DNA from: Roseimicrobium gellanilyticum
GTDB taxonomy: Bacteria; Verrucomicrobiota; Verrucomicrobiia; Verrucomicrobiales; Verrucomicrobiaceae
Reading direction: 5' to 3'
DNA: 64,000 nucleotides
Assembly: GCF_003315205.1 (NCBI RefSeq)
Contig: NZ_QNRR01000001.1
Location: 1,054,001 to 1,118,000, forward strand
Position 1 is the first letter of the stretch; every line of letters begins with the position of its first letter. This document shows, piece after piece, positions 1 to 64,000 of this stretch. Position numbers and translations under genes: made by a program. Under the pieces are notes generated by a model. The model was given only the letters and a program-made list of their open reading frames with translations. It did not search any database and was not told where the DNA came from.

Positions 1-1
1 G

Positions 2-1348
2 GAGCAGGGCGCTTCCGCCATTGTGGCTGAGACTGCGCCACCCGATGACTGCAATGCCGTGTGGCTCCACGTGAAGAACAGCCGCATCGCCCTCGCGGAG
101 ATGGCCGAGGCGTTCTATGATCATCCCGAGAAGAAGCTCAAGCCAGTAGGCGTGACTGGCACCAATGGGAAGACTACAACGGCCTTTCTCCTGCATCACC
201 TGATGAATCACGCGCAGATCCGCTGCGGTCTTCTCGGTACGGTGGTCTTTGATACCGGGGGCAATCTGAAGCCTGCGACGCACACCACGCCGGAGTCCCT
301 GGAACTCCAGGGACTGCTGTCGGAGATGGTGCAGAATGGCTGCCGCGCCGTGGCCATGGAGGTCTCCTCGCACGCCTTGCATCAGCATCGTGTGCATGGT
401 GTGCCGTACGAGGTGGCCATCTTTTCAAATCTCACCCAGGACCACCTCGACTATCACGGCACGATGGAGGACTACTTCATCGCGAAGATGAAACTCTTCG
501 AGATGACCGCGGCCCATCCCAAGGGCAAGCTCATCATCAACATCGATGACAAGTGGGGGCGTCTGCTGGCAGATAAGTTCCAGTCGCATCCCGGGCTGGT
601 GACGTACGGCTTCGGTCCGCTGGCAAACTTCCGGGTGGGAGATCCCCGGTATGAACTCACCGGCACGACGTTTGAGCTGCATCACAAGGGGCGCCAGTTC
701 CTCGTGCGCACGCCGTTGATTGGCCAGTTCAACGTGTACAACACTGTGGCTGCGGTCGCAGGCGCGTATGCCGCGGGTTGCAACCTGCGTGAGGCCGTTC
801 GCGCCATGGCGCAGGCACCGCAGATTCCAGGGCGCATGGAGCGTGTGTCTCCAGATAACAGCCGCTTTCACGTCTTCGTGGACTACGCTCATACGCCGGA
901 CGGCTTGGTCAATGCGCTCTCCACAGCACGTGCGCTTCGTCCTTCGCGCATCATTACGGTCTTCGGCTGTGGTGGCGATCGCGATCGCCTCAAGCGTCCC
1001 CTCATGGCCAAGGCCGTGGAGGACAGCAGCGACGTGTGCATCCTTACCAGCGACAATCCCCGTACGGAGGATCCGCAGCGTATCATGGAAGATGCTCGCA
1101 AGGGCTTCACCCGCGAAAGCCATGTGCTCGTCGTGGAGCGCAAGAAGGCCATCGACACCGCACTGCAAGGGGCGCGGGATGGGGACATCATCGTCATCGC
1201 AGGCAAGGGCCATGAGCCCTATCAGGACATCCAGGGCGTGAAGCATGACTTCGATGACCGGAAGATTGCCCGCCAGCTTCTTGATCGCAATACGCGCATC
1301 AAGGGTGAGATCCGCCTGAAGAAACAGCAGGAGGGGGGGCGCCCATGA
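2..1348 (+). CDS. murE: UDP-MurNAc-tripeptide synthetase MurE, 5'-truncated by window edge
   Basis: This cytoplasmic ATP-dependent ligase adds meso-diaminopimelate to UDP-MurNAc-L-Ala-D-Glu in peptidoglycan synthesis. The Mur ligase P-loop GTNGKTTT and the substrate-specific DNPR motif (within SDNPRTEDP) are both visible; DNPR is the known signature of DAP-adding MurE. The central ligase domain ends with HxxRxF-type and FGCGGDRD segments typical of the family. The reading frame is open back to base 2 and reads as a normal MurE N-domain (GASAIVAE), so the GTG at 23 is not the true start and the gene begins outside the window. Its stop overlaps the murF start by 4 bp (ATGA), which points to translational coupling. 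Confidence 0.96.
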   Translation, partial: EQGASAIVAETAPPDDCNAVWLHVKNSRIALAEMAEAFYDHPEKKLKPVGVTGTNGKTTTAFLLHHLMNHAQIRCGLLGTVVFDTGGNLKPATHTTPESLELQGLLSEMVQNGCRAVAMEVSSHALHQHRVHGVPYEVAIFSNLTQDHLDYHGTMEDYFIAKMKLFEMTAAHPKGKLIINIDDKWGRLLADKFQSHPGLVTYGFGPLANFRVGDPRYELTGTTFELHHKGRQFLVRTPLIGQFNVYNTVAAVAGAYAAGCNLREAVRAMAQAPQIPGRMERVSPDNSRFHVFVDYAHTPDGLVNALSTARALRPSRIITVFGCGGDRDRLKRPLMAKAVEDSSDVCILTSDNPRTEDPQRIMEDARKGFTRESHVLVVERKKAIDTALQGARDGDIIVIAGKGHEPYQDIQGVKHDFDDRKIARQLLDRNTRIKGEIRLKKQQEGGRP

Positions 1349-2724
1349 TCCCGCTCACCGTCCAGATGGTGGTCGAGTTCTGTGAGGGCAAGCTCATCAA
1401 AGGCGATACCCAGCGCATCTGCCGTAGTGTCAGCACAGACTCGCGCAAACTCGTGGCGGGTCAGCTTTTCATCGCTCTTGTGGGGGACAAGTTCGATGGT
1501 CATGACTTTGTGAATCAAGCCTCGCAAGCTGCCGCCACCGCAGTGGTGGTAAGCAAGCTGCCCGCGGATGCAGGCTCACTGAGCTGTGCCGTGATCGAAG
1601 TGCCGGACACATTGGTCGCGCTGCAGAAGCTCGCCGCGCGCCATCGCCAGCTTCTCAAGCCACTCATCGTTGGTATCACTGGCAGCAATGGGAAGACCTC
1701 CACCAAGGACCTCACGCTTGCCGTGCTGCGAAAGAAGTACGAGGCCATGGCCACCGCCGGGAACCTGAACAACCACATCGGTGTGCCCCTTACGCTGCTC
1801 AGCATGGAGGAACCCCAGAATTGCGGGGTGGTGGAGATGGGCATGAACCATCCTGGGGAGATTGCTCCACTGGCCGAAATCGCCCGTCCGGATGCTGCCA
1901 TCATCACGAATATCGGCATTGCCCACATCGAGTACATGGGCTCACGCGAAGCCATTGCTCTGGAGAAGGGGACGCTCGCGGAGGCCGTGCATGAGAAAGG
2001 CGTTGTGGTGCTGAACGCGAATGATGAATTCACCCCGGCCATCGCCGCACGTTGCAAGGCCCGTGTCATCACCGCGGGCGTGAATGCTGGCGACGTGCGT
2101 GCGACCATCCATGAAAGTGGCGCCCAGGGTACGCGGTTCACCCTCGACTTTGCTGGAACAGCGCAAGTCCAGATTCAGATCGCGGTCCCGGGAGAGCACA
2201 TGGTGGGAAATGCAGCGCTGGCCGCCGCCTGTGCCTGGCATCATGGTGTATCACCTGAAGATATCGCGGCCGCTCTCGGCGCCGCGTCGCTTACCAAGGG
2301 CCGCCTGCAGGTGAAGTCCTGGCGCGGGGTGGTATTCCTTGATGACTCCTACAACGCCAATCCCGATTCCATGAAAGCGGGGCTCAAGACCTTGCAGACC
2401 ATGCAGGTGAAGGGTCGCCGGGTGGCGGTGCTTGGCCGCATGGGTGAGCTTGGGCCGCATGCCGAGCAGGGCCACCGCGAGGTGGGTGAATTTGCCGCGC
2501 GCTGCGGCATGGGCGCGGTGTACACCGTGGGCCCGGAAGCAGCGTTGATCTCCAATGCTTTCACCGCCAGCGGCGGACAGGGTGAAAGCAGAAACTTCGC
2601 TTCACACGACGAGTGCGCCGCGCATCTCCGCGCATGGCTTCAGGAAGGTGATGCTGTCTTGTTGAAAGGGAGCCGCTCCACGGCGATGGAGCAGGTTCTC
2701 AATCACCTGGAAACCTCCCCATGA
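1345..2724 (+). CDS. murF: UDP-MurNAc-tripeptide--D-Ala-D-Ala ligase MurF
   Basis: MurF joins D-Ala-D-Ala to UDP-MurNAc-tripeptide in the cytoplasm and completes the soluble pentapeptide precursor. The 459-residue product has normal family length. It shows an N-terminal substrate domain (DSRKLVAGQLFIAL), the P-loop ITGSNGKTSTKD, the EMGMNHPGEI segment and the C-terminal DDSYNANPDSM motif, all characteristic of MurF. Its start lies in a 4-bp overlap with murE and its stop in a 4-bp overlap with mraY, so the three genes are very probably one translationally coupled transcript. Confidence 0.97.
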   Translation: MIPLTVQMVVEFCEGKLIKGDTQRICRSVSTDSRKLVAGQLFIALVGDKFDGHDFVNQASQAAATAVVVSKLPADAGSLSCAVIEVPDTLVALQKLAARHRQLLKPLIVGITGSNGKTSTKDLTLAVLRKKYEAMATAGNLNNHIGVPLTLLSMEEPQNCGVVEMGMNHPGEIAPLAEIARPDAAIITNIGIAHIEYMGSREAIALEKGTLAEAVHEKGVVVLNANDEFTPAIAARCKARVITAGVNAGDVRATIHESGAQGTRFTLDFAGTAQVQIQIAVPGEHMVGNAALAAACAWHHGVSPEDIAAALGAASLTKGRLQVKSWRGVVFLDDSYNANPDSMKAGLKTLQTMQVKGRRVAVLGRMGELGPHAEQGHREVGEFAARCGMGAVYTVGPEAALISNAFTASGGQGESRNFASHDECAAHLRAWLQEGDAVLLKGSRSTAMEQVLNHLETSP

Positions 2725-3941
2725 TTCATTGGCTAACAGAACTGCGAGAGCATCTCGATGCGGACAGCTTCATTGCGAAGCTGTTGAATGTCTTTCATTA
2801 CCACACGTTCCGTGCCGGCGCGGCCTTCCTTACCGCATTCCTGCTGTCGCTGATGTTCGGTGAGCGGGTCATCCGCAAGCTGATATCGCTGAAGGTGGGC
2901 CAGCCCATCCGCAGCAAGGAAGAGGTGCAGAAGTTGTTTGATCTCCATGGCAAGAAGGCCGGCACTCCCACCATGGGTGGCGTGCTGATGCTGGGCACCT
3001 TTGTAGCCGCGGTATTGCTATGGACGGACTGGCACAATCGCCTTGTGTGGATCTGCCTGGTTACTACGCTGCTGCTCGGGCTCCTCGGTTTCTGGGATGA
3101 CTATGAAAAGGTGGCGAAGAAGAATTCCAAGGGAGTGAGCGCTCGCGCGAAACTCATCTGGCAGTTCAGCGTCGCCATCGTTGCTGCGTACCTGCTCGCG
3201 TACGCCATGCCGGATGGCACCGTCACCACCAGTCGCACCACCTTCACACCCGTTACCGACACAGTTACTTCTGCCGCTCCGGCTGGCGCAGCGGTGCTGA
3301 ATGAAGTGAAGCTGCCGGTCAGCTACCGCGGCCTCGTGCTTCCCGGCTTCAAGGAACCTCTCATCGAGGACATGGGTGTTTTTGCCGTGGTTCTCTTTGC
3401 CTTCATCATCGTTGGCTTCTCCAATGCGGTGAACCTGACCGATGGCCTCGATGGTCTCGCTACCGGATGCTCCATCAGTACCGGGCTGGCTTATGCCGCA
3501 TTCTGCTATTTGACGAGCAATGTCACCTTCTCAAACTTTCTGTTCATTCCCTACTTCCGTCTCGCGGATGAGATGACCATTGTGGCCATGGCCATGGTGG
3601 GAGCGTGTTTCGGGTTCCTTTGGTACAACTGCCAGCCCGCCCGCATGTTCATGGGGGATACGGGCTCACTCGCGCTTGGTGGCGCCATTGCTACCCTCGC
3701 CATTGCTTGCAAGCAGGAGATCCTGCTGCTGATCGTCGGTGGCGTGTTCGTCATGGAAGCTGGCTCGGTGATGATCCAGGTGGCGAGCTTCAAGACGCGC
3801 GGAGTGCGCGTGTTTCGCATGTCGCCCATCCACCACCATTTCGAGCTCGGTGGCTGGAAGGAGAGCCAGGTGGTCGTGCGCTTCTGGATGCTCTCCATCA
3901 TCTTCGCTCTCATTGCGCTTTCCACGCTGAAACTCCGCTAG
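2721..3941 (+). CDS. mraY: Phospho-MurNAc-pentapeptide transferase MraY
   Basis: This integral membrane enzyme transfers phospho-MurNAc-pentapeptide to undecaprenyl phosphate, forming lipid I. Diagnostic motifs are HGKKAGTPTMGG (about residues 76-87), the DD pair at 126-127, NAVNLTDGLDGLA (about 235-247), FMGDTGSLALGG (about 310-321) and the histidine-rich SPIHHHFE near the C-terminus. At 406 residues it is longer than the usual 320-360. The extra length is a Thr/Val/Ala-rich insertion at about residues 163-205, between two membrane segments. It overlaps murF by 4 bp and is followed 9 bp later by murD. Confidence 0.97.
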   Translation: MIHWLTELREHLDADSFIAKLLNVFHYHTFRAGAAFLTAFLLSLMFGERVIRKLISLKVGQPIRSKEEVQKLFDLHGKKAGTPTMGGVLMLGTFVAAVLLWTDWHNRLVWICLVTTLLLGLLGFWDDYEKVAKKNSKGVSARAKLIWQFSVAIVAAYLLAYAMPDGTVTTSRTTFTPVTDTVTSAAPAGAAVLNEVKLPVSYRGLVLPGFKEPLIEDMGVFAVVLFAFIIVGFSNAVNLTDGLDGLATGCSISTGLAYAAFCYLTSNVTFSNFLFIPYFRLADEMTIVAMAMVGACFGFLWYNCQPARMFMGDTGSLALGGAIATLAIACKQEILLLIVGGVFVMEAGSVMIQVASFKTRGVRVFRMSPIHHHFELGGWKESQVVVRFWMLSIIFALIALSTLKLR

Positions 3942-3950
3942 TCCTGTCAC

Positions 3951-5327
3951 ATGGCTTCAACTCCACAGCAGCACATCGCCATTCTCGGTGCCGGACGCAG
4001 CGGCCTCGGATCGGCGCGCCTTGCCCGCAAGCAGGGAGCGGTGCCGGTGGTGTTTGATGAAGGCGATCCGGTGAAGCTGAAGAAGGCGGTGGACGATTTG
4101 GAGCGTGAGGGCTTCCGGGTGGTGCTGGGGCTCGATGGCGCGAAGAGTGAATGCGCGGCCACGAAGTTTGATCTGGTGGTCACCAGTCCCGGTCTCGATG
4201 CCAGTTGGCCCTTGCCGAAGGCATTCACCGATGCGGGGGTGCCTCTGATCGGGGAAATGGAATACGCGTGGCGCGCACTCAGCCGCATCCCTGTGGTGGG
4301 CATCACCGGCACGAACGGCAAGACCACCACCACGGAGATCGTCGAGCGTATGTTCAATGTGTGCGGTCGTCGCACCATTGCGTGTGGCAACTATGGCCAT
4401 GCGCTTAGCGAGGTGGCGGTTGCGGAGGCCGAATACGATGTGCTCACGGTGGAGGTGAGTTCCTTCCAGGTGGAGACCATCACCAGCTTCCGTCCCACCG
4501 TGGCGCTCTGGCTGAATTTTGCGCCGGACCATCTCGACCGTTATCCGGACAATGAGGCCTACTTTGCGGCGAAGAAGCGCATCTTCGACTACATGACGGA
4601 GGATGACTTCGCGGTGATCCGAGCAGGCGAGCCACTCGGTGAACTGAAATCCAAGGTGATCACCTTCACCACGGAGCCGGGTGTGGACGCGGACTTCCAG
4701 CTTCTGAATGACAGCGTTCTGTTCCGTGGCCAGCGGATCGCCCGCGTCTCAGATCTGCCCTTGCGCGAGCGGCACAACATTGAAAACCAGATGGCAGCGC
4801 TTGGCGCCGGTTGGGCCATGGGATTGAAGTTTGAAGAACTCGTGCCGGCGCTCGCAGGCTACGAACCCGCGAGGCATCGCTGCGAGTTTGTCGCGGAGAT
4901 TGACGGGCACCGCTACATCAATGACTCCAAGGCCACGAACCTTCATGCGCTGGAAACTTGCTTAAAGTCACAAGATGATCCGGTAGTGTTAATTGTTGGT
5001 GGCAAAGAGAAGGGATTGGATTACACTCCGTTCCGTCCGCTCCTCCAGGAGAAGGTCACCGCATTGGTGACCTTGGGCGAGATTGGAGACAAGCTTGCGG
5101 CGCAGTTTTCCGATCTGGTGCCCTGCAAACGGGTCGCCACCGTTCAGGACGCCGTCATCGCCGCCACCGAAATGGCACGCCCAGGGCAGAGCATTGTGTT
5201 CAGCCCGGGCACTTCATCGTTCGACATGTTCAGCGGCTACGCGGAGCGGGGAAATGTCTTCCGCGATGCCGTGCTCAACCTTTCCAGCACCCAGCAACCA
5301 ACCAACACGAAGGAGACGCAGTCATGA
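3951..5327 (+). CDS. murD: UDP-MurNAc-L-alanine--D-glutamate ligase MurD
   Basis: MurD adds D-glutamate to UDP-MurNAc-L-Ala in the cytoplasm. The N-terminal Rossmann-type region (ILGAGRSGLGSARLA), the ATP loop ITGTNGKTTTTE, the NFAPDHLDRY segment, YINDSKATN and the C-terminal FSPGTSSFDMF motif are classical for this family. The length of 458 residues is normal. It sits between mraY and a LysM gene, with its stop in a 4-bp ATGA overlap with the LysM start, so the non-enzymatic LysM protein appears to be part of the cell-wall operon. Confidence 0.97.
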   Translation: MASTPQQHIAILGAGRSGLGSARLARKQGAVPVVFDEGDPVKLKKAVDDLEREGFRVVLGLDGAKSECAATKFDLVVTSPGLDASWPLPKAFTDAGVPLIGEMEYAWRALSRIPVVGITGTNGKTTTTEIVERMFNVCGRRTIACGNYGHALSEVAVAEAEYDVLTVEVSSFQVETITSFRPTVALWLNFAPDHLDRYPDNEAYFAAKKRIFDYMTEDDFAVIRAGEPLGELKSKVITFTTEPGVDADFQLLNDSVLFRGQRIARVSDLPLRERHNIENQMAALGAGWAMGLKFEELVPALAGYEPARHRCEFVAEIDGHRYINDSKATNLHALETCLKSQDDPVVLIVGGKEKGLDYTPFRPLLQEKVTALVTLGEIGDKLAAQFSDLVPCKRVATVQDAVIAATEMARPGQSIVFSPGTSSFDMFSGYAERGNVFRDAVLNLSSTQQPTNTKETQS

Positions 5328-6409
5328 AACCCAAGACGACTCCCAAGAACCCAGAGGACTTCAACTCGGACAAGTTCTGGCGGCACTACGTCGCCACGGA
5401 CGCGACTGATGCCGACATGCTCGAAGACGAAAAGAAAACCGGAAACGCCAGCCGCATCTTCATCTTCCTGCTGCTGCTGCACGCGTTCTTCATCGGAGCC
5501 GTGGTGCTCTACAATCTTGTCGCGGAGCGTCCGAAGCCGGCCTTTGTAGATGGTACGGCACCGTCGAAGAAAGCTGGAGACACACAGTCCTCGCCCATCC
5601 CTTCGGTTCAGGGAAAGACCACGGAATACACCGTGGCCACGGGCGACTCGCTCAAGACCATCGCGGACAAGACCGGCGCTTCGCAGGATGAGATTGTTTT
5701 GCTCAACGGCCTGGATCGGGGCAATTCGATCGCCGTGGGCAAGAAGCTGCTGGTGCCGGATCGTGCGCCTCCGAAGGCCAAAGAAGTGGCTCCTCCGCAG
5801 GTGCCTCAACCCGGACCTCCTCCGCAGGAAGTCGTGGTGGCCGTACAGCACACTACCAAACCCGGCGTGATGGAAACATTCCGTGCCGTGGAGCCGCAAA
5901 AGACCGAGTCCAAGGCTGGCTCAACGGCGAAGATGGCGATTCAGGATTCTCCTCCGGAGAAGGTGGAGGCCGTGGCGCAGCATCGTCCCATGAAAGTGGA
6001 AGACAAACTTCCTGAAGAGCCGAAGCCGGTGAAAAAGAATGTCGAGGATTCACTCCCGGAAGCGAAGCCTGCACCCGCCAAGCCGGCTGAGCCCAAGCCG
6101 GTGGCGAAGGTGGCGGAAACCAAAAAGACTCCCGCACCAGAGCCTGCCGTGGCGAAACCTGCCGCCGCGAAGCCGGCAGAAGCCAAGCCTGCTGTTGCCA
6201 AGCCTGCGGAAGCGAAACCCGCTGCCGCAAAACCTGCCGCCGCCAAGCCTTCCAATGCCGCGACTCACACCGTGAAGTCTGGCGAGACGCCGTATGCCAT
6301 CGCGAGGAAGTATGGAGTCACTCCAGATCAAATCATGCGCTACAACGGCATCAAGGACGCAAGCAAGCTGAAGATCGGCACGGTGCTGAAGGTGCCGCCG
6401 AAGCAGTAA
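5324..6409 (+). CDS. Membrane-anchored double-LysM protein in the mur/fts operon
   Basis: The 361-residue product has a charged cytoplasmic N-terminus of about 45 residues, one membrane segment (about 46-67), a LysM domain (about 103-147), a long low-complexity linker rich in Lys, Ala, Pro and Glu (about 150-310) and a second LysM domain at the C-terminus (about 312-359). LysM domains bind GlcNAc-containing glycans, so it probably sits in the inner membrane and reaches the peptidoglycan. No catalytic domain is visible. Its place between murD and ftsW and its 4-bp overlap with murD suggest a role in septal wall synthesis. That role is inferred from context only. Confidence 0.85.
   Translation: MKPKTTPKNPEDFNSDKFWRHYVATDATDADMLEDEKKTGNASRIFIFLLLLHAFFIGAVVLYNLVAERPKPAFVDGTAPSKKAGDTQSSPIPSVQGKTTEYTVATGDSLKTIADKTGASQDEIVLLNGLDRGNSIAVGKKLLVPDRAPPKAKEVAPPQVPQPGPPPQEVVVAVQHTTKPGVMETFRAVEPQKTESKAGSTAKMAIQDSPPEKVEAVAQHRPMKVEDKLPEEPKPVKKNVEDSLPEAKPAPAKPAEPKPVAKVAETKKTPAPEPAVAKPAAAKPAEAKPAVAKPAEAKPAAAKPAAAKPSNAATHTVKSGETPYAIARKYGVTPDQIMRYNGIKDASKLKIGTVLKVPPKQ
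6060..6250 (+). repeat. Degenerate tandem repeat encoding an AKPAEAKPA-type linker
   Basis: Within the LysM gene, short units of about 12-15 bases encode repeated AKPAEAKPA, AKPAAAKPA and related runs. The result is a flexible, positively charged Ala/Pro/Lys tether between the two LysM domains. Repeats of this kind can change length by slippage without breaking the frame. Confidence 0.75.
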
Positions 6410-6425
6410 GAAGTGTTCAGTCTCG

Positions 6426-6466
6426 CGTTCCCAGTTTTCAGACTGGGAACGGTCCTGCTGAAAACT
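6426..6466 (+). promoter_or_regulatory. Two mutually exclusive hairpins upstream of ftsW
   Basis: In the 81-base gap before ftsW, bases 6426-6435 pair perfectly with 6442-6451 (10-bp stem, 6-base loop). Bases 6433-6441 also pair perfectly with 6458-6466 (9-bp stem). The second stem consumes the loop and part of the first stem, so only one can form at a time. No T-run follows, so a simple intrinsic terminator is unlikely. An attenuator-like or RNA-processing role ahead of ftsW is possible but is only inferred. Confidence 0.4.
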
Positions 6467-6490
6467 TCCACTGCTTCCTGAGAACTTTCC

Positions 6491-7663
6491 ATGCATCGCG
6501 CCAGTCTCTACATCCTGCTCTTCTCCGTGGCCCTGCTCTCGGCGTTCGGCATCGTGATGCTGGCCAGCACGGGCTACTACCTTGAGGAAGGGGAGAAGCA
6601 AACCTACGCCACGATGAACAACCAGGCCACGTGGCTCGGGTTGGCCCTGGTGGCGGCAACGGTGGTCGCCTTCGTAAATCCCGAGAAGCTGTATGAGTAC
6701 CGCTGGTGGATCTTTGGTGTGGCGCTGGTGGGGCTGCTCATGTGCTACGTGCCCTTCTTCGCCAAGGAGATCAATGGCGCCCGCCGCTGGGTGAGCTTGC
6801 ACTCGTTTGGATTGGACAGGCCCAGCTTCCAGCCTTCCGAAGTGGCGAAACTCGCCATCATCATTGTGCTCGCGGGTTGGTTCGCACGGTATGAACCACT
6901 CACGCGCGAGTTTGTGGGAGGCTTCCTGAAGCCCGGCTGTTTGCTGATTGTCACGGTGCTTTTGATCGCGGGTGAAGTGGACTTGGGCACGGCGGCGCTC
7001 GTCACTGCCGTGGGTGTTTCATTGATGTATGTCGCCGGGACGCGGTGGTACTACCTTACCACAGTCGTGGTGGCCGCAGGCAGCGCCCTTGGGCTCGCCA
7101 TCCGCCTCACGCCGAACCGCGTGGCGCGTATCATGGCCTTCCTCGATCTGGAGAAGTACAAGGACGAGATCGGTCTGCAGCAGTGGCGCGCGCTCATGGC
7201 GCTTGGCAGCGGCTCCTATGAAGGCGTGGGCGCTGGCGACGGACGCCTGAAGCGTGGATTCCTTCCGGAATCAGAGACGGACTTCATCTTCCCAAATGTG
7301 GGTGAGGAGCACGGGTTTTACGGTACCATGTTGATTGTCGGCTTGTTTGTCAGTGTGCTCATCGCGGGCATGGTCATTGCCCACCATGCTCCGACTCGTT
7401 TCATGCGGCTGGTGGCTCTGGGCATCACGGTCACGCTTGCTCTTGAGGCGTTGATCAACATGGGCGTCACCACGGCCCTGCTGCCCAATAAGGGATTGCC
7501 ACTTCCCTTCGTCAGCTATGGGGGTACGAATCTTCTCTTCGCGATGATCAGTGTGGGCATCCTTGTGGCCATCCACAGGAAGTCGTTCGGATCGGGTGCA
7601 AGGAAGGACTTGCTGGATACGCGGCGGGGCGGTATGAGACCCGCCACGCATGGAGCGCTCTAG
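6491..7663 (+). CDS. ftsW: SEDS-family peptidoglycan glycosyltransferase FtsW
   Basis: This polytopic inner-membrane protein belongs to the SEDS family, which polymerises lipid II at the septum together with a class B PBP. Conserved segments include NGARRWVSL, QPSEVAKLA, the loop LPESETDFIFPNVGEEHGF and KGLPLPFVSYGGTNL near the last helices. Its 390 residues match FtsW/RodA size. The dcw neighbourhood (murD before, murG after) favours FtsW over RodA. It starts at ATG 6491, about 80 bases after the LysM gene, and is followed by a 261-base gap before murG. Confidence 0.93.
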   Translation: MHRASLYILLFSVALLSAFGIVMLASTGYYLEEGEKQTYATMNNQATWLGLALVAATVVAFVNPEKLYEYRWWIFGVALVGLLMCYVPFFAKEINGARRWVSLHSFGLDRPSFQPSEVAKLAIIIVLAGWFARYEPLTREFVGGFLKPGCLLIVTVLLIAGEVDLGTAALVTAVGVSLMYVAGTRWYYLTTVVVAAGSALGLAIRLTPNRVARIMAFLDLEKYKDEIGLQQWRALMALGSGSYEGVGAGDGRLKRGFLPESETDFIFPNVGEEHGFYGTMLIVGLFVSVLIAGMVIAHHAPTRFMRLVALGITVTLALEALINMGVTTALLPNKGLPLPFVSYGGTNLLFAMISVGILVAIHRKSFGSGARKDLLDTRRGGMRPATHGAL

Positions 7664-7924
7664 ATTCGACAGCCGCAGCCCACTCGCCGAGACGGGTTCC
7701 GGTTGCACGCGCTCATCACACGAGGCCGGGGCATCCCATGTTCTGCTAGTTCTTCGAAAAAACGAAGGGGGCCTCGGTATTTCTGTCGCAAGGAAAGCTG
7801 ACGTGCAGCGATATCAGATCGTTGATTCCAGCGCCTGCCATCCACCCCTTTCGCAATCGCCCACCTGCCGGCTCCATTCCGCCCCCGGAGCCACGTCCAG
7901 TGCAGGGCCAACCCTTTCTGCTCG
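7664..7924 (+). other. Intergenic gap between ftsW and murG
   Basis: No convincing gene is seen in this 261-base stretch. A short open frame from 7650 to 7928 overlaps both neighbours and has no family-like features. A small hairpin (5-bp stem CTTCG/CGAAG with an A6 loop) lies at 7752-7767. Nothing resembles a strong terminator, so murG may still be co-transcribed with ftsW. Confidence 0.5.
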
Positions 7925-9169
7925 ATGAAGAATCCGCGCAAAAAGAACAAGCAACAACGCCAGCACTCCCAGCACCAGAAGCAGCAGAAAAGCAACCAGG
8001 CAGCCTCCCACGGGAAGCCGGTGGAGCAAAGGCAGAAGCAGCAGGGTGAAGCCGCCCTCTCGAAGCCCCCTGGGAAAAGGCATTACCTCATCGCGTGCGG
8101 CGGCACGGGCGGACATTTGTTCCCCGGCATTGCCGTGGCGGAAATTCTCCAGGGACGGGGGCACGATGTGACCTTGCTGATCAGTGAGAAGAAGATCGAT
8201 GCGCTGGCCGCCAGTAATCACAGCACGCTGACCTTCGAGAAGATGCCCTTCCTCGCCATGCCCAAACCATGGTCACCGAAGATGGCGGGCTTTGTCATGG
8301 GGGTGTGGAGCGGACTCAAGCGGTGCAAGGATCTCATCCGCAAGCACCAGACCTCCGCCGTACTGGGGATGGGCGGATTCACCTCTTTCGCGCCGGTCCT
8401 CGCCGGAAAGCAATGCAAGGTGAAGACTTTCATCCACGACTCCAACGCCGTTCCCGGAAAGGCCAACAAACTCACTGCCAGGTTCTGCGACGAGATCCTC
8501 CTGGGTTTCGAGGAGTGCGGCCAGTTCTTCCCTGAGAAGAAGGCGAAGCGCACCGTGGGCACACCCGTGCGTAGCGCGCTGCTGTGGGCAGCCACGGAAA
8601 CCTCGGAAGATCCGTATGCCTTCTTCAATCTGAACAGGGAGCTGCCTACATTGCTGGTCATCGGTGGCAGCCAGGGGGCGCGTGGTGTGAATAACGCCGT
8701 GGCGCACTCACTCGATCAGCTCGATGCCATCGGTGTGCAGATCCTGCACATCACGGGCCCGGGAGACTATCAGGAGATGCGGGATGCATATGCTCCCAAG
8801 GAGATTCGCCTTCGCTCGCACGTCGCTGCTTTCTGCCATCGCATGGATCTCGCATATCGTGTGGCGGATGTCGCACTCGCCCGCAGTGGCGCCTCCACAC
8901 TCGCGGAGCTCGCTACCTTCGGCGTGCCCAGCATTCTTGTCCCGTATCCCTACGCTGCCGACGATCACCAGACGAAAAACGCTGCCATCTTTGACAAGGC
9001 AGGTGCGGGGATGATGATCAAGGAAACGGATCTCTCACCGGAAGAGCTGACAGAGCAAGTGCGCAGGCTCATTCAGGACAAGGAGCATCACGACAAGATG
9101 GAAGCCGCCGCTCGTGGGATGGCGCATCCCAAGGCCGCAGTGGCAATCGCGGATGCGCTGGAGGCGTAG
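7925..9169 (+). CDS. murG: UDP-GlcNAc:lipid I N-acetylglucosaminyltransferase MurG
   Basis: MurG adds GlcNAc to lipid I on the cytoplasmic face of the membrane, giving lipid II. The N-terminal glycine loop CGGTGGHLFPG (about residues 58-68), GMGGFTSFAPVLA, the NAVPGKANK segment, GGSQGARGVN and the donor-site RSGASTLAELATFGVPSILVP-type region are all diagnostic, the last being split across the C-terminal domain. The product from ATG 7925 is 414 residues, some 50 longer than usual, because of a Gln/Lys/Arg-rich N-terminal tail before the glycine loop. A GTG at 8021 would shorten that tail to about 20 residues. It is the last wall gene of the cluster; the next genes are on the opposite strand. 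Confidence 0.94.
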   Translation: MKNPRKKNKQQRQHSQHQKQQKSNQAASHGKPVEQRQKQQGEAALSKPPGKRHYLIACGGTGGHLFPGIAVAEILQGRGHDVTLLISEKKIDALAASNHSTLTFEKMPFLAMPKPWSPKMAGFVMGVWSGLKRCKDLIRKHQTSAVLGMGGFTSFAPVLAGKQCKVKTFIHDSNAVPGKANKLTARFCDEILLGFEECGQFFPEKKAKRTVGTPVRSALLWAATETSEDPYAFFNLNRELPTLLVIGGSQGARGVNNAVAHSLDQLDAIGVQILHITGPGDYQEMRDAYAPKEIRLRSHVAAFCHRMDLAYRVADVALARSGASTLAELATFGVPSILVPYPYAADDHQTKNAAIFDKAGAGMMIKETDLSPEELTEQVRRLIQDKEHHDKMEAAARGMAHPKAAVAIADALEA

Positions 9170-9241
9170 TTGTGAGGCCGGGCGTGTCCTCTCCAGGCTG
9201 GTGAGCCGAAGACGAGACGGGGCCAGGCGGGCGAAGGTTCG

Positions 9242-10144
9242 TTAGCTTCCCCCGGCCTCGACGGAAAGCACCAGGGCCTCCCGCAGCGCTGCCACCGAGG
9301 TCCCTTCCAGCTCGGGCGCGCTGACGAGGATGATGGTCACCAGCCCAAAGCGGGTGGAGCAGGGGAGCACTTGCACATCCCCCGCTTCCGTGTCAGGGAC
9401 CCACAGCACGTTCGGTGGTTGTTGCAGGCTGCCGGCACTGGCACGGAGCGCCTGTTGCACGGCGAGTATGGCGGAAACGATGAGCGACGAATGGCTGGGC
9501 ACACCCCAGAGCATGTCACCGTGGTCGTCAGCCAGGAGCACTTCTGTGGCACCGGAGAATCGGCTGGCCCACCGCGCGAAATTTTCCAGGCGCTCGGTGA
9601 TAGGCCCCTCCAGGGGTAGGAAAGCGGGAGCACCGGAAGATCGCGAGGCGGCTGGAGCGGGCGCGGAAACGATTGGCTCAGGAGGAGCAGGGCTCGGGTC
9701 CACATCAGGGGCTTGCACCGCTGGAGCCGTCGGCTCCGGACGCAGGCTGGCGAGGGGCGGGAGCTGGCTGAGCGGCGAGGGTGCCGGTGGAGCCATGGGG
9801 GCATCCAGCGGCGCAGTAGCGGGAGGGGATGTCTGCACCACAGGCGGTTCATCCTGAATCAATCCTGCCTGCTTTGCCCTGTCCCGAATGACGCGCAGTT
9901 TTTCCCGGATGAGCACCACGTCAGCGCTGGGGGCCTGAGGCTGGGCGGCTGCCGGGGCTTGGGCGGGTGCGGCCTGGCTGCCCACCGGCTCGGGAGCTTG
10001 GGGCAGGAGGGGTTGCTGCGGGCCTTGGGAGGCATCGGGCAGAGTCTGCACGTCCCAGCCACCGCCCGTGCCGGTTGAAGTGGTGCCATGCAGCAGGGCG
10101 GCCAGTGCCCGGACTTCGTCGGGTTCAATCCAGGAGACTTGCAT
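9242..10144 (-). CDS. Pro/Ala-rich linker protein with possible roadblock/LC7-like C-terminal domain
   Basis: The likely start is ATG at 10144 (protein MQVSWIEPDEV...), giving 300 residues and a 20-bp overlap with the upstream ParA gene. About 45 N-terminal residues are followed by a long Pro/Ala/Gln-rich, probably disordered region. The last 110 or so residues look folded: an amphipathic helix, a strand-turn pattern (ATEVLLADDHGDMLWG), another helix (SSLIVSAILAVQQAL) and alternating strands (FGLVTIILVSA). This order resembles roadblock/LC7 domains, but sequence similarity is weak and I cannot confirm it. Genetic coupling to a ParA ATPase suggests a partner or effector of that ATPase. Confidence 0.7.
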   Translation of the reverse strand: MQVSWIEPDEVRALAALLHGTTSTGTGGGWDVQTLPDASQGPQQPLLPQAPEPVGSQAAPAQAPAAAQPQAPSADVVLIREKLRVIRDRAKQAGLIQDEPPVVQTSPPATAPLDAPMAPPAPSPLSQLPPLASLRPEPTAPAVQAPDVDPSPAPPEPIVSAPAPAASRSSGAPAFLPLEGPITERLENFARWASRFSGATEVLLADDHGDMLWGVPSHSSLIVSAILAVQQALRASAGSLQQPPNVLWVPDTEAGDVQVLPCSTRFGLVTIILVSAPELEGTSVAALREALVLSVEAGGS

Positions 10145-10931
10145 GGCTTTGAAGCTGATCTTTGCGAGTGTTGAGTCCAGTGCGCTCCTCGATATCGGCA
10201 GCGAGTTGATCAAACAGGAGGGCGGTAGCTGGCGGATTCTTCCGAAGCAGACCGAGCGGCAGGCCGTGCGCGCTCGCTTCAAGGAAGAGGGGATCACGCG
10301 GGATCGCCTGATTGAAGAGGAAGGAGGCAGGGAGCATCTCGCGGAGTTCGCGGGCCACTTTCAGGCTGGCCTCGTGACTGGCGAGGAGCATGGTGAGCAG
10401 GATGCCGGCCACCCGTACCTGGGATCCCTCAGAGCGGAAGCGTGCCAACGTTTCCAGCAGCAGGGGGACGCTGCGCACCGCCAGTGGCTCCGCTTGCTGG
10501 GGAATGAGCACCCAGTCTGCGGTGCGCACGGCCACTTCCGTGATGCCGGTCAGGCCTGCCGCGGTGTCCATCAGCACCACGTCATACCCGAGGATGTCGC
10601 ACTGCCGCAGCAGGTCCTGGATTTTCTGCGGGGCATCATCCACCCGGCCCGCTTTCAGGAAGGCGTCCGGAACTCCACAGGGCAGGATGCTGAATTCCGG
10701 GAGGCGCGTGGGGAGGATGTACGGACGCACATTGCCCCCCGCCATCAGGAAATCATAAAAGCCGCGCTTCTTGCGCGTATTCCTGCTCAAGGAGAGGCCG
10801 ATGCCCCCTTGGGGATCCGTATCGATGAGGAGAGTATTCCATCCACGCCGGGCAAGCGCGTGGCCGAGATTGATGCAGACGGTCGTCTTTCCGACGCCTC
10901 CTTTCTGACTTGCAGTGGCGAGAGCTATCAC
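10125..10931 (-). CDS. ParA/MinD-family ATPase
   Basis: This is a deviant-Walker ATPase of the kind that positions chromosomes, plasmids or protein clusters. The N-terminus reads IALATASQKGGVGKTTV, with the signature lysine before GG, followed by DTDPQGGIG and a Walker B-like VVLMDTAAG. I chose GTG 10931 because it places the P-loop about 10 residues from the N-terminus, as in relatives; a TTG at 11000 would add 23 unconserved residues. No parB or parS-like partner is adjacent. Instead the next gene, overlapping by 20 bp, is the Pro/Ala-rich possible roadblock protein. It is therefore more likely an orphan ParA for protein positioning than the chromosomal ParA. Confidence 0.88.
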   Translation of the reverse strand: MIALATASQKGGVGKTTVCINLGHALARRGWNTLLIDTDPQGGIGLSLSRNTRKKRGFYDFLMAGGNVRPYILPTRLPEFSILPCGVPDAFLKAGRVDDAPQKIQDLLRQCDILGYDVVLMDTAAGLTGITEVAVRTADWVLIPQQAEPLAVRSVPLLLETLARFRSEGSQVRVAGILLTMLLASHEASLKVARELREMLPASFLFNQAIPRDPLFLEASAHGLPLGLLRKNPPATALLFDQLAADIEERTGLNTRKDQLQSHASLLD

Positions 10932-11077
10932 GCCGGGGAGGTTAGCGAAGATCCCCAGTTTTGCAGCGAAATGTTCGCTCCAGATGAGGCCTATCGGCAA
11001 AAGTCTTTACTCAAGGGGGGCAGTTTAATAGGATCGAGGGACTTTCCCCCAAAAATCACGAGACCAAGCGCCACTAC

Positions 11078-12553
11078 ATGAAACTGAAGTTCAAGTTCAC
11101 CCCCCTGTTTGCGAGCCTGCTTTTGGCCGTCGGCATTGCCCACGCGGACTCTGTCACTCTCAAAACCGGAGAGAAGTTTGAGGGGAAAATCCTCAGCGAC
11201 ACGGATACCGAAGTGGTCTTGGAGTACAACCTGACTCCCAAGATCAAGGACAAGAAGACGATCAAGAAGTCCGACATCCAGGACATGGTCAAGCTGTCCC
11301 CCTCAGAGCTCGCCTTCGTTGAGGAGAAGATGAGCGAAGTGCTGCCCACGCAGGACCTGATGACCGGGGGCGACTACGAGCGCATCATCCAGGACAAGCT
11401 GCGTACCTTCGTGGCGAAGTATCCCGGTACCAAGGAAGCCGGCGAAGTGGAGAAGATGATCTCCACCCTTTCCGAAGAAAAAGGGAAGGTGGTTGCCGGC
11501 GAGGTGAAGATGGAAGGCAAGTGGCTGGATCCTGCAACCGCCAAGCGGGAAGCCTACAACATCGAAGCCTACCGCACGCGTGTTGCCATGAAGGCAGCCA
11601 CAGCAGGCACGGACGAGAAACGTTTCCGTGAGGCGTTGCGGCATTTTGATACGCTGCGCACCCAGTACGGAGCTTCCGCCCAATATGTGGATTCCATTCC
11701 TGAGGCTTTGGAAATCCTTGCCGGCTACCAGAAGCAGCTTGCTGCCATGGCCGCGGAATATCCGGTGATTCAAAAGCAGCGTGATGATGGCATGAAGACG
11801 CTCACCGGCGGCGATCTGCAGCTGACGAGAAATTCCATCGAGCAGGAGGCCCGTGCATTCAAGACTGTCCTCGACGCCCAAATCAAACAGAAGGTGAAGT
11901 GGCGCGATGTCTACAAATTCGATCTGAAGTCGATCCAGAGCGCCCAGGACACCGCGATGAAGGAAGCGGCGGGTCTCAAGGCGCTCGACCTGATCGCCCT
12001 CCGGAAGGAAAATGAGACTCTGGGTTCTGCGCTCCGTTATGTGGCGGACGAAAAGCCGGCTGAGGCCGATGCTGAGCTGGACAAACTGCGTGCGGCGAGA
12101 GCGACCCTGATCAACAGGACTGAAATGGCGCGAGTGGAGAAAGAAGTCCGTGCCCTGAAGGATCGGATGAGGACCCAGCAGAAGGGTGCCGGAGCGATGC
12201 CGGTGGCAGCGGCGACGGGTGCCGACGAAGAGGCTCCCTCAGCCAATCCCATCGAGGAAGCCATGAAGCAGCGTGAAAAGGAGAAGCAGGAAAAAGCTTC
12301 CGGCAAGAGCAGCTCCAAGAGCAGCAAGAAGGAGTCCGATGACAAGGATGCTGCAGACGACAAGAAGGACGAGAAAAAGACCACCAAGGCCAAGACCTCT
12401 TCCTCGGAGAAGTCCAGCTCTACGTCCACCCCTGAGCCTGAGCCCGGCCTCCTTGCCCAGCTCAATGACTACATCCCCTTCATTGGCGGTGGCCTGCTGC
12501 TCATCCTGATTCTGGCCATGGTATTCGGAAAGAAGAAGAAGGCCGACGCCTGA
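11078..12553 (+). CDS. Secreted, C-terminally membrane-anchored helical protein of unknown function
   Basis: The 491-residue product has a clear N-terminal signal peptide (cleavage likely after AHA, near residue 23) and a short beta-rich segment (SVTLKTGEKFEGKILSDT). A long, charged, mostly helical region with coiled-coil character follows. Next comes a low-complexity Lys/Ser/Asp/Glu stretch (about residues 395-455), one hydrophobic helix (about 468-486) and a short KKKK tail. The ends resemble proteins exported and then held in a membrane by a C-terminal anchor. I do not recognise a named family and assign no function. It is divergent from the ParA gene and is followed by a good terminator-like hairpin. 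Confidence 0.8.
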   Translation: MKLKFKFTPLFASLLLAVGIAHADSVTLKTGEKFEGKILSDTDTEVVLEYNLTPKIKDKKTIKKSDIQDMVKLSPSELAFVEEKMSEVLPTQDLMTGGDYERIIQDKLRTFVAKYPGTKEAGEVEKMISTLSEEKGKVVAGEVKMEGKWLDPATAKREAYNIEAYRTRVAMKAATAGTDEKRFREALRHFDTLRTQYGASAQYVDSIPEALEILAGYQKQLAAMAAEYPVIQKQRDDGMKTLTGGDLQLTRNSIEQEARAFKTVLDAQIKQKVKWRDVYKFDLKSIQSAQDTAMKEAAGLKALDLIALRKENETLGSALRYVADEKPAEADAELDKLRAARATLINRTEMARVEKEVRALKDRMRTQQKGAGAMPVAAATGADEEAPSANPIEEAMKQREKEKQEKASGKSSSKSSKKESDDKDAADDKKDEKKTTKAKTSSSEKSSSTSTPEPEPGLLAQLNDYIPFIGGGLLLILILAMVFGKKKKADA

Positions 12554-12588
12554 TTTAGGGCCGGCGGTCTGGGTCTCCCAGTCTATCC

Positions 12589-12635
12589 AGGGCGCGTCAC
12601 CCGCTTGCGAGCGTGGTTGACGCGCCCTTCCCTTT
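12589..12635 (+). terminator. Terminator-like hairpin between the coiled-coil gene and hisB
   Basis: Bases 12589-12599 (AGGGCGCGTCA) pair perfectly with 12618-12628 across an 18-base loop, and the stem is followed by the pyrimidine-rich TCCCTTT. It lies 36 bases after the stop of the upstream gene, which fits an intrinsic terminator, although the T-tract is interrupted by C. Confidence 0.6.
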
Positions 12636-12661
12636 GGCGGTAATTGCGGGTCCAACCTCTC

Positions 12662-13258
12662 ATGAGCGCTCCCCGCACGTCCAAACAACATCGAAAAACC
12701 GCAGAAACCGACATCCGGCTGGAACTGAATGTCGACGGGACCGGTGTGTCGGAAATCAAAACCGGCATCGGCTTCTTTGATCACATGCTCACCCTCTTCG
12801 CGAAGCATGGGCTTTTCGATTTGAAGATTCATGCCAAGGGGGACACGGAGGTGGACTTCCACCACACGGTGGAGGACACCGGCATTGTGCTGGGGAATGC
12901 CTTTCGTGAGGCTCTCGGTGCCAAGACGGGCATCACCCGGTACGGCCACATGCTTCTGCCCATGGATGAAACCCTGGCTCAGGTGGCTGTGGACCTGAGC
13001 GGCCGTGCTTTCACCGTCTTCCGCGCTCCCGAGCGGGTGGATACCATCGGCATTGGGTTCCATTTCCAACTGGTGGAGGAGTTCGTGCGCGGCTTTGCCA
13101 ACGCCATCCTCGCGAATGTCCACGTGGAGATCCAGTACGGCAAAGATGCGCACCACATGGCCGAGGCCATCTTCAAAGGACTCGCCCGGTCGCTCGACCA
13201 TGCCACCAAGGTGGATCCCCGCGTCACCGGCGTGCCGAGTACGAAGGATGTGCTCTAG
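12662..13258 (+). CDS. hisB: Imidazoleglycerol-phosphate dehydratase HisB
   Basis: This cytoplasmic enzyme dehydrates imidazole-glycerol phosphate in histidine synthesis. The metal-binding repeats are intact: GFFDHMLTLFAKHG, the DFHHTVEDTGIVLG motif and the C-terminal KDAHHMAEAIFKGLARSL. The 198-residue length matches the single-function dehydratase, without the phosphatase domain fused in enterobacteria. I chose ATG 12662 over the in-frame TTG at 12644 because relatives begin close to the conserved RKTAETDI segment. hisH follows after a 126-base gap carrying an AT-rich palindrome. Confidence 0.96.
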   Translation: MSAPRTSKQHRKTAETDIRLELNVDGTGVSEIKTGIGFFDHMLTLFAKHGLFDLKIHAKGDTEVDFHHTVEDTGIVLGNAFREALGAKTGITRYGHMLLPMDETLAQVAVDLSGRAFTVFRAPERVDTIGIGFHFQLVEEFVRGFANAILANVHVEIQYGKDAHHMAEAIFKGLARSLDHATKVDPRVTGVPSTKDVL

Positions 13259-13260
13259 GG

Positions 13261-13290
13261 ATTTGAAATTTGAGATTTCAAATTTCAAAT
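13261..13290. repeat. AT-rich perfect inverted repeat between hisB and hisH
   Basis: Two 13-base arms (ATTTGAAATTTGA and its complement) are separated by 4 bases. The sequence is built from ATTTGAAAT-type units and its base composition is far from the GC-rich surroundings. It begins 2 bases after the hisB stop, so it could act as an RNA hairpin at the hisB 3' end. It could equally be a copy of a dispersed intergenic repeat. Confidence 0.75.
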
Positions 13291-13384
13291 GTTCCCGAGG
13301 CGCCTACAGCGAACGGCTTGGTCCCCGTGGTCCGGCCGTTCGTAATGAATACCGACCACTGATTACTGCTTACTCTTTCCTCCC

Positions 13385-14005
13385 TTGAATCTCGGAATCC
13401 TCGATTATGGCGCCGGAAACTTGCGCAGCGTGCGCAATGCCTTCCTTGCGGTAGAACAGCCTGCCACCTTCGTCTCCGCGCCGGAGCATTTTGATGCGTT
13501 GGACATGCTCGTCTTTCCGGGCCAGGGAGCGTTTGGCGACTGCGTGCGCCAGCTTCAGGAGACGGGGTTGTGGGACCCGCTGAAGAAATGGCTGGCCGAG
13601 GAGCGCCCGTACTTCGGCATCTGCCTCGGGTACCAGCTTCTCTTCCAGAACGGGGAGGAGAATCCGGGGGTGGAGGGCCTGGCCAAGTTCGAAGGTTCCG
13701 TCGTCCGCTTCCCAGCGCAACCAGGCCTGAAGATTCCGCATATGGGGTGGAACAAGGCGCGTTTTACGGACGCCGCTCATCCCGCGTGGAAGGGCATGGG
13801 AGATGATGAGACCTTCTATTTCGTGCACTCCTATTTCCCGCAGCCGAAGGATGCCTCACTGGCGGCTTGTACGACCGACTACAGCGGAGAATTCGTCAGT
13901 GGCATCGCGGCGAAGAACCTGCTGGCTGTGCAGTTTCACCCGGAGAAGAGCCAGAAGGCGGGGCTCACGCTGCTGAAGAATGCACTGGAGTATTTGGGCC
14001 GGTAG
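13385..14005 (+). CDS. hisH: Imidazole glycerol phosphate synthase glutaminase subunit HisH
   Basis: HisH releases ammonia from glutamine for the HisF cyclase in histidine synthesis. It is a class I glutamine amidotransferase: the N-terminus is ILDYGAGNLRSV, the oxyanion strand FPGQGAFGDC, the nucleophile Cys80 in GICLGYQLLF, and the His185/Glu187 pair in VQFHPEKSQ. Length is 206 residues, as expected. The start is a TTG at 13385; no ATG or GTG fits, and starting here aligns the protein with normal family starts. hisF and hisA are not in the window. Confidence 0.95.
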   Translation: MNLGILDYGAGNLRSVRNAFLAVEQPATFVSAPEHFDALDMLVFPGQGAFGDCVRQLQETGLWDPLKKWLAEERPYFGICLGYQLLFQNGEENPGVEGLAKFEGSVVRFPAQPGLKIPHMGWNKARFTDAAHPAWKGMGDDETFYFVHSYFPQPKDASLAACTTDYSGEFVSGIAAKNLLAVQFHPEKSQKAGLTLLKNALEYLGR

Positions 14006-14023
14006 CACCGGCACCCGCAAAGC

Positions 14024-14740
14024 CTACAGCTTCAGGCGCGAGACAGAAATCCTCCCGCCGAAGCATGCTTCCACGTCCGAGCCCGGCTGCACCGGGCGGT
14101 CTGCGTAGCGCGCGGTATACTTGAGTCTGCGGTGCCCCGGAGATGTATCATCTACCATCACCTCCTCATAGGCTACATTGAGCGGGAGGCGGCAGGGCGT
14201 GGTGGTGATGCGCTCAGGCAGTTCCCGTTCCCCGGGTGGCAGGTGCGGGAGATTTACGTTCCAGAGCTCTCCATCCGCCAATGGCTGCGTGATGAGTTCT
14301 CCCAGAAGCTGTGCTGTCCAGCGGGCCACACGGGGCCAGTCGAGGGCGATGCCCGAGATGAGATAGTGGGAGACAGCGATGGCGGGAACGCCGTGGTACG
14401 CAGCCTCGCGAGCCCCGGCCAGGGTGCCGGAGATCGGGATATCCTGGCCCATATTTCCCCCGGCATTCACTCCAGAGAGCACGAAGTCGGGCCTGATGCC
14501 CAGGGCGAAAAGCCCGATGCGCACACAGTCAGCCGGTGTGCCGCTGGTGTGGTAGCGGTTGTCGGATTCCTGCACTGTGGTCAGCAAATGGTGTGTGGTG
14601 AGGCTGTGGCCACACTGGGAGCGCTCGCTGGAAGGCGCTACAATGGTGAAGGTGGCGCCAGGAATGAGGGATACCGCATCCGCCATGGCTGCGATGCCGG
14701 GGGCGTGGACGCCGTCGTCGTTCGTGATGAGGAAGTGCAT
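14024..14740 (-). CDS. surE: 5'/3'-nucleotidase SurE
   Basis: SurE is a metal-dependent phosphatase that acts on nucleoside monophosphates and is linked to stationary-phase survival. The N-terminal LITNDDG (metal ligands Asp8 and Asp9), the VAPSSERSQ segment, GTPADCVRIG and the SGVNAGGNMG motif are all family-specific. Length (238 residues) is typical. It converges with hisH and lies 12 bases after the LON-domain gene, so the two probably form a small operon. Confidence 0.96.
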   Translation of the reverse strand: MHFLITNDDGVHAPGIAAMADAVSLIPGATFTIVAPSSERSQCGHSLTTHHLLTTVQESDNRYHTSGTPADCVRIGLFALGIRPDFVLSGVNAGGNMGQDIPISGTLAGAREAAYHGVPAIAVSHYLISGIALDWPRVARWTAQLLGELITQPLADGELWNVNLPHLPPGERELPERITTTPCRLPLNVAYEEVMVDDTSPGHRRLKYTARYADRPVQPGSDVEACFGGRISVSRLKL

Positions 14741-14752
14741 TTGCGGCTGCGC

Positions 14753-15385
14753 TCAACTGCACTTCTTCTTTTGCAGCGCCTGCAGCAGCATTTCGTAGCG
14801 CCTGATGAGGGAAACTTCGGCGAGGAGCTTTTGCTGAAGCTTCGGACAGCGGGTGAAGTGGTAGCTCAGCACATCACAAACGAGCTCCGGATCCTCCGTC
14901 CCTTCCAGGGCGGCACGCAGTTGCTTGGCCTCCTCAATACACGCATTGGCAAAGAGCTCCAGCACCTGCTGTTTCAGTTCACGGGCACGATTCAGGTCGT
15001 CCGCGATCGTTGCTACGGGCTCGATGGTGGCAATCTTGAAGGGCTTCTCCTGAACCCAACCTGTGAGCTTGATGCGGCGCAGGCCCAGGAGCAAAAGCTG
15101 GGACGTGCCGTCCGACTGCTTCACACAGGCACGAACGAGCCCCGCGGTGGTGTAGGGCTGCACGGGTGCCGACTCGGATGTGCTCTCCCGTGATCCCACG
15201 CAGAACATGCGATTGGTATCCAGAACATGACTCAACATCTGGCGGTAGCGTTCCTCAAAGATATAAAGAGGAAGCAGGCAGCCAGGGAAGAGATGGCAGT
15301 CCGTCAGCACCATGACCGGCAGCCTGTCTGGCAGGGTGCGGTCTTCTGGGGGATTGGGATCAAAGGTTTTCGAGCTGGAATCCAT
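14753..15385 (-). CDS. LON substrate-binding-domain protein
   Basis: The product is about 210 residues and matches the stand-alone N-terminal domain of Lon protease. Key features are the VMVLTDCHLFPGCLLPLYIFEERYRQML segment near the start (shown here as the PL.IFE.RYR pattern), a GLVRACVKQ strand and a helical C-terminus. No ATPase or protease domain is present. Proteins of this type occur widely, but their targets are poorly known. ATG 15385 is chosen; an in-frame GTG at 15403 is possible. It is upstream of and close to surE. Confidence 0.88.
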   Translation of the reverse strand: MDSSSKTFDPNPPEDRTLPDRLPVMVLTDCHLFPGCLLPLYIFEERYRQMLSHVLDTNRMFCVGSRESTSESAPVQPYTTAGLVRACVKQSDGTSQLLLLGLRRIKLTGWVQEKPFKIATIEPVATIADDLNRARELKQQVLELFANACIEEAKQLRAALEGTEDPELVCDVLSYHFTRCPKLQQKLLAEVSLIRRYEMLLQALQKKKCS

Positions 15386-15459
15386 GGGCAGGTGAATCAA
15401 CACCGTGCGGTTACCCGTGGATTACGCGCCGGAACAGCGTCTGGGTTGAGAGATTAATC

Positions 15460-16734
15460 TCATGAAAACAACGCGCGCACCGGCGTGCCGCCATCCGTGA
15501 TGGGCACCGGACGTGAGCCATCCATCAATTCCTTGGTCGGGTCAACCCCCAAGGCAGCATGAATCGTCGCATGGAAGTCCGGCAGGCTCACCGGGTTCTC
15601 AAGGACCTGCTTGGAGAGTTCATCCGTGACGCCATAGGCGCCGCAGTGCTTCAGCCCGCCACCCGCAAGCACCATGCTGAAGCAGGTGCCCTGGTGGCCG
15701 CGGCCGCCGCGACCATCGAATTGCGCCGGACGACCGAATTCCGTGCCGATTGCAATCAAGGTTTTGTCGAGCAGCTTTTTGTCGCGCAAGTCGGTGATGA
15801 GTGCGGAGAACGCGGCATCAAGCTCCTTGATGAGAAGATGCTGCGCCGCCTGGCCCTCATTGTGCGTGTCCCAGCCGGTGCCGTTCATGAAGTTCAGGTT
15901 GTGTGAGACTTCAATGAAACGCACCCCTGCCTGTACGAGGCGGCGTGAAAGGAGGCAGCGCTGGCCGAACTCACCGCCGTAGGCATTGCGCAGTTCTGCG
16001 GGCTCTTCGTCCAGCTTGAAGTTACGCATGAAATCAGGGCCGGCGAGACGCAGGGCTTCACGCTGGGCGGTCTCGTAGTCGGCCATCAGCGAGTCATCCG
16101 GGATGCGGTGCTGCAGGGGCTGGAGAAGCTTCTGCCGTGCATCCATGCGCTGCTGCGTTACAAACTCCGGGCGGGTGAAGCCCGCAGGTCCTTGTTGGGT
16201 GTCCGTGAGATAGATGTAGCCATGCTTCGTGCCGAGGAATCCCGGGCCGCGGCTCACATTGGGATAGCCGATGAGCATGTACGCCGGCACTGACGGATCC
16301 GCCGCACCACGCTCATGCGCCACGATGGAACCAATGGAGGGGTAGGTCACATTGCCGCTGATCATGCGGCCGGTGTGCACGATGTTCGTCGCGAAGGCGT
16401 GCTCATCCACCACCTTGTGATTCACCGTGCGCATCGCCGTGACATGCTCCATGAGCTTTGCTGTGCGGGGGAGGTGCTCGCACACCTGCACGCCCGGCAC
16501 GGAAGTATCGATGGCCGGATAGGCGCTGCCCGCCTTCTTCGGATTCGCCTGGGGATCTCCGAGCGCTTTGGGGTCGAAGGTATCAATCTGCGCCATGCCA
16601 CCCCCGAGCCAGATGAAGATGCAGTGTTCGGCTTTCCCCTTGGGAATGTTCAGTGCGTTCGTGCTGGACGCATGACCAAAGAGCGGAGCAGCGGCCAGCG
16701 CGGCGGTGGAGCGGAGGAAGTTGCGGCGATTCAT
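15460..16734 (-). CDS. DUF1501 secreted protein with Tat signal
   Basis: This protein belongs to the DUF1501 family, abundant in Planctomycetes and Verrucomicrobia and related to sulfatase/alkaline-phosphatase-fold proteins. The N-terminus [17 protein letters not shown] is a twin-arginine signal, which fixes the start at ATG 16734 although the frame is open further upstream. Later segments include [26 protein letters not shown] and [17 protein letters not shown]. The exact activity is unknown. It lies 53 bases downstream of the large PSD1-type gene, a pairing that recurs in these phyla. Confidence 0.93.
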
Positions 16735-16787
16735 GACAGTGGAACGGAAGAGGTGAAGATGAAATGACGTAGGAAAAGGAGGATTCT

Positions 16788-19700
16788 TCAGGGAGCGTAG
16801 ACCCACTCAGGAGCGTTCAGCATGGCCCAGAGCACGTCTTCGAGTTTGCCTCGCCAGGTGGCATCGAGCTTCTCGGTGGGAGTATCACCCTTGCGGGCAT
16901 CGACCTCTTCCTGCATGCGCACCGTGGTGGCTTCAGGGTCGAGGTGGTTGGACCAGGAGACATACTTCGCGGGTTTGCGGCTGATTTCCGCAACCTTTGC
17001 AGGAGCACCGGTCTTCACGCGAGTGGCATAGCCCTCCGAGAGATAAGATGTGTAGCGCTCGCGTTCTTCCGCGGTGGGATTGCGGGTGAGGAGCTTGAGG
17101 AAGAGCGTGTCCACCAGTTTTTCCACCGGCATGTCCCGTAAAGCGAGCTGGGTCACGCCGTGGTCATCGCTCAGACGGGTAAGCCAGACGCCCACAGTAC
17201 CATTCGAGATGATGGCAGGTTGCAGCGCATTGGGATCTGTTTCACGCACACTGCTCGGGTCTTGGCGCGCACCACGCCAGCCGAAGGCAGTGAGCACGTC
17301 GCACATGGCCTGGATGCGTGGAAGGCTCAGGCTGGGACGGTCACGCTCGTTGGACGTCGATGCGAGCATCCAGGAGCGGCGCGGCTGGCCGAGGCTGATG
17401 GAGTTGTTCAAATCGCGACGGCCATCAATGTCGAGGCTCACTTCCTCCGTGCGGAAGGGCTTGCCAGTCGCTGCGAAGAGAGCATCGACGATCTGCTCCG
17501 CATTCAACCGGCGTGGGGCAGGTGAGGTGAAGAGGGGGCTTGGTGCCTTCAGTGTGGAATCGGTGGCGCGTTGATACGCGTGCGAATTCATGACCAGCGA
17601 GGTGAGCTTCTTCAAGCTGTAGCCGGACCGCACAAACTCACGACCCAGGTACTGCAGAAGCTCGGGATGCGTGGCCTTGCCCTTTTCCCAGTCTGCCACG
17701 GGCTCCACGATGCCGCGACCCATGAGGCGGGCCCACACGCGATTCACGATGACCTGGGCAAAGCGCTCATTCTGCGGTGCGGTGATGAGTGACGCAAGCC
17801 GATCGCGATCGTCCTTCACATCCTGTGCCAGCTTGTCCGCCACGTCTTCCGGGCAGAACTCCGGGAACGGCCACTTCGGTTGCACCTTGGTGCCGGGCTG
17901 CAGGGTGACCTGGATCAACGGCTTGCGACCACCCGCATGCAGCTTGTCCATGGGGACACTGCTCGTGGCGGGCACGTTGAGTGGCTCCCTGGCCATCATG
18001 GCGGCGATTTCAAAGAGATCCTGCTGGGTGCTCTCGTGGGCAGGGGAGTCATGGCATCGGGCGCACTTGGTTTCCACCCCAAGGAATGCGGTGGTGACGA
18101 TGGTGCCCTTGGCTGCCATCGGCACGTCATTCTGGGAAGCCACGCCAAATCCCGCTGGCCCACCGAAACGCACGCTGCCACGCAGGCGCACCAGCTCGGT
18201 GACGAAGAGATCCATGGGCTTGTCATCCAGCATCGATTCATAGATCCACCAGCGGAAGGGACCGGTGTTGTTCAGCGTGGGATTGAGAATGTTCGGATTC
18301 TCCGCAAGCACATCTTGCCAGTAACCGACCCAGTTGTCTGCCCAGCGAGGATCGGCGAGAAGGCGGTCGATGGCCTTGGCGCGCTTGTCCTTGCTTGTGT
18401 CCTTCACGAAGGCTTCGATCTCGGCCAGCGAGGGGGCAACACCCACGGTGTCCAGCGTCACACGACGCAGGAACGTGAGGTCATCCGTGAGCGGAGTGAG
18501 GTTCACATGAGCGACCTTCAGCTCGGGCCAGGTCGCGCCTTCTTTGATCCAGCGGGAGAGGAGGTCGATCTGTTCCTTTGTCAGCGGCTTGCCCTTGGGC
18601 GGCATGATGAGCTCTTCATCATCCGTGGACACGCGAGCGATGATGGAGCTCTTCTCAGGATGCTTCGGTGTGATGCCGGCGCCATCGGACTCACCCCCGC
18701 GCAAGGCTGCCGCGAAATCGTCCAGACGGAGATCGCCCTTCGTCTTGGTGCCTTGATGGCAATCGTAGCACTTGGTTTCCAAAATGGGTTGGATGTCACG
18801 GTAGTAGTCTACGGTGCCGCTTTGTGCTGCTGTGTTCTGCGCTGCTACGCGGGCAATCTTCTGTGCGAGGAAGTTGTCGATCGCATTCAGTGCAGGATAG
18901 CCCTCGGCAGCGGCGGGTACTTTCACTTCAGGAGTTTCTGCCAGCCACTTCGTGGCAGCTTCACGACGCTTCGTCCAATAGGCGGCCTGCTCGCCACGGA
19001 GAGCGGCGCGGGCTTCCGCATCCATGGCGGAGAGCTTCATGCTCTGCTTCGCTTCGTATGCAGCCCAGGACTGGTCATTGTAGGCGATGGGCTCCTTGCC
19101 AGGGGTGAGCAACTCCCATGATTCCGTACCCTGCTTGGACCACGCCACGACCATTTCACCTGTTTCCGGACGACGGCGGTTCTTCGCGCCAAGCACACCA
19201 CCCACCATCTGCTCGAGCATCACCACGTGTTCGCCGCCCTTGGATTCGAACTCGACCACAGCTTCCTGCGTTCCCGGAGGTGCAAAGCGGAAGTCAGGAC
19301 CAAGGTCGAGATACGTGGCCTGCTCGGCGACATAACCGTGACCACCGCTATCAGGCTTCGCAAAGGCGAGCTTCATGATCAGCTTGCCATCGACGTACAG
19401 CTGTGAGGCACTGCGTCCGCGGAGGAGCAGGCGGTGCTTGCCCGCAGGCAGGGTCACCTTCGCAGCGGCGCGCAGCACGAGCGGATTGGCGCGGTCACCG
19501 CGTACACCGGTATCCACATACTTCTGTGGAATGTCGCTGATGCCAAAGGCCCCGACGTTGTAGGACTCATCAGCCTTGGGAGGAATGGTTGGCCAGGCGT
19601 TTTTCGCAGGCACGCCACTTTCACAAATCTCCACCCGCACCAAACCCTTCGGCAGAGTGTCAGGATTCACGACTGGAGGCGGAGGAATGAATTGGAAACG

Positions 19701-20534
19701 CTGGGCGAGCAATGTCTCCGGCACTGCTTTGCGATAGATGGCGACTTCATCGAGCCAGCCACGCAGCGTATTGCCTTCGCCACCGCCATAGCCGGTGCCG
19801 ATCATGATGTCGTCACCATCCTGCACAGGCGCGCGATCCGTCTTGCCATCCAGATCCCAGGTGCCCTTCACTTCCTTGCCATCGACAAAGCTGCGAATGC
19901 TGGAGCCCTTGCCGAAGGTGTAGGTCACGGCGATGTGGTGCCAGCCGCTGCCGGGTGTGAGGCCTTCGGTGGCCACCCAACGATGGTACCCTTCCTTGGC
20001 ATCGGGCTTGTCCGGAAGACTGCGGAACAAAAACGTAGGCCGCGCCTCACCGCCCTCACCCTTCAAACGCAGGGCGTAGTTCTGGTTCTCTGGCGTGAAA
20101 TCCTTGTTCTTGTTGCGCCCTTTGCCGATGAGGTAGCTGTATGCGCCGTTGCGGATCTCTTCCACATTCACCCAGGCCTCGAGTGTGATGGAGTCATCCA
20201 TGCCGAATCGCACATTGGTGTCAGGCAGATCCGACTCCTTCACCACGATGGCTGTGTTCGTACCACCAAAGTATGCCGCCTTGTTGCCAGGTTGAAACGC
20301 GGGAAAAGTGGGCGGCAAAGGACCATCCTCAAGCTGCTCCTTGCCCTTCCACTTGCCGGCCTCCTTCGCATCGAAGCTCCATTTTACGATGGGCTTGTAG
20401 TCCGCCGCTTTTGGATTCTCCTTCGAATCATTCTGCGCATCGTTCGCAGCATCGTTGTTGCCTGCATCATTCTGCGCGAGCAGCGGTGCAGCAGCCATGG
20501 CGAGTGCGAAGGGGAGTAACCGGAAATGCTTCAT
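16788..20534 (-). CDS. LamG / cytochrome-like / DUF1549-DUF1553 secreted protein (PSD1 type)
   Basis: The 1248-residue product starts with a signal peptide ([21 protein letters not shown]), which sets the start at ATG 20534. In order it shows a LamG-like domain (about 90-290), a sugar-binding-like region (about 340-460), a planctomycete cytochrome-like segment with CYDCHQG (heme-type CxxCH near 591), a DUF1549 region containing CARCHDS (second CxxCH near 824) and a C-terminal DUF1553. Such proteins are secreted and proposed to act on complex polysaccharides with their DUF1501 partners. The link to sugars is inferred from genomics, not proven. Confidence 0.93.
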
Positions 20535-20602
20535 GGTGAGGTAGGTCGATGATAACGAGATCCGGCCCGTTATTCCAACACCGCAAAGAGGGGAATTTTG
20601 GC

Positions 20603-20618
20603 TCCCCCATTTGGGGGA
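20603..20618. promoter_or_regulatory. Short palindrome in divergent intergenic region
   Basis: TCCCCC and GGGGGA flank a 4-base centre in the 235-base gap between the divergent PSD1-type gene and the Tudor-repeat gene. It could be an operator or an RNA hairpin. Nothing further supports either. Confidence 0.3.
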
Positions 20619-20733
20619 TTGATTTACATGCCGCACAAAATGAATGGTTTAGCGAGATAGTTTGTTTGGCCGTTTTTGCATCTGCGGGGAACATTCGAAA
20701 GAAATCTGCCAGCCAGGAGGTTCCGAGGCTGGC

Positions 20734-20762
20734 TTGACACTTTTTATCGAGCCCTTTACCCT
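20734..20762 (+). promoter_or_regulatory. Possible sigma-70-type promoter before the Tudor-repeat gene
   Basis: A perfect TTGACA (20734-20739) is followed after 17 bases by TACCCT, a weak -10. The start codon is only 7 bases further on, which would make the transcript nearly leaderless. An AGGAGG at 20715-20720 is too far from the ATG to serve as its ribosome site. Confidence 0.35.
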
Positions 20763-20769
20763 CGATTTC

Positions 20770-21777
20770 ATGAAAACGATCCGGGTGCTAGGAGCGACCT
20801 TGATGGCAGTTTCAGTGACGTTCGCCAGCCAATTGCTGGCGGGGCCCGGAAGCCAGATTGGCGTCGGGAATCGGGTGGCCGCGATGTGGAGCAATGGCGG
20901 CTACTTTCTCGGCACAGTGACGGAGATCGAAGGCGAACGCTTCAACATTCTCTTTGAAGATGGCGACCGGCTGGCCGTGGATTCTTCAAGGGTGGTCGCT
21001 CTTCGTGAAGACACTGCTTTCGCTGTGGGGGAGCGTGTGATGGCAGCATGGAAGGGCATCTCCATGTATCCGGGAGTCGTGACCAAGGTGCATGCGAAGT
21101 CCTGCATGGTGAAATGGGACGACGGCGATGCACCCCTGCTGGTGGCGAAGGACAAGATCTTCCATGCGGACAAGGCGGTCGTGGCGACGACGGCAGTGAC
21201 GATGATTCCCACTGTCAGTGACCAGACTTTCAAGGTGGGTGATCACGTTATGGCCGTGTGGAAAAACGGGCACAAGTTTCCAGGTGTCATCTCCCAGGTC
21301 GAAGGTAATCACTTTCTAATTCGCTGGGATGATGGAGATACTCCGCTGTGGGTAGCTAAAGAGGGAATCTCATCTCTAGAAGGGGCGCGTGTAACTACCG
21401 CAACTACCTTCAACGTGGGCGAGCATGTGGCCGCACAGTGGAGGGACTCCCGCTACTATCCCGGCGTCGTGACCGAGGTTCGCGGCAGCCAGTGCCTCAT
21501 CAAATGGGATGATGGCGACGAGCCTCTCTTTGTCCTTCAGGAGCACATTCGCGCGCTGCCAAATACTCCGTCAGCATCATTGAACGTGGGTGATCATGTC
21601 CTGGCCTCCTGGAAAGATGGTCACAAGTATCCGGGTGTCATCGCTGAAGTGCGTGGCGACTCGTGCCTCATCAGGTGGGATGATGGTGATGAGCCCTTGT
21701 TCGTGGCGAAGGACAAAATCCTTCCCTTCCCTCAGCAGCAGGTGCGGTTGCTCCCAGGCGCGACTCCGGGACGGTAG
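20770..21777 (+). CDS. Exported protein with five Tudor-like repeats
   Basis: The start at ATG 20770 gives a signal peptide (cleavage near LLAGPG, residue 24 or so) and 335 residues. The remainder is five repeats of about 45 residues, at roughly 31-80, 86-130, 156-200, 216-260 and 273-317. Each repeat has the pattern VGDHVxAxWxxGxxYPGVVxxV followed by LIxWDDGDxPLxV. The pattern resembles the small beta-barrels of the Tudor/Agenet or lamin-B-receptor Tudor class, which bind methylated ligands in eukaryotes. Here the protein is predicted to leave the cytoplasm, so its ligand is unknown. It converges with ispF. Confidence 0.85.
   Translation: MKTIRVLGATLMAVSVTFASQLLAGPGSQIGVGNRVAAMWSNGGYFLGTVTEIEGERFNILFEDGDRLAVDSSRVVALREDTAFAVGERVMAAWKGISMYPGVVTKVHAKSCMVKWDDGDAPLLVAKDKIFHADKAVVATTAVTMIPTVSDQTFKVGDHVMAVWKNGHKFPGVISQVEGNHFLIRWDDGDTPLWVAKEGISSLEGARVTTATTFNVGEHVAAQWRDSRYYPGVVTEVRGSQCLIKWDDGDEPLFVLQEHIRALPNTPSASLNVGDHVLASWKDGHKYPGVIAEVRGDSCLIRWDDGDEPLFVAKDKILPFPQQQVRLLPGATPGR
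20860..21720 (+). repeat. Five-copy coding repeat (Tudor-like modules)
   Basis: The modules occupy about 20860-21009, 21025-21159, 21235-21369, 21415-21549 and 21586-21720. Copies 2 to 5 are the most alike and share the WDDGD core; copy 1 is the most diverged (FEDGD). The unequal spacers argue for old duplications rather than recent slippage. Confidence 0.75.
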
Positions 21778-21794
21778 AAGCCAACCAGAGCGCG

Positions 21795-22283
21795 CTACTC
21801 TGCCGCTGGCGCGAGGGAGATGCAGGCCACCGCCATGGCGGCCACGCCTTCCTCGCGTCCTACGAAGCCAAGCCGCTCATTTGTGGTGGCCTTGATGCCT
21901 ACCCGATCCGGTGAGATGCCGAGCGCCGCGCCGATGCGTTCCTTCATCGCCGCCGCGTGAGGCTTCACCTTGGGAGCCTCAGCAATCACGGTGCTGTCCA
22001 CGTTCTCGATGCTGGCGCCTTTGCTCCGGGCGATCTCCGCGACTTTCTCCAGAATCTTCAGGCTGCTGATGCCCTCAATGCTGGCATCGGATGGCGGAAA
22101 CCAATAACCGATGTCCGGTTCACCCAGGGCACCGAGAACAGCATCCGCGATGGCATGGCTGAGCACATCCGCATCCGAGTGGCCCTTCAAGCCTTTGGCG
22201 TGTGGAATCTCCACACCACCGAGGATGAAGGCGCGGCCTTCTGCATATTGATGAACGTCGTAACCGATGCCTACGCGGGTCAT
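21795..22283 (-). CDS. ispF: 2-C-methyl-D-erythritol 2,4-cyclodiphosphate synthase IspF
   Basis: IspF forms the cyclic diphosphate intermediate of the MEP isoprenoid pathway, which supplies undecaprenyl phosphate for wall synthesis. The metal-binding Asp9/His11 in GYDVHQ, the GLKGHSDADVLSHAIADA segment and the C-terminal TTNERLGFVGREEG loop are typical. Length is 162 residues from ATG 22283. An in-frame TTG at 22292 would add three residues. It lies 32 bases downstream of the inositol monophosphatase gene in the same direction. Confidence 0.96.
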   Translation of the reverse strand: MTRVGIGYDVHQYAEGRAFILGGVEIPHAKGLKGHSDADVLSHAIADAVLGALGEPDIGYWFPPSDASIEGISSLKILEKVAEIARSKGASIENVDSTVIAEAPKVKPHAAAMKERIGAALGISPDRVGIKATTNERLGFVGREEGVAAMAVACISLAPAAE

Positions 22284-22315
22284 GAATGACAAGGAGTGAA
22301 AACTACCGATTCATC

Positions 22316-23068
22316 TCACAGATATTCCGTGAGATCGATCTTGCCGTTTGTGGCGCAGATGAAGAGCTTGCCCTCATGCGTGCGGCTGGGCTGTTCGAGG
22401 AACTCACCTCCCGCTTCCAGCAGCAACAGCTTGCCAGCGGCGATGTCCCACTCGCTGAGCTGTTCTTCGATGTAGGCATCGAGACGTCCGCAGGCAATGT
22501 AGGCCAGGGCCAAAGCGGCGCTGCCGAGCATGCGGGTCTTGCGCACTTCCACGGAGATGCGCTTGTAGCGGTCGAAGCTGGCTTCCAGGGCTTCGCGGCT
22601 CTTGGAGAAGCCGACGGTTACCACGGCATCCGAAAGGTGTGCGCGTGAGCTGGTGCGGATGGGCTTGCCATTGAGTGTGGGCGTTTTGCCCTTTTCCACG
22701 GCCCAGGTTTCCTTCTGGATGGGGTCGTAAATGACGCCCGCCACGAGCTCACCCTTCTCCTTCACGCCGATGGAGACGCAGAAGTGCGGGATGCCGTAGA
22801 AGAAATTCACCGTGCCATCGATGGGATCCACAATCCACTCGGTGGTGCTCTGTAGGTTGCCATCGCTGCCTTCCTCACCCAGTACGGCGTGATCGGGGAA
22901 GTGCTTCAGAATGATGTCGGTGATGATCTGTTGGCTGCGCACATCGAGCTCGAGCTTGATGTCGTACTGCAGCATTTCATTGACCGAGAGGTCCGAGCCA
23001 AAGTGCTCGCGTTGGAGTTCGCCGGCGGCTTGCGCGGCTTCGATGGCGACACTTAACAGGGAACTCAT
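22316..23068 (-). CDS. Inositol monophosphatase family protein
   Basis: The 250-residue product is a Mg/Li-dependent phosphatase of the SuhB/IMPase family. It carries the metal-site motifs GEEG, DPIDGTVNF and the C-terminal EWDIAAG. Substrates in this family include inositol-1-phosphate and related sugar or nucleotide phosphates, and the sequence alone does not choose among them. Its start overlaps the coaB stop by 4 bp (ATGA), so the two are translationally coupled. Confidence 0.94.
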   Translation of the reverse strand: MSSLLSVAIEAAQAAGELQREHFGSDLSVNEMLQYDIKLELDVRSQQIITDIILKHFPDHAVLGEEGSDGNLQSTTEWIVDPIDGTVNFFYGIPHFCVSIGVKEKGELVAGVIYDPIQKETWAVEKGKTPTLNGKPIRTSSRAHLSDAVVTVGFSKSREALEASFDRYKRISVEVRKTRMLGSAALALAYIACGRLDAYIEEQLSEWDIAAGKLLLLEAGGEFLEQPSRTHEGKLFICATNGKIDLTEYL

Positions 23069-23721
23069 GGATGCTCTTTCTCCGCTGCCAGCGTCGCGAC
23101 CCTCCGGATGATTTCGCGGGCCAGCGAACGTTTGGATTGCTTGGGAAGCGGTTCGGTATTCCCGGAAGGGAAGCAGAGAATGACTTCGTTTTCCTCGCTG
23201 TCAAACCCTGTGTCTGCCCGGCTGACATCGTTGGCAATCACGAGGTCGCAGCTCTTGCGCTGGAGCTTGGTCATGGCGTTCTCCACGAGGTGCTCCGTCT
23301 CCGCGGCAAAGCCGACCAGAAAGCCCTGATAACCAAACACTGTGCGCATGGAGCCGAGCACATCCGGCGTGCGCTCCAGCTCCAGGGTGAGGGCTTCGTC
23401 ACGCTTTTTGATCTTCTGGCTTTGCACGATCTTGGGACGGTAGTCGGCCACAGCAGCGGCATGGATGGCGATGTCTGGTGCGGCAGATTTGCAGAGGGAC
23501 TGCACGGCCTCCCACATCTGCTGCGCGGATTCCACCTTCACGAGGTTCACTCCCTCTGGCGAGATAGGCGTCACAGGACCACTCACCAAGGTAACCTCGT
23601 AGCCCTCCTCCTTTGCGGCCTCTGCGAGCGCATAGCCCATCTTGCCAGAGGAGCGATTGGAAAGGAACCGTACGGGGTCGAGTGCTTCCCGGGTGGGTCC
23701 TGCGGTGATGAGGATGCGCAT
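23065..23721 (-). CDS. coaB: Phosphopantothenate--cysteine ligase, stand-alone CoaB
   Basis: This is the CoaB half of the usual CoaBC enzyme and joins cysteine to 4'-phosphopantothenate in coenzyme A synthesis. The N-terminal ITAGPTREALDPVRFLSN, RSSGKMGYALAEAA, the HAAAVADYRP segment and the later VGFAAETE are diagnostic. In most bacteria this domain is fused behind CoaC. Here it is a separate 218-residue protein, with coaC lying upstream across an 82-base gap that holds a long inverted repeat. Two-gene arrangements occur in some lineages, so this may be natural. Confidence 0.94.
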   Translation of the reverse strand: MRILITAGPTREALDPVRFLSNRSSGKMGYALAEAAKEEGYEVTLVSGPVTPISPEGVNLVKVESAQQMWEAVQSLCKSAAPDIAIHAAAVADYRPKIVQSQKIKKRDEALTLELERTPDVLGSMRTVFGYQGFLVGFAAETEHLVENAMTKLQRKSCDLVIANDVSRADTGFDSEENEVILCFPSGNTEPLPKQSKRSLAREIIRRVATLAAEKEHP

Positions 23722-23727
23722 GCTGAA

Positions 23728-23797
23728 AACGTAGCTCGCGAGTCCCTTCGCGAGTGCATTCTGTCACTGACTCGCGAAGGGACTCGCGAGCTACGTT
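23728..23797. repeat. 28-bp perfect inverted repeat between coaC and coaB
   Basis: Arm 23728-23755 (starting AACGTAGCTCGCGAG) is the exact complement of arm 23770-23797, with a 14-base spacer. Each arm contains its own smaller palindrome, CTCGCGA-6 bases-TCGCGAG, so the element can form a long hairpin or a cruciform with side loops. It fills nearly all of the 82-base gap. It could act as a terminator, attenuator or RNA-processing site between coaC and coaB, or be a REP- or MITE-like element. No second copy was seen in this window. Confidence 0.85.
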
Positions 23798-23803
23798 AGC
23801 GGC

Positions 23804-24349
23804 TTACGCCGCCCTTCCTTCCAACACCTCCATCGCCCTCGCCACCACGCCCTCGACGGGCCAGAGACGGCCACTGCCTTCATAACCGCAGGCGAGCATA
23901 CCATCATCGGGACCGATGAAGTGATGGCCCCAGGATTTCAGTGTCTCCACATTCTTCTGCGTGGCGGGGTGCGACCACATCTTGCCATTCATCGCAGGCG
24001 CAACAAGCACGGGTGCGCGCGTGGCCAGGGCAATCGTCGTGAGCGCATCGTTCGCAAGGCCATGAGCCATCGCTGCCATGACATTCGCCGAAGCTGGCGC
24101 GATCAGCAGCAGATCCGCGCTGTCCGCGAGCCCGATGTGCGTGGGCCGCCAGCTTTCCTTTTCATCAAAAAGGTCCGTCACCACGGGTTGCTTCGAGAGC
24201 ACTTGCAGGGTGAGGGGAGTGATGAACTGCTGCGCGTCCTTCGTCATCACGCAGGTGACCTTGCAGCCCTGCTTTACAAGCTGGCTGGCGAGGTCCGCTG
24301 CCTTGTACGCGGCGATGGAGCCGGCGACGCCGAGGAGGATGTGTTTCAT
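23804..24349 (-). CDS. coaC: Phosphopantothenoylcysteine decarboxylase, stand-alone CoaC
   Basis: This flavoprotein decarboxylates phosphopantothenoylcysteine to 4'-phosphopantetheine. Family features are GVAGSIAAYKAADL at the start, the HIGLADSADLLLIAPASAN segment with the catalytic histidine, PAMNGKMW and a conserved-Cys loop ACGYEGSGRL. Length is 181 residues, as for a single-domain decarboxylase. It lies first in the coaC-coaB-inositol monophosphatase-ispF run. Confidence 0.94.
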   Translation of the reverse strand: MKHILLGVAGSIAAYKAADLASQLVKQGCKVTCVMTKDAQQFITPLTLQVLSKQPVVTDLFDEKESWRPTHIGLADSADLLLIAPASANVMAAMAHGLANDALTTIALATRAPVLVAPAMNGKMWSHPATQKNVETLKSWGHHFIGPDDGMLACGYEGSGRLWPVEGVVARAMEVLEGRAA

Positions 24350-24417
24350 CTGGTGTGGTTACACCCTAATACGCCGGCCGGGACACTTCAAGACGAGGGT
24401 GGGGCGCGGGTGCCCTC

Positions 24418-27400
24418 TCAATCTTCTTCCACCTCCACCGGGTCGGCGAGTCCGAAAAGGTATTCCAGGTCCTCGCGGCCCAGATTGCGGGCGAAGCTTT
24501 CCTCACCCAGTACATCGTTGCTCATAAGCTGCTTCTGCTGTTGCAGAAGGCGGATCTTTTGCTCGATGGTGTCCTTGGCAAGAAGGCGATAGGCCATCAC
24601 CGGCTGGGTCTGGCCGATGCGGTGGGCACGGTCAATCGCCTGATTTTCCACGGCAGGGTTCCACCAGGGATCGTAGAGGATCACGTAGCTGGCAGCTGTC
24701 AGGTTCAGACCGCTGCCGCCCGCCTTGAGCGAAAGCAGGAATACGGAAGGCTGCGGATCCGTCTGGAAGGCTTGCACGATTTCGGCGCGATTCTGCGTGG
24801 CTCCCGTCAGCCAGTGGTAGGGGCGGCCCAATGCGATGAGCTTGTCCCGGATGATCTTCAGCATCGAGACGAACTGCGAGAAGACCAGCACTTTGTGCCC
24901 TTCGTCGTGCAACTGATCAAGCAATTCGAGCAGTGCATTGAGCTTGGCGCTTTCCTCATTCTCCGCACCGGGCTGCACGAGTGCAGGATGGCAGCAGATC
25001 TGACGCAGGCGGGTGATGGCCTGAAGGATGGCAAAGCGACGCTTGTTCAGGAGATCCGCACCGGTGGCAGTGAGGATCATGTGCTGAGCTTGCGCAAGCT
25101 GGTCGCGGTAGAGTTTCTCCTGCAGGCCACTCAGTTCACAGAACATGTTCTCTTCCGTGCGCGGCGGCAGCTCGCGGGCCACCTGACCCTTGGTACGGCG
25201 GAGGATGAAGGGGCGCAGTCGTGCGCTGAGACGCTCTGCCGCGCGGTCGTCCTTGCGACGATCAAAGTGACGCTGGAAATACGCACGATCGCCCAGCGCC
25301 CCAGGCGTGGCGAAGGTCATGAGGCTCCAGAGATCCAGCAGGCGATTCTCCAACGGCGTGCCGGTGAGCACCAAACGATTCTGCGCGTGGAGTTGTCTCG
25401 CTGCCTGCGCCACCTTCGAGTCAGGATTTTTGATCTGCTGGCCTTCGTCCAGAATGGCTGCGAGCCAGTTCACCTTCTGCAGTTCCTCGATGCAGGCGCG
25501 GAGTTGTGCGTAGTTCAGCACCAGCACATCGGCTTCCTGTTGCAGACGTCGGAGGTCGAGTGTGTCCTTTTCGCGAAGCACTTCCACACGCAACGCCGGG
25601 GCCGCCTTGCCAAACTCAATGGCCCACACATCCAGCACCGACTTCGGGCACACCACGAGGCATGGAGCGAGCTTGTCTCCGTTGTTCTCCGCGGCACGCT
25701 GACGCAGCCACAGGACCCACGCGATGCTTTGCACCGTTTTGCCGAGGCCCATGTCATCCGCGAGCACGCCACCGAAGCGATTGATGGTCAGGTAGGACAG
25801 GAAATGGAAGCCATCCACTTGATAGGGACGCAGGGTAATTGTGAGTGCGTCTGGGACCGGAGCCTTGGTTTCCAGATCGAGGCGGGCGAGACGATCGCGG
25901 ATGCGTTCCCACAACTCCGGTGGCAGGAAATCCTTCTTCTGCTGCGCGGCAAGCTGACGTGCGTGGATGGGGTGCGCCTCATCCGAGAGCTCGTTGATGT
26001 CGAGGCCGAGTGCCGCGATGGTGTTCTGCTGCTCCTCCGTGAGTTCCAGCTTCACGCTGCGCCAGGTGCCATCCGCCAGTCGCACGAATCCACCCCGAGC
26101 TGCGATAAGTTTGCGGATTTCAGCAGGCTTCAACTCCAGACCTTCAATGTCGAAGACCAGGCGCAGGTCGAACCAGTCGATGCCTGCCTCATTCACCTCC
26201 AGCCGCACGGTGGCCTTCAATGGATCCGCGAGAATGGTCTCCAGTTTGGTGTCCGTCTCCAGGGTCATCCCATTCGGCAGGCCAGCAGCCCACGCATGGA
26301 ATTGTTCCGGGAATGTCTTGGTGATGCGCACACGGAAGGCGTCCAGCTCCGGATCATAGGTGGCTTTGAGCTGGTCCAGCATTGGTGGCACAGCTTCAAG
26401 CGCAGTGCGGTCGTAGCAGGGGATGCAGCCTTCCTCATCGCGTTGCAGTTCCGCGACTTCCCAGCGGCGTCCGCGTAGTGTCTGCTCCAGCAGGCCGTTC
26501 GAGCTGATGGCGCTGGCGGAGACCGCGATATGTTCCGTGCCCCCCTGGTCCACCTTCGGCAGGCAGTGGGCCTTCAGGTGTACTTGAAAAGTTTCGTGCC
26601 GCACCTTCTTGGCGAGGGACGGCGGGAGTTCCACTCCGAGACGCTTCAGGAAACGCACACCATCTTCGGTGGCCAGTGCGGCGACGGGGATCTCGATGCT
26701 GGTGTGTGCGGAGGTGCCTTCCTCAAAGGAGGCGGGGCCGCGGAATACCGTGTCGCTGCTCAGGTACAGGGGCTCCGCCGCTGGCAGGCTGCGCAGAGGC
26801 TTCGGCGGCTCGTGACCGGAGGCATCCGTGAGGACCAGCAGGACGGCATGCAGATTGCCATCACTGCGGAGGATTTCACGGGCGGACCATCGGAGCGGAT
26901 CTTCTGCACGGGCAAAGGGCGTTTCGTCGAGTGTGATGAGCGCGTCTGACAGCTCATTCTGATTGAAAAGCGAAGCGAGCCAGCGCGCAGCGGCGACATC
27001 ATCGAGCCTCACAATCGGACGAATCTGATCGCGCAATGCACGCGACGCGGACTCGAGCATGAGCCGTGAGGGCAGGGGAAGTCGCAACGCATTCTGCTGC
27101 TCCAGCATCAGGAGTTGATCCAGTTCGGGATCGGCGAGATTGCGCCACGGCGAGGCAGAGTCATTCCGAACTTGGAAGCGCGCTTCGTTCGGCGTGACGA
27201 GCAGACGCAGTTGCACGTCGAGTGCGCCTGGAATCTCCCGCTGGCCAAACTCGCGGATGATGCTGGCCCAGCGCGGCAGGTCCTCCTGCTGATGCCACGA
27301 AGCGAGCTTGGCCTGCACCCCTGGGAGGTCTGTGATGCTGTCCAGGAACGAGGGATAGGTCAGCTTCCGCTCGATGAGGGCTGCGGCGAGGTAGTTCCAG

Positions 27401-27915
27401 AAATCCACCACTTCGCGAGGTGGCTCGGGCCACAGGCGGAGGGGATCGTAGCTTTGCACAGGCCAGCGCGAGTTCAGGCGGACCAGATCGTGGTCGTAGA
27501 TTTCGCCGAGTGCACGGTAGCGTTCATAGCGCTTCTCTACCTTGGCCACGTACTGCTCCTCGGAGGCGGTGAGCTGGCGGGCGAGCCGCTCCTCAATCAC
27601 ATCCTGCAGGCTCCGCTGGACTTGGGTGGGCGTAGCTTCCTCCTTGGCTTCCGTCTCCAGCATGGCAGCGCACTGGGCGATGCCAGCACCCTCCGGCTCG
27701 ACGGTCGGGGCATTGGTGCGCCCCTTCCAGCCACGGGCTGTCTTGGCTAGGAAGACTCGCACAATCTCCTCTTCCAGAGCCACCTCCGCCTCTACCGTCT
27801 CCTCGCTGAATTGCAGCATCCGTACCTTGCCTTCCTCCACGAGGGAGCGGGCGGCGGTAACAGTAGCCTCATCGAACGCGGATATGAAAGCTTCGACTTC
27901 GCTGGCGCTTGGCAT
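24418..27915 (-). CDS. SNF2-family DEAD/DEAH-like helicase, large
   Basis: The protein is 1165 residues from ATG 27915; the frame is open further upstream, but that part overlaps the divergent gene and does not look conserved. A long N-terminal region of about 650 residues has no obvious motif. The helicase core follows: Walker A in DDMGLGKTVQS (near 725), the box II variant DEGQ (near 823), the KAGGSGLNLT loop and RAHRIGQTQPV (near 1100). Bacterial SNF2 proteins of this class are ATP-driven DNA translocases, some associated with transcription or defence. No defence partner is adjacent, so the role is open. Confidence 0.93.
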   Translation of the reverse strand: MPSASEVEAFISAFDEATVTAARSLVEEGKVRMLQFSEETVEAEVALEEEIVRVFLAKTARGWKGRTNAPTVEPEGAGIAQCAAMLETEAKEEATPTQVQRSLQDVIEERLARQLTASEEQYVAKVEKRYERYRALGEIYDHDLVRLNSRWPVQSYDPLRLWPEPPREVVDFWNYLAAALIERKLTYPSFLDSITDLPGVQAKLASWHQQEDLPRWASIIREFGQREIPGALDVQLRLLVTPNEARFQVRNDSASPWRNLADPELDQLLMLEQQNALRLPLPSRLMLESASRALRDQIRPIVRLDDVAAARWLASLFNQNELSDALITLDETPFARAEDPLRWSAREILRSDGNLHAVLLVLTDASGHEPPKPLRSLPAAEPLYLSSDTVFRGPASFEEGTSAHTSIEIPVAALATEDGVRFLKRLGVELPPSLAKKVRHETFQVHLKAHCLPKVDQGGTEHIAVSASAISSNGLLEQTLRGRRWEVAELQRDEEGCIPCYDRTALEAVPPMLDQLKATYDPELDAFRVRITKTFPEQFHAWAAGLPNGMTLETDTKLETILADPLKATVRLEVNEAGIDWFDLRLVFDIEGLELKPAEIRKLIAARGGFVRLADGTWRSVKLELTEEQQNTIAALGLDINELSDEAHPIHARQLAAQQKKDFLPPELWERIRDRLARLDLETKAPVPDALTITLRPYQVDGFHFLSYLTINRFGGVLADDMGLGKTVQSIAWVLWLRQRAAENNGDKLAPCLVVCPKSVLDVWAIEFGKAAPALRVEVLREKDTLDLRRLQQEADVLVLNYAQLRACIEELQKVNWLAAILDEGQQIKNPDSKVAQAARQLHAQNRLVLTGTPLENRLLDLWSLMTFATPGALGDRAYFQRHFDRRKDDRAAERLSARLRPFILRRTKGQVARELPPRTEENMFCELSGLQEKLYRDQLAQAQHMILTATGADLLNKRRFAILQAITRLRQICCHPALVQPGAENEESAKLNALLELLDQLHDEGHKVLVFSQFVSMLKIIRDKLIALGRPYHWLTGATQNRAEIVQAFQTDPQPSVFLLSLKAGGSGLNLTAASYVILYDPWWNPAVENQAIDRAHRIGQTQPVMAYRLLAKDTIEQKIRLLQQQKQLMSNDVLGEESFARNLGREDLEYLFGLADPVEVEED

Positions 27916-28079
27916 GGGTCTACAGGAGGGGGACTCGGAAAAAACGGCGGATCGGTACCTGTAGCACAGGGGGAGGCAGCGGCGCAAGGTGTTGTGGGGA
28001 TTTGTCCCATCCGGAGAAACCTTTGCCTGTTGCGCCATGCTTTCTTGCAAGCGCTGCCGCACCGGGCTAGTTCGACAGC

Positions 28080-29756
28080 ATGTCAGAATCGAAGGAGCAG
28101 GAGGCAGTAGAGAGTCCGCGGCCCAAGCCGTGGGTGGCCCTGGGCACGGGGCTTGCCTGCCTGCTTTTTGCACTGGTCTTGCAGTGGTCAAATGACGCAT
28201 GGAATGCGGACCTTGCTGGGGATCCGGATGAGGCCGCCCACGCGGTCACCAGTCTGATGGTGCGGGACTATCTCACCGATGCGCTTCCGGGGAATCCGCT
28301 GCATTATGCGCAGGACTACTACGAGCATTTTCCCAAGGTGGCTCTCGGACACTACCCTCCGGGCTACTACCTCATCACCGCACTGGCGCTCCTGCCCGGT
28401 GCTGAGATTGCCGCCTTGATCGCTTTGCAGGCGGTGTTCTGCGGTATCTTGGGTTGGCAGATTTTTCTGCTCGGCCATCGGTTGACCGGAGCATTCGGAG
28501 CCTGGCTGGTCGCCATGGTGTTCGTGGCACTTCCGATGGTGCAAAAGGTGTCGTCCTGCGTCATGTCGGACCTCCTTCTGTCCATCTTCTGTCTCGCTGC
28601 GGTGCAGGCTTGGCTGGAATACTTGCGACGGCCCGGTGCGTGGATGGCATTGCTTTTTGGCTTCATGGCAGCAGCGGCCATTCTCACCAAGGGCGCTGGC
28701 TTGTTGCTTGCCCTGGTGCCTCCCGTGAGTCTCGTCCTCGCTGGGGAATTCCGTCTGCTGAAGAAATGGAGCTTTTGGCTGGCCCCGCTGCCGGTGATCG
28801 TACTGGCCGCGCCCTGGATGCTCTACTCCGTTCGTTTCACGCAAGAAGGCATGTCCAGTGTGAGAGGCCTGGCCTATGTGATGAAGGCGGCTCCGTTTTA
28901 TGGCAGTGGGATCGTGCAGGTGTTTGGGCTGCTGGTCGCAGCACTGATGGTGATCAGCTTGCTCAGGGTTCTCGTGTCATTGCTGAGGAGGTGTCCTGCT
29001 CCTGTTGACACCGCAGTGTTGTGGGCGCTGATCGCAGGCACTCTCGCCGTGGCGCTTGTGGTGCCAGCAGGCCTGAGCACGCGCTATCTGGTGCCAGCGG
29101 GCGGGGCATTCCTTTTGCTTGCCTTTGCTGAGTGCCGGTACTGGCTGGCCTTTCTGCAAAGGCGCTCCAGCGAATCTGCCAATGTAAGTGGGGGATGGGC
29201 CGGTGCGGTGGGAGCTGTTGTGGTCGCCGGTGTCACCGTCGCTACTGTCGGATGGTCCGCGCCCAAAGTAGCCTCGGGATTTGGTGAAGCGGTCACGCAA
29301 CTCGAAGCAGGGACCCGAGAAGCAGCCTCGGAGCACGGTGCCTGGTTGGTATCCTCCGACGCGCGCGGGGAGGGCGCTGTGATTGCGGCTGCGGCGTTCG
29401 GCCTTCCGTCCCGGAAAGACTGGCCTCTCACCATCCTGCGCGCCAGCAAGGAACTGTCCTCCAGCGACTGGATGGGGCGCGGCTACGAGACGCAATTCAA
29501 GTCCGCGGAGGAACTGCGTCAGCGCCTGGATAAACTCAAGGTGGATTGCGTGATTGCGGACGAATCGGTACCTGCCAGCCATGCTCAGGCGCATCACGCA
29601 AAGGTGGTGGAGGCTCTCTCGAACTCTTCTGCATGGAGCCTTGCAAAAACGGTGACCGCGGACCGGGGGCTGGGGCAGAAGGGGCAGATCAAGTTGTTCC
29701 GCCGGGTCGAGTCCAACGCCTCCGTGGCCTCTCCGGAGCCAAAACGGGATTCCTGA
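28080..29756 (+). CDS. GT-C type membrane glycosyltransferase (PMT/ArnT-like)
   Basis: The 558-residue product has about ten membrane segments and a soluble C-terminal part of about 160 residues. In the first external loop it carries the acidic GDPDEAAHA motif (about residues 47-55), the Asp/Glu pair typical of lipid-phosphate-sugar dependent GT-C enzymes, then HYPPGYY. Such enzymes move a sugar from a polyprenyl-phosphate carrier to a lipid, protein or glycan outside the membrane. It starts an operon with five more glycan genes and lies 164 bases from the divergent SNF2 gene. Confidence 0.85.
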   Translation: MSESKEQEAVESPRPKPWVALGTGLACLLFALVLQWSNDAWNADLAGDPDEAAHAVTSLMVRDYLTDALPGNPLHYAQDYYEHFPKVALGHYPPGYYLITALALLPGAEIAALIALQAVFCGILGWQIFLLGHRLTGAFGAWLVAMVFVALPMVQKVSSCVMSDLLLSIFCLAAVQAWLEYLRRPGAWMALLFGFMAAAAILTKGAGLLLALVPPVSLVLAGEFRLLKKWSFWLAPLPVIVLAAPWMLYSVRFTQEGMSSVRGLAYVMKAAPFYGSGIVQVFGLLVAALMVISLLRVLVSLLRRCPAPVDTAVLWALIAGTLAVALVVPAGLSTRYLVPAGGAFLLLAFAECRYWLAFLQRRSSESANVSGGWAGAVGAVVVAGVTVATVGWSAPKVASGFGEAVTQLEAGTREAASEHGAWLVSSDARGEGAVIAAAAFGLPSRKDWPLTILRASKELSSSDWMGRGYETQFKSAEELRQRLDKLKVDCVIADESVPASHAQAHHAKVVEALSNSSAWSLAKTVTADRGLGQKGQIKLFRRVESNASVASPEPKRDS

Positions 29757-29773
29757 TTGCACCGCTCGTCCTG

Positions 29774-30997
29774 ATGGCCACCGACTTGACTCCATCACGC
29801 GAAAACCCCAGCGGGTTGCGCATTCTCTTTGTCTCCAATCTATTTCCTGATGAGCGGGAGCCTTATCGTGGATTGGACAATGCGACGGTGTTGAAGGCGC
29901 TCCAACAGTGGAAGGGCTGTGAAGTGAGAGTCCTTTCGCCACGCCCTTCTTTGCCGCTGCTTCCCGCCAAAGAATGGCGCGCACGGGTGGAGGATCTCGA
30001 CATGGGTCCCCGATTTGTCCGCACAGGATATGTTCCCAAAGTCGGCAGCCTCATCAATCACCGCTGGATGAAGGCTTCTTTGTCACGTCCCCTGGCCGAA
30101 ACGCATCGTCGATTCCCTTGGGACGTGGTCCTTGCGAGCTGGCTGTATCCGGATGGGTGGGCCGCAGTCAATGCCTGTACTCGATATAAAGCGCCGGTTG
30201 TGCTGATTGCTCAGGGGAGCGATGTGCATCGCTACCTCCACATGCCGGCGCGGCGCACTTGCATCCTCGATGCCGTCGCGGAATCCGCGGGAGTCATCAC
30301 GAGAAGCAAGAGCCTGGCAACGCTGCTGGCAGATGCTGGCGCCGATCGTGCCAAGCTGGTGCCCATCACAAACGGAATCGACACCGCGGTTTTCAAATTC
30401 GTGGACAAAGGAACCGCGCGCCAGACATTGAATGTGCCACCCGAGGCGCGCGTGCTCTTGTACGTGGGGAACTTCCTGCCGGTGAAAAATCCTCTGATGC
30501 TCGTGAAGGCGTTCGAGAAGCTGTGCGCCCAACGGGGAAATGAGCACCTCCGGCTGGTCATGGTGGGAAAAGGCCCCCTGCAAGGCGAGGTGCAGGCCGC
30601 CGTCGCCAGGGCTGGCCTGGCAGAGCGGGTCCACCTGACGGGACCCCTCTCGTCTGCCAAAGTCGCCGAGTGGATGCAGGCCGCCGATGTGTTTTGCATG
30701 ACGAGCCGGAACGAAGGTTTGCCCAATGTCATCCTGGAGGCGCAAGCTTGCGGGCTTCCGGTGGTGGCCACCGCAGTTGGGAGCATTCCTGAACTGGTGG
30801 ACGAACCGTGGAAAGGCGGGCTCGCAGCATCAGAAGATGTGGATGGATGGGTGGGCGAAGCCGGCCGTGTCTTGCTTGGTCCGATGGATAAACTCCGGAT
30901 TGCCGGGCTTGGAGCCACCAGGACATGGCAATCCGCCGCCGAGCGCTATTTCGAGGTCTTGCAGGGTGCAGTGCGTGGCTCGGGAAATGACTCATAA
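29774..30997 (+). CDS. GT4-family glycosyltransferase
   Basis: The 407-residue product is a retaining GT-B fold enzyme that moves an activated sugar in the cytoplasm. The N-terminal LRILFVSNLFPDEREP, the central NGIDTAVF, the nucleotide-site VGKGPLQGEV and the donor motif SRNEGLPNVILEAQACGLPV (EGLPN...EAQA core) match GT4. Start at ATG 29774 is preferred because upstream codons overlap the previous gene. It lies 17 bases after the GT-C gene. Confidence 0.92.
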   Translation: MATDLTPSRENPSGLRILFVSNLFPDEREPYRGLDNATVLKALQQWKGCEVRVLSPRPSLPLLPAKEWRARVEDLDMGPRFVRTGYVPKVGSLINHRWMKASLSRPLAETHRRFPWDVVLASWLYPDGWAAVNACTRYKAPVVLIAQGSDVHRYLHMPARRTCILDAVAESAGVITRSKSLATLLADAGADRAKLVPITNGIDTAVFKFVDKGTARQTLNVPPEARVLLYVGNFLPVKNPLMLVKAFEKLCAQRGNEHLRLVMVGKGPLQGEVQAAVARAGLAERVHLTGPLSSAKVAEWMQAADVFCMTSRNEGLPNVILEAQACGLPVVATAVGSIPELVDEPWKGGLAASEDVDGWVGEAGRVLLGPMDKLRIAGLGATRTWQSAAERYFEVLQGAVRGSGNDS

Positions 30998-31048
30998 TTT
31001 GGAAAAAATCATTCGTCTCATCCACCGCACCGTCCATATTTCCCGTCT

Positions 31049-32179
31049 GTGGATTTGACCTTTGTATTCCCCTGTCTCAACGAGGAACGCTCACTCGCGG
31101 CGTGTATTGAAGGCGTGCGGAAATCTCTCTCGCAGGATCCCAATCTGAAGTACGAGATCCTCGTGGCGGACAACGGGAGCAAGGATCGCTCCCGGGAGAT
31201 CGCGGTGGAATGCGGTGCACGTGTCGTGCCGGTTTCCACCAGAGGCTACGGAGCTGCGCTGAAGGGCGGCATCGAGGCTGCTCAAGGGGAGTATGTGATG
31301 TTCGCGGATGCTGATGCCACGTATCTGTATGAAGATGCGCTGCCGCTCTACCAGGCAACCATCAAGGACAAGGTGGACATGGGCATTGCCTCGCGGATGA
31401 AGGGTAAGATTGAGGATGGAGCCATGCCCTTCTTGCATCGCTACCTCGGCACTCCTGTCCTCACCGGACTGATCAACCTTCTGTTTCGCGGCAAGCTCTC
31501 GGATTGCAATTCGGGCTTCCGTTGCATTCGCAAGAAGGCGTACATGGAGTGGAGCGTGAGATCTCCGGGCATGGAGTTTGCCTCAGAGTTGCTCATCAAG
31601 GCGCTGAAGCACAAAGCGACATGCGTGGAGATCCCTTCCGGTTTGCGGGCTGCGGCACCTGACCGTGTGCCGCATCTGCGCACCTGGAGAGACGGGATGA
31701 GGCATTTGCTTTTCATCCTCTCCGAGCGCCCCCAGCTCTTCGAGAAGCTGGGCTTGTATGTGACGGTGCTGGCGACACTGATGCAGATCATCGCCTGCAT
31801 CACCGGACCCATCAAAGTTTTGGGGTTGAATATCTTCGATGTCCACAGCCAGGCCCTGCTCCTCCTGGCAGGACTCGTGGGCGCGCAATTCTATGTCTAC
31901 GGGTGCATGTGTTACCTGCGCGCGCAGGACACGCCCAGCAATCTCACACGGTCCTTGTTGAACATGGATGAGGGGCAGCTTTTCTTCCTGCTCGTCGGCG
32001 CGTTGACCGCGATCGGCGTGGTGATCGGCGGCGTGATCGTGGTGTGGGCCCAGTCCAGCTTTGGTGGCATCAATCTCGTGCACCTGCTGCTCGCCCTCGT
32101 GCACTTCCTCAGCCTTCCCATCTTGGGCAGCATGGGTCTGCTTGGTCTGCATATTCTGAAGCGTTATGAGCGCTCCTGA
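31049..32179 (+). CDS. GT2-family polyprenyl-phosphate sugar synthase-like protein with membrane C-terminus
   Basis: The first 230 residues are a GT2 domain: DLTFVFPCLNEERSL, VADNGSKDRS and the divalent-metal site FADADATY. The rest holds about four membrane helices. This layout matches dolichyl/polyprenyl-phosphate sugar synthases, which make the lipid-linked donors that GT-C enzymes use. The GT-C gene upstream makes that pairing attractive but unproven. The start is GTG 31049. Its last 14 bases overlap the next gene. Confidence 0.88.
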   Translation: MDLTFVFPCLNEERSLAACIEGVRKSLSQDPNLKYEILVADNGSKDRSREIAVECGARVVPVSTRGYGAALKGGIEAAQGEYVMFADADATYLYEDALPLYQATIKDKVDMGIASRMKGKIEDGAMPFLHRYLGTPVLTGLINLLFRGKLSDCNSGFRCIRKKAYMEWSVRSPGMEFASELLIKALKHKATCVEIPSGLRAAAPDRVPHLRTWRDGMRHLLFILSERPQLFEKLGLYVTVLATLMQIIACITGPIKVLGLNIFDVHSQALLLLAGLVGAQFYVYGCMCYLRAQDTPSNLTRSLLNMDEGQLFFLLVGALTAIGVVIGGVIVVWAQSSFGGINLVHLLLALVHFLSLPILGSMGLLGLHILKRYERS

Positions 32180-32921
32180 GTCATCCACCGCAACGAATCC
32201 GGCGGAGTTCGACTCCTTCGCCACGAACTATGATGAGGAGCTTGGCCGCGCCCTGGACCTGACAGGCGAGGACAAGTCCTACTATGCCGAGGGGCGTGTG
32301 CACTGGCTGAAGGGCCGTCTGGCAAAGCTGGGCCTGCCATTGCCCGCGACCTGCTTTGACTTCGGGTGCGGCACGGGTGGCAGCGCGCCTTATCTCACGG
32401 GCGTTTTGGGGGCACTGAAGTATGTGGGGTACGATCCTTCCGCCGAATCGGTGAAGGTCGCTGGTATCATCAATCCTCAAGAAGGTGTTTCCTTCACCGC
32501 AGATCTCTCAACAGCGAAGGCTGGTGCATTTGATCTCGCTTTCTGCAATGGTGTCTTCCACCATATCCCACCCGAGCATCGTGAGGAGGCAGTGGCGGCC
32601 GTGTTTGCGAGCCTCAAGCCGGGATGTGTCTTTGCCTTCTGGGAAAACAATCCATGGAATCCACTGGTGCACTACCTCATGAGCAAGGTGGCTTTCGACA
32701 AGGATGCCCAAATGCTCTTTCCCGCAGCGGCCAGACGGTTGCTGAGGTCGGCGGGCTTTGAGATTCTCGAGCACAGCTACAAGTTCATTTTCCCGGCGTC
32801 CCTGGCATCCCTGCGCCCGGTCGAGAATTGGTTGTGCCGTCTGCCGACCGGTGGGCAGTATCAAATCCTGGCTCGCAAACCCCTGTCTGCGGGAGCGGTG
32901 AAGACCGCCGACCGCGAGTAA
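32166..32921 (+). CDS. Class I SAM-dependent methyltransferase
   Basis: The 251-residue product has the SAM-binding loop CFDFGCGTGGSAPYL (about residues 57-71), an acidic strand end VGYDPS and the DLAFCNGVFHHI segment that corresponds to motif IV. It is a soluble small-molecule or sugar methyltransferase; the exact acceptor cannot be read. It overlaps the GT2 gene by 14 bp and is followed by another GT2 after 7 bases. Confidence 0.88.
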   Translation: MSAPESSTATNPAEFDSFATNYDEELGRALDLTGEDKSYYAEGRVHWLKGRLAKLGLPLPATCFDFGCGTGGSAPYLTGVLGALKYVGYDPSAESVKVAGIINPQEGVSFTADLSTAKAGAFDLAFCNGVFHHIPPEHREEAVAAVFASLKPGCVFAFWENNPWNPLVHYLMSKVAFDKDAQMLFPAAARRLLRSAGFEILEHSYKFIFPASLASLRPVENWLCRLPTGGQYQILARKPLSAGAVKTADRE

Positions 32922-32928
32922 TTGGAGC

Positions 32929-34185
32929 ATGTCGGCGGCACATTCGTCGATGCTGGTAATCGTGGAGCGGGAGCCGTCATGGGGATGGTCGGACCTTGCC
33001 TCTTGGGAATGGATCGCGCTGGGAGGATTGGTCGCCGCTCTGGTGCTGTTGTTTTATACCTATGCAGGGTTTCCGCTGTTGATGGGATTCTTGTCACGGC
33101 TGACGTCCAACTCAAAGAACCGGAAACAAGAGTCCGGTTCTCCCATGAACCGAATCTCCGTCATCCTCTGTGTGCACAATGAGGAGGCGCGCCTTGCGTC
33201 CCGCTTGGAAAACCTCCTGTCTCTCGATTGGCCAATGGAAGGTGAGGTGGTGGTGGTCTGTGACGGTTGCACAGACAACTCTGCCGAGGTGGCAAGGCAA
33301 GTGGGGCAGGAGCGCGTGCGTGTGGTGGAACTTTCGCAGAAGTCCGGCAAACCCTCAGGCATCAATGCCGGTGTGGAGCAGGCCTCGGGAGACGTGTTGA
33401 TCTTTTGCGACGCGAGGCAGGAGTTCGAATCCTCCGCGCTCCGGCATCTGGTTGCCGAACTCAGGGAAGAGAATACGGGTGCGGTAAGCGGGCTCCTTCG
33501 CATTGCCAAATCATCCGATGGTTCCAGCGGCGGCTTTGATCGCTACTGGTCTCTGGAAACCAAGCTGCGCAAGTGGGAGAGCGATTGGGACTCTGCGATC
33601 GGTTGCACCGGGGCCATTTATGCCCTGCGACGGGAGTGTTTTGTTGAGCTCCCGCCAGACACCATTTTGGACGATGTGGTCATCCCCATGCAGGCGGTGA
33701 TGCAAGGTAGGAGGGTGGGATACTCCGTGGAGGCCATTGCCTGGGATCCGCAGCCTCTCGCTCCCCAGGCGGAACACCGTCGCAAGCTGCGCACCCTGGC
33801 AGGAAACTTTCAGATGCTGTTCCGCCATCCAGGCTGGCTGAACCCATTTCAGAATCGCACATGGTGGCAGTTGATTTCACACAAGTACCTGCGAATCGCC
33901 TCACCATTCGTCCTCGCTGCAGCGCTGCTTTGCACGGTGGTTTTGGCAAGACATCCGCTGTTTTTGCTATTGCTGGTCGGGGAGCTCGCCTTCATCGGAC
34001 TGGGATGGCTTGCCATGGAATGCCCCGCGCTGGCGCGACGCATCCCCGGAGCCAGAATTCTCGGTGCGTTTCTGTCCATGCAGGTCACCATCGTCAGGGG
34101 GCTTGCGACCTATATGCGCTACAAAAAGAACATGCTCGATATCTGGAAAAGTGGACACACTGGGGTATCTGGGGCTAAAGAGTAA
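32929..34185 (+). CDS. Membrane-bound GT2-family glycosyltransferase
   Basis: One membrane segment near residues 27-52 precedes a GT2 domain (ISVILCVHNEEARLASR, the CDGCTDNS site, DARQEF as the metal-site region, DTILDDVV and a basic HRRKLRTLAGN segment). Two or three further membrane helices follow. The layout resembles processive or lipid-acting GT2 enzymes of exopolysaccharide systems. The start is ATG 32929 at the tight junction with the methyltransferase gene. Confidence 0.87.
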   Translation: MSAAHSSMLVIVEREPSWGWSDLASWEWIALGGLVAALVLLFYTYAGFPLLMGFLSRLTSNSKNRKQESGSPMNRISVILCVHNEEARLASRLENLLSLDWPMEGEVVVVCDGCTDNSAEVARQVGQERVRVVELSQKSGKPSGINAGVEQASGDVLIFCDARQEFESSALRHLVAELREENTGAVSGLLRIAKSSDGSSGGFDRYWSLETKLRKWESDWDSAIGCTGAIYALRRECFVELPPDTILDDVVIPMQAVMQGRRVGYSVEAIAWDPQPLAPQAEHRRKLRTLAGNFQMLFRHPGWLNPFQNRTWWQLISHKYLRIASPFVLAAALLCTVVLARHPLFLLLLVGELAFIGLGWLAMECPALARRIPGARILGAFLSMQVTIVRGLATYMRYKKNMLDIWKSGHTGVSGAKE

Positions 34186-34193
34186 CTCAGTCG

Positions 34194-35285
34194 ATGATTC
34201 GTGCCATGGACATCTGGCTGCCGGCGTACCTGCGCCAGCAGCCGCGTGAGAGACAAGAAACCCACCTCGTCCTGACGGTGTGCGATCACTTTGAGCCGTT
34301 CCACGACACGGATCAGGCCGGAGCGCTCAAGGCCATGCATGACTGGCACGAGGGCTGGACGAAGATTGCCTCCCAATACCGGGACAGCGGAGGGAATGCT
34401 CCGCGTCACACGTTCTTTTACCCCATCGAGCAGTACGAGCCACAGGTCGTGGATTCTCTTGCGCGGCTCTGTCACCAGACGAGCTCAGAGACGGAAGTCC
34501 ATCTTCATCACCATGATGATACCCCTCAGGGACTGCTCCAATCCCTGGAGGAGGGCACGCGCCAGTTTGCTGAGCATGGCCTCCTTTCACGCGATGCTGA
34601 AGGGAAGCTCCGTTTTGGCTTCATCCACGGCAACTGGGCTCTGGATAATTCCGACCCGAGGGGCTGCAACTGCGGCGTGAATAACGAACTCGGCCTCCTG
34701 CGATCTGCAGGATGCTATGCGGACTTCACCATGCCTTCCGCTCCTCACCGGACGCAAACCCGGACGGTGAACAGCATCTACTATGCCGAGGATACGGCAG
34801 CGCCGAAGTCCCATGACATGGGTCTGCCCATGAAGGCAAACGCCACAGCATCTCTGCGCGATCAAGGGAATCACCTCTTGATGGTGCAGGGGCCGCTGGC
34901 TTTGAACTGGAAGAAGCGCAAATGGGGCTTCATGCCCAAGGTGGAAAACGGCGAGCTGTCGGGAGCAAATCCTCCCACCGTGATGCGCCTCGAGCTATGG
35001 GAAAAGTTCTGCCCTTCGGTGCAGGGCGGACCTGCGTGGGTTTTCGTGAAGTTGCACACCCATGGTGGCATCTCCCGAAACTATGACATGTTGCTGGGGA
35101 GGCCGATGCATCAGTTCCATCAACAGTTGCGCGAATGGGCCTCTGCCATTCCGGGAATGAACTTCCACTATGCGACAGCGCGCGAGATGACCAACATGAT
35201 CCATGCGGCTGAAGACGGAAAAACCGGAAGCCCTGGGGACTTCCGGCATTATCTTTTCCGAAGCAACTCAAACAACGCCGGCTAG
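34194..35285 (+). CDS. Exopolysaccharide-cluster protein, possible deacetylase-like fold
   Basis: The 363-residue protein has no signal peptide. The N-terminal VLTVCDHFEPFHD, a His/Asp-rich HLHHHDDT segment, GNWALDNSDPRGCNCGV and a late FVKLHTHGG segment suggest a metal-dependent NodB-like deacetylase or hydrolase fold. I am not certain of the family. It ends the glycan operon begun at 28080. Its TAG stop and the TAG stop of the convergent kinase gene share the four bases CTAG (35282-35285). Confidence 0.7.
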   Translation: MIRAMDIWLPAYLRQQPRERQETHLVLTVCDHFEPFHDTDQAGALKAMHDWHEGWTKIASQYRDSGGNAPRHTFFYPIEQYEPQVVDSLARLCHQTSSETEVHLHHHDDTPQGLLQSLEEGTRQFAEHGLLSRDAEGKLRFGFIHGNWALDNSDPRGCNCGVNNELGLLRSAGCYADFTMPSAPHRTQTRTVNSIYYAEDTAAPKSHDMGLPMKANATASLRDQGNHLLMVQGPLALNWKKRKWGFMPKVENGELSGANPPTVMRLELWEKFCPSVQGGPAWVFVKLHTHGGISRNYDMLLGRPMHQFHQQLREWASAIPGMNFHYATAREMTNMIHAAEDGKTGSPGDFRHYLFRSNSNNAG

Positions 35286-37528
35286 GCCGATACCGGCGCG
35301 GACCTGCCCGCAACATCATCCTCCTCGAAGGCCTGGTAATAGTACGAAGAGGAATAGTAGTAGTAGTAGTAGTTGCTGACCTTCGACATGTCGATGTTGT
35401 TGAGCACGAAGCCTGCCATCGGGGCTCCCGCTCTCATCAACTGCTCAACGGCCTCCGTCACATCCCTGCCGTGGGTCTTTTCAGCCTTCACCACCAGTAC
35501 CACTGCATCCGCCACGCGCTGCAGGTTGGTCGTTTCGCTCAGGCCGAGGACAGGCGGTGTATCGAGAATGATCCAGTCGTACTGCTGGCGCCAGATGGCG
35601 ACGTTCTCTTCAAGACTCAACCGGCAGAGCAACTCAGCGGAACCAGCGGAGGTATTGCCACGGGTGCAGTAGTGAAAGTTGGCGAGGTGCGTATGGCGAA
35701 CTACGTCCTCCAGCACCAGTTCACCAGTCAGCGCCTGGCAGAAGCCGGGATAACGATCCACGCCGAAGAGGTTGTGCACACGTCCCTTGCGGAAGTCGAG
35801 GTCCACCAGAAGCGTCTTCGCGCCGATGGACTGCAGCGTCCAAGCGAGGTTGGCGGCCGTGACCGTCTTGCCTTCGGATGGGCGGGCACTGGTAAACATC
35901 ACAACCTTCGCACCTTCGCGATTGCCCAGCTGCAGGCCCAGATGTGCGCGGAGTACGCGGTAGCATTCCAGCACGTGGTTGGGCTTCCGCGGGTCGGACT
36001 CGATCCCACGGGTAACGCTCTCCAGGAAGGTGGAGCTCGAGGTTGGCACGATGCCAAGCCCCTTCAGGCCGGTAAGTTTCTCCAGTGCAGCGAGGCTGGT
36101 AATCTTGTCATTGAGCTGTTCAAGGCCCAGCGGAACCCCGATGGCAAGACCGAGTCCGAGCACGGCCGCCAGGATCGCAAGCTTGCTCTTGGTGGGGCTC
36201 ACGGGATCGACGTCGCGAAGCAGGGCGAACTCACGGAACTGAAGGTCCACGCGATCCTTGTCACCACCGAAATTGATGGTGGCAATCATCTTGGACAGGT
36301 CCGTATACGCCTTGGTCCAGGCAAGGTCACCTTCATGACCGAGCTTGTAGTCCTGACGCAGCTTGTTCAGCTTCTCGGTCATCTCACTGTATTCGGGAAG
36401 CTTCGCTTCAAGTTCCTTGAGCTGGTCTCCCAAGCGGAGTCGTTCGACTTCGAACCGCTTGCGCTCGACCTCGAGCTCCGTGGTCAATGACTCATCGATC
36501 TGGCGCTGCTTCGTGCGAAGGGCCTTCAGGATCTCGTGATCTTCCAAGTACACCCGGGAGGCCTCGGCAATCTCGGTCTCCACTTTCCGCTTGTCGCGCT
36601 CCAGCATTTGCCAGGAGTTCAACCCTTCCACCATGGAAGGTTGAACAACGATGCTGGGAGCGGCGAGAGGAGCCGGGGAGTTGCTGGGAACGAGGAGCGC
36701 GTCCTTGAGGTCACCTGATGCTGGCACTACAAGCTGACCCACTGGATTCTCATCCAGGGAGGATTTTTTGGCGCTCTCGAGCAGGGAAAGGTGTTCCAAT
36801 GGGGCAATGACACTGTTCTGACTCCGGGACTGCACAATGCCACGCACTTCATCATACTGCCGCATTCTGTGCTGAACCCTGAGGATATCGAGAGGTATCT
36901 GGGCCAGTGAATTCTGCTTGATCAGCAACTCATTGATCTCGTTATCTCTTTCGAAGCTGGTTTTGACCTGAAGGGACTCGTCAATCTTCTTCTTCAGCAG
37001 GCCCAACTCCTCATTGTAGCGCTTGAGAGCGACCTCGAAAAACTCGAAGCGCTTCTCGCGGGTATAGGAGTCGTATTGGTTGATCAGCGCCTGGGGAAAC
37101 TCGCGTACGACGTTGGGATTGGTCGAAAACACGTCCAGCTGCATCGTTGCACCATCGAGCAGACCCAACTCGATTTTTCTGAGCGGGCCTGAACGCAGCT
37201 CTTCAAAGCTGGCGTTCGCACGGCCGACTCCCAGCGAGTGGGCAGTCCACGCGATCATCTGGCGGGAACTCAATTGGCCTTGAACCGAGCGCACGGCACG
37301 AGCCACCGAACTGCCATCCACACCGTCCGCCGCGACAGGCAGGGCGAAGAACTTATAGTCGATCAGAGAGCGCGAGTGATAAACGGCAGGCGAGTAGGTG
37401 TAGTAACAGACACCGGCAAGCACACCCAAAAGCAGGAGCAGAATCATCATTCGCCCATACTTCAGGTATCCGACGGCATAGTGCAGCATATCCACGCCAG
37501 GGGCACCCTTCTTGATTGGAGCAGACAT
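35282..37528 (-). CDS. Polysaccharide co-polymerase / tyrosine autokinase (Wzc-type BY-kinase)
   Basis: The 748-residue protein has a Wzz-type N-domain bounded by two membrane helices (about 27-47 and 455-475) with coiled-coil between. The cytoplasmic BY-kinase domain has Walker A SARPSEGKT (about 549), Walker A' LLVDLDFRKGR and Walker B WIILDTPP (about 655). The C-tail has a cluster of about nine tyrosines (YYYYYY then YYY), the usual autophosphorylation site. Such kinases control polymer length and export with a Wza channel, and the next gene upstream encodes one. Confidence 0.94.
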   Translation of the reverse strand: MSAPIKKGAPGVDMLHYAVGYLKYGRMMILLLLLGVLAGVCYYTYSPAVYHSRSLIDYKFFALPVAADGVDGSSVARAVRSVQGQLSSRQMIAWTAHSLGVGRANASFEELRSGPLRKIELGLLDGATMQLDVFSTNPNVVREFPQALINQYDSYTREKRFEFFEVALKRYNEELGLLKKKIDESLQVKTSFERDNEINELLIKQNSLAQIPLDILRVQHRMRQYDEVRGIVQSRSQNSVIAPLEHLSLLESAKKSSLDENPVGQLVVPASGDLKDALLVPSNSPAPLAAPSIVVQPSMVEGLNSWQMLERDKRKVETEIAEASRVYLEDHEILKALRTKQRQIDESLTTELEVERKRFEVERLRLGDQLKELEAKLPEYSEMTEKLNKLRQDYKLGHEGDLAWTKAYTDLSKMIATINFGGDKDRVDLQFREFALLRDVDPVSPTKSKLAILAAVLGLGLAIGVPLGLEQLNDKITSLAALEKLTGLKGLGIVPTSSSTFLESVTRGIESDPRKPNHVLECYRVLRAHLGLQLGNREGAKVVMFTSARPSEGKTVTAANLAWTLQSIGAKTLLVDLDFRKGRVHNLFGVDRYPGFCQALTGELVLEDVVRHTHLANFHYCTRGNTSAGSAELLCRLSLEENVAIWRQQYDWIILDTPPVLGLSETTNLQRVADAVVLVVKAEKTHGRDVTEAVEQLMRAGAPMAGFVLNNIDMSKVSNYYYYYYSSSYYYQAFEEDDVAGRSAPVSA
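35355..35374. repeat. Trinucleotide repeat encoding the kinase tyrosine tail
   Basis: On the plus strand AGT is repeated six times at 35356-35373. On the coding strand this gives a run of TAC codons and hence the six-tyrosine stretch. Slippage would change the tyrosine number without a frameshift. Confidence 0.8.
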
Positions 37529-37591
37529 GAGAATGATAGTTGGATTGGCAGCAAGAAAGCGGCCTGCATGGCCGCCTTGGGAATGATTGAG

Positions 37592-38278
37592 TTAGAAACC
37601 AAATACTTTTTCCGGCACTACAACGATGTCGCCTTTGCGCAGGGGCAGGTCACGTTCTTCACCCTTGGCGATGGCATCTAGATTGAGACCGAGCTTCCGT
37701 CTGGATCCCCCTGGACCCTGGCGCAGGACATGAGCATTCTTGCCATCGGCAAAACGACCAAGACCACCAGCAATCATAATGGCTTCATACGCACCGAGGG
37801 GAGAGCCAATTTCCGTGGATAGCATATGCTGGCCCGGACGTGCAACTTTCCCGGTGAGGTAGACCAGCATCTGCTCCTTGTCTGCCATGGCGGAGACAGG
37901 AGCGATGAAAACGCGGTCCAACGTCACGGTGGCGGTACGAAGCTTTTTCTGTTCCAGCAGTCGCTTGATATGCTGCTCGGCACCGGGAACACTCAGTCCG
38001 GCCACGGATACGCGAGGACCCACGCTGGGCATCAGGATATGGCCTTCGGCTCGCACCGTGAAACTTCCTCCGAGGGAGGGGTCCTCCTGGACAGTGATCT
38101 CAAGGACGTCTCCCGGACGAATGGGTTGGTGTAACGGATTCGACGCTGCGGCACGGGGAAGAGTCGCGTAATCGTCGGGCCGCGGCTGCTCAAAACCTGA
38201 GTCACTTTTGCATCCAACCAACGCAAAGCCAAACACTGCCAACAGTGGAAGTGCTGCAAAATGCAATTGGCGATGCAT
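37592..38278 (-). CDS. Polysaccharide export lipoprotein (Wza-like)
   Basis: Starting at ATG 38278 gives a lipoprotein signal ending in the lipobox LVGC (about residue 22-25). The remaining 200 residues show the polysaccharide-export start IRPGDVLEITV, PSVGPRVSVAGLSV, and a SLBB-type second half (VYLTGKVARPGQH, PLRKGDIVVVPE). Wza proteins form the periplasmic and outer-membrane channel for exopolysaccharide. It lies 63 bases upstream of the kinase gene in the same direction. Confidence 0.93.
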   Translation of the reverse strand: MHRQLHFAALPLLAVFGFALVGCKSDSGFEQPRPDDYATLPRAAASNPLHQPIRPGDVLEITVQEDPSLGGSFTVRAEGHILMPSVGPRVSVAGLSVPGAEQHIKRLLEQKKLRTATVTLDRVFIAPVSAMADKEQMLVYLTGKVARPGQHMLSTEIGSPLGAYEAIMIAGGLGRFADGKNAHVLRQGPGGSRRKLGLNLDAIAKGEERDLPLRKGDIVVVPEKVFGF

Positions 38279-38421
38279 TATTTCTCCCGCAGCCAGGGCG
38301 AGATCTTTTCGTGGCTGATATGTGCGGAGTGCCGGTTTGCGAGAGGCCAAGGGGGTGAATGGAAAGCGGCTCATCAAAGGAAGCGGAACTTACAAAGAAC
38401 TGCCATAACTTCCAGCCTTAT

Positions 38422-39288
38422 TCATTTGGACTTTTTGGAAGGAGTGACCCACACGCCTTCAGCATTGTTATTGACGTATTCCTTTTTGGCAGGCTGGGGC
38501 TCAACAGTGATAAGGATATGATCGAATGCCGTGCGGAATCTCTTGAAGGGAGGATTCTGGGCCTTGTCCGCAGTTGGGGTCGTGCTGGGGCCCTGGCCTT
38601 TTTCCCGGTGGCTCACGGTGGCCAGCAAGCGCATGTCGCCCAAATAAGCGCCGGAAGTCTTGACTCCCTCCACGAAGATGGTCCGGGGAATGGCGTCGGG
38701 CAGGTTGGCCGGATAACGCATGGCATCCACGCTAAACTCATAGATACGGCGTGCAGGATCCGCGGAGTCCAGGAGGAGTTCTTTCTTGGTGGAGTCCCTC
38801 CACACGCGGATGCGGCCCACGGCACGTTGCTCCTCTTCAAAAGAGGAGAAGACCCCTTCAGGGGAGTTGCGATTGATGCCGCCTACTTCAAAGCCGATGA
38901 CGACATCACCAGCGAAGTCGATGCGATAGGGAATCAGGTTCACCACCACCTTGGTCAGTTCGCCAACACCGAGAATCAGTCCGGGAGGCGTGGACTCAAA
39001 GGCGCCAGAGTCCCGCGGGTCACCCTGCCGGATCACGCCATCCATGTTGAGATCCGCATCCAAGTCCAGCTTGGCAATGCGGCGGTTGAGGTCACGATAG
39101 CGGTTGAGCTTCTGACCATAGTAGGGATGAAAGTCCGAAGGCAGATCCTGCAGAGTTTCATTCCCCCGGACTCGCCCGCCGCGGTCTGTGATCACCGGGG
39201 CGTCTTCACTCCAGGCGGGAGCGAGGGCTGCCAAGCCCAGCAGGCCTACAAGGGCCGCATGCATTTTATGCGAGGTGATGTGGTACAT
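38422..39288 (-). CDS. Secreted protein with an EF-hand/dockerin-like loop in the export operon
   Basis: The 288-residue product has a signal peptide (cleavage near AWSEDA, residue 27). Residues 79-90 form a canonical 12-residue calcium loop, DLNMDGVIRQGD, as in dockerin and EF-hand proteins. A beta-rich region follows (VVVNLIPYRIDF, VVIGFEVGGI). I do not recognise the family. Its place between the Wza gene and a beta-barrel gene suggests a periplasmic or surface role in the same export path. The start may also be the second Met, at 39264. Confidence 0.75.
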   Translation of the reverse strand: MYHITSHKMHAALVGLLGLAALAPAWSEDAPVITDRGGRVRGNETLQDLPSDFHPYYGQKLNRYRDLNRRIAKLDLDADLNMDGVIRQGDPRDSGAFESTPPGLILGVGELTKVVVNLIPYRIDFAGDVVIGFEVGGINRNSPEGVFSSFEEEQRAVGRIRVWRDSTKKELLLDSADPARRIYEFSVDAMRYPANLPDAIPRTIFVEGVKTSGAYLGDMRLLATVSHREKGQGPSTTPTADKAQNPPFKRFRTAFDHILITVEPQPAKKEYVNNNAEGVWVTPSKKSK

Positions 39289-39361
39289 GGGATGAGGTGT
39301 GGTTGAGAGTCTGTGATGTGGCCAGGTGCGGAGTCGGCTGCAGATGCGTGCGCTCTATGGA

Positions 39362-41266
39362 TCAGAACGTCAGATAAAGGCTCAATATCAGCAAGTGTTC
39401 CTCCAGGTTGCTGCCGATGGGACCGGTCTGGTCAATGTATTGGTAGGTGGCGGTTCCGTGGATGCGCGAAAACAGGGGCTTCTGAAGCATGGCAAAGTAC
39501 ACCCAGGTCTCCTCGTCGGCCGGGTTTGGCCCATCATCAATGGTGGACTCACGCAGAGTATAGGTGACGCCTGCGGTGATATTCGTGTCATAGCCCAGTT
39601 TGTAGCTGGCCCTGGCACCGGTGATCCATCCAGTCGACTTGGTGTCGTCCGTTAGATTATCCGCGTCCTGCCATTGAGCATAGGCAGAGGCAGACAAACG
39701 GTCGGAGAACTGATGGGCAATGGTGTATCTGGCGTAGTCGCCTACATATTCCTCAAGGGTTTCGGACAGTTCGTAAGTCTGGCCGGCAGAGATGGAGTGG
39801 CGTGTATACGGCGTCAGATCGTGGACAAAGCCAACTTCCCACAAGAGGCTGTCGAAGTCCGCATCATCATCTCCGGTCTGCCAGAGATAGCCGAGAGAGG
39901 CGAAGGTCGAGAGGTACTCCGTCAGGCGGCCATTCACACGTGCCTCAGCGCGGTGGGTGATGTTGTCGAAGCGATCGGAACTTCCCAGCGTGTACATGAA
40001 CGAGGGGGCAAACATCCAGTCGTCACCCATGTACCGGTAGGCAAGTGACATCTGGTCATACTCGCGATGCTCATCAAAGTCTTCCTCAGACCAGTAGTCG
40101 CTGTGCTGGACGCTGCCCAGGAACCACCATTCGTTGGGCATCGGTCGCTGAGCTTCGAACCCGACGTCGTTGCGGTAGCCTCCAAAACGGGGATCCCAGA
40201 ACTCGTTGGCTTCGGATGCACTATCCAAGGCGCCAAAACGATAACGGCCCACCATATCGATTTCGTCTACCTGCCAGGACTCGTTTACATCGGCAAGACT
40301 GCTGACGACACCGAAGTAGTCATAGAACCGGAGATTCCAAGCGCCCCATTGCCACTCGAAGTTCAATCGGGCATTGGTTCCAAGGCCCCATCCTGATCCA
40401 AATCCAGAGTTTAGGCCCACTTCGCCTTCGAGGGGCAGGAAGTAGAGGAAACCGGTTGCTTGCAGGTAGATGGAATCGGTCAGACGGAGGCTTGCCGAGA
40501 GGGGCATTCCCACCACACCAATCCAGCCTTCATCCGGCGCATCTGGATCCAGGGGGGCATCTCCACTGTATTGGGTGTAAAGCGCGGAGAAACTGATGCC
40601 CCAGATGTCGATGAACAGAGGGCCGAGTTTGATCATCGCGCGGTCGGGCGCCACGTCGCGAGTGAGAAAGGGGAGTCCGTAATCGAGATCTACACTCCAG
40701 GCGTTCGGCTCGGATGAATGCGCGAGCAATTCTTCATCGGGAACGAAAAGTCCCAGACCGCGTTCCACGCGTTCATAGAAGGCGCCATTGCGCTGGTAGA
40801 AGTTGTCACTGGCAGGACGCACCGGCCAGATCCCGGAATAGGCCCAGTATCCGCGGTCACCTCTGGAGCGCGCATAGTCCGGATTGTTCGGTGGCAGATA
40901 TTGCGCTTCGGTTTGCGTTGGAAAGTAGCCGCCGGTGGAACTGCTGTTGGCGGTGTCTCCTTCTCCGGTGTAGTCAGCATACTCCGGCGAACCTGCCTCC
41001 TCATTCTGGTAGTCGTAGCGCGAGCCAATCATGCGCCCGGGGCCACCCATCTTCCGGGCAGAGGGCCGGTAGTAGAGCACTGTATCGAGGAAACCAGAGG
41101 AGCCCGCTGCTTGGGGTTGCTGCGAGGGAACTTCCGTAGGCAGCACTTCGTGCTGGGCTTGGGATGAAGTTCCAGCAGCTATGCCAAATGCGACCAAATA
41201 CCAGGCCCAGCGAAAGGGCCGTGAGAAAATGGCGGGAGTGAAGTGGCTTAGACGAACGCCGGGCAT
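39362..41266 (-). CDS. Outer-membrane beta-barrel protein of the exopolysaccharide operon
   Basis: The 634-residue product has an N-terminal membrane or signal segment, a Gln/Pro/Gly-rich stretch and then repeated amphipathic strands rich in aromatic residues (SMYLQATGFLYFLPL-like and DNITHRAEARVNGRL-like). It ends in LYLTF, a terminal Phe typical of outer-membrane barrels. Exopolysaccharide operons of the Wza/Wzc type often carry such barrels. Its function is likely outer-membrane passage or anchoring of the polymer; I cannot name the exact family. Confidence 0.8.
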   Translation of the reverse strand: MPGVRLSHFTPAIFSRPFRWAWYLVAFGIAAGTSSQAQHEVLPTEVPSQQPQAAGSSGFLDTVLYYRPSARKMGGPGRMIGSRYDYQNEEAGSPEYADYTGEGDTANSSSTGGYFPTQTEAQYLPPNNPDYARSRGDRGYWAYSGIWPVRPASDNFYQRNGAFYERVERGLGLFVPDEELLAHSSEPNAWSVDLDYGLPFLTRDVAPDRAMIKLGPLFIDIWGISFSALYTQYSGDAPLDPDAPDEGWIGVVGMPLSASLRLTDSIYLQATGFLYFLPLEGEVGLNSGFGSGWGLGTNARLNFEWQWGAWNLRFYDYFGVVSSLADVNESWQVDEIDMVGRYRFGALDSASEANEFWDPRFGGYRNDVGFEAQRPMPNEWWFLGSVQHSDYWSEEDFDEHREYDQMSLAYRYMGDDWMFAPSFMYTLGSSDRFDNITHRAEARVNGRLTEYLSTFASLGYLWQTGDDDADFDSLLWEVGFVHDLTPYTRHSISAGQTYELSETLEEYVGDYARYTIAHQFSDRLSASAYAQWQDADNLTDDTKSTGWITGARASYKLGYDTNITAGVTYTLRESTIDDGPNPADEETWVYFAMLQKPLFSRIHGTATYQYIDQTGPIGSNLEEHLLILSLYLTF

Positions 41267-41296
41267 CTGCGAGGTGTCGAGGGAGGGGGAGTGATG

Positions 41297-41575
41297 TCAC
41301 CGTTTCGGCCGGCTGAGCGACAGGCCAAATCGTTCAAGAAAGGAGTAGTCAGCCGTGAAGAGGCAAAACACCAAATAGGCGAACAATCCTGCTCCGGGAA
41401 CCGCAGCGACCATCAGGATCCAAAATGCCTTCCACAACGCGCCCATGCGCCGACTCAAAATGCTTTGAATTGTCGTGAAAACAAAAATCACCCATCCAAC
41501 TGCCAACAGCCAGTAGAGTGGCTCGATGACGTTTTGTGGCTTTAGACCAATAAAGTTGAACAATGCGTCTCTCAT
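41297..41575 (-). CDS. Small two- or three-helix membrane protein (PLDc_N-like)
   Basis: The 92-residue protein has hydrophobic helices around residues 18-38 and 48-72. Its pattern (YWLLAVGWVIFVFTTI, then KAFWILMVAAVPGAGLFAYL) resembles the short phospholipase D N-terminal-type membrane motif found in small proteins of unknown role. It is the first gene of the minus-strand export operon, 30 bases from the beta-barrel gene. Confidence 0.65.
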   Translation of the reverse strand: MRDALFNFIGLKPQNVIEPLYWLLAVGWVIFVFTTIQSILSRRMGALWKAFWILMVAAVPGAGLFAYLVFCLFTADYSFLERFGLSLSRPKR

Positions 41576-41892
41576 CTCCGAAAACGTTCCGCAAACGCTT
41601 GCACTAGCGGTTGCCCTACACCGTCGAGCAACTTGGTAAACGAGGACTTATAAATACGCAAAGTGAATTTGCAGAGAGATTGCGTGTGTAAGTGGTTGCT
41701 TGCATGGAGCAAAATCACCCTACCAAAAGTGAGATTCTTCTAGGCAATGCAGCGCACACAAAACTTTGCTCGATATTGCAGGCATGATGCACGACCAGGG
41801 TGTATTTGGGCTAAATGTCGAGAAAAAATGATGAGGTCCTGCGGTGCTGGATTTACTCATTGATTTTGCAAAGAGAAGGGCTTTGCTCCGCC
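41576..41892. other. AT-rich divergent intergenic region
   Basis: This 317-base gap separates the minus-strand export operon from the plus-strand lipoprotein operon. It is clearly more AT-rich than its surroundings. No gene-like frame stands out. It probably holds the promoters of both operons. Confidence 0.55.
41647..41674 (-). promoter_or_regulatory. Possible promoter of the minus-strand export operon
   Basis: Read on the minus strand, CTGCAA (41674-41669) is followed after 16 bases by TATAAG (41652-41647), a good -10 with a weak -35. It lies about 70 bases before the first gene of the export operon. Confidence 0.3.
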
Positions 41893-42057
41893 ATGATTCG
41901 ATTGCTCAAGCGGTTGAAAGTTTTGTTGCTCGCCACGGGAATGCTCGCCGGAGGCACAAGTTGCAGCACCGGTCCGGATCCCAGCGATCTGTACTTCGGC
42001 AAACCGCGCCTCAATGCCTCACCTCCGCGGCATGCAGGAATCAGTCGTGGTGAGTGA
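41893..42057 (+). CDS. Small lipoprotein
   Basis: ATG 41893 gives a 54-residue product with basic residues at the start, a hydrophobic core and a cysteine in a lipobox-like LAGGTSC, followed by a short polar tail. The lipobox is not perfect (Thr-Ser before Cys). It is 53 bases ahead of the pseudopilin gene. The size and position suggest a membrane-anchored helper, function unknown. Confidence 0.5.
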   Translation: MIRLLKRLKVLLLATGMLAGGTSCSTGPDPSDLYFGKPRLNASPPRHAGISRGE

Positions 42058-42110
42058 CACCTTGCTTGCTAATTCGGCCTGCCGTTTGGTGCAGGCATCT
42101 CCCTTTTTCG

Positions 42111-42383
42111 ATGACTTTTTCTGAAGCACTCCCACATCACAAGCCGGTGTCTTTCCACCGTGCAGGTGGCTACACTCTTCTCGAAACCCTCATCGCCTTC
42201 GTGGTGCTGATCGTCTTTGTGGTGCTGGCCTATTCGTTTGCATTTCGCAATCCGGCCTCCATGTCGGAACTGAAGTCACGTCCCCCCGAGCAACGCGGGA
42301 TCCCCGAAGTGAAACCTCCAGGCTCCAAGAAAGTGGAGGAGGCTCCTGCCAGTCCGTCTCCCAGTGGCACCGCCGGACGGTAG
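42111..42383 (+). CDS. Miniature pseudopilin-like protein
   Basis: From ATG 42111 the product is 90 residues. It has a prepilin-type cleavage motif, GG then YTLLETLIAF, with the conserved Glu at mature position 5 and a long hydrophobic helix. Instead of the usual globular domain it has a short Pro/Lys/Ser-rich tail of about 45 residues. It would need a prepilin peptidase and a type II secretion or pilus machine, and no other such genes are visible in this window. Confidence 0.65.
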   Translation: MTFSEALPHHKPVSFHRAGGYTLLETLIAFVVLIVFVVLAYSFAFRNPASMSELKSRPPEQRGIPEVKPPGSKKVEEAPASPSPSGTAGR

Positions 42384-42443
42384 CGAGCACATGTGTTCAT
42401 CATGAAGTGACGGGTGTTTCTAACTACGCGCAAGACGCGTCGC

Positions 42444-43547
42444 ATGCCGAAGGAGAACAAGCCGCTTTCGACCATCCTTTTGAAGCTTGCCAGACGAGCC
42501 AGCCAGGTGCTTTCGCTGCTGGCGGTGGCATTCACCGTGGGCATGTGGCTCTTCCTGAATTTCGTGGGGTATCACAATCCTGCCAGCGCCTTCCTGCTTT
42601 TCCTCCCAGCATGGCTTTGGTCGATTCCGGTGTGGCTGGCACTTCCGCTGGCGCTGCTCTTCGATCCCAAGAAGTCGGGCATCCTCACTCTCGTGGTTGG
42701 TCTCCTCTACTTGGGCCCCTTGCTGGGATGGCAGGGAAGTGCATCGCCACCAGGAGACGCAGAGCATTCTGCCGATGTCTTGCGCGTGATGACGTACAAT
42801 CGCGGGCAGGCGCAGAAAACGAGCCTGCAGCCATTCAAGCTGGAGCACCAGCCAGACGTGCTCGCCCTCCAGGATGCGGGGCGGCGTCTCGCATCCTACC
42901 AGAATGCGGATGGCTACCGGGAGTTCACTCACGTCGATGGTGTGGGTGAGTTCACGCTCCTGAGCAAGCATCCCATCGTGCGCAAGGACTTGCTCATCTA
43001 TGTGCAGAATGGAGACACGAGCCGGCAGGTGCCGGTGGCGGCGCGGTTTGAAATCGAAATGGCCACTCGTCGAGTGGCCATCTACAGTGTGCATCTTCCC
43101 ACGCCTCGTCCCATGCTTGAGTCCGAGCGCTGGGGAGGATTCTTATGGGGGATTTTGGGGTTGCCAGGGACCGATTTGGCAAGGAAGCGCCACTCCAGGC
43201 AGGCATACTGGGATGGGAAGTTGAGCCTAGCCACTCAACTGGCGGAAACTGTCGCAAAGGAAAGCCTCCCTTGCATTGTTGTCGGCGACTTCAACACTCC
43301 CTCCATGGGCACCGTCTATCGCGCGTTCGTGCGCAGCCTGCAGGACAGTCATCAGGTGGCTGGCAGTGGCTACGGATATACGTTCCCCGGAGTCACGAGA
43401 AACCCTGTGGCCTTCCAACAACCGTGGTTGAGGCTGGATTATGTATTCGCGGATAAGCGTCACTGGAAGATTATTTCGCATGTGACCGAGCCGGATCGCG
43501 CATCCCAACATCGCGCGGTCTTCGCACAACTTGCATTTTCGCCATAA
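42444..43547 (+). CDS. Membrane-anchored endonuclease/exonuclease/phosphatase (EEP) family protein
   Basis: The 367-residue product starts with three membrane segments (about 18-95) and then an EEP catalytic domain. It carries MTYNRG, LQDAGRR, VGDFNTPSMG, RLDYVF and the late SQHRAVF, the metal and catalytic pattern of the family. Substrates range from DNA to phospholipids and phosphorylated sugars, and the membrane anchor and neighbours argue against a DNA-repair role. ATG 42444 is chosen; a GTG at 42414 is possible. Its stop shares one base with the start of the next gene (TAATG). Confidence 0.87.
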   Translation: MPKENKPLSTILLKLARRASQVLSLLAVAFTVGMWLFLNFVGYHNPASAFLLFLPAWLWSIPVWLALPLALLFDPKKSGILTLVVGLLYLGPLLGWQGSASPPGDAEHSADVLRVMTYNRGQAQKTSLQPFKLEHQPDVLALQDAGRRLASYQNADGYREFTHVDGVGEFTLLSKHPIVRKDLLIYVQNGDTSRQVPVAARFEIEMATRRVAIYSVHLPTPRPMLESERWGGFLWGILGLPGTDLARKRHSRQAYWDGKLSLATQLAETVAKESLPCIVVGDFNTPSMGTVYRAFVRSLQDSHQVAGSGYGYTFPGVTRNPVAFQQPWLRLDYVFADKRHWKIISHVTEPDRASQHRAVFAQLAFSP

Positions 43548-44845
43548 TGGAACAGACCAAAGAGCACGAGAACCAGCACAATCCACACGCGGAAAAGGAG
43601 GGCGCTCACCGCCCGCGCATTCTCTGGATCAACTGCCGGCTTCTGCACCCCTTGATTGGAGGAGACCGGCTACGCACCTATCACATGCTCCGTATCTTGA
43701 AGGAGTGGTTTGAGATCACTTATTTCTGTCCGAGGACGGCCGAGGATGGTGCGGAAGCCGTGGCGCGTGCTGCGGAATATTCGGATGCCTGCGTGACTTA
43801 TCCCCACCGCTTTACGCCCAAAGGATCGCCGCGTTTTTTTGCCGAGGTGATTGCAAATTGCATTGCAGGCGCGGTGCCATACATGGCCAAAAAGTATCGC
43901 TCCAGACGCGCTGGTGAATGGTTGGAGAAGGAACTGCGCGAGACACGCTACGATTTGGTGGTGTGCGACTATCTGGTTTCGCTGGTGCACGTGCTGGAAC
44001 TCCGGGTTTCCAAAATGCCACCCGTGCTCGTATTCCAGCACAATGTGGAGTCCCTCATCTGGCAACGGCACGCCGCGGCGGCGGGGAATCCTGTGAAAAG
44101 AATGATCTTCCGCCGTGAGCGGGACCTCACCCTGCGCATGGAGGAAAGTTGCGCAACGCTTGCCGCAGGCCAGGTGACGGTGTCACCGCTGGAGACGCAA
44201 TACTTCCGTGACGAGCGGGGCATGAAAAATGTGCTGGGAAGCGTGCCGACCGGTGTGGACTGCGAGCACTTCCAGCCGACGCCTGAGAAGACCGAGCCCT
44301 ATACCATGGCCTTCCTGGGGTCGATGGATTGGGAGGCCAATGTGCTGGCAGTGCAGGGCTTCATCACGGAGAGCTTCCCCGCTATCAAGGCGCGTTTCCC
44401 CGAGGCGAAGTTCCTTGTAATCGGTCGCAATCCACCTGGGTGGCTGCGGGAAACTGCCGCCAACGATCCGTCGATTGAGGTGACGGGGACCGTGGATGAT
44501 GTGCGCCCGTATCTGGCGCGCGCAGCCATCATGGTGCTGCCCCTTTCCGTAGGTGGCGGCACACGGATCAAGGTCTTCGAAGCGATGGCTGCGGGGCTAG
44601 CCGTGGTCTCAACACCCACCGGTGTGGAAGGACTTCCTGTGGTCCACGAAGAGCACGCCTGGATTGCCTCGACAGGGACTTCGTTTACCGAGGGAGTCCT
44701 TCATTTGCTCGCGAAGCCCGAAGCCCGGCAAACGATGGCGCGCCGGGGCCGTGAGCTGGTGGAGGCCGAATTCGGATGGCGCAGGGCCGCGGAAATCTTC
44801 CGTGGATACTGCATGGAACTCATTCCAGGCGCAGTTCCTCGATAG
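43547..44845 (+). CDS. GT4-family glycosyltransferase
   Basis: The 432-residue product has the GT-B N-domain (ILWINCRLLHPLIGGDRLR), the central GVDCEHF, FLGSMDWEAN and the C-terminal donor site with GGGTRIKVFEAMAAGLAVV (sub-motif E..AAG). Such enzymes add a sugar to a lipid-linked glycan. It is last in the lipoprotein-pseudopilin-EEP operon. Its 3' end overlaps that of the convergent VanZ-domain gene by 26 bp. Confidence 0.9.
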   Translation: MEQTKEHENQHNPHAEKEGAHRPRILWINCRLLHPLIGGDRLRTYHMLRILKEWFEITYFCPRTAEDGAEAVARAAEYSDACVTYPHRFTPKGSPRFFAEVIANCIAGAVPYMAKKYRSRRAGEWLEKELRETRYDLVVCDYLVSLVHVLELRVSKMPPVLVFQHNVESLIWQRHAAAAGNPVKRMIFRRERDLTLRMEESCATLAAGQVTVSPLETQYFRDERGMKNVLGSVPTGVDCEHFQPTPEKTEPYTMAFLGSMDWEANVLAVQGFITESFPAIKARFPEAKFLVIGRNPPGWLRETAANDPSIEVTGTVDDVRPYLARAAIMVLPLSVGGGTRIKVFEAMAAGLAVVSTPTGVEGLPVVHEEHAWIASTGTSFTEGVLHLLAKPEARQTMARRGRELVEAEFGWRRAAEIFRGYCMELIPGAVPR

Positions 44846-45758
44846 TCAGAACTCCTTCCATTCCTCCACTGGAGAAAAGCGTCAGTGTATGGAGCGCGGA
44901 AAGGATGTCGGAGCTCTCTTGCTGGTGCGAAGGCAGTGGGATGGCTGTGGTATGCCTTCCAGACTGCAGGTAGGTCTCGAGATTACTGCGGGCCTTGCCA
45001 TCAGTGCTTCCATCCAACCTGACGCCGAGATGCAGCGTGGGTGTGCCATCGAGCCGGTAGTGCAGGACGAGTGAGCGGTAGTGTGTCCAGTCGCGCGATT
45101 GCGCGTCATAGCGCAGGCTCGAATAGCCATCTTTGGCGATTGGCATTTCGAGGCTCCAACTCCCGTTCTCGTGCCTTCGAACGAGGCGCTGAGGCACCCC
45201 CGCATGCTCCAGCGACCAGAGGGAAAGGGATGAAGGGGCTTCGAAATCCTCCAGCAGTGGGAATGCCGTTGCCTTTTCACGCATCAGCAGCGCGCGCTGA
45301 AGCAAGGCGTTGGCGCTTCCCAGGAGACAGACCAGGGTGAGAGCGAGGAGCCCGAACCTGGCAAAGCTCGAAGACCTCGCCGATTTCAGAAAGGACAATG
45401 TTCCGACAGTTCCTGCTAGAGATCTGACAACATCCTCCCAGTCCGCCTGTCGGCCGAAAAAGTGCTGAAGATACTCAACTCCGATTGCCAGCATGGCTGC
45501 ACTCGTGATCAGAACGGTGGCCGCACGCCAGCCATGCCATCCACGAGTTTGGGCGAAGCGCGCCGCCTCCCAAGTGAGCCACGCAAAGAGCGGTGTGTGC
45601 ATCCAGTTCCACCAGAGTGGCCACCATCCCAAAGTGGGAGGCTTGGCGGGCCACAATAGGAGAGCTAACGCTACGATCCCAACTGCGAGAAGGCGTGCCC
45701 CCGCAGGCAATGTCCTCCGAGAAGCCGGCTCAGCGATGGCTGGTCGTGCCGAGGTCAT
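44820..45758 (-). CDS. VanZ-domain protein fused to a carbohydrate-binding-like domain
   Basis: ATG 45758 gives 312 residues. The N-terminal part has several membrane helices with the VanZ pattern: WWNWMHTPLFAWLTW, VEYLQHFFGRQADWEDVV and VGTL. The C-terminal 130 residues are soluble and beta-rich (LEDFEAPSSLSLWSLEHAG...SLVLHYRLDG), like a family 11 type carbohydrate-binding module. VanZ-like proteins are linked to glycopeptide resistance, but most have unknown roles. Its 5' end overlaps the GT gene by 29 bp. Confidence 0.75.
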   Translation of the reverse strand: MTSARPAIAEPASRRTLPAGARLLAVGIVALALLLWPAKPPTLGWWPLWWNWMHTPLFAWLTWEAARFAQTRGWHGWRAATVLITSAAMLAIGVEYLQHFFGRQADWEDVVRSLAGTVGTLSFLKSARSSSFARFGLLALTLVCLLGSANALLQRALLMREKATAFPLLEDFEAPSSLSLWSLEHAGVPQRLVRRHENGSWSLEMPIAKDGYSSLRYDAQSRDWTHYRSLVLHYRLDGTPTLHLGVRLDGSTDGKARSNLETYLQSGRHTTAIPLPSHQQESSDILSALHTLTLFSSGGMEGVLTIEELRLE

Positions 45759-47064
45759 GAGAGAAGACTTCAGGAAATCTCCGATGCAGAGCGTCGTAAG
45801 CAGACTGCAATCGTTCCATGGCATTCGGCTCGCTGTAGGTGGGATAGGGGCGCCAGTGAAATGGCGCCAGGTCGACCGTCCACGGAAGGCCCCGCGCGGA
45901 GGATCGATCGCGAAGGAAGCCATTGAGTTTGCCCAGACTCACGTGGCACGAGATATTTTTTGCAGCCCATTCATGAGGCCGGAGTTTCGCGGAGTTTTCC
46001 AGCAGTGCCATGAGGTCGGTGGCGGTCTGTGTGCCAGAGAGCAGCGCCCCGGTCTCTTCATGGATGTATTGCACACTGCCGACGTGCGCACCGTCTCGCA
46101 TGCCCAGTGCAGCTCCAGCGAAAAGCGCTTCCACGGCAGCCACGCAACTGCCCTCACGACGAGACAGGAGCAGTGCTACCTTGGAGTCGCATTGATGCCG
46201 GGTGACTTCGTCGATAGGAAGGCTCTCAAGCAAGGTCACCTGCTGAGGCACGCGATACAGGCACATCATTTTCCTGATGTGCTCCGCCGTATACCCCGCC
46301 TCGGTTTGTCCGATGAGCGTCACCCGGAGATCCGCCGGCATTTTGCGAAGTGCAGAGAACAGTTCGAAGTGCCTCTTGAATGGAGCCCAATTGGCAACCA
46401 TGAGGATGTCTGTGCTCCGTTCGCTGTGCGGCTTCGGAGTAAAGAATTTCGGATTCACCCAATCGCTTGCAGAGAGCACAGGTGGACACTGAATCCGCGG
46501 GTGGAAAGCCTGCAGTTTCGCAGCCTCGGAGGCATGGCTGGGCAGCACATGGATTTCTCCCGTTGTCTTCGAGAGGATGGCTTCGAGGAGCAGGTAGTCG
46601 GTGGGGGACCAGCTGGTGCCCCAAAGGATGTCATACTGGCTGGCAAGGGCATCGAGGTCGTTGAGACCATTGAGCAGTCGATACCAGTTGTACTCAAACT
46701 GCACCATCAGCACACCGCGTTCACCATGGTCACCCGGTGCCTTGAGAATGATGCTCCTCGTCAACTGGCTTTGTTGGGTGAGGTAGCTGCGGTATCTCGA
46801 ACTTGATGGTGAGGGAGGAGGTGACGTGCTCGCTTCAGCTTCCTGGTGATTCTTGCGAGCATCTCCCAGCCATCTCCACAGTTGCGCGGACTCGGAACGT
46901 TGAAACGCAGTGACCGCCCGGAGTTGGGCGGTCACTGTGTTTGGCGAGAGCCAGGATGCTGTTTGAAGCGCCAGGGCCTGTGCGTTTCGGAGGGCCTGGC
47001 TGTGCTTCAGATCATCTTTGAGCCGGATGCCAAGTCGTCGTGCCGCTGTACGCATTTGTTCCAT
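45730..47064 (-). CDS. Glycosyltransferase-like protein, GT-B fold
   Basis: The 444-residue product has a C-terminal half matching GT4-type enzymes: DILMVANWAPFKRH, VTLIGQTEAGY, the donor motif LSRREGSCVAAVEALFAGAAL with a Glu. The N-terminal half, with its Ser/Pro-rich stretch, is less typical. The gene lies in the large minus-strand glycan locus. It most likely adds a sugar to a lipid-linked chain. Confidence 0.83.
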   Translation of the reverse strand: MEQMRTAARRLGIRLKDDLKHSQALRNAQALALQTASWLSPNTVTAQLRAVTAFQRSESAQLWRWLGDARKNHQEAEASTSPPPSPSSSRYRSYLTQQSQLTRSIILKAPGDHGERGVLMVQFEYNWYRLLNGLNDLDALASQYDILWGTSWSPTDYLLLEAILSKTTGEIHVLPSHASEAAKLQAFHPRIQCPPVLSASDWVNPKFFTPKPHSERSTDILMVANWAPFKRHFELFSALRKMPADLRVTLIGQTEAGYTAEHIRKMMCLYRVPQQVTLLESLPIDEVTRHQCDSKVALLLSRREGSCVAAVEALFAGAALGMRDGAHVGSVQYIHEETGALLSGTQTATDLMALLENSAKLRPHEWAAKNISCHVSLGKLNGFLRDRSSARGLPWTVDLAPFHWRPYPTYSEPNAMERLQSAYDALHRRFPEVFSHDLGTTSHR

Positions 47065-47131
47065 GAAGTGGGAGTGAATGAAGGGACGGGATGGTGATGG
47101 CGCCGTGTCTCATGGACATCGTTGCAGGAGG

Positions 47132-47836
47132 TCAATCGCGACGCTGGAAGATGGCGATATTCGGAGCATAGGCCCACGGCTTCCACTGGGGGCACTCCTT
47201 GAGCACCCGCTGGCAGACACGATTCACTCCGGGAAATGCGTCGACATCGTGGAAGGCGACAAAACCCGAGGGCGCCACCAGGCTGCCCCATGCTGCGAAG
47301 TCATACCACGCATGGAGATACTCATGGATGGCATCAATGAACACCATGCTGATGGCCTCTCCGCTCCATGAGGTGAAAGCGGCATCCGAGACGTCCCTGA
47401 CGTGTCGAATATTGGTCATGCCATCGGTGTGCTCGCGGAAGAGGGCGAGATCCTTCTCATGACCACCCTCTCCAAGATAGGGGTCGACGGCGACCACTGT
47501 CCGCTTGGTGGCCGCAGCCAAAGCACGGGTTGTGACGCCGCGGAAGCTGCCGATTTCCACGATGGGGCTGTCCATGGTTTCAGATTCGGCCACTGCTGCG
47601 AGCAGCACCTCAAGCTGACCCTGAGTCACTGCGGTGTGAGGCAATCCTGTGCCGGCTTCCTGTGTCACGCGGGCTCCGGCCCCCGTAAAGACTGGTACCA
47701 GCGAACGGTGGGTCTTCCGTGAAGTGAATTCATGGAGTCTCCTCCGAACCGTCCAGTTCCAGAATCTTGCGACGTTCCAGCGCGAGCGATTCCGCCAGAG
47801 AGAAGGCGATTCCGGAATGGGAATGAGACGGTTCAT
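47132..47836 (-). CDS. Class I SAM methyltransferase (Methyltransf_24 type)
   Basis: The 234-residue product has the SAM loop VEIGSFRGVTTRALA (about residues 92-106), an acidic strand end VAVDPYLGEG, VFIDAIHEY and the FHDVDAFPG segment. This pattern matches cephamycin/CmcI-type and sugar O-methyltransferases. It has no membrane anchor. It sits between a glycosyltransferase and another methyltransferase in the glycan locus, which suggests methylation of a sugar residue. Confidence 0.86.
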   Translation of the reverse strand: MNRLIPIPESPSLWRNRSRWNVARFWNWTVRRRLHEFTSRKTHRSLVPVFTGAGARVTQEAGTGLPHTAVTQGQLEVLLAAVAESETMDSPIVEIGSFRGVTTRALAAATKRTVVAVDPYLGEGGHEKDLALFREHTDGMTNIRHVRDVSDAAFTSWSGEAISMVFIDAIHEYLHAWYDFAAWGSLVAPSGFVAFHDVDAFPGVNRVCQRVLKECPQWKPWAYAPNIAIFQRRD

Positions 47837-47894
47837 GACAGATTAGCTGATGTAGAAAGAAGGAGGGTGAGGTCTGCTGCGCGCAGGAATGGCA

Positions 47895-48563
47895 TCACAG
47901 ACCGAGGCAATTGCCATCTCGATAAAAAATCGTGGTCTCGTCGACTCCAAGCCCCGCAGGCTTGAGGCCTTGGAGTCGAAGCTTCCGGAAGCCTTTTTGT
48001 TCCAGTTCCGCGATGCCTTCCTGATAGCGGGGCCTTGAGGAGTCATCCCAGAGAATCACACCATCGGAAGCCAGGCGCGGAAGGCAATGGCGTGCACAAT
48101 CGACACGCATCCTGCCATCAATGAGAATGATCTGAAACTCGCCCACAGCCTGCGATGCGGCGCGGGGGTAGTTGTCCCCGAGAGGCACGAGGAGGATGCG
48201 GACGTTTGAAGATGCGGGAATCATCTCCTTCACACGCTGGAGCCATTGCTCTTCGTGCTCCACGGCGACCACCTCCTTCACGCGTGAGCTCCAGAAAACC
48301 GTGGAAAAGCCGCTGCCGAACTCCAGCACACGGTGGTCGGGTTTCAATCTCTCTTCCAGCAGTGCCAGAATGGGGTAGTTGAGATAGGCGAGAGGTTTTC
48401 CCTGGGCATCGACAGGAAGATTTTTTTCCAACGATCTCAGGTAACCTGTCTGCAGAAGGTAAGAGCTGGAGTGCCGGATGAGATGGCGGCAACGCCAGAG
48501 GACCGCGAGCCTGGGAGCCCGGCGTTCAACCAGGGTTTGGAGTTTGGAGATGAAGGTTGCCAT
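47895..48563 (-). CDS. Class I SAM-dependent methyltransferase
   Basis: The 222-residue product has the SAM-binding strand-loop VLEFGSGFSTVFW, an acidic strand end VAVEHEEQW and the segment IILIDGRMRVDCARH followed by DDSSRPRY. This arrangement is like small sugar or phospholipid methyltransferases. ATG 48563 is preferred over TTG 48566. It is a separate enzyme from the FkbM family members further upstream. Confidence 0.85.
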   Translation of the reverse strand: MATFISKLQTLVERRAPRLAVLWRCRHLIRHSSSYLLQTGYLRSLEKNLPVDAQGKPLAYLNYPILALLEERLKPDHRVLEFGSGFSTVFWSSRVKEVVAVEHEEQWLQRVKEMIPASSNVRILLVPLGDNYPRAASQAVGEFQIILIDGRMRVDCARHCLPRLASDGVILWDDSSRPRYQEGIAELEQKGFRKLRLQGLKPAGLGVDETTIFYRDGNCLGL

Positions 48564-48627
48564 CAATCGACTGTTTCAAAGAGTGACTGCACGCGCTGCC
48601 GTAGCCAGGGGCTCTGAGGTGCCGGCC

Positions 48628-49482
48628 TCATGCGCTTTGCCGGGGATGCATGATCAGATACCCACGCGAGGCCCCGCGTACTTCGTTCAGGGCGGTCGAC
48701 AAATCCGCAGGCGACAGGACGTTGCGAGTTATCTCAAGATAGTGGGGAATGCTCTTGGGAGCATGGGACACGTACTCAATGTCGTGCGAGTCCTGAAAAC
48801 GGCTCTGCAGGAGATTGCGTGTGGATTCTCCGGGAGAGTCCTTGGTCTCGTGCAGTTCCACCACGATGACGGAGTCGCGAAGCGCCGGGCATTTCATGGG
48901 GTCGATCAAAAAAGTTTCCCCGCCTTCGATGTCACAAAAGAGCAGCCCCTTGCTTTTGGCAGGGCCAAGAAGCTTCCCTAGTTCTTCGAAGGTGCACAGC
49001 AGGTTGATGCGAAGATTTGAAATCTGATTGAGCCGCGCGAGCCGTGCCTGCGCGCGTCGGGCGAAGGGGTCGATGTCGAACGCATGCACGACAGTGTCAG
49101 GGAGGCGGGCCGCCAGCAGCACGGCGTAGTACCCTTCGGCTGCCCCCACATCCACGATGACACTGGGTGGTGATTGGAAAAGCCTTTCCAGAAACGGATG
49201 CAGTTCATCTTCGTAGCTGCCGATCCACTTAGGAAGAATGGGCCCCCACAGGCCCACTTCGTCCAGATAAGGCAGACCTTGGAAGGGGCCGGAGAGAACC
49301 GTGGGAGGCGCGCCCCCGTACAATAGGGGGCGCACCTGGTTTTGAAACTTCCCGTACCTCTTCTTGCAATGCTGACGGAAGCGATAGGAACTCAGGAACT
49401 GATACACCTTCGGGAATGCAGCTTTGGCTGCACCACGACAGGTTTGCGTGATCTTTTTGCGCCAGGTCGAGGAAGCGGACAT
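48628..49482 (-). CDS. Diverged FkbM-like methyltransferase
   Basis: The 284-residue protein has the SAM loop VIVDVGAAEGYYAVLLA, FDIDPFARRAQ as the acidic strand end and LLFCDIEGGETFL, which resembles the FkbM IDxEGxE site. The overall match to FkbM is weaker than for the four clear copies. It is probably a sugar O-methyltransferase of the locus. Confidence 0.78.
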   Translation of the reverse strand: MSASSTWRKKITQTCRGAAKAAFPKVYQFLSSYRFRQHCKKRYGKFQNQVRPLLYGGAPPTVLSGPFQGLPYLDEVGLWGPILPKWIGSYEDELHPFLERLFQSPPSVIVDVGAAEGYYAVLLAARLPDTVVHAFDIDPFARRAQARLARLNQISNLRINLLCTFEELGKLLGPAKSKGLLFCDIEGGETFLIDPMKCPALRDSVIVVELHETKDSPGESTRNLLQSRFQDSHDIEYVSHAPKSIPHYLEITRNVLSPADLSTALNEVRGASRGYLIMHPRQSA

Positions 49483-49494
49483 GTGAAGAATTAG

Positions 49495-50289
49495 TCAGCG
49501 GCGGGTCAGCCGCTTCAAAATGCCGCGAGGACCAGCAGCCCGCGCGCGCTTGTAGAGGGTTCGGCTTCGGAACCAGCACCAACGAAGAAACAGGCGCATG
49601 TTGACTGGCCCGAAGTACACGGGCGGATGCCCCGTGTCATGACCCAGCAGAGCCGCGTATTCTTCGACGAAGGGATTGCGATCATGAATGATCTTGGCGC
49701 GAGCAAAGCCGCCGAGCACCACGGGATAGTTGGTGCGGAAATTGAATTCCGCCGGCAGGATGTAGTGGCGCAGATCCGAGTGAAACAGAGTGTGGCGGAA
49801 GGCGGGCTGGTCAGCCGGCCGCTTGTGCTGGAAGACGTTCAGGTAGTTTTCCTCCCAGGCTTTGAAGAAGGCAATGGTCCGCGGTTCCCGCCGATACACC
49901 ACCACCCCGGTGTTCAACGCGGGGAACGAATCCGGAAATTCCTCGAAGGCATACTCATTGCGATACACCTCATGAGCGATGGCGAGATCGTACTTCTCAA
50001 GCGGCAGGAAGATATCCTCGCAGGGCTGGCACATCCAGGTATCTGAGTCGAGGAACAACGTCTCGTCGTATGGAGTCGCTGCCATGGAGCGGATCTTTCC
50101 GGGGCGCCCCATGTTGCCACCCTCAACCGGAATGACCTGCTCAAAGAGTCCCGGTGGCGGTGTTTGATCCGTAAAGAGTGTCATGGGAAAGCCCGGCATT
50201 ACTGCCTGCACGGACTTTGCCGAGATCACTGCCTCAGCCAGGTACTTGGGTCCTGTAGCCACGTAGATGATGCCTCGAGTCTTTGTCAT
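49495..50289 (-). CDS. Nucleotide-sugar glycosyltransferase (GT8-like)
   Basis: From ATG 50289 the product is 264 residues. It reads IIYVATGPKYLAEAV at the start, a metal-site FLDSDTWMC and ALNTGVVVYRREP, a pattern seen in GT8-like or nucleotide-diphospho-sugar transferases with a GT-A fold. The frame is open further upstream, but that part overlaps the previous gene. It lies in the middle of the glycan locus. Confidence 0.82.
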   Translation of the reverse strand: MTKTRGIIYVATGPKYLAEAVISAKSVQAVMPGFPMTLFTDQTPPPGLFEQVIPVEGGNMGRPGKIRSMAATPYDETLFLDSDTWMCQPCEDIFLPLEKYDLAIAHEVYRNEYAFEEFPDSFPALNTGVVVYRREPRTIAFFKAWEENYLNVFQHKRPADQPAFRHTLFHSDLRHYILPAEFNFRTNYPVVLGGFARAKIIHDRNPFVEEYAALLGHDTGHPPVYFGPVNMRLFLRWCWFRSRTLYKRARAAGPRGILKRLTRR

Positions 50290-50329
50290 GTATTTCTGAA
50301 GCCCTTCACTTGGATTCAGGCGGGTACGT

Positions 50330-51370
50330 TCACTTGGATCTGGCGAGGTCCGGTTTCTGAGAAGCGGAAGCGGATGAGCGCTCCGTTTCCTGTACCAGCG
50401 CATGGAATCCCTGCTTGTATTGTGGAGAGTAGGTGATGCGCAAGGGGATCGTCTTCAGCAGGTTGAGCCACTGCCTGCCACTGCGGAGCGCAAGGATGGC
50501 GGCCGGCACTCCGGCTTCGGCAAGGTGGAAGATGGCCGTGGCGCCTTCAGACCGCTCACGAGCCTGCTTGAGCACTGCGTCCATGGATTCGCGCACGTCA
50601 CGAGTCCACCGTCTTACCTGATCCCGGGTGAAATAAACTTCGCTGAGATGGGCGAGGCGATGGCGCAAAACCCCACCCGCCGATCCACTGCGGGGACTCT
50701 GCTTCTTGCAAACGAAGCGCCCAAACACCGCAAGCGGCTCTGGCTCATACCGGCAGTCATCCTGAAAACTGACGGCACGTCGTGGCTCGGAGAGTGAGGC
50801 GTTGTAGGGTTCGAGCGCGGAGAGGTTGACCCCGCGGTGCAGACGCCAGAAATAGCTCAGGTTTCCAATGGTGTAGGTGAAGAATGCCTCCAGTACACGG
50901 TCGCGATATGTGATGACGCGCGACTCACTGCCGTAAAGGGAGCGCATGGGTTCATCCGGATTGGACGTGAAGGAACCATCTTCCTCGATGTCCACCATGA
51001 GGAAGTTTCGCGCCAATACCGGTTCTTTGTTGGCCTGCAGACTCTTCACGTTTTCTTCGAGCAGTGTCGGTTGGAAGAGATTGTCATCTTCGAGCACACA
51101 GGCGAATTCCGTGTCGTCGAACACCGGCTCAGGCGCGAACGCCTTGCAAAGGTTCAGCGCGGCTCCCAGGTTCTTTGCGTTCGGTCGGCACTCGATACGG
51201 GCATCACCAAGCTCGTTGACGATGGCAAGGGACTCTTGATCCGGTGAGTCGTCATACACCACGGCCCGCCAGTCGGTGTACGTCTGGCTGTAGAGTCCTG
51301 CCAGCGCCCGGCGCAGCAGCGCGGGGCGCTTGTAGGTGATGATGCGCACTTCTACCTTGGGCCGGGACAT
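50330..51370 (-). CDS. GT2-family glycosyltransferase
   Basis: The 346-residue product begins with VEVRIITYKRPALLRRAL, then VVYDDSPDQESLAI and the metal-site ACVLEDDNLFQP, typical of inverting GT2 enzymes. The C-terminal third is less conserved and carries FRKTIPLRITYSP-type basic stretches. Its acceptor is unknown. It is separated by about 50 bases from the next gene of the operon. Confidence 0.88.
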   Translation of the reverse strand: MSRPKVEVRIITYKRPALLRRALAGLYSQTYTDWRAVVYDDSPDQESLAIVNELGDARIECRPNAKNLGAALNLCKAFAPEPVFDDTEFACVLEDDNLFQPTLLEENVKSLQANKEPVLARNFLMVDIEEDGSFTSNPDEPMRSLYGSESRVITYRDRVLEAFFTYTIGNLSYFWRLHRGVNLSALEPYNASLSEPRRAVSFQDDCRYEPEPLAVFGRFVCKKQSPRSGSAGGVLRHRLAHLSEVYFTRDQVRRWTRDVRESMDAVLKQARERSEGATAIFHLAEAGVPAAILALRSGRQWLNLLKTIPLRITYSPQYKQGFHALVQETERSSASASQKPDLARSK

Positions 51371-51420
51371 GGCAATGGGTCAGGAGGACGCAGGAGTCGG
51401 GCGGAAGCGCATGCTCTCTC

Positions 51421-52272
51421 TCAAGCCGCACGCGTGGCGGATTTCCGATAGGCGTAGATGCAAACGTCCTGAAAATGGCCGCGGCGGAAGGGGCGCTGCA
51501 GCTTGCCCTCGATTTGATAGCCAAATCCGGCCGACTCCAGCATCCCCAAGAAGGCCGTCATGGTATCCTGTTCCGGAACAATGTGATGGTGGTACTCGAT
51601 CACCATCTGCTCGATGAGTTGGATCTTCCCAGACTCTACCAGATCCACCAGCACGTCCTGCTCACCGCCTTCAATGTCGAGCTTCAGGAAATCGACCGGG
51701 CCACTCATGTGGTCGGAGAGTTTTGCGGCCGGCACCATCTGGCAGCGCTCGGAGGTTCGCTCCTTCATGCGGCTGGCGAGCAGGGAGCCGGGGCTCTCGT
51801 CCTTGGTGTAGAAGGCAATTTCTCCTGTCTCATTGGCTAGAGCCTTGGCATGTGCGGTGACATCCGCGAGGTTGTTGCGCCGGATGGTTTCCTCCAGGCA
51901 CTGGAAGGCGGAAGGCTGGGGCTCGAAGGCGGTGATGCGCGCCTTGGGATAGAGGCATTTGAAATAGACGAGTGCCATCCCGATGTTGCTGCCGCAGTCG
52001 AGGATCACAGGATCTTCGCGGTGCGCCTTGAAGTAGTAGCTCTGGCGCATGAAGATCTCGTAGAAGAGATATTTCAGCGTTTCCAGGCTGCAGTAGCTCA
52101 TCTCCATGCCGGCGAGGCTTGCCGTCTTGCGAGTCTTGTCGACACGACCCAGGACAAACAGATTCACATATTCCCGGCACAGTCGGCGGCGAAGATCCTT
52201 GGGGAATGGAAATGCCCAAATCGCCTGGAGAGCGCGTTTGAGTTCAATGGGTTGTCGCAGGTACCGAATCAT
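51421..52272 (-). CDS. FkbM-family methyltransferase
   Basis: From ATG 52272 the product is 283 residues. It has the FkbM SAM loop ILDCGSNIGMALVYF, ITAFEPQPSAFQ and the signature FLKLDIEGGEQDVL. FkbM enzymes place O-methyl groups on sugars and polyketides. The start overlaps the upstream GT9-like stop by 4 bp (ATGA), indicating coupling. Confidence 0.93.
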   Translation of the reverse strand: MIRYLRQPIELKRALQAIWAFPFPKDLRRRLCREYVNLFVLGRVDKTRKTASLAGMEMSYCSLETLKYLFYEIFMRQSYYFKAHREDPVILDCGSNIGMALVYFKCLYPKARITAFEPQPSAFQCLEETIRRNNLADVTAHAKALANETGEIAFYTKDESPGSLLASRMKERTSERCQMVPAAKLSDHMSGPVDFLKLDIEGGEQDVLVDLVESGKIQLIEQMVIEYHHHIVPEQDTMTAFLGMLESAGFGYQIEGKLQRPFRRGHFQDVCIYAYRKSATRAA

Positions 52273-53168
52273 GAGATGGCGTCCAGAGTCTTCTTGATGG
52301 CGTCCCGTACCATGGCCGGGGTGATTTGCCGAAGGCATTTTTTGTCATACGGGCAGTCAGTGCGCAGCCAGCACGGGGCGCATGGAACGGGGGAGTAGAA
52401 CTGCCGGGCAAGCGGATAGGGGTAGGTGCCTTCGTAACCGCCAATGACGACGACTGACGGCACCTGATAGGCGTGGGCGACATGCATGCCTCCGGACGGA
52501 GGCCCCACAAACACTGCCGCCTCCTGGATGCACGCGGCGAACTGGGGCATGGTCGTACGACCCACCAGCGAGCGAAAGCGGGGATGCGCCGGCGGCTGAT
52601 CAAACACACTCTCCGTGCCGACCTCCAAGACAGCGATATCGGGAGCCAACAGTTCAATCATTTGCTGCCAGTACTCTTTGGGCCACTGCTTGTTCGGAGT
52701 CCATGCACTGGCCACCGTTTGCATCACCACTGCCGGGGCGTCTTTGGGAAAGGACGAGGGGAGTTCCTCTGGTGGCCTGCGGGGGAGGGAGGTGGTATGC
52801 TCGCTCAGGCGCAGGCCCATTTGCAAAGCCATCTGCTCGACGATCGCAAGCCGGTGGCGCTGGAGATACATCAACCCAATGCTTCCCGCCGGAATGGTTT
52901 CCTGCTGATAGGGGACAATAAGCAGGCCGTCGGTCGACGCAGGCATGAGGGACATGTGCCTCGCATGGAAGGTGAGCTTGCACGAGGGTGCCTTTTGGGA
53001 CGCGGCTTGCACCACGGAAAGAGCCATCAACTCGTCCCCCAGACCACCGGCCACAGACCAGACATCCAGAGAGCGGCGCCGCCAAGGGGGCATCTTCAGC
53101 CGAAGCGCCCAACTCAGTTCAGTACGGCGCCGACGGGCGAGAGCCCGGAACTTCGAAAGAAGGGTCAT
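52269..53168 (-). CDS. GT9-family (heptosyltransferase-like) glycosyltransferase
   Basis: From ATG 53168 the product is 299 residues. Features are WSVAGGLGDELMALSVVQAA at the start, the VGTESVFDQPP region and the donor-site FVGPPSGGMHVAHAYQVPSVV with a following PCAPCWL cysteine segment. GT9 enzymes include LPS heptosyltransferases. It overlaps its FkbM neighbours by 4 bp on both sides, so the three genes are a tight translational unit. Confidence 0.9.
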   Translation of the reverse strand: MTLLSKFRALARRRRTELSWALRLKMPPWRRRSLDVWSVAGGLGDELMALSVVQAASQKAPSCKLTFHARHMSLMPASTDGLLIVPYQQETIPAGSIGLMYLQRHRLAIVEQMALQMGLRLSEHTTSLPRRPPEELPSSFPKDAPAVVMQTVASAWTPNKQWPKEYWQQMIELLAPDIAVLEVGTESVFDQPPAHPRFRSLVGRTTMPQFAACIQEAAVFVGPPSGGMHVAHAYQVPSVVVIGGYEGTYPYPLARQFYSPVPCAPCWLRTDCPYDKKCLRQITPAMVRDAIKKTLDAIS

Positions 53169-54217
53169 CCGACGAATTGCTCTTCTGGCAGCAGGCCGCC
53201 CCGCGATGTGGCGGACTCGTGTGAAGCCGGAAGGGCCAGCAGATTGGCGTACTCGCGTCGCAGGTTCCGTTCCTCGGATGGCATGGGCACAAGGGCTAGT
53301 CCCAGCCTCCGGTGGTCCCGGGGGAGCTTGGAAGTCTGCATCAGGCATCTGACCCCGTTTTGCTCAAAGGCCCACGCCGGCTGGTAAAGGTGATAACCCA
53401 GGGACTCCAACAGGCGCAGGGGTTCCAGGCTGCTCACCGAATCCGCTGCCCAGTTCTCCATGATGATTACAGGCTTCGCACGATTGAGCACCTTTTGTGC
53501 TCCCCTCAGCACGGCCGCTTCATGACCTTCCACGTCCAGCTTGATGACGGAGGGATCCGGAAGGTCCATCGAGTCTGCCGTCATCACCTTCACCCGTTCA
53601 CCGGAAGCGTTTGCATCGAGAGATGCGAGACCACTGTGGACACCGTCCGGAACCGCCATGCAGGATGTTCCATTCACATCACCGAGAGCCAGTTGGTGAC
53701 AGTGCACGCGCTCGCTCAAACCTGCCTGCTTCACAACGGATGCGAGATCACGAAACGATGAAGGTGTGGGCTCAAACGCATGAATTTCCCCGGTGAACTC
53801 CGGGCGCGCGCAGGCATAGAGGGGGAAGTATCCCCAGTTGCTGCCGATGTCCCAGAACACACCGGACTCACGGAGAAAGGCGTCCAGCAATACGGAGGTC
53901 TCAGGTTCGTATCCCTCGGCGAATTTTGGAAGGTAGACCGCGTGGAACTGGGTGTTCCTCGCATCGAACTGGATTTCGATCGGCTTGCCACCGGGAAGGT
54001 AGTCGAACAACCCCAGCGCCGGGCGGCGATGCAAAGCCAGGACTGCGGAGTAAATCCGCCGCAGCGCAAAACTTTGCGCGATACCGAGGTGGGAACGCCG
54101 TCCGTGGTGGTAGACGTATTGATAAAACTTGGCCAGAGCGGGCAGCCGTTTGGAGCGAAAGCAAAGCCTGACCGAATTCGACAGCAGCCGTTGCTGGGAT
54201 GTGGTGTGTTGGTGCAA
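53165..54217 (-). CDS. FkbM-family methyltransferase
   Basis: The 350-residue product shows FWDIGSNWGYFPLYA as the SAM loop, IHAFEPTPSSF and VIKLDVEGHEAAVL, followed by KPVIIMENWAAD. This is the standard FkbM order. The start is a TTG at 54217; no better start was found nearby. It overlaps the GT9-like start by 4 bp. The long N-terminus of about 110 residues is not part of the core domain. Confidence 0.92.
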   Translation of the reverse strand: MHQHTTSQQRLLSNSVRLCFRSKRLPALAKFYQYVYHHGRRSHLGIAQSFALRRIYSAVLALHRRPALGLFDYLPGGKPIEIQFDARNTQFHAVYLPKFAEGYEPETSVLLDAFLRESGVFWDIGSNWGYFPLYACARPEFTGEIHAFEPTPSSFRDLASVVKQAGLSERVHCHQLALGDVNGTSCMAVPDGVHSGLASLDANASGERVKVMTADSMDLPDPSVIKLDVEGHEAAVLRGAQKVLNRAKPVIIMENWAADSVSSLEPLRLLESLGYHLYQPAWAFEQNGVRCLMQTSKLPRDHRRLGLALVPMPSEERNLRREYANLLALPASHESATSRGGLLPEEQFVG

Positions 54218-54245
54218 GTGGTCGCGGGACTATGGGGATGGATTC

Positions 54246-55394
54246 CTAGCCACTACGCCGGGGGTGGGCATCGAGCACTCGTGATTGCCGCCATTGATTG
54301 ATTGGGAGATCAATGAGGCGCAGCACGAGCCAGCTCATTCCGCATGAAATGGCCATCGTGGTCAACATGAAAACAAAGGAGTTCTGAATAGAGGTGCCGA
54401 AGAGTGACTTGGTCCAGGGGGCGAGGAGTGCCGTTTTGACTGTAATGTGCAGCAAATATACCGGGTACGACAACTCGCCCACAGCGCGGTCCCACTTTGA
54501 ACGGGCACTCCACTGGAACAGGGAGGGAATGGCAAGCGCTGCAAGCCCATAGAGCAACACCTGGCTCAGGGTATGGCTCACGGAGGCAATCAGGGTATAG
54601 AATGCGATGGACAGTCCCAACGCGGTAACGATCCCAATCTGCACGAACGTCCATCCTGCCGAGGGGCTGAAGTTCTGCACCCCACGGTACAGCCGGTAGG
54701 AGAGGATTCCCAACACGAAATACCCAAACTGCATCGGAAACCAGAAACTGCCTGCAACGGTGGCGAAGGAAGGAGACGTCAGCTTTGGCAATGCCACGAC
54801 GAGCAGCATGCTCCCGAGCAGCACGAGGGCAAGACCCCAGGTGCGCAGGCGGGTCAGAAGCGGTGCGGCGAGATAGAAACACAATTCGCACGAGATGCTC
54901 CATGCGTGGGCCAGGGGAAGAGGTCTCCATCCGCGGATGAATCCCTCAACCTTCCCAGTATAGAGCGAGGGGACGAGGTCAGGAGACAGGGAGAATAGAA
55001 AGAAGCTGTCCACGCCAAATCCGGAAAGCTGCGTGCCGGCATAGGCACTCAGCAGACCCCAATGTCCCTCCTGCGAAAGCCGGCGGAGATCGGCCAGCCA
55101 ATGCCCGCTGGGAAGGGAATCCGAGCTGAGCAGGATGAAACCAAGCACCACTTCCACAAGGAGTGCCACCCAGAGCAGAGGAAAGATGCGGAGCGCGCGG
55201 TTGGAATAGAAAAGCCACAGGCGACCGGGAAGTCCCTCTCGATATTTCTCCGCGAGGATCATGGCCATGTAGAAGCCTGACACCGCGAAGAAGAGTCTCA
55301 CGGCCACTTCGCCATGAATCACAGTGAGGCCTTTGGGTGGCACTGTATGAGCCACGACCACCAGGAGCGCGAGCAGCAATCGGAAATGACCCAT
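54246..55394 (-). CDS. Acyltransferase 3 family membrane protein
   Basis: The 382-residue protein has about ten membrane segments. The N-terminal LVVVAHTVPPKG carries the conserved histidine of the family; later segments include FFAVSGFYMAM, a basic NRALRIFPLLW and a late LSYPVYLLHIT. Members O-acetylate or succinylate sugars and lipids. It fits a decoration step in the glycan locus and starts at ATG 55394. Confidence 0.93.
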   Translation of the reverse strand: MGHFRLLLALLVVVAHTVPPKGLTVIHGEVAVRLFFAVSGFYMAMILAEKYREGLPGRLWLFYSNRALRIFPLLWVALLVEVVLGFILLSSDSLPSGHWLADLRRLSQEGHWGLLSAYAGTQLSGFGVDSFFLFSLSPDLVPSLYTGKVEGFIRGWRPLPLAHAWSISCELCFYLAAPLLTRLRTWGLALVLLGSMLLVVALPKLTSPSFATVAGSFWFPMQFGYFVLGILSYRLYRGVQNFSPSAGWTFVQIGIVTALGLSIAFYTLIASVSHTLSQVLLYGLAALAIPSLFQWSARSKWDRAVGELSYPVYLLHITVKTALLAPWTKSLFGTSIQNSFVFMLTTMAISCGMSWLVLRLIDLPINQWRQSRVLDAHPRRSG

Positions 55395-55424
55395 CTCTAC
55401 TGGATTGTATTTTTCCTGGTGGAC

Positions 55425-57875
55425 TCAGGCTTCCCGCCCGAGTGAGCTTGCTGGTCTTCCAAGCATTTCACCGACTTCCGTCGTGAAGTTCTCATGGATC
55501 ACGTCCGGACAGAAATCCCCTTCGGCGTACTGCCGGCTTTTGCTGACGCAGAAGTGCCAGAAATCCTCATGTTTGAGGCGCTCAAGTGCCTCCTGGATCC
55601 GGGCAGACTCCAGAGAATCAAGCCACAAAGGCCAGTTCACTTTTTTCGCCCATTTACCCACGGTGGTATTCGCAGGTGCGGCAATGAGGATGGGTAAACC
55701 CAGGTGGGAGTACTCCAGAAGTTTGCTGGGGAAGCTGGTCAGGGAAAGCTCTTCCGCACTGGTGTCAAAGCTGTAATGCACCAGGAGGCAGGTGGAATTG
55801 GCCGCGGCCCACTTGATGCCATCCGGAGGATTTTGGGGGATGGCGCGCAGTTCCAACACATCATGATAGTCCTGCAATTCCTGCCTGAGCGATGCCAGAC
55901 GTTTCTCCTGGGTGATGATTACCAGCCGCCCCGCTGAGGTGCGCATTTCAGACATCAGCGCGCGGAAGACATCGTGGTTGGAGGACTTCAGGCCACCGGC
56001 AAAAGTGATGGTGGTGCAGTCGGTGAATTCCTGCCGCCACCCCGGCGTAGGCACCTCAATGCGGCCCGGAATGGGAGGCAGGATGTGGCAGAGAGCGGGA
56101 TCCAGCTCGGGAACGCGTCTCAGGTATTCCGCCCGAAGTTCTTCGGAAACGAACCAGAGTATGGAGGCGCGCTTCAATGTGCCGCGGGTGTCCGCATGCA
56201 TGCGCCGCCGTTCCTTGGGCGTGTCCGCCCATAATTCACGCAGGTCGTAGACGATGACCCCCATGGGAATGCGCAGCTTGTTCGCCACCCAGGACCAGTG
56301 CGAGAGCCGGCTCCCATTGAAGACCATGAGGATGCCATCTGGTCTCACACAGAGGATTTTGATTACCCCTTCAAGGATCACCAGAAATCTCCTGAGTGCG
56401 ATGGTCCACGAGAGCCGGTAGATCAGCGGAGGCCAGAACCACCTGCCGCGCGGGATGAGGTGCACGGAGTCGAAGTCAGATGCCCCAATGAATGTGTGCT
56501 TCACACGCAGAGGCTGCAGTTCCTGCGCCAGGAGGCTCGTGGGAATGCCAGATGCATTCAAACGTCTGGCGTGGCGCAGCAGACACAAGTGCCCACCACC
56601 ACCCTCCTGGAAGTCAGTGCACACCATCAGCAAATGAGGAGCGTTGCATGCCCGGGACTCCGGAGGGGTGACTTTGTCCGCGGCGTTGCTGGTTGCCGGT
56701 GCATGGACCGCTTCCAGTTTCGCAGGGTGGTCGCCCGTCCTGTAGGCAGCACTCGTTGGGGTCCCTTCCGGTTGCAGGTGTGCCGGAGGCCAGGGAGGAT
56801 TGAACGTGGTCAGCCATTCGCTGAAGATGGATGTGGCTGAGCGCGACCAGTCTGAACCGATGCTGAATCCAGAGGCAATGCGACGCAGCAGGATGGTGGG
56901 GGACACCTTCCAGGCTTCGATGCACCACCCGAGAGACCTTGATCGATGATTGACGATATTCGCCAGGGTCAAGTTGGTGGTCATTTCCGCCTGTAGCGTG
57001 CGCGGACGCAGCAACTGCTTCCGCCAGCCTGGCACTTCCTTCCAACGGTCAGGAATGGGAGAGGTGGGGTCATCCAGGACTCGCCGCAGAGCCTGTCTGA
57101 AGTGCCATGCATCCCGGAGGGAGAATCTCTTGGACGCCTGGGTGGAGTGCACGCGCCACGTGGCTCCGGTGTCTGCGACCCAGATGAAATCCGTGGCAAG
57201 GCTCGCCCTCAAAGACCACTCGGCATCTCCGAGGAACGAAAGGTCCGTGGGAAACAGTCCGGTGCGTTTCAATAGCCCCCGGCGAAACAACAACCCGGTA
57301 ACGCTTCCCACGCCCCAGGAAAAGCTGGCCAGCATGAGGAACATCGACTCCTTCGAAATCCGAGTCCTGCCCGGACTCAGGTGAGAATCAAGAAACCGGT
57401 GGATCTCCCTCTGGCTGCCGGGAATGGGATGGCCTTCTTCGTCGATCCAGTCGACCGGGCAGAGCGCGAGGTCGGCATCAGGAGTCTCGTCCAGGGCACG
57501 GGAGAGTTTCTCCAGGCAGTCCTCATTCATCGTATCGTCAGCCGTCGCGATGTAGATGTAGTCGCCCGAGGCTCGCCTCAGGCATTCATTCCAGCCCGCG
57601 TACAAACCTTCCATAGGGACCCGGTGGAGGTGGACGCGAGGATCGCTTGTGAAGGTTTCGAGATACTCCCAAGTTCCATCGTCCGAATGGCTGTCGCAGG
57701 CAATCAATTCCCAATCCGCAACGGACTGCCGGATGATGCTCTCCATCCGCTCGCTCAGAAAGTCTCGCGCATTGCGCGTCGGAAGCAGGATGGAGACCCG
57801 CAGCGTGGTCGAAGGATGCTTCGGGCTTGGGGCCGAAGATGTGTTGAGTGCCGGCATTAGGAGAGACTCGACCAT
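55425..57875 (-). CDS. Two-domain glycosyltransferase: GT2 fused to GT4-like
   Basis: The product is about 816 residues. Residues 27-250 are a GT2 domain (VSILLPTRNARDFL, ATADDTMNEDCL). A linker of about 170 residues follows. Residues 425-810 are a GT4-like domain (LLMVCTDFQEGGGGHL, FAGGLKSSNHDVF, FPSKLLEYSHLGLPILI). Two transferases in one chain suggest coupled addition of successive sugars. The start is ATG 57875, with a GTG six bases upstream also possible. Confidence 0.87.
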   Translation of the reverse strand: MVESLLMPALNTSSAPSPKHPSTTLRVSILLPTRNARDFLSERMESIIRQSVADWELIACDSHSDDGTWEYLETFTSDPRVHLHRVPMEGLYAGWNECLRRASGDYIYIATADDTMNEDCLEKLSRALDETPDADLALCPVDWIDEEGHPIPGSQREIHRFLDSHLSPGRTRISKESMFLMLASFSWGVGSVTGLLFRRGLLKRTGLFPTDLSFLGDAEWSLRASLATDFIWVADTGATWRVHSTQASKRFSLRDAWHFRQALRRVLDDPTSPIPDRWKEVPGWRKQLLRPRTLQAEMTTNLTLANIVNHRSRSLGWCIEAWKVSPTILLRRIASGFSIGSDWSRSATSIFSEWLTTFNPPWPPAHLQPEGTPTSAAYRTGDHPAKLEAVHAPATSNAADKVTPPESRACNAPHLLMVCTDFQEGGGGHLCLLRHARRLNASGIPTSLLAQELQPLRVKHTFIGASDFDSVHLIPRGRWFWPPLIYRLSWTIALRRFLVILEGVIKILCVRPDGILMVFNGSRLSHWSWVANKLRIPMGVIVYDLRELWADTPKERRRMHADTRGTLKRASILWFVSEELRAEYLRRVPELDPALCHILPPIPGRIEVPTPGWRQEFTDCTTITFAGGLKSSNHDVFRALMSEMRTSAGRLVIITQEKRLASLRQELQDYHDVLELRAIPQNPPDGIKWAAANSTCLLVHYSFDTSAEELSLTSFPSKLLEYSHLGLPILIAAPANTTVGKWAKKVNWPLWLDSLESARIQEALERLKHEDFWHFCVSKSRQYAEGDFCPDVIHENFTTEVGEMLGRPASSLGREA

Positions 57876-57994
57876 GGCCACTTACAGGTCGGCAGGACGG
57901 ATGTTGTCATGGCCGTGTTCAGCCGATCTGGTGAAGAGGTGGCGAGATATCACGCCTCGGAACGATGCCATGGTGTCTGGTTTCAAGATGGTGC

Positions 57995-58759
57995 TCAAGG
58001 ATGGCGCTCCTGAACGGAAGGCAGACCGGTCACCAGCTGGTCATTCGTCAGCGGAGTTCTTGATGCGATGAAGATGGCGCGGCTGAGCGGTGCCGCATGC
58101 TGGTCTGGTTGGGTCCAGTCGGTGGGGAACTCCGGATGATTTGGCTGCGTCACCGGCACGTACACATGAGGGAAGGACTGTTTCAGTTGCTCGAAGAGCC
58201 AGCGTCGTGTGGGCCTGCAGCCGGAGCCTGACGTGGCCTGCGTGGGGTCTTCACGTTTTTCGGGAACAATGTTGATCTCCAGACCGTCGCCAAAAGAAAC
58301 GCAGGTCTCAAGAAGGAGCATGCCCCGGGTCAACTTTGCCAGGTACTCAAGTGTGGCAGCGGGATTCCCCAGGTGATACAAGGTTCCGTAGCAGTGGGTG
58401 ATGTCGAATTTCTCGTTGTCCAGTTCCGGACCGGGAGCTTCTAGATCGTGCTTGCGAATGTCTGCGTCAGGAAACCGGCGACGAAGGACCGCAAGGTTGT
58501 CCTCACGCGGCTCAGTGATCGTAATCTGGCAGTCGCGATCACGGTAGTAGCGCGAGTGGTCGCCGATGCCCGCGCCCACTTCCAGTACACGCTGTCCCCG
58601 GACGGGAAGCCGTAGACTCGCAAGATGCTCAAGACGGCAGCCGGTATGACGCAGATAGAAAAACGCGTGGAAATAGTTCCTGGGATCGGAGGCTTCCGTG
58701 GCCTGCAGGCCGAACTTGGGAGCCAGCCGCTTCGCTGCTTTTACGAGGAGGGATTTCAT
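57995..58759 (-). CDS. Class I SAM methyltransferase
   Basis: The 254-residue product shows VLEVGAGIGDHSRYY, ITITEPREDNLAVL and FDITHCYGTLYHLGNPA, the standard motifs of small-molecule methyltransferases (Methyltransf_11/25 type). It has no FkbM-type IDxEGxE signature. The acceptor is unknown; sugar methylation is suggested by its neighbours. Confidence 0.88.
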   Translation of the reverse strand: MKSLLVKAAKRLAPKFGLQATEASDPRNYFHAFFYLRHTGCRLEHLASLRLPVRGQRVLEVGAGIGDHSRYYRDRDCQITITEPREDNLAVLRRRFPDADIRKHDLEAPGPELDNEKFDITHCYGTLYHLGNPAATLEYLAKLTRGMLLLETCVSFGDGLEINIVPEKREDPTQATSGSGCRPTRRWLFEQLKQSFPHVYVPVTQPNHPEFPTDWTQPDQHAAPLSRAIFIASRTPLTNDQLVTGLPSVQERHP

Positions 58760-58771
58760 GGGCGGGGCGGA

Positions 58772-59569
58772 TCAGAGTGCGCGATCGAGCGGTACAAGGA
58801 GGAAGTTCTCCTGCCTCACCTGGCAGAGCAGGCGCAGGTGTGCCGCGTCCGGAATGGGCAAGATGTTTTCGAGGTCGAACAGGCGGTACCCGCGCTCGGT
58901 GGCAAACGTCAGGAGATCCTCAACGGCCAATCCATAGGCGCCCAGGTTTGCCGGCGTCCATTCAAGAATGATCATGGGGCGGCATTGCTTCAGCAGTGCT
59001 TCCGCTCCTTGCAGCACCAGACATTCGGCACCCTCCACATCGATCTTGATCAGGGAAACCTCAGGACGTCCAAACTCCACCCAGATGTCGTCGAGCGGGA
59101 TGGTTTCAACTGAGATGGTGCGGGTCATGTCCACCCGGCCAGTGTTCTTCATGCCTTCGAAGGCGCTGTTGCCAGAATCGGCGAGGACGAAATCCACGAC
59201 ACCCTTCGTATTGCTCACAGCTTTCGACACCACATTCCATCTGTCCCGGAAAGCCGAGGCCTCCCGGGTTTTGCTCAGGTAGGGGAATGAGTTGGGCGAG
59301 GGCTCGATGGAAACGGCCTTCACTCTTGGATTGTTTGCCAGAACGGGCACGGACATCAGTCCCAAGTTTGCCCCCACGTCAAAGAACCAGGTGTCCGGCC
59401 TCGCCAGGTGCTGCATGCGCTGGGAGACGACGCGCTCAAACACACCCTCCCTCCGCACGCGCTGGAAGAGGATGCTGTTGGGTGGGCTGAAGATCTTCGC
59501 TCCAAAGTAGGGGAAGTATCCTTTCGCACGAAGGCGCAGATGGGCGATGTGGTCCTTGATTCGTTGCAT
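58772..59569 (-). CDS. FkbM-family methyltransferase
   Basis: The 265-residue product has WFFDVGANLGLMSVPV, VSIEPSPNSFPYL and the signature LIKIDVEGAECLVL, followed by RPMIILEWTP. It lies 12 bases from its methyltransferase neighbour and 17 bases from the ABC ATPase gene. It is the third clear FkbM copy, counting from the downstream end of the locus. Confidence 0.93.
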   Translation of the reverse strand: MQRIKDHIAHLRLRAKGYFPYFGAKIFSPPNSILFQRVRREGVFERVVSQRMQHLARPDTWFFDVGANLGLMSVPVLANNPRVKAVSIEPSPNSFPYLSKTREASAFRDRWNVVSKAVSNTKGVVDFVLADSGNSAFEGMKNTGRVDMTRTISVETIPLDDIWVEFGRPEVSLIKIDVEGAECLVLQGAEALLKQCRPMIILEWTPANLGAYGLAVEDLLTFATERGYRLFDLENILPIPDAAHLRLLCQVRQENFLLVPLDRAL

Positions 59570-59586
59570 GAGTCGATGGAAGCGGG

Positions 59587-60828
59587 CTACAAGCCCTGAT
59601 GGACTTCGAAGTCCAGATTCACGAGGCCGCGGTGTTCCACGGGGTAGGGGACGAAGTTGCTGACGGAGTCTTCGAGCACGGTGACTTCCACCAGATTCAT
59701 GGTGCTGTGGCGGGTCATGTCTGCCACGACATAGATTCCAATCTTGTAGGTGCCAGGCACAAAAGGCACGGACTTGATATCGAAGGAGAGGTGGAACTTG
59801 CCCTCGGATAGCTTCACGGGCACGGAGCCGTCCATGCGAGGATCCACCACGGCGATGCGTGTGCCTTTGAGATCCAGTATGATGAGGGCGCAGTCCGTGA
59901 GCCGGGTGGCGCGGTTGGAGTTCAGGGTGACATCAATCCTCACCGGTTTCCCCTGGCGGACCTGGCTGGGTGAGGCCTCAAACTTCTCAAGCGTGATCTC
60001 GTGGGAGAGCGCCAGGGGAAGGTCTGTACCGCTGTCCCTGTCCGTGGCCGCAAGATAGCGCGCAATCTCACCTGCGACATCATGACTGTGGGCGGCCAGC
60101 TTTCCGCCGGACAAGCGGATGACCGTATTGCACAGGGCCTCCACGGCTCCGAGATTGTGGCTTACGAAGAGCACCGTGCGTCCTGTCTTTGCCACGGCGT
60201 CCATGCGATCGATGCATCGCTTCTGGAAGTCCGCATCACCGACAGCCAGCACTTCATCCACCACGAGTACGTCTGGCTCCAGGTGGGCGGCCACGGAGAA
60301 TGCCAGCCGCACATACATGCCAGAGCTGTAGCGCTTGACCGGCGTACCGAGAAACTGCTCCACACCGGCAAAGGCGGCAATCTCATCGAACTTCGCCGCC
60401 ACCTCGGCGTGCGACATGCCGAGAATGGCGCCATTCAAGAAGATGTTCTCCCTTCCCGTAAGTTCAGGGTGAAAGCCAGTGCCGACTTCCAGCAGGCTTG
60501 CCAGCCGGCCCCTGACTTTGGCGACTCCGTGGGTCGGGGTGGTGATGCGTGAGAGAATCTTGAGCAAGGTGCTTTTGCCTGCTCCGTTGCGCCCCAGGAT
60601 GCCAACGATCTCGCCCTGATTCACCTCGAAGTTCACATCATCCAGCGCCCAGAGATCGGTGTCCGTGACGGTGGGTTTGTTGTTGGCGCCGATTTTGGCA
60701 TAGGGATCAGGCTTTCCCCGCAATCGGTGCCACCAGCGGTTGGCATCATGCACGAGGGTGCCGGTGCTGACTTCTCCAAGCCTGTAACACTTGGACAGGC
60801 GCTCTACTCGAATGACGGGATGACTCAC
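59587..60828 (-). CDS. O-antigen/polysaccharide ABC transporter ATPase (Wzt-like)
   Basis: The 413-residue protein has an N-terminal ATPase domain with Walker A LGRNGAGKST, the family-typical signature YSSGMYVRLAFS, and Walker B VLVVDEVLAVGD. A C-terminal beta-rich domain from about residue 260 resembles Wzt C-domains that recognise the terminal sugar modification of the exported chain. It pairs with the permease gene across the intervening FkbM gene. The start is GTG 60828. Confidence 0.95.
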   Translation of the reverse strand: MSHPVIRVERLSKCYRLGEVSTGTLVHDANRWWHRLRGKPDPYAKIGANNKPTVTDTDLWALDDVNFEVNQGEIVGILGRNGAGKSTLLKILSRITTPTHGVAKVRGRLASLLEVGTGFHPELTGRENIFLNGAILGMSHAEVAAKFDEIAAFAGVEQFLGTPVKRYSSGMYVRLAFSVAAHLEPDVLVVDEVLAVGDADFQKRCIDRMDAVAKTGRTVLFVSHNLGAVEALCNTVIRLSGGKLAAHSHDVAGEIARYLAATDRDSGTDLPLALSHEITLEKFEASPSQVRQGKPVRIDVTLNSNRATRLTDCALIILDLKGTRIAVVDPRMDGSVPVKLSEGKFHLSFDIKSVPFVPGTYKIGIYVVADMTRHSTMNLVEVTVLEDSVSNFVPYPVEHRGLVNLDFEVHQGL

Positions 60829-60849
60829 AATTTGTCTGGGGACACGGCG

Positions 60850-61674
60850 TTATCTGGCCGGCTGGGCGGCGCCAGAAACTCTTGAATTCAATTGCTTCTC
60901 CCAACCGTCGAGAGGCCGACCGGTCTGGGGGAAGAAGGCTTCGTTCAGCCAGAGGCCGTTTGATTGCAGCAATCTGCCATCATCGGCGTGGGCGGGATCA
61001 TAGAAGCGGTAGAGCCAGAAGCCATGCTGCCGGAGCAGATCATCCACCTGGGAGAAGCTGCACTGGCCTTCGTAGTATTTCACGAACAGCACCTCAGCGA
61101 ACACGGCGCCCACCTTGCGCAGCATTTGCGTGCTCCCCTTGAGGACCGGCAGTTCGCACCCCTGCACATCGAGCTTCAAAAGGTCGATCGAGGTGATATT
61201 CCTGGTGTCGCAGTAGTCATCCATTGATGACACGGTCACTTCGATTTCGCGACAGGTGTTCAGGTAAGCGCGCTCCTTCAGGTCCTCGTTGGAATGCAGA
61301 AATGATGAGGTCTCGCTGAAGGAATTGACGTGGAACACGCGCTTGCCGGAGACTTCGTCGAGTGCCAGGCATTCCACTTTCACGCGCGGGTTGCTGGCAT
61401 GCCTCGTCCTGGCGACATCGGCCACCTCGGGAATGGGCTCGAAGGCGCAGACGCTGGCATCAGGGAAGTTCTCGACAAACAAGCTCGTGGTCAGTCCATT
61501 GTTGGCCCCGACATCAAAGAGGAGGCGAAGCTCCCGGCCTCGCGCCATTCTCTTCAGATCATCAATCCATGGCACGCGCCGCGGCTGGCGCTTTTTGAAC
61601 GCCGACAGGAAGCGCCGCATGGCACGCCATGCTGGACGCAAGATGGTTTTGAGGGTCGGTGGAACAGCGGTCAC
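60850..61674 (-). CDS. FkbM-family methyltransferase between transporter genes
   Basis: The 274-residue product has LLFDVGANNGLTTSLF, VCAFEPIPEVAD and LLKLDVQGCELPVLKG, which is the FkbM pattern with Gln in place of Glu in the IDxEG position. The start is GTG 61674. It lies 21 bases from the ATPase gene and 55 from the permease gene. Wzt C-domains can recognise methylated chain ends, so a chain-terminating methylation is an attractive idea, though unproven. Confidence 0.9.
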   Translation of the reverse strand: MTAVPPTLKTILRPAWRAMRRFLSAFKKRQPRRVPWIDDLKRMARGRELRLLFDVGANNGLTTSLFVENFPDASVCAFEPIPEVADVARTRHASNPRVKVECLALDEVSGKRVFHVNSFSETSSFLHSNEDLKERAYLNTCREIEVTVSSMDDYCDTRNITSIDLLKLDVQGCELPVLKGSTQMLRKVGAVFAEVLFVKYYEGQCSFSQVDDLLRQHGFWLYRFYDPAHADDGRLLQSNGLWLNEAFFPQTGRPLDGWEKQLNSRVSGAAQPAR

Positions 61675-61729
61675 CAGATGGCCTTAAGCGAAAGAAGGGG
61701 GAGTTCGCACAATCCGCAGACTTGCGGTG

Positions 61730-62617
61730 CTACACCGTATCCATGAATGTCTTCTCTACGCGATTGAAGATCAGGACGCCGAGAGCAAGCGTAACAACGG
61801 TGAAGATGGCGCTGTAGCCGAGATCCGGCCACGAGAAGGTGCCCGCGCCAAGATAGACGGCGCGAAAGGCTTCCACGATGGCTGTCATGGGGTTCAGCTC
61901 CAGCCACGTGCGGTACTTCTCACTCACGGTCGAAAGCGGATACACCACGGGTGTAGCGTACATCGCGAGCTGGATTCCGAAGGTCACCAGGAAGGAAAGG
62001 TCGCGGTACTTGGTGGTGAGCGAGGAGACGATGATGCCGAATCCGAGGCCCAGACTGCCCATCAGGAGAATGAGCAGGGGGGTCATGCCCACAATGGCGA
62101 GCCAGTTCGGGTTCAGCGGAGTTCCCTGGAGCAGATACCAGCCGAGCATGCCAAGGAGCAGCGCGAACTGGATTCCAAATTGAATCAAAGTGGAGATGAC
62201 GATGGAGAGCGGAGTGACCAGCCGGGGGAAGTAGACCTTGCCGAAGATGTTGGCGTTCGCCGTGAACGTCGTGGAGGTCTTCGTCACGCAGGTGGAGAAG
62301 TAATTCCACGGAGTCGTGCCGGCGAGATAGAACAGGAGGGGGGGCAGTCCGTCCGTCGATAATTTTGCCACACCGCTGAAAATAACCGTGAAGGTGAGAG
62401 TGGTGAGGAGCGGCTGGATGATGAACCACAGCGGGCCCAGGATGGTCTGCTTGTACTGGGCCACGAAATCGCGTCGCACAAACATCCGTACCAGGTCGCG
62501 GTAGCGCCACAGGTCCTCCAGGTGCAGTTCAAACCAGCCCGAGCGCGGGCGGATGACGAGATCCCAATCTTCAGTGGATGTCTGGACGGAGGGAGGGGTG
62601 TCGGACTGAGCGGACAT
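61730..62617 (-). CDS. Polysaccharide ABC transporter permease (Wzm/TagG-like)
   Basis: The 295-residue protein has the ABC-2 type layout: soluble N-terminus, RYRDLVRMFVRRDFVAQYK just before the first helix, and about six membrane segments (ILGPLWFIIQPLLTTL, FYLAGTTPWNYFS, VYFPRLVTPLSIVIS and so on). It forms the export channel with the ATPase encoded downstream. No Wzx or Wzy gene is visible, which fits ABC-dependent chain export. Confidence 0.95.
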   Translation of the reverse strand: MSAQSDTPPSVQTSTEDWDLVIRPRSGWFELHLEDLWRYRDLVRMFVRRDFVAQYKQTILGPLWFIIQPLLTTLTFTVIFSGVAKLSTDGLPPLLFYLAGTTPWNYFSTCVTKTSTTFTANANIFGKVYFPRLVTPLSIVISTLIQFGIQFALLLGMLGWYLLQGTPLNPNWLAIVGMTPLLILLMGSLGLGFGIIVSSLTTKYRDLSFLVTFGIQLAMYATPVVYPLSTVSEKYRTWLELNPMTAIVEAFRAVYLGAGTFSWPDLGYSAIFTVVTLALGVLIFNRVEKTFMDTV

Positions 62618-62661
62618 TCAGGGTCGGAGAAAAACAGAACGTGCCAGAGTCCGGCACGTGA

Positions 62662-63813
62662 TCAAGCAGCCACACGGGACGGAATGGCGCAGGGTGCGCT
62701 GACGCGACCCAAATAAGGGGCGATCTTCGGCGCAAGAAAATCCCGGTAACGTACCCACGAGTCGGCCTTGTGGCGACGCAGTTTGGAGGCGCGTTCGAGG
62801 AGAGAGACGGCGGTCGCAGTGATCTCATCGATGGCTTCGTTCACCATGATGAGGTCGTCCGAGGCACGGAGGACGTGCGCTTGGAATCCATGAGCGGTGT
62901 CCGCCCGGCCATCGTGGGCAATCAGGATGCCGGGAACGCCGGCGCTGGCAGCCGCGCCGATTCCGTGCACACGGGGTCCGATGACGAGATCGTAGGAGCG
63001 ATAGAGGTCCAGGTAGCGCGCTGCGTCGTAGTCGTAGCGAATCGCGCAACCGGGGAACAAACGCTGAGCTTCCGGCAGTTCGTCAATGTAGTGGCACACG
63101 ACCTCGACTTCGCAACGTTGCCCGAATTCCTCAATGAGCCCCTTATACAGGTGGGTGATGAACTTGGAGGCACCGGGGGAGATGCGCTGCCACTTCAGAC
63201 CACTGTCCGAGGCATGAATGAGGCAGATGCGTTTCAGACCAGTGACCGTGCGTTCTTCTCCAGGCCTCACGGCAAACAGGGAGGGGCAGGGGAGCTGAAC
63301 AGAACCAAAGGGCGAAAACAACTGCTGGGTGAAGGAATCACGCGCCGTGATCGAAATGGCATGGCTGGCCACGCGGGCGAAGATCGGTTTCAATGAATCG
63401 ATGGTCCGGGCAGAGCCGCATCCAATGCCGACGTAGGCCGCAGGGATGGAGTGACGATCCAGCATGTCGTATATCTTTGTCAGGCGCCTTCCCGACCATT
63501 CTGGAGTCCCTGCGAACACAAACAGATCGCAGAGCTCCGGATCCATATCAAACTTCCAGGAGTTGTCGTGGTGCCCGAGGCGCAGCCATGGAGCCAGCAT
63601 GTCGCGAAACATTCCCGTGGTTTGCTTGATTTTGCGGAACGGGTTTTGCCATGCGTTCGGAGGTGTGATGTCCGGGTGCCGGTTGAAGATGATCGGATTG
63701 AAGTCCGCACCGATCGAGCGGAACAGATTCAGGATACCCAATAAGATGATCTCGTCGCCAGGGTTCCATTGGCGCGTGGTGCTGAAAACGACATTTTTGC
63801 GTGGTTGAACCAT
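62662..63813 (-). CDS. Polysaccharide pyruvyl transferase family protein
   Basis: From ATG 63813 the product is 383 residues. The N-terminus reads VVFSTTRQWNPGDEIIL (GDE motif); later segments include GIGCGSARTIDSL and the family motif IGPRVHGIGAAASAGVP. Members such as CsaB add pyruvyl groups to sugars, including S-layer-anchoring secondary polymers. It is the first gene of the 18-gene minus-strand locus within the window. The remaining 187 bases upstream show no clear gene. Confidence 0.91.
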   Translation of the reverse strand: MVQPRKNVVFSTTRQWNPGDEIILLGILNLFRSIGADFNPIIFNRHPDITPPNAWQNPFRKIKQTTGMFRDMLAPWLRLGHHDNSWKFDMDPELCDLFVFAGTPEWSGRRLTKIYDMLDRHSIPAAYVGIGCGSARTIDSLKPIFARVASHAISITARDSFTQQLFSPFGSVQLPCPSLFAVRPGEERTVTGLKRICLIHASDSGLKWQRISPGASKFITHLYKGLIEEFGQRCEVEVVCHYIDELPEAQRLFPGCAIRYDYDAARYLDLYRSYDLVIGPRVHGIGAAASAGVPGILIAHDGRADTAHGFQAHVLRASDDLIMVNEAIDEITATAVSLLERASKLRRHKADSWVRYRDFLAPKIAPYLGRVSAPCAIPSRVAA

Positions 63814-64000
63814 GAGCCAATGGATGAACAGGGGGTGTTCAACTGGGGTTTGGGGGGAGTGTGTACTGAGATTGGCTATGCCACTGAAACACGGGGGCCA
63901 GCACTCCTGGCCTGCGTCCCCGCCAGCGAGGGGAGTCACTCAGTCCGCCTTGTATCTCCAGGTTGACGGACGGATTACCGAAGCCCGGCTTGTGGATCCA

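Follow-up and report, generated by a model that had tools for sequence, protein, structure and literature searches.

What does a bacterial protein that consists of an apparent export signal and five Tudor modules bind, and does it represent a new kind of protein? The question is raised by one gene in the window, by which we mean the whole 64,000-nucleotide stretch of DNA analysed here. The open reading frame runs from ATG 20770 to a stop codon at 21775-21777 and codes for 335 amino acids, with the following features.

20770..21777, + strand: coding sequence, export signal and five Tudor modules (Pfam; dN/dS 0.13 versus the congener)
20734..20762, + strand: possible promoter, TTGACA - 17 nt - TACCCT, directly before the ATG (by eye and from the alignment with the congener G001)
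20770..20841, + strand: signal-peptide-like N-terminus, amino acids 1-24, MKTIR... to LLA/G, without a lipobox cysteine (inspection, hydropathy and recurrence in relatives)
20857..21006, + strand: Tudor module 1, divergent type, with W40, F46, F62 and D64
21019..21171, + strand: Tudor module 2, with W94, Y100, W116 and D118
21229..21381, + strand: Tudor module 3, with W164, F170, W186 and D188; absent in the congener G001
21409..21558, + strand: Tudor module 4, with W224, Y230, W246 and D248
21580..21729, + strand: Tudor module 5, with W281, Y287, W303 and D305; modelled singly with its flanks

Maintenance of the gene and its putative export signal

The same open frame extends upstream to TTG 20662. 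Because protein similarity to the congener is clear only from ATG 20770, where the signal-like N-terminus also begins, ATG 20770 is the preferred start. In the congener the gene sits in colinear DNA, and 232 of the 267 aligned residues are identical between the two proteins. Given this colinear orthologue and the dN/dS of 0.13 over the 267 aligned codons, the gene is, as judged by codon comparison, maintained under purifying selection. The TTGACA-17-TACCCT pair is kept in the congener and is absent from the list returned by a promoter scan; as a possible promoter, it would yield a nearly leaderless mRNA. Rfam gave no match at the gathering threshold between 15000 and 30000 of the window, NCBIfam matches of the Tudor protein lay far under cut-off, and no PADLOC defence model matched P0001 or P0002 (0 families at E 0.1).

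The stretch preceding the first Tudor module, MKTIRVLGATLMAVSVTFASQLLA/G, has the pattern of a signal peptide, and its hydropathy peaks at 1.96 over amino acids 7-16. The congener retains this pattern, which recurs in two proteins described below, from a Spartobacteria MAG (L015) and from Rhizobium. Inspection, hydropathy and recurrence in relatives agree, so that an export signal, which the earlier note had placed in front of the modules, is supported by pattern. If this N-terminus did not work as a signal, the protein would be cytoplasmic and might act, for example, on nucleoid proteins. The signal call is pattern-based, the hydropathy peak is moderate compared with the 2.84 of the L015 protein, and translation from an inner ATG (20803), which has a GGAG upstream of it at 20791, would shorten the signal. 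However, the congener has no GGAG at that place, the signal-like pattern persists in the congener and in distant relatives, and bacterial members of the class to which the protein belongs are described as consistently secreted in the text of Kaur et al. 2018 (PMC5906684). A cytoplasmic protein is thus highly improbable.

Tudor modules, predicted fold and putative aromatic cage

The five modules begin at amino acids 30, 84, 154, 214 and 271, and the linkers between barrels measure 4 to 19 residues. Pfam Tudor_3 matched the protein in five stretches (98.5 bits, E 1.9e-28; cut-off 25.8), and Tudor_5 (77.4 bits; cut-off 31), Agenet (54.7; 27), 53-BP1_Tudor (34.9; 22) and Tudor_2 likewise exceeded their cut-offs. 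When modules 1 to 5 were cut out singly, they scored 20.3, 24.4, 20.5, 29.3 and 23.3 bits against Tudor_3, and module 4 alone passed the cut-off. Mutual identity is 45-57% among modules 2-5 and 27-40% between module 1 and the others. The motif Y/F-P-G-V...WDDGD given in the earlier note therefore describes modules 2-5 but not the divergent module 1, which reads W-S-N-G-G-Y-F-L-G...F-E-D-G-D, with FEDGD where the others have WDDGD. A nine-module profile matched the Tudor domains of KDM4A, PHF20, PHF1, 53BP1 and SETDB1, among others; KDM4A was the best and PHF20 the next among solved structures.

A model of the mature protein, computed from two sequences, contains five barrels of five strands joined by low-confidence linkers (mean pLDDT 70.6, pTM 0.36). 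The first-ranked Foldseek match of the full-length chain, to SPT5 chains of transcription complexes, was rejected as a whole-chain match (TM-scores of about 0.2, rmsd of about 20). Since full-length matches are barrels on a string, a single-module model was relied on instead. The model of module 5, built with nine modules in the alignment, has five strands, with barrel blocks at pLDDT 93-95. The PHF1 and PHF19 Tudors rank first in Foldseek with a modest best E of 1.5e-4, the clean alignments having 32-35% identity and rmsd 1.1-1.4 over 51-54 columns and several other rows having rmsd 5-10 where a flexible tail was aligned. Some of the matched PHF1/PHF19 structures were solved with H3K36me3. 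VIA-align gave Z scores of 9.7 for PHF1 (6wav; rmsd 2.4, 58 aligned), 9.5 for TDRD3, 8.3 for KDM4A (2gfa) and 8.1 for LBR (2l8d). A five-stranded SH3-like barrel of the Tudor/Royal (chromo-like) superfamily is thus a well-supported prediction. The earlier reading of the protein as five tandem Tudor-like modules is borne out by the five Tudor_3 stretches and the predicted barrels, and the comparison of predicted and known Tudor folds that it had proposed came out in its favour through the match of module 5 to PHF1/PHF19. Of the likeness to Tudor and LBR domains, the Tudor part stands; PHF1/PHF19, KDM4A, PHF20 and 53BP1 are nearer than LBR, whose Tudor model PF09465 scored 20.5 bits, under its cut-off of 22, and whose structure falls below PHF1 in Z score.

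The five modules of the window protein and the four of the L015 protein were aligned (mean identity 37%, 50 gap-free columns). In three of the 50 columns, every one of the nine modules has an aromatic residue, and within-row shuffling did not produce even one all-aromatic column (0/20000). In a phmmer alignment of module 5 with PHF1, these columns correspond to W41, Y47 and F65; the place of PHF1 D67 is held by aspartate in 9/9 modules. The study of PHF1 reports no detectable binding of an H3tK27me3 peptide by the W41A, Y47A or F65A mutants, weakened binding by F71A, polar contacts added by Asp67, and weaker binding than PHF1 by MTF2, which has three cage aromatics (PMC7492083). At the place of F71, modules 2-5 have proline, module 1 has a gap, and none of the nine modules is aromatic. 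The 53BP1 cage is described as W1495, Y1502, F1519, D1521 and Y1523 (PMC5974088), and the place of Y1523 is aligned with aspartate in the window protein. By sequence, every predicted barrel retains the makings of a half-open pocket, with three aromatics and an aspartate. The putative cage residues are well supported, with three of the four PHF1 cage aromatics matched, although conserved aromatics can also be retained for the barrel core. Because MTF2 with its three cage aromatics binds more weakly, a weak site in each module is plausible, for which five in a row could compensate.

Relatives and membership of a published class

A whole-protein search of 57 genomes gave matches only in the gene's own genome and in the congener; with 2/57 genomes matching, the distribution is narrow. 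The congener protein has four modules, module 3 being missing in frame; the number of modules can thus differ while everything else stays in place. Module 3 shares no more than 57% identity with any of its paralogues, and orthologous modules of the two species are 86-89% identical. On these figures, the idea that module 3 arose by recent duplication in the window lineage was rejected. Since module 3 diverges from its paralogues more than the orthologues diverge from each other, its loss in the congener is likelier, from sequence comparison, than a recent gain.

Among genome contigs, a search with the single protein confirmed 0 of 7 pattern matches, and a search with the module alignment yielded one relative from 148 pattern matches. 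This relative (L015, 5410-6153) is a 247-amino-acid protein of a Spartobacteria MAG with a signal-like N-terminus and four modules. When the alignment was read by eye, its modules seemed to alternate A-B-A-B, and those of the window protein follow the order A-B-B-B-B. The tandem array may have grown from an A-B module pair. Viral contigs contained no relative (0 from 49 pattern matches), and phage records contained none. Plasmids gave one weak tblastn match with P0001 (E 7e-3), to a Rhizobium protein, and no match with P0002. The Rhizobium leguminosarum protein WP_025397713.1 (P0003), annotated as 'tudor domain-containing protein', resembles the window protein in that its two Tudor modules follow a signal-like N-terminus; it differs in being only 124 amino acids long, in being coded on a plasmid in another phylum, and in having Agenet as its best Pfam model.

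A whole-protein profile matched 6 of 384 genomes of the class: the gene's own, G551, G639, G597, G482 and G124. In G551, G639, G597 and G482, a caspase-like part is followed by two Tudor-type modules; the G124 protein (L023, E 5.9e-4) has two modules and a C-terminal part. Pfam identified Peptidase_C14 together with Tudor-knot/Agenet in the two of these four fusions that were scanned (L019 and L020) and in a further one (L038), and L021 and L022 have a caspase-like part and two Tudor-type modules by their reading frames. These proteins (L019-L022, L038) resemble the window protein in looking exported and in carrying two tandem Tudor-type modules, but have a Peptidase_C14 part in front, and the modules of L019, L020 and L038 are nearer to Tudor-knot/Agenet. 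A weak EF-hand match was also seen in L020 and L038.

Three further models were run over 387 genomes of the phylum, and each matched twice. PF18115 matched the gene's own genome and G248, where the matched stretch contains a stop, has a 325-amino-acid frame opposite it and was set aside. Module profile A1 matched the gene's own genome and G333 (E 1.9e-4), where the open frame is of odd composition with no signal peptide seen and was left out of the relatives. Tudor-knot PF11717 matched the caspase fusion L038 and L039, a short frame with a stop. The SMN-type Tudor model PF06003 had no match in the gene's own genome, a result that is uninformative because the 14 control genomes also lacked one.

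Kaur et al. 2018 have described secreted bacterial proteins in which chromo-like domains stand in tandem arrays of 2-6 and are often fused to a caspase-like peptidase; they propose that the domains are specific for lysine-like groups that carry methyl marks in peptides of the murein or the matrix, and they trace the chromo/Tudor-like domains of eukaryotes back to secreted bacterial forerunners (PMC5906684). The window protein agrees with these chromo-like (Tudor-like) proteins in its signal peptide (by pattern), its number of tandem domains and its conserved cage aromatics. It differs in having no fused peptidase, and the main text of that paper does not name Verrucomicrobia (0 occurrences; PMC5906684), the phylum that its relatives and its PSCyt/PSD-type neighbour suggest for this genome. 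Thus, the window protein joins a published class, a little-studied, already described group, and is not a new kind. The caspase-Tudor fusions found in this bacterial class repeat the pattern described from other phyla (PMC5906684).

Compared with the human PHF1/PHF19 Tudor, a reader of H3K36me3, the window modules are alike in predicted fold, in sequence (31-35% identity) and in equivalents of W41, Y47, F65 and D67, but PHF1/PHF19 are nuclear and have a four-aromatic cage, of which the window protein lacks the F71 equivalent. The PHF1/PHF19 Tudor is also a single module beside PHD fingers. The tandem Tudors of Crb2/53BP1 and KDM4A are related through Tudor_3, the best Pfam model of the window protein, and through KDM4A, its best PDB profile match; these are chromatin proteins with paired barrels, in contrast to five separate modules. 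In a non-exhaustive literature search, no paper was found that reports what any secreted bacterial chromo/Tudor-like protein binds. Since the window protein contains nothing but signal and modules, with the three PHF1-essential residues intact, it offers a simple test object for the reading of methyl marks on bacterial surfaces.

Candidate partners, ligands and neighbouring genes

Possible writers and peptidases were compared with the distribution of the Tudor protein. In counts that all include the gene's own genome, SET-domain proteins occur in 17/19 genomes and therefore show no link to the Tudor gene. PF10119, a regulatory domain found in outer-membrane lysine methyltransferases, gave no match in either carrier of the Tudor gene, the gene's own genome or the congener; it occurs in 4/57 genomes, and in none of these four did the Tudor protein find a match. 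Peptidase_C14 has two matches in the gene's own genome, none in the congener, and occurs in 9/19 genomes overall. None of the three pairs with the Tudor protein. Methylation of outer-membrane protein lysines is reported as real in other Gram-negatives, and PVC-group sequences fall in a Rickettsia-type cluster (PMC11784438). The earlier note's mention of sugar methyltransferases was accurate, and these lie in a glycan cluster of the window.

47132-59569, - strand: glycan cluster of methyltransferases, glycosyltransferases and an acyltransferase

Pfam assigned three FkbM-type, two Methyltransf_24 and one Methyltransf_12-type methyltransferase among the 11 proteins scanned at about 47-60 kb. These methyltransferases lie about 25-38 kb from the Tudor gene, and no link between cluster and gene was seen in the window. 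Three long frames, at 48628-49482 (-), 14132-15193 (+) and 11078-12553 (+), had no Pfam match at E 1e-4 and may include wrongly chosen frames.

The likeliest account, although we put it at slightly under an even chance, is that the protein is exported and binds cationic side chains, which may be methylated, through several sites at once. A soluble protein would leave by the general secretory route and lose its signal peptide, giving a mature chain of about 34 kDa made of five Tudor barrels. Their pocket residues, which align with those that PHF1 uses for trimethyl-lysine, could provide a multivalent, low-affinity grip on cationic side chains of wall peptides or exported proteins; methylated lysines or comparable methylammonium groups are plausible targets. 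Through avidity the five weak sites would reinforce one another, and the protein would be an adaptor or tether outside the cytoplasm. Against this account, the fourth cage aromatic is missing, and its loss weakens PHF1 (PMC7492083). Methylated proteins or peptides as ligands of this class are already a published hypothesis (PMC5906684). A stronger version, in which the protein is a five-fold reader of methylated lysines or other methylammonium groups carried by neighbouring cells or by exported proteins, and so belongs to a histone-style code on the bacterial surface whose writer is still to be recognised, is tentative and rather doubtful.

Ranked next after a binder of cationic side chains is an exported Tudor-fold peptide or wall binder that is independent of methylation and grips unmodified cationic or amino-bearing peptides, for example peptidoglycan stem peptides, in the manner of bacterial SH3 domains. 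This possible but less likely reading is favored by the parallel that Kaur et al. draw to secreted bacterial SH3 domains binding wall peptides (PMC5906684), by a cage without its fourth aromatic, and by the failure to find PF10119 in either carrier species; yet a generic peptide-binding surface would not obviously require the three aromatics and aspartate kept in 9/9 modules. The exported-looking caspase-Tudor fusions, which have counterparts in other phyla (PMC5906684), suggest a different role, that of an adaptor bringing a separate caspase-like or other exported protease to its substrate. The two Peptidase_C14 matches in the gene's own genome are consistent with such a role, but the congener carries the Tudor protein without any Peptidase_C14 match and no protease was found among the scanned neighbours of the gene, which makes it unlikely.

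Some Tudor domains bind nucleic acid, and matrix nucleic acids are mentioned as a possibility by Kaur et al. (PMC5906684). A binder of extracellular DNA or other polyanions is nevertheless improbable, since the mature protein has a pI of 5.6 and 4/5 modules are negative at pH 7.4, module 2 being slightly positive. The Tudor aromatic cage is a cation-pi site, and O-methyl sugars carry no charge, so that methylated glycans, one of the ligands floated in the earlier note, are a poor candidate. A reader of O-methylated surface glycans would have a supply of FkbM-type and other methyltransferases in the glycan cluster, but that cluster is 25 kb or more away and the conserved pocket is of the wrong type, and we regard it as the least probable of the readings.

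The immediate neighbours of the Tudor gene are unrelated to it. Upstream lies a divergent gene whose roughly 1246 codons specify an exported protein of cytochrome type (PSCyt1/PSCyt2/PSD1/LamG-type by Pfam), and beyond it a TAT-signal DUF1501 gene.

16788-20636, - strand: PSCyt1/PSCyt2/PSD1 protein with a LamG-type domain (Pfam)

On the downstream side, ispF (YgbB), an inositol monophosphatase gene and a DFP-domain (coaB-type) gene are convergent with the Tudor gene. The Tudor gene thus stands single, and nothing suggests an operon. The listed GTG start of the divergent gene, at 20636, is probably too early; a signal-like N-terminus starts 34 codons later. Between the divergent genes, an inverted repeat, TCCCCC-ATTT-GGGGGA, at 20600-20619 is also present in the congener. 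With up to two mismatches allowed, this 20-base stretch occurs once in the gene's own genome; the scan lists it as terminator-like, and it is possibly an operator or a hairpin.
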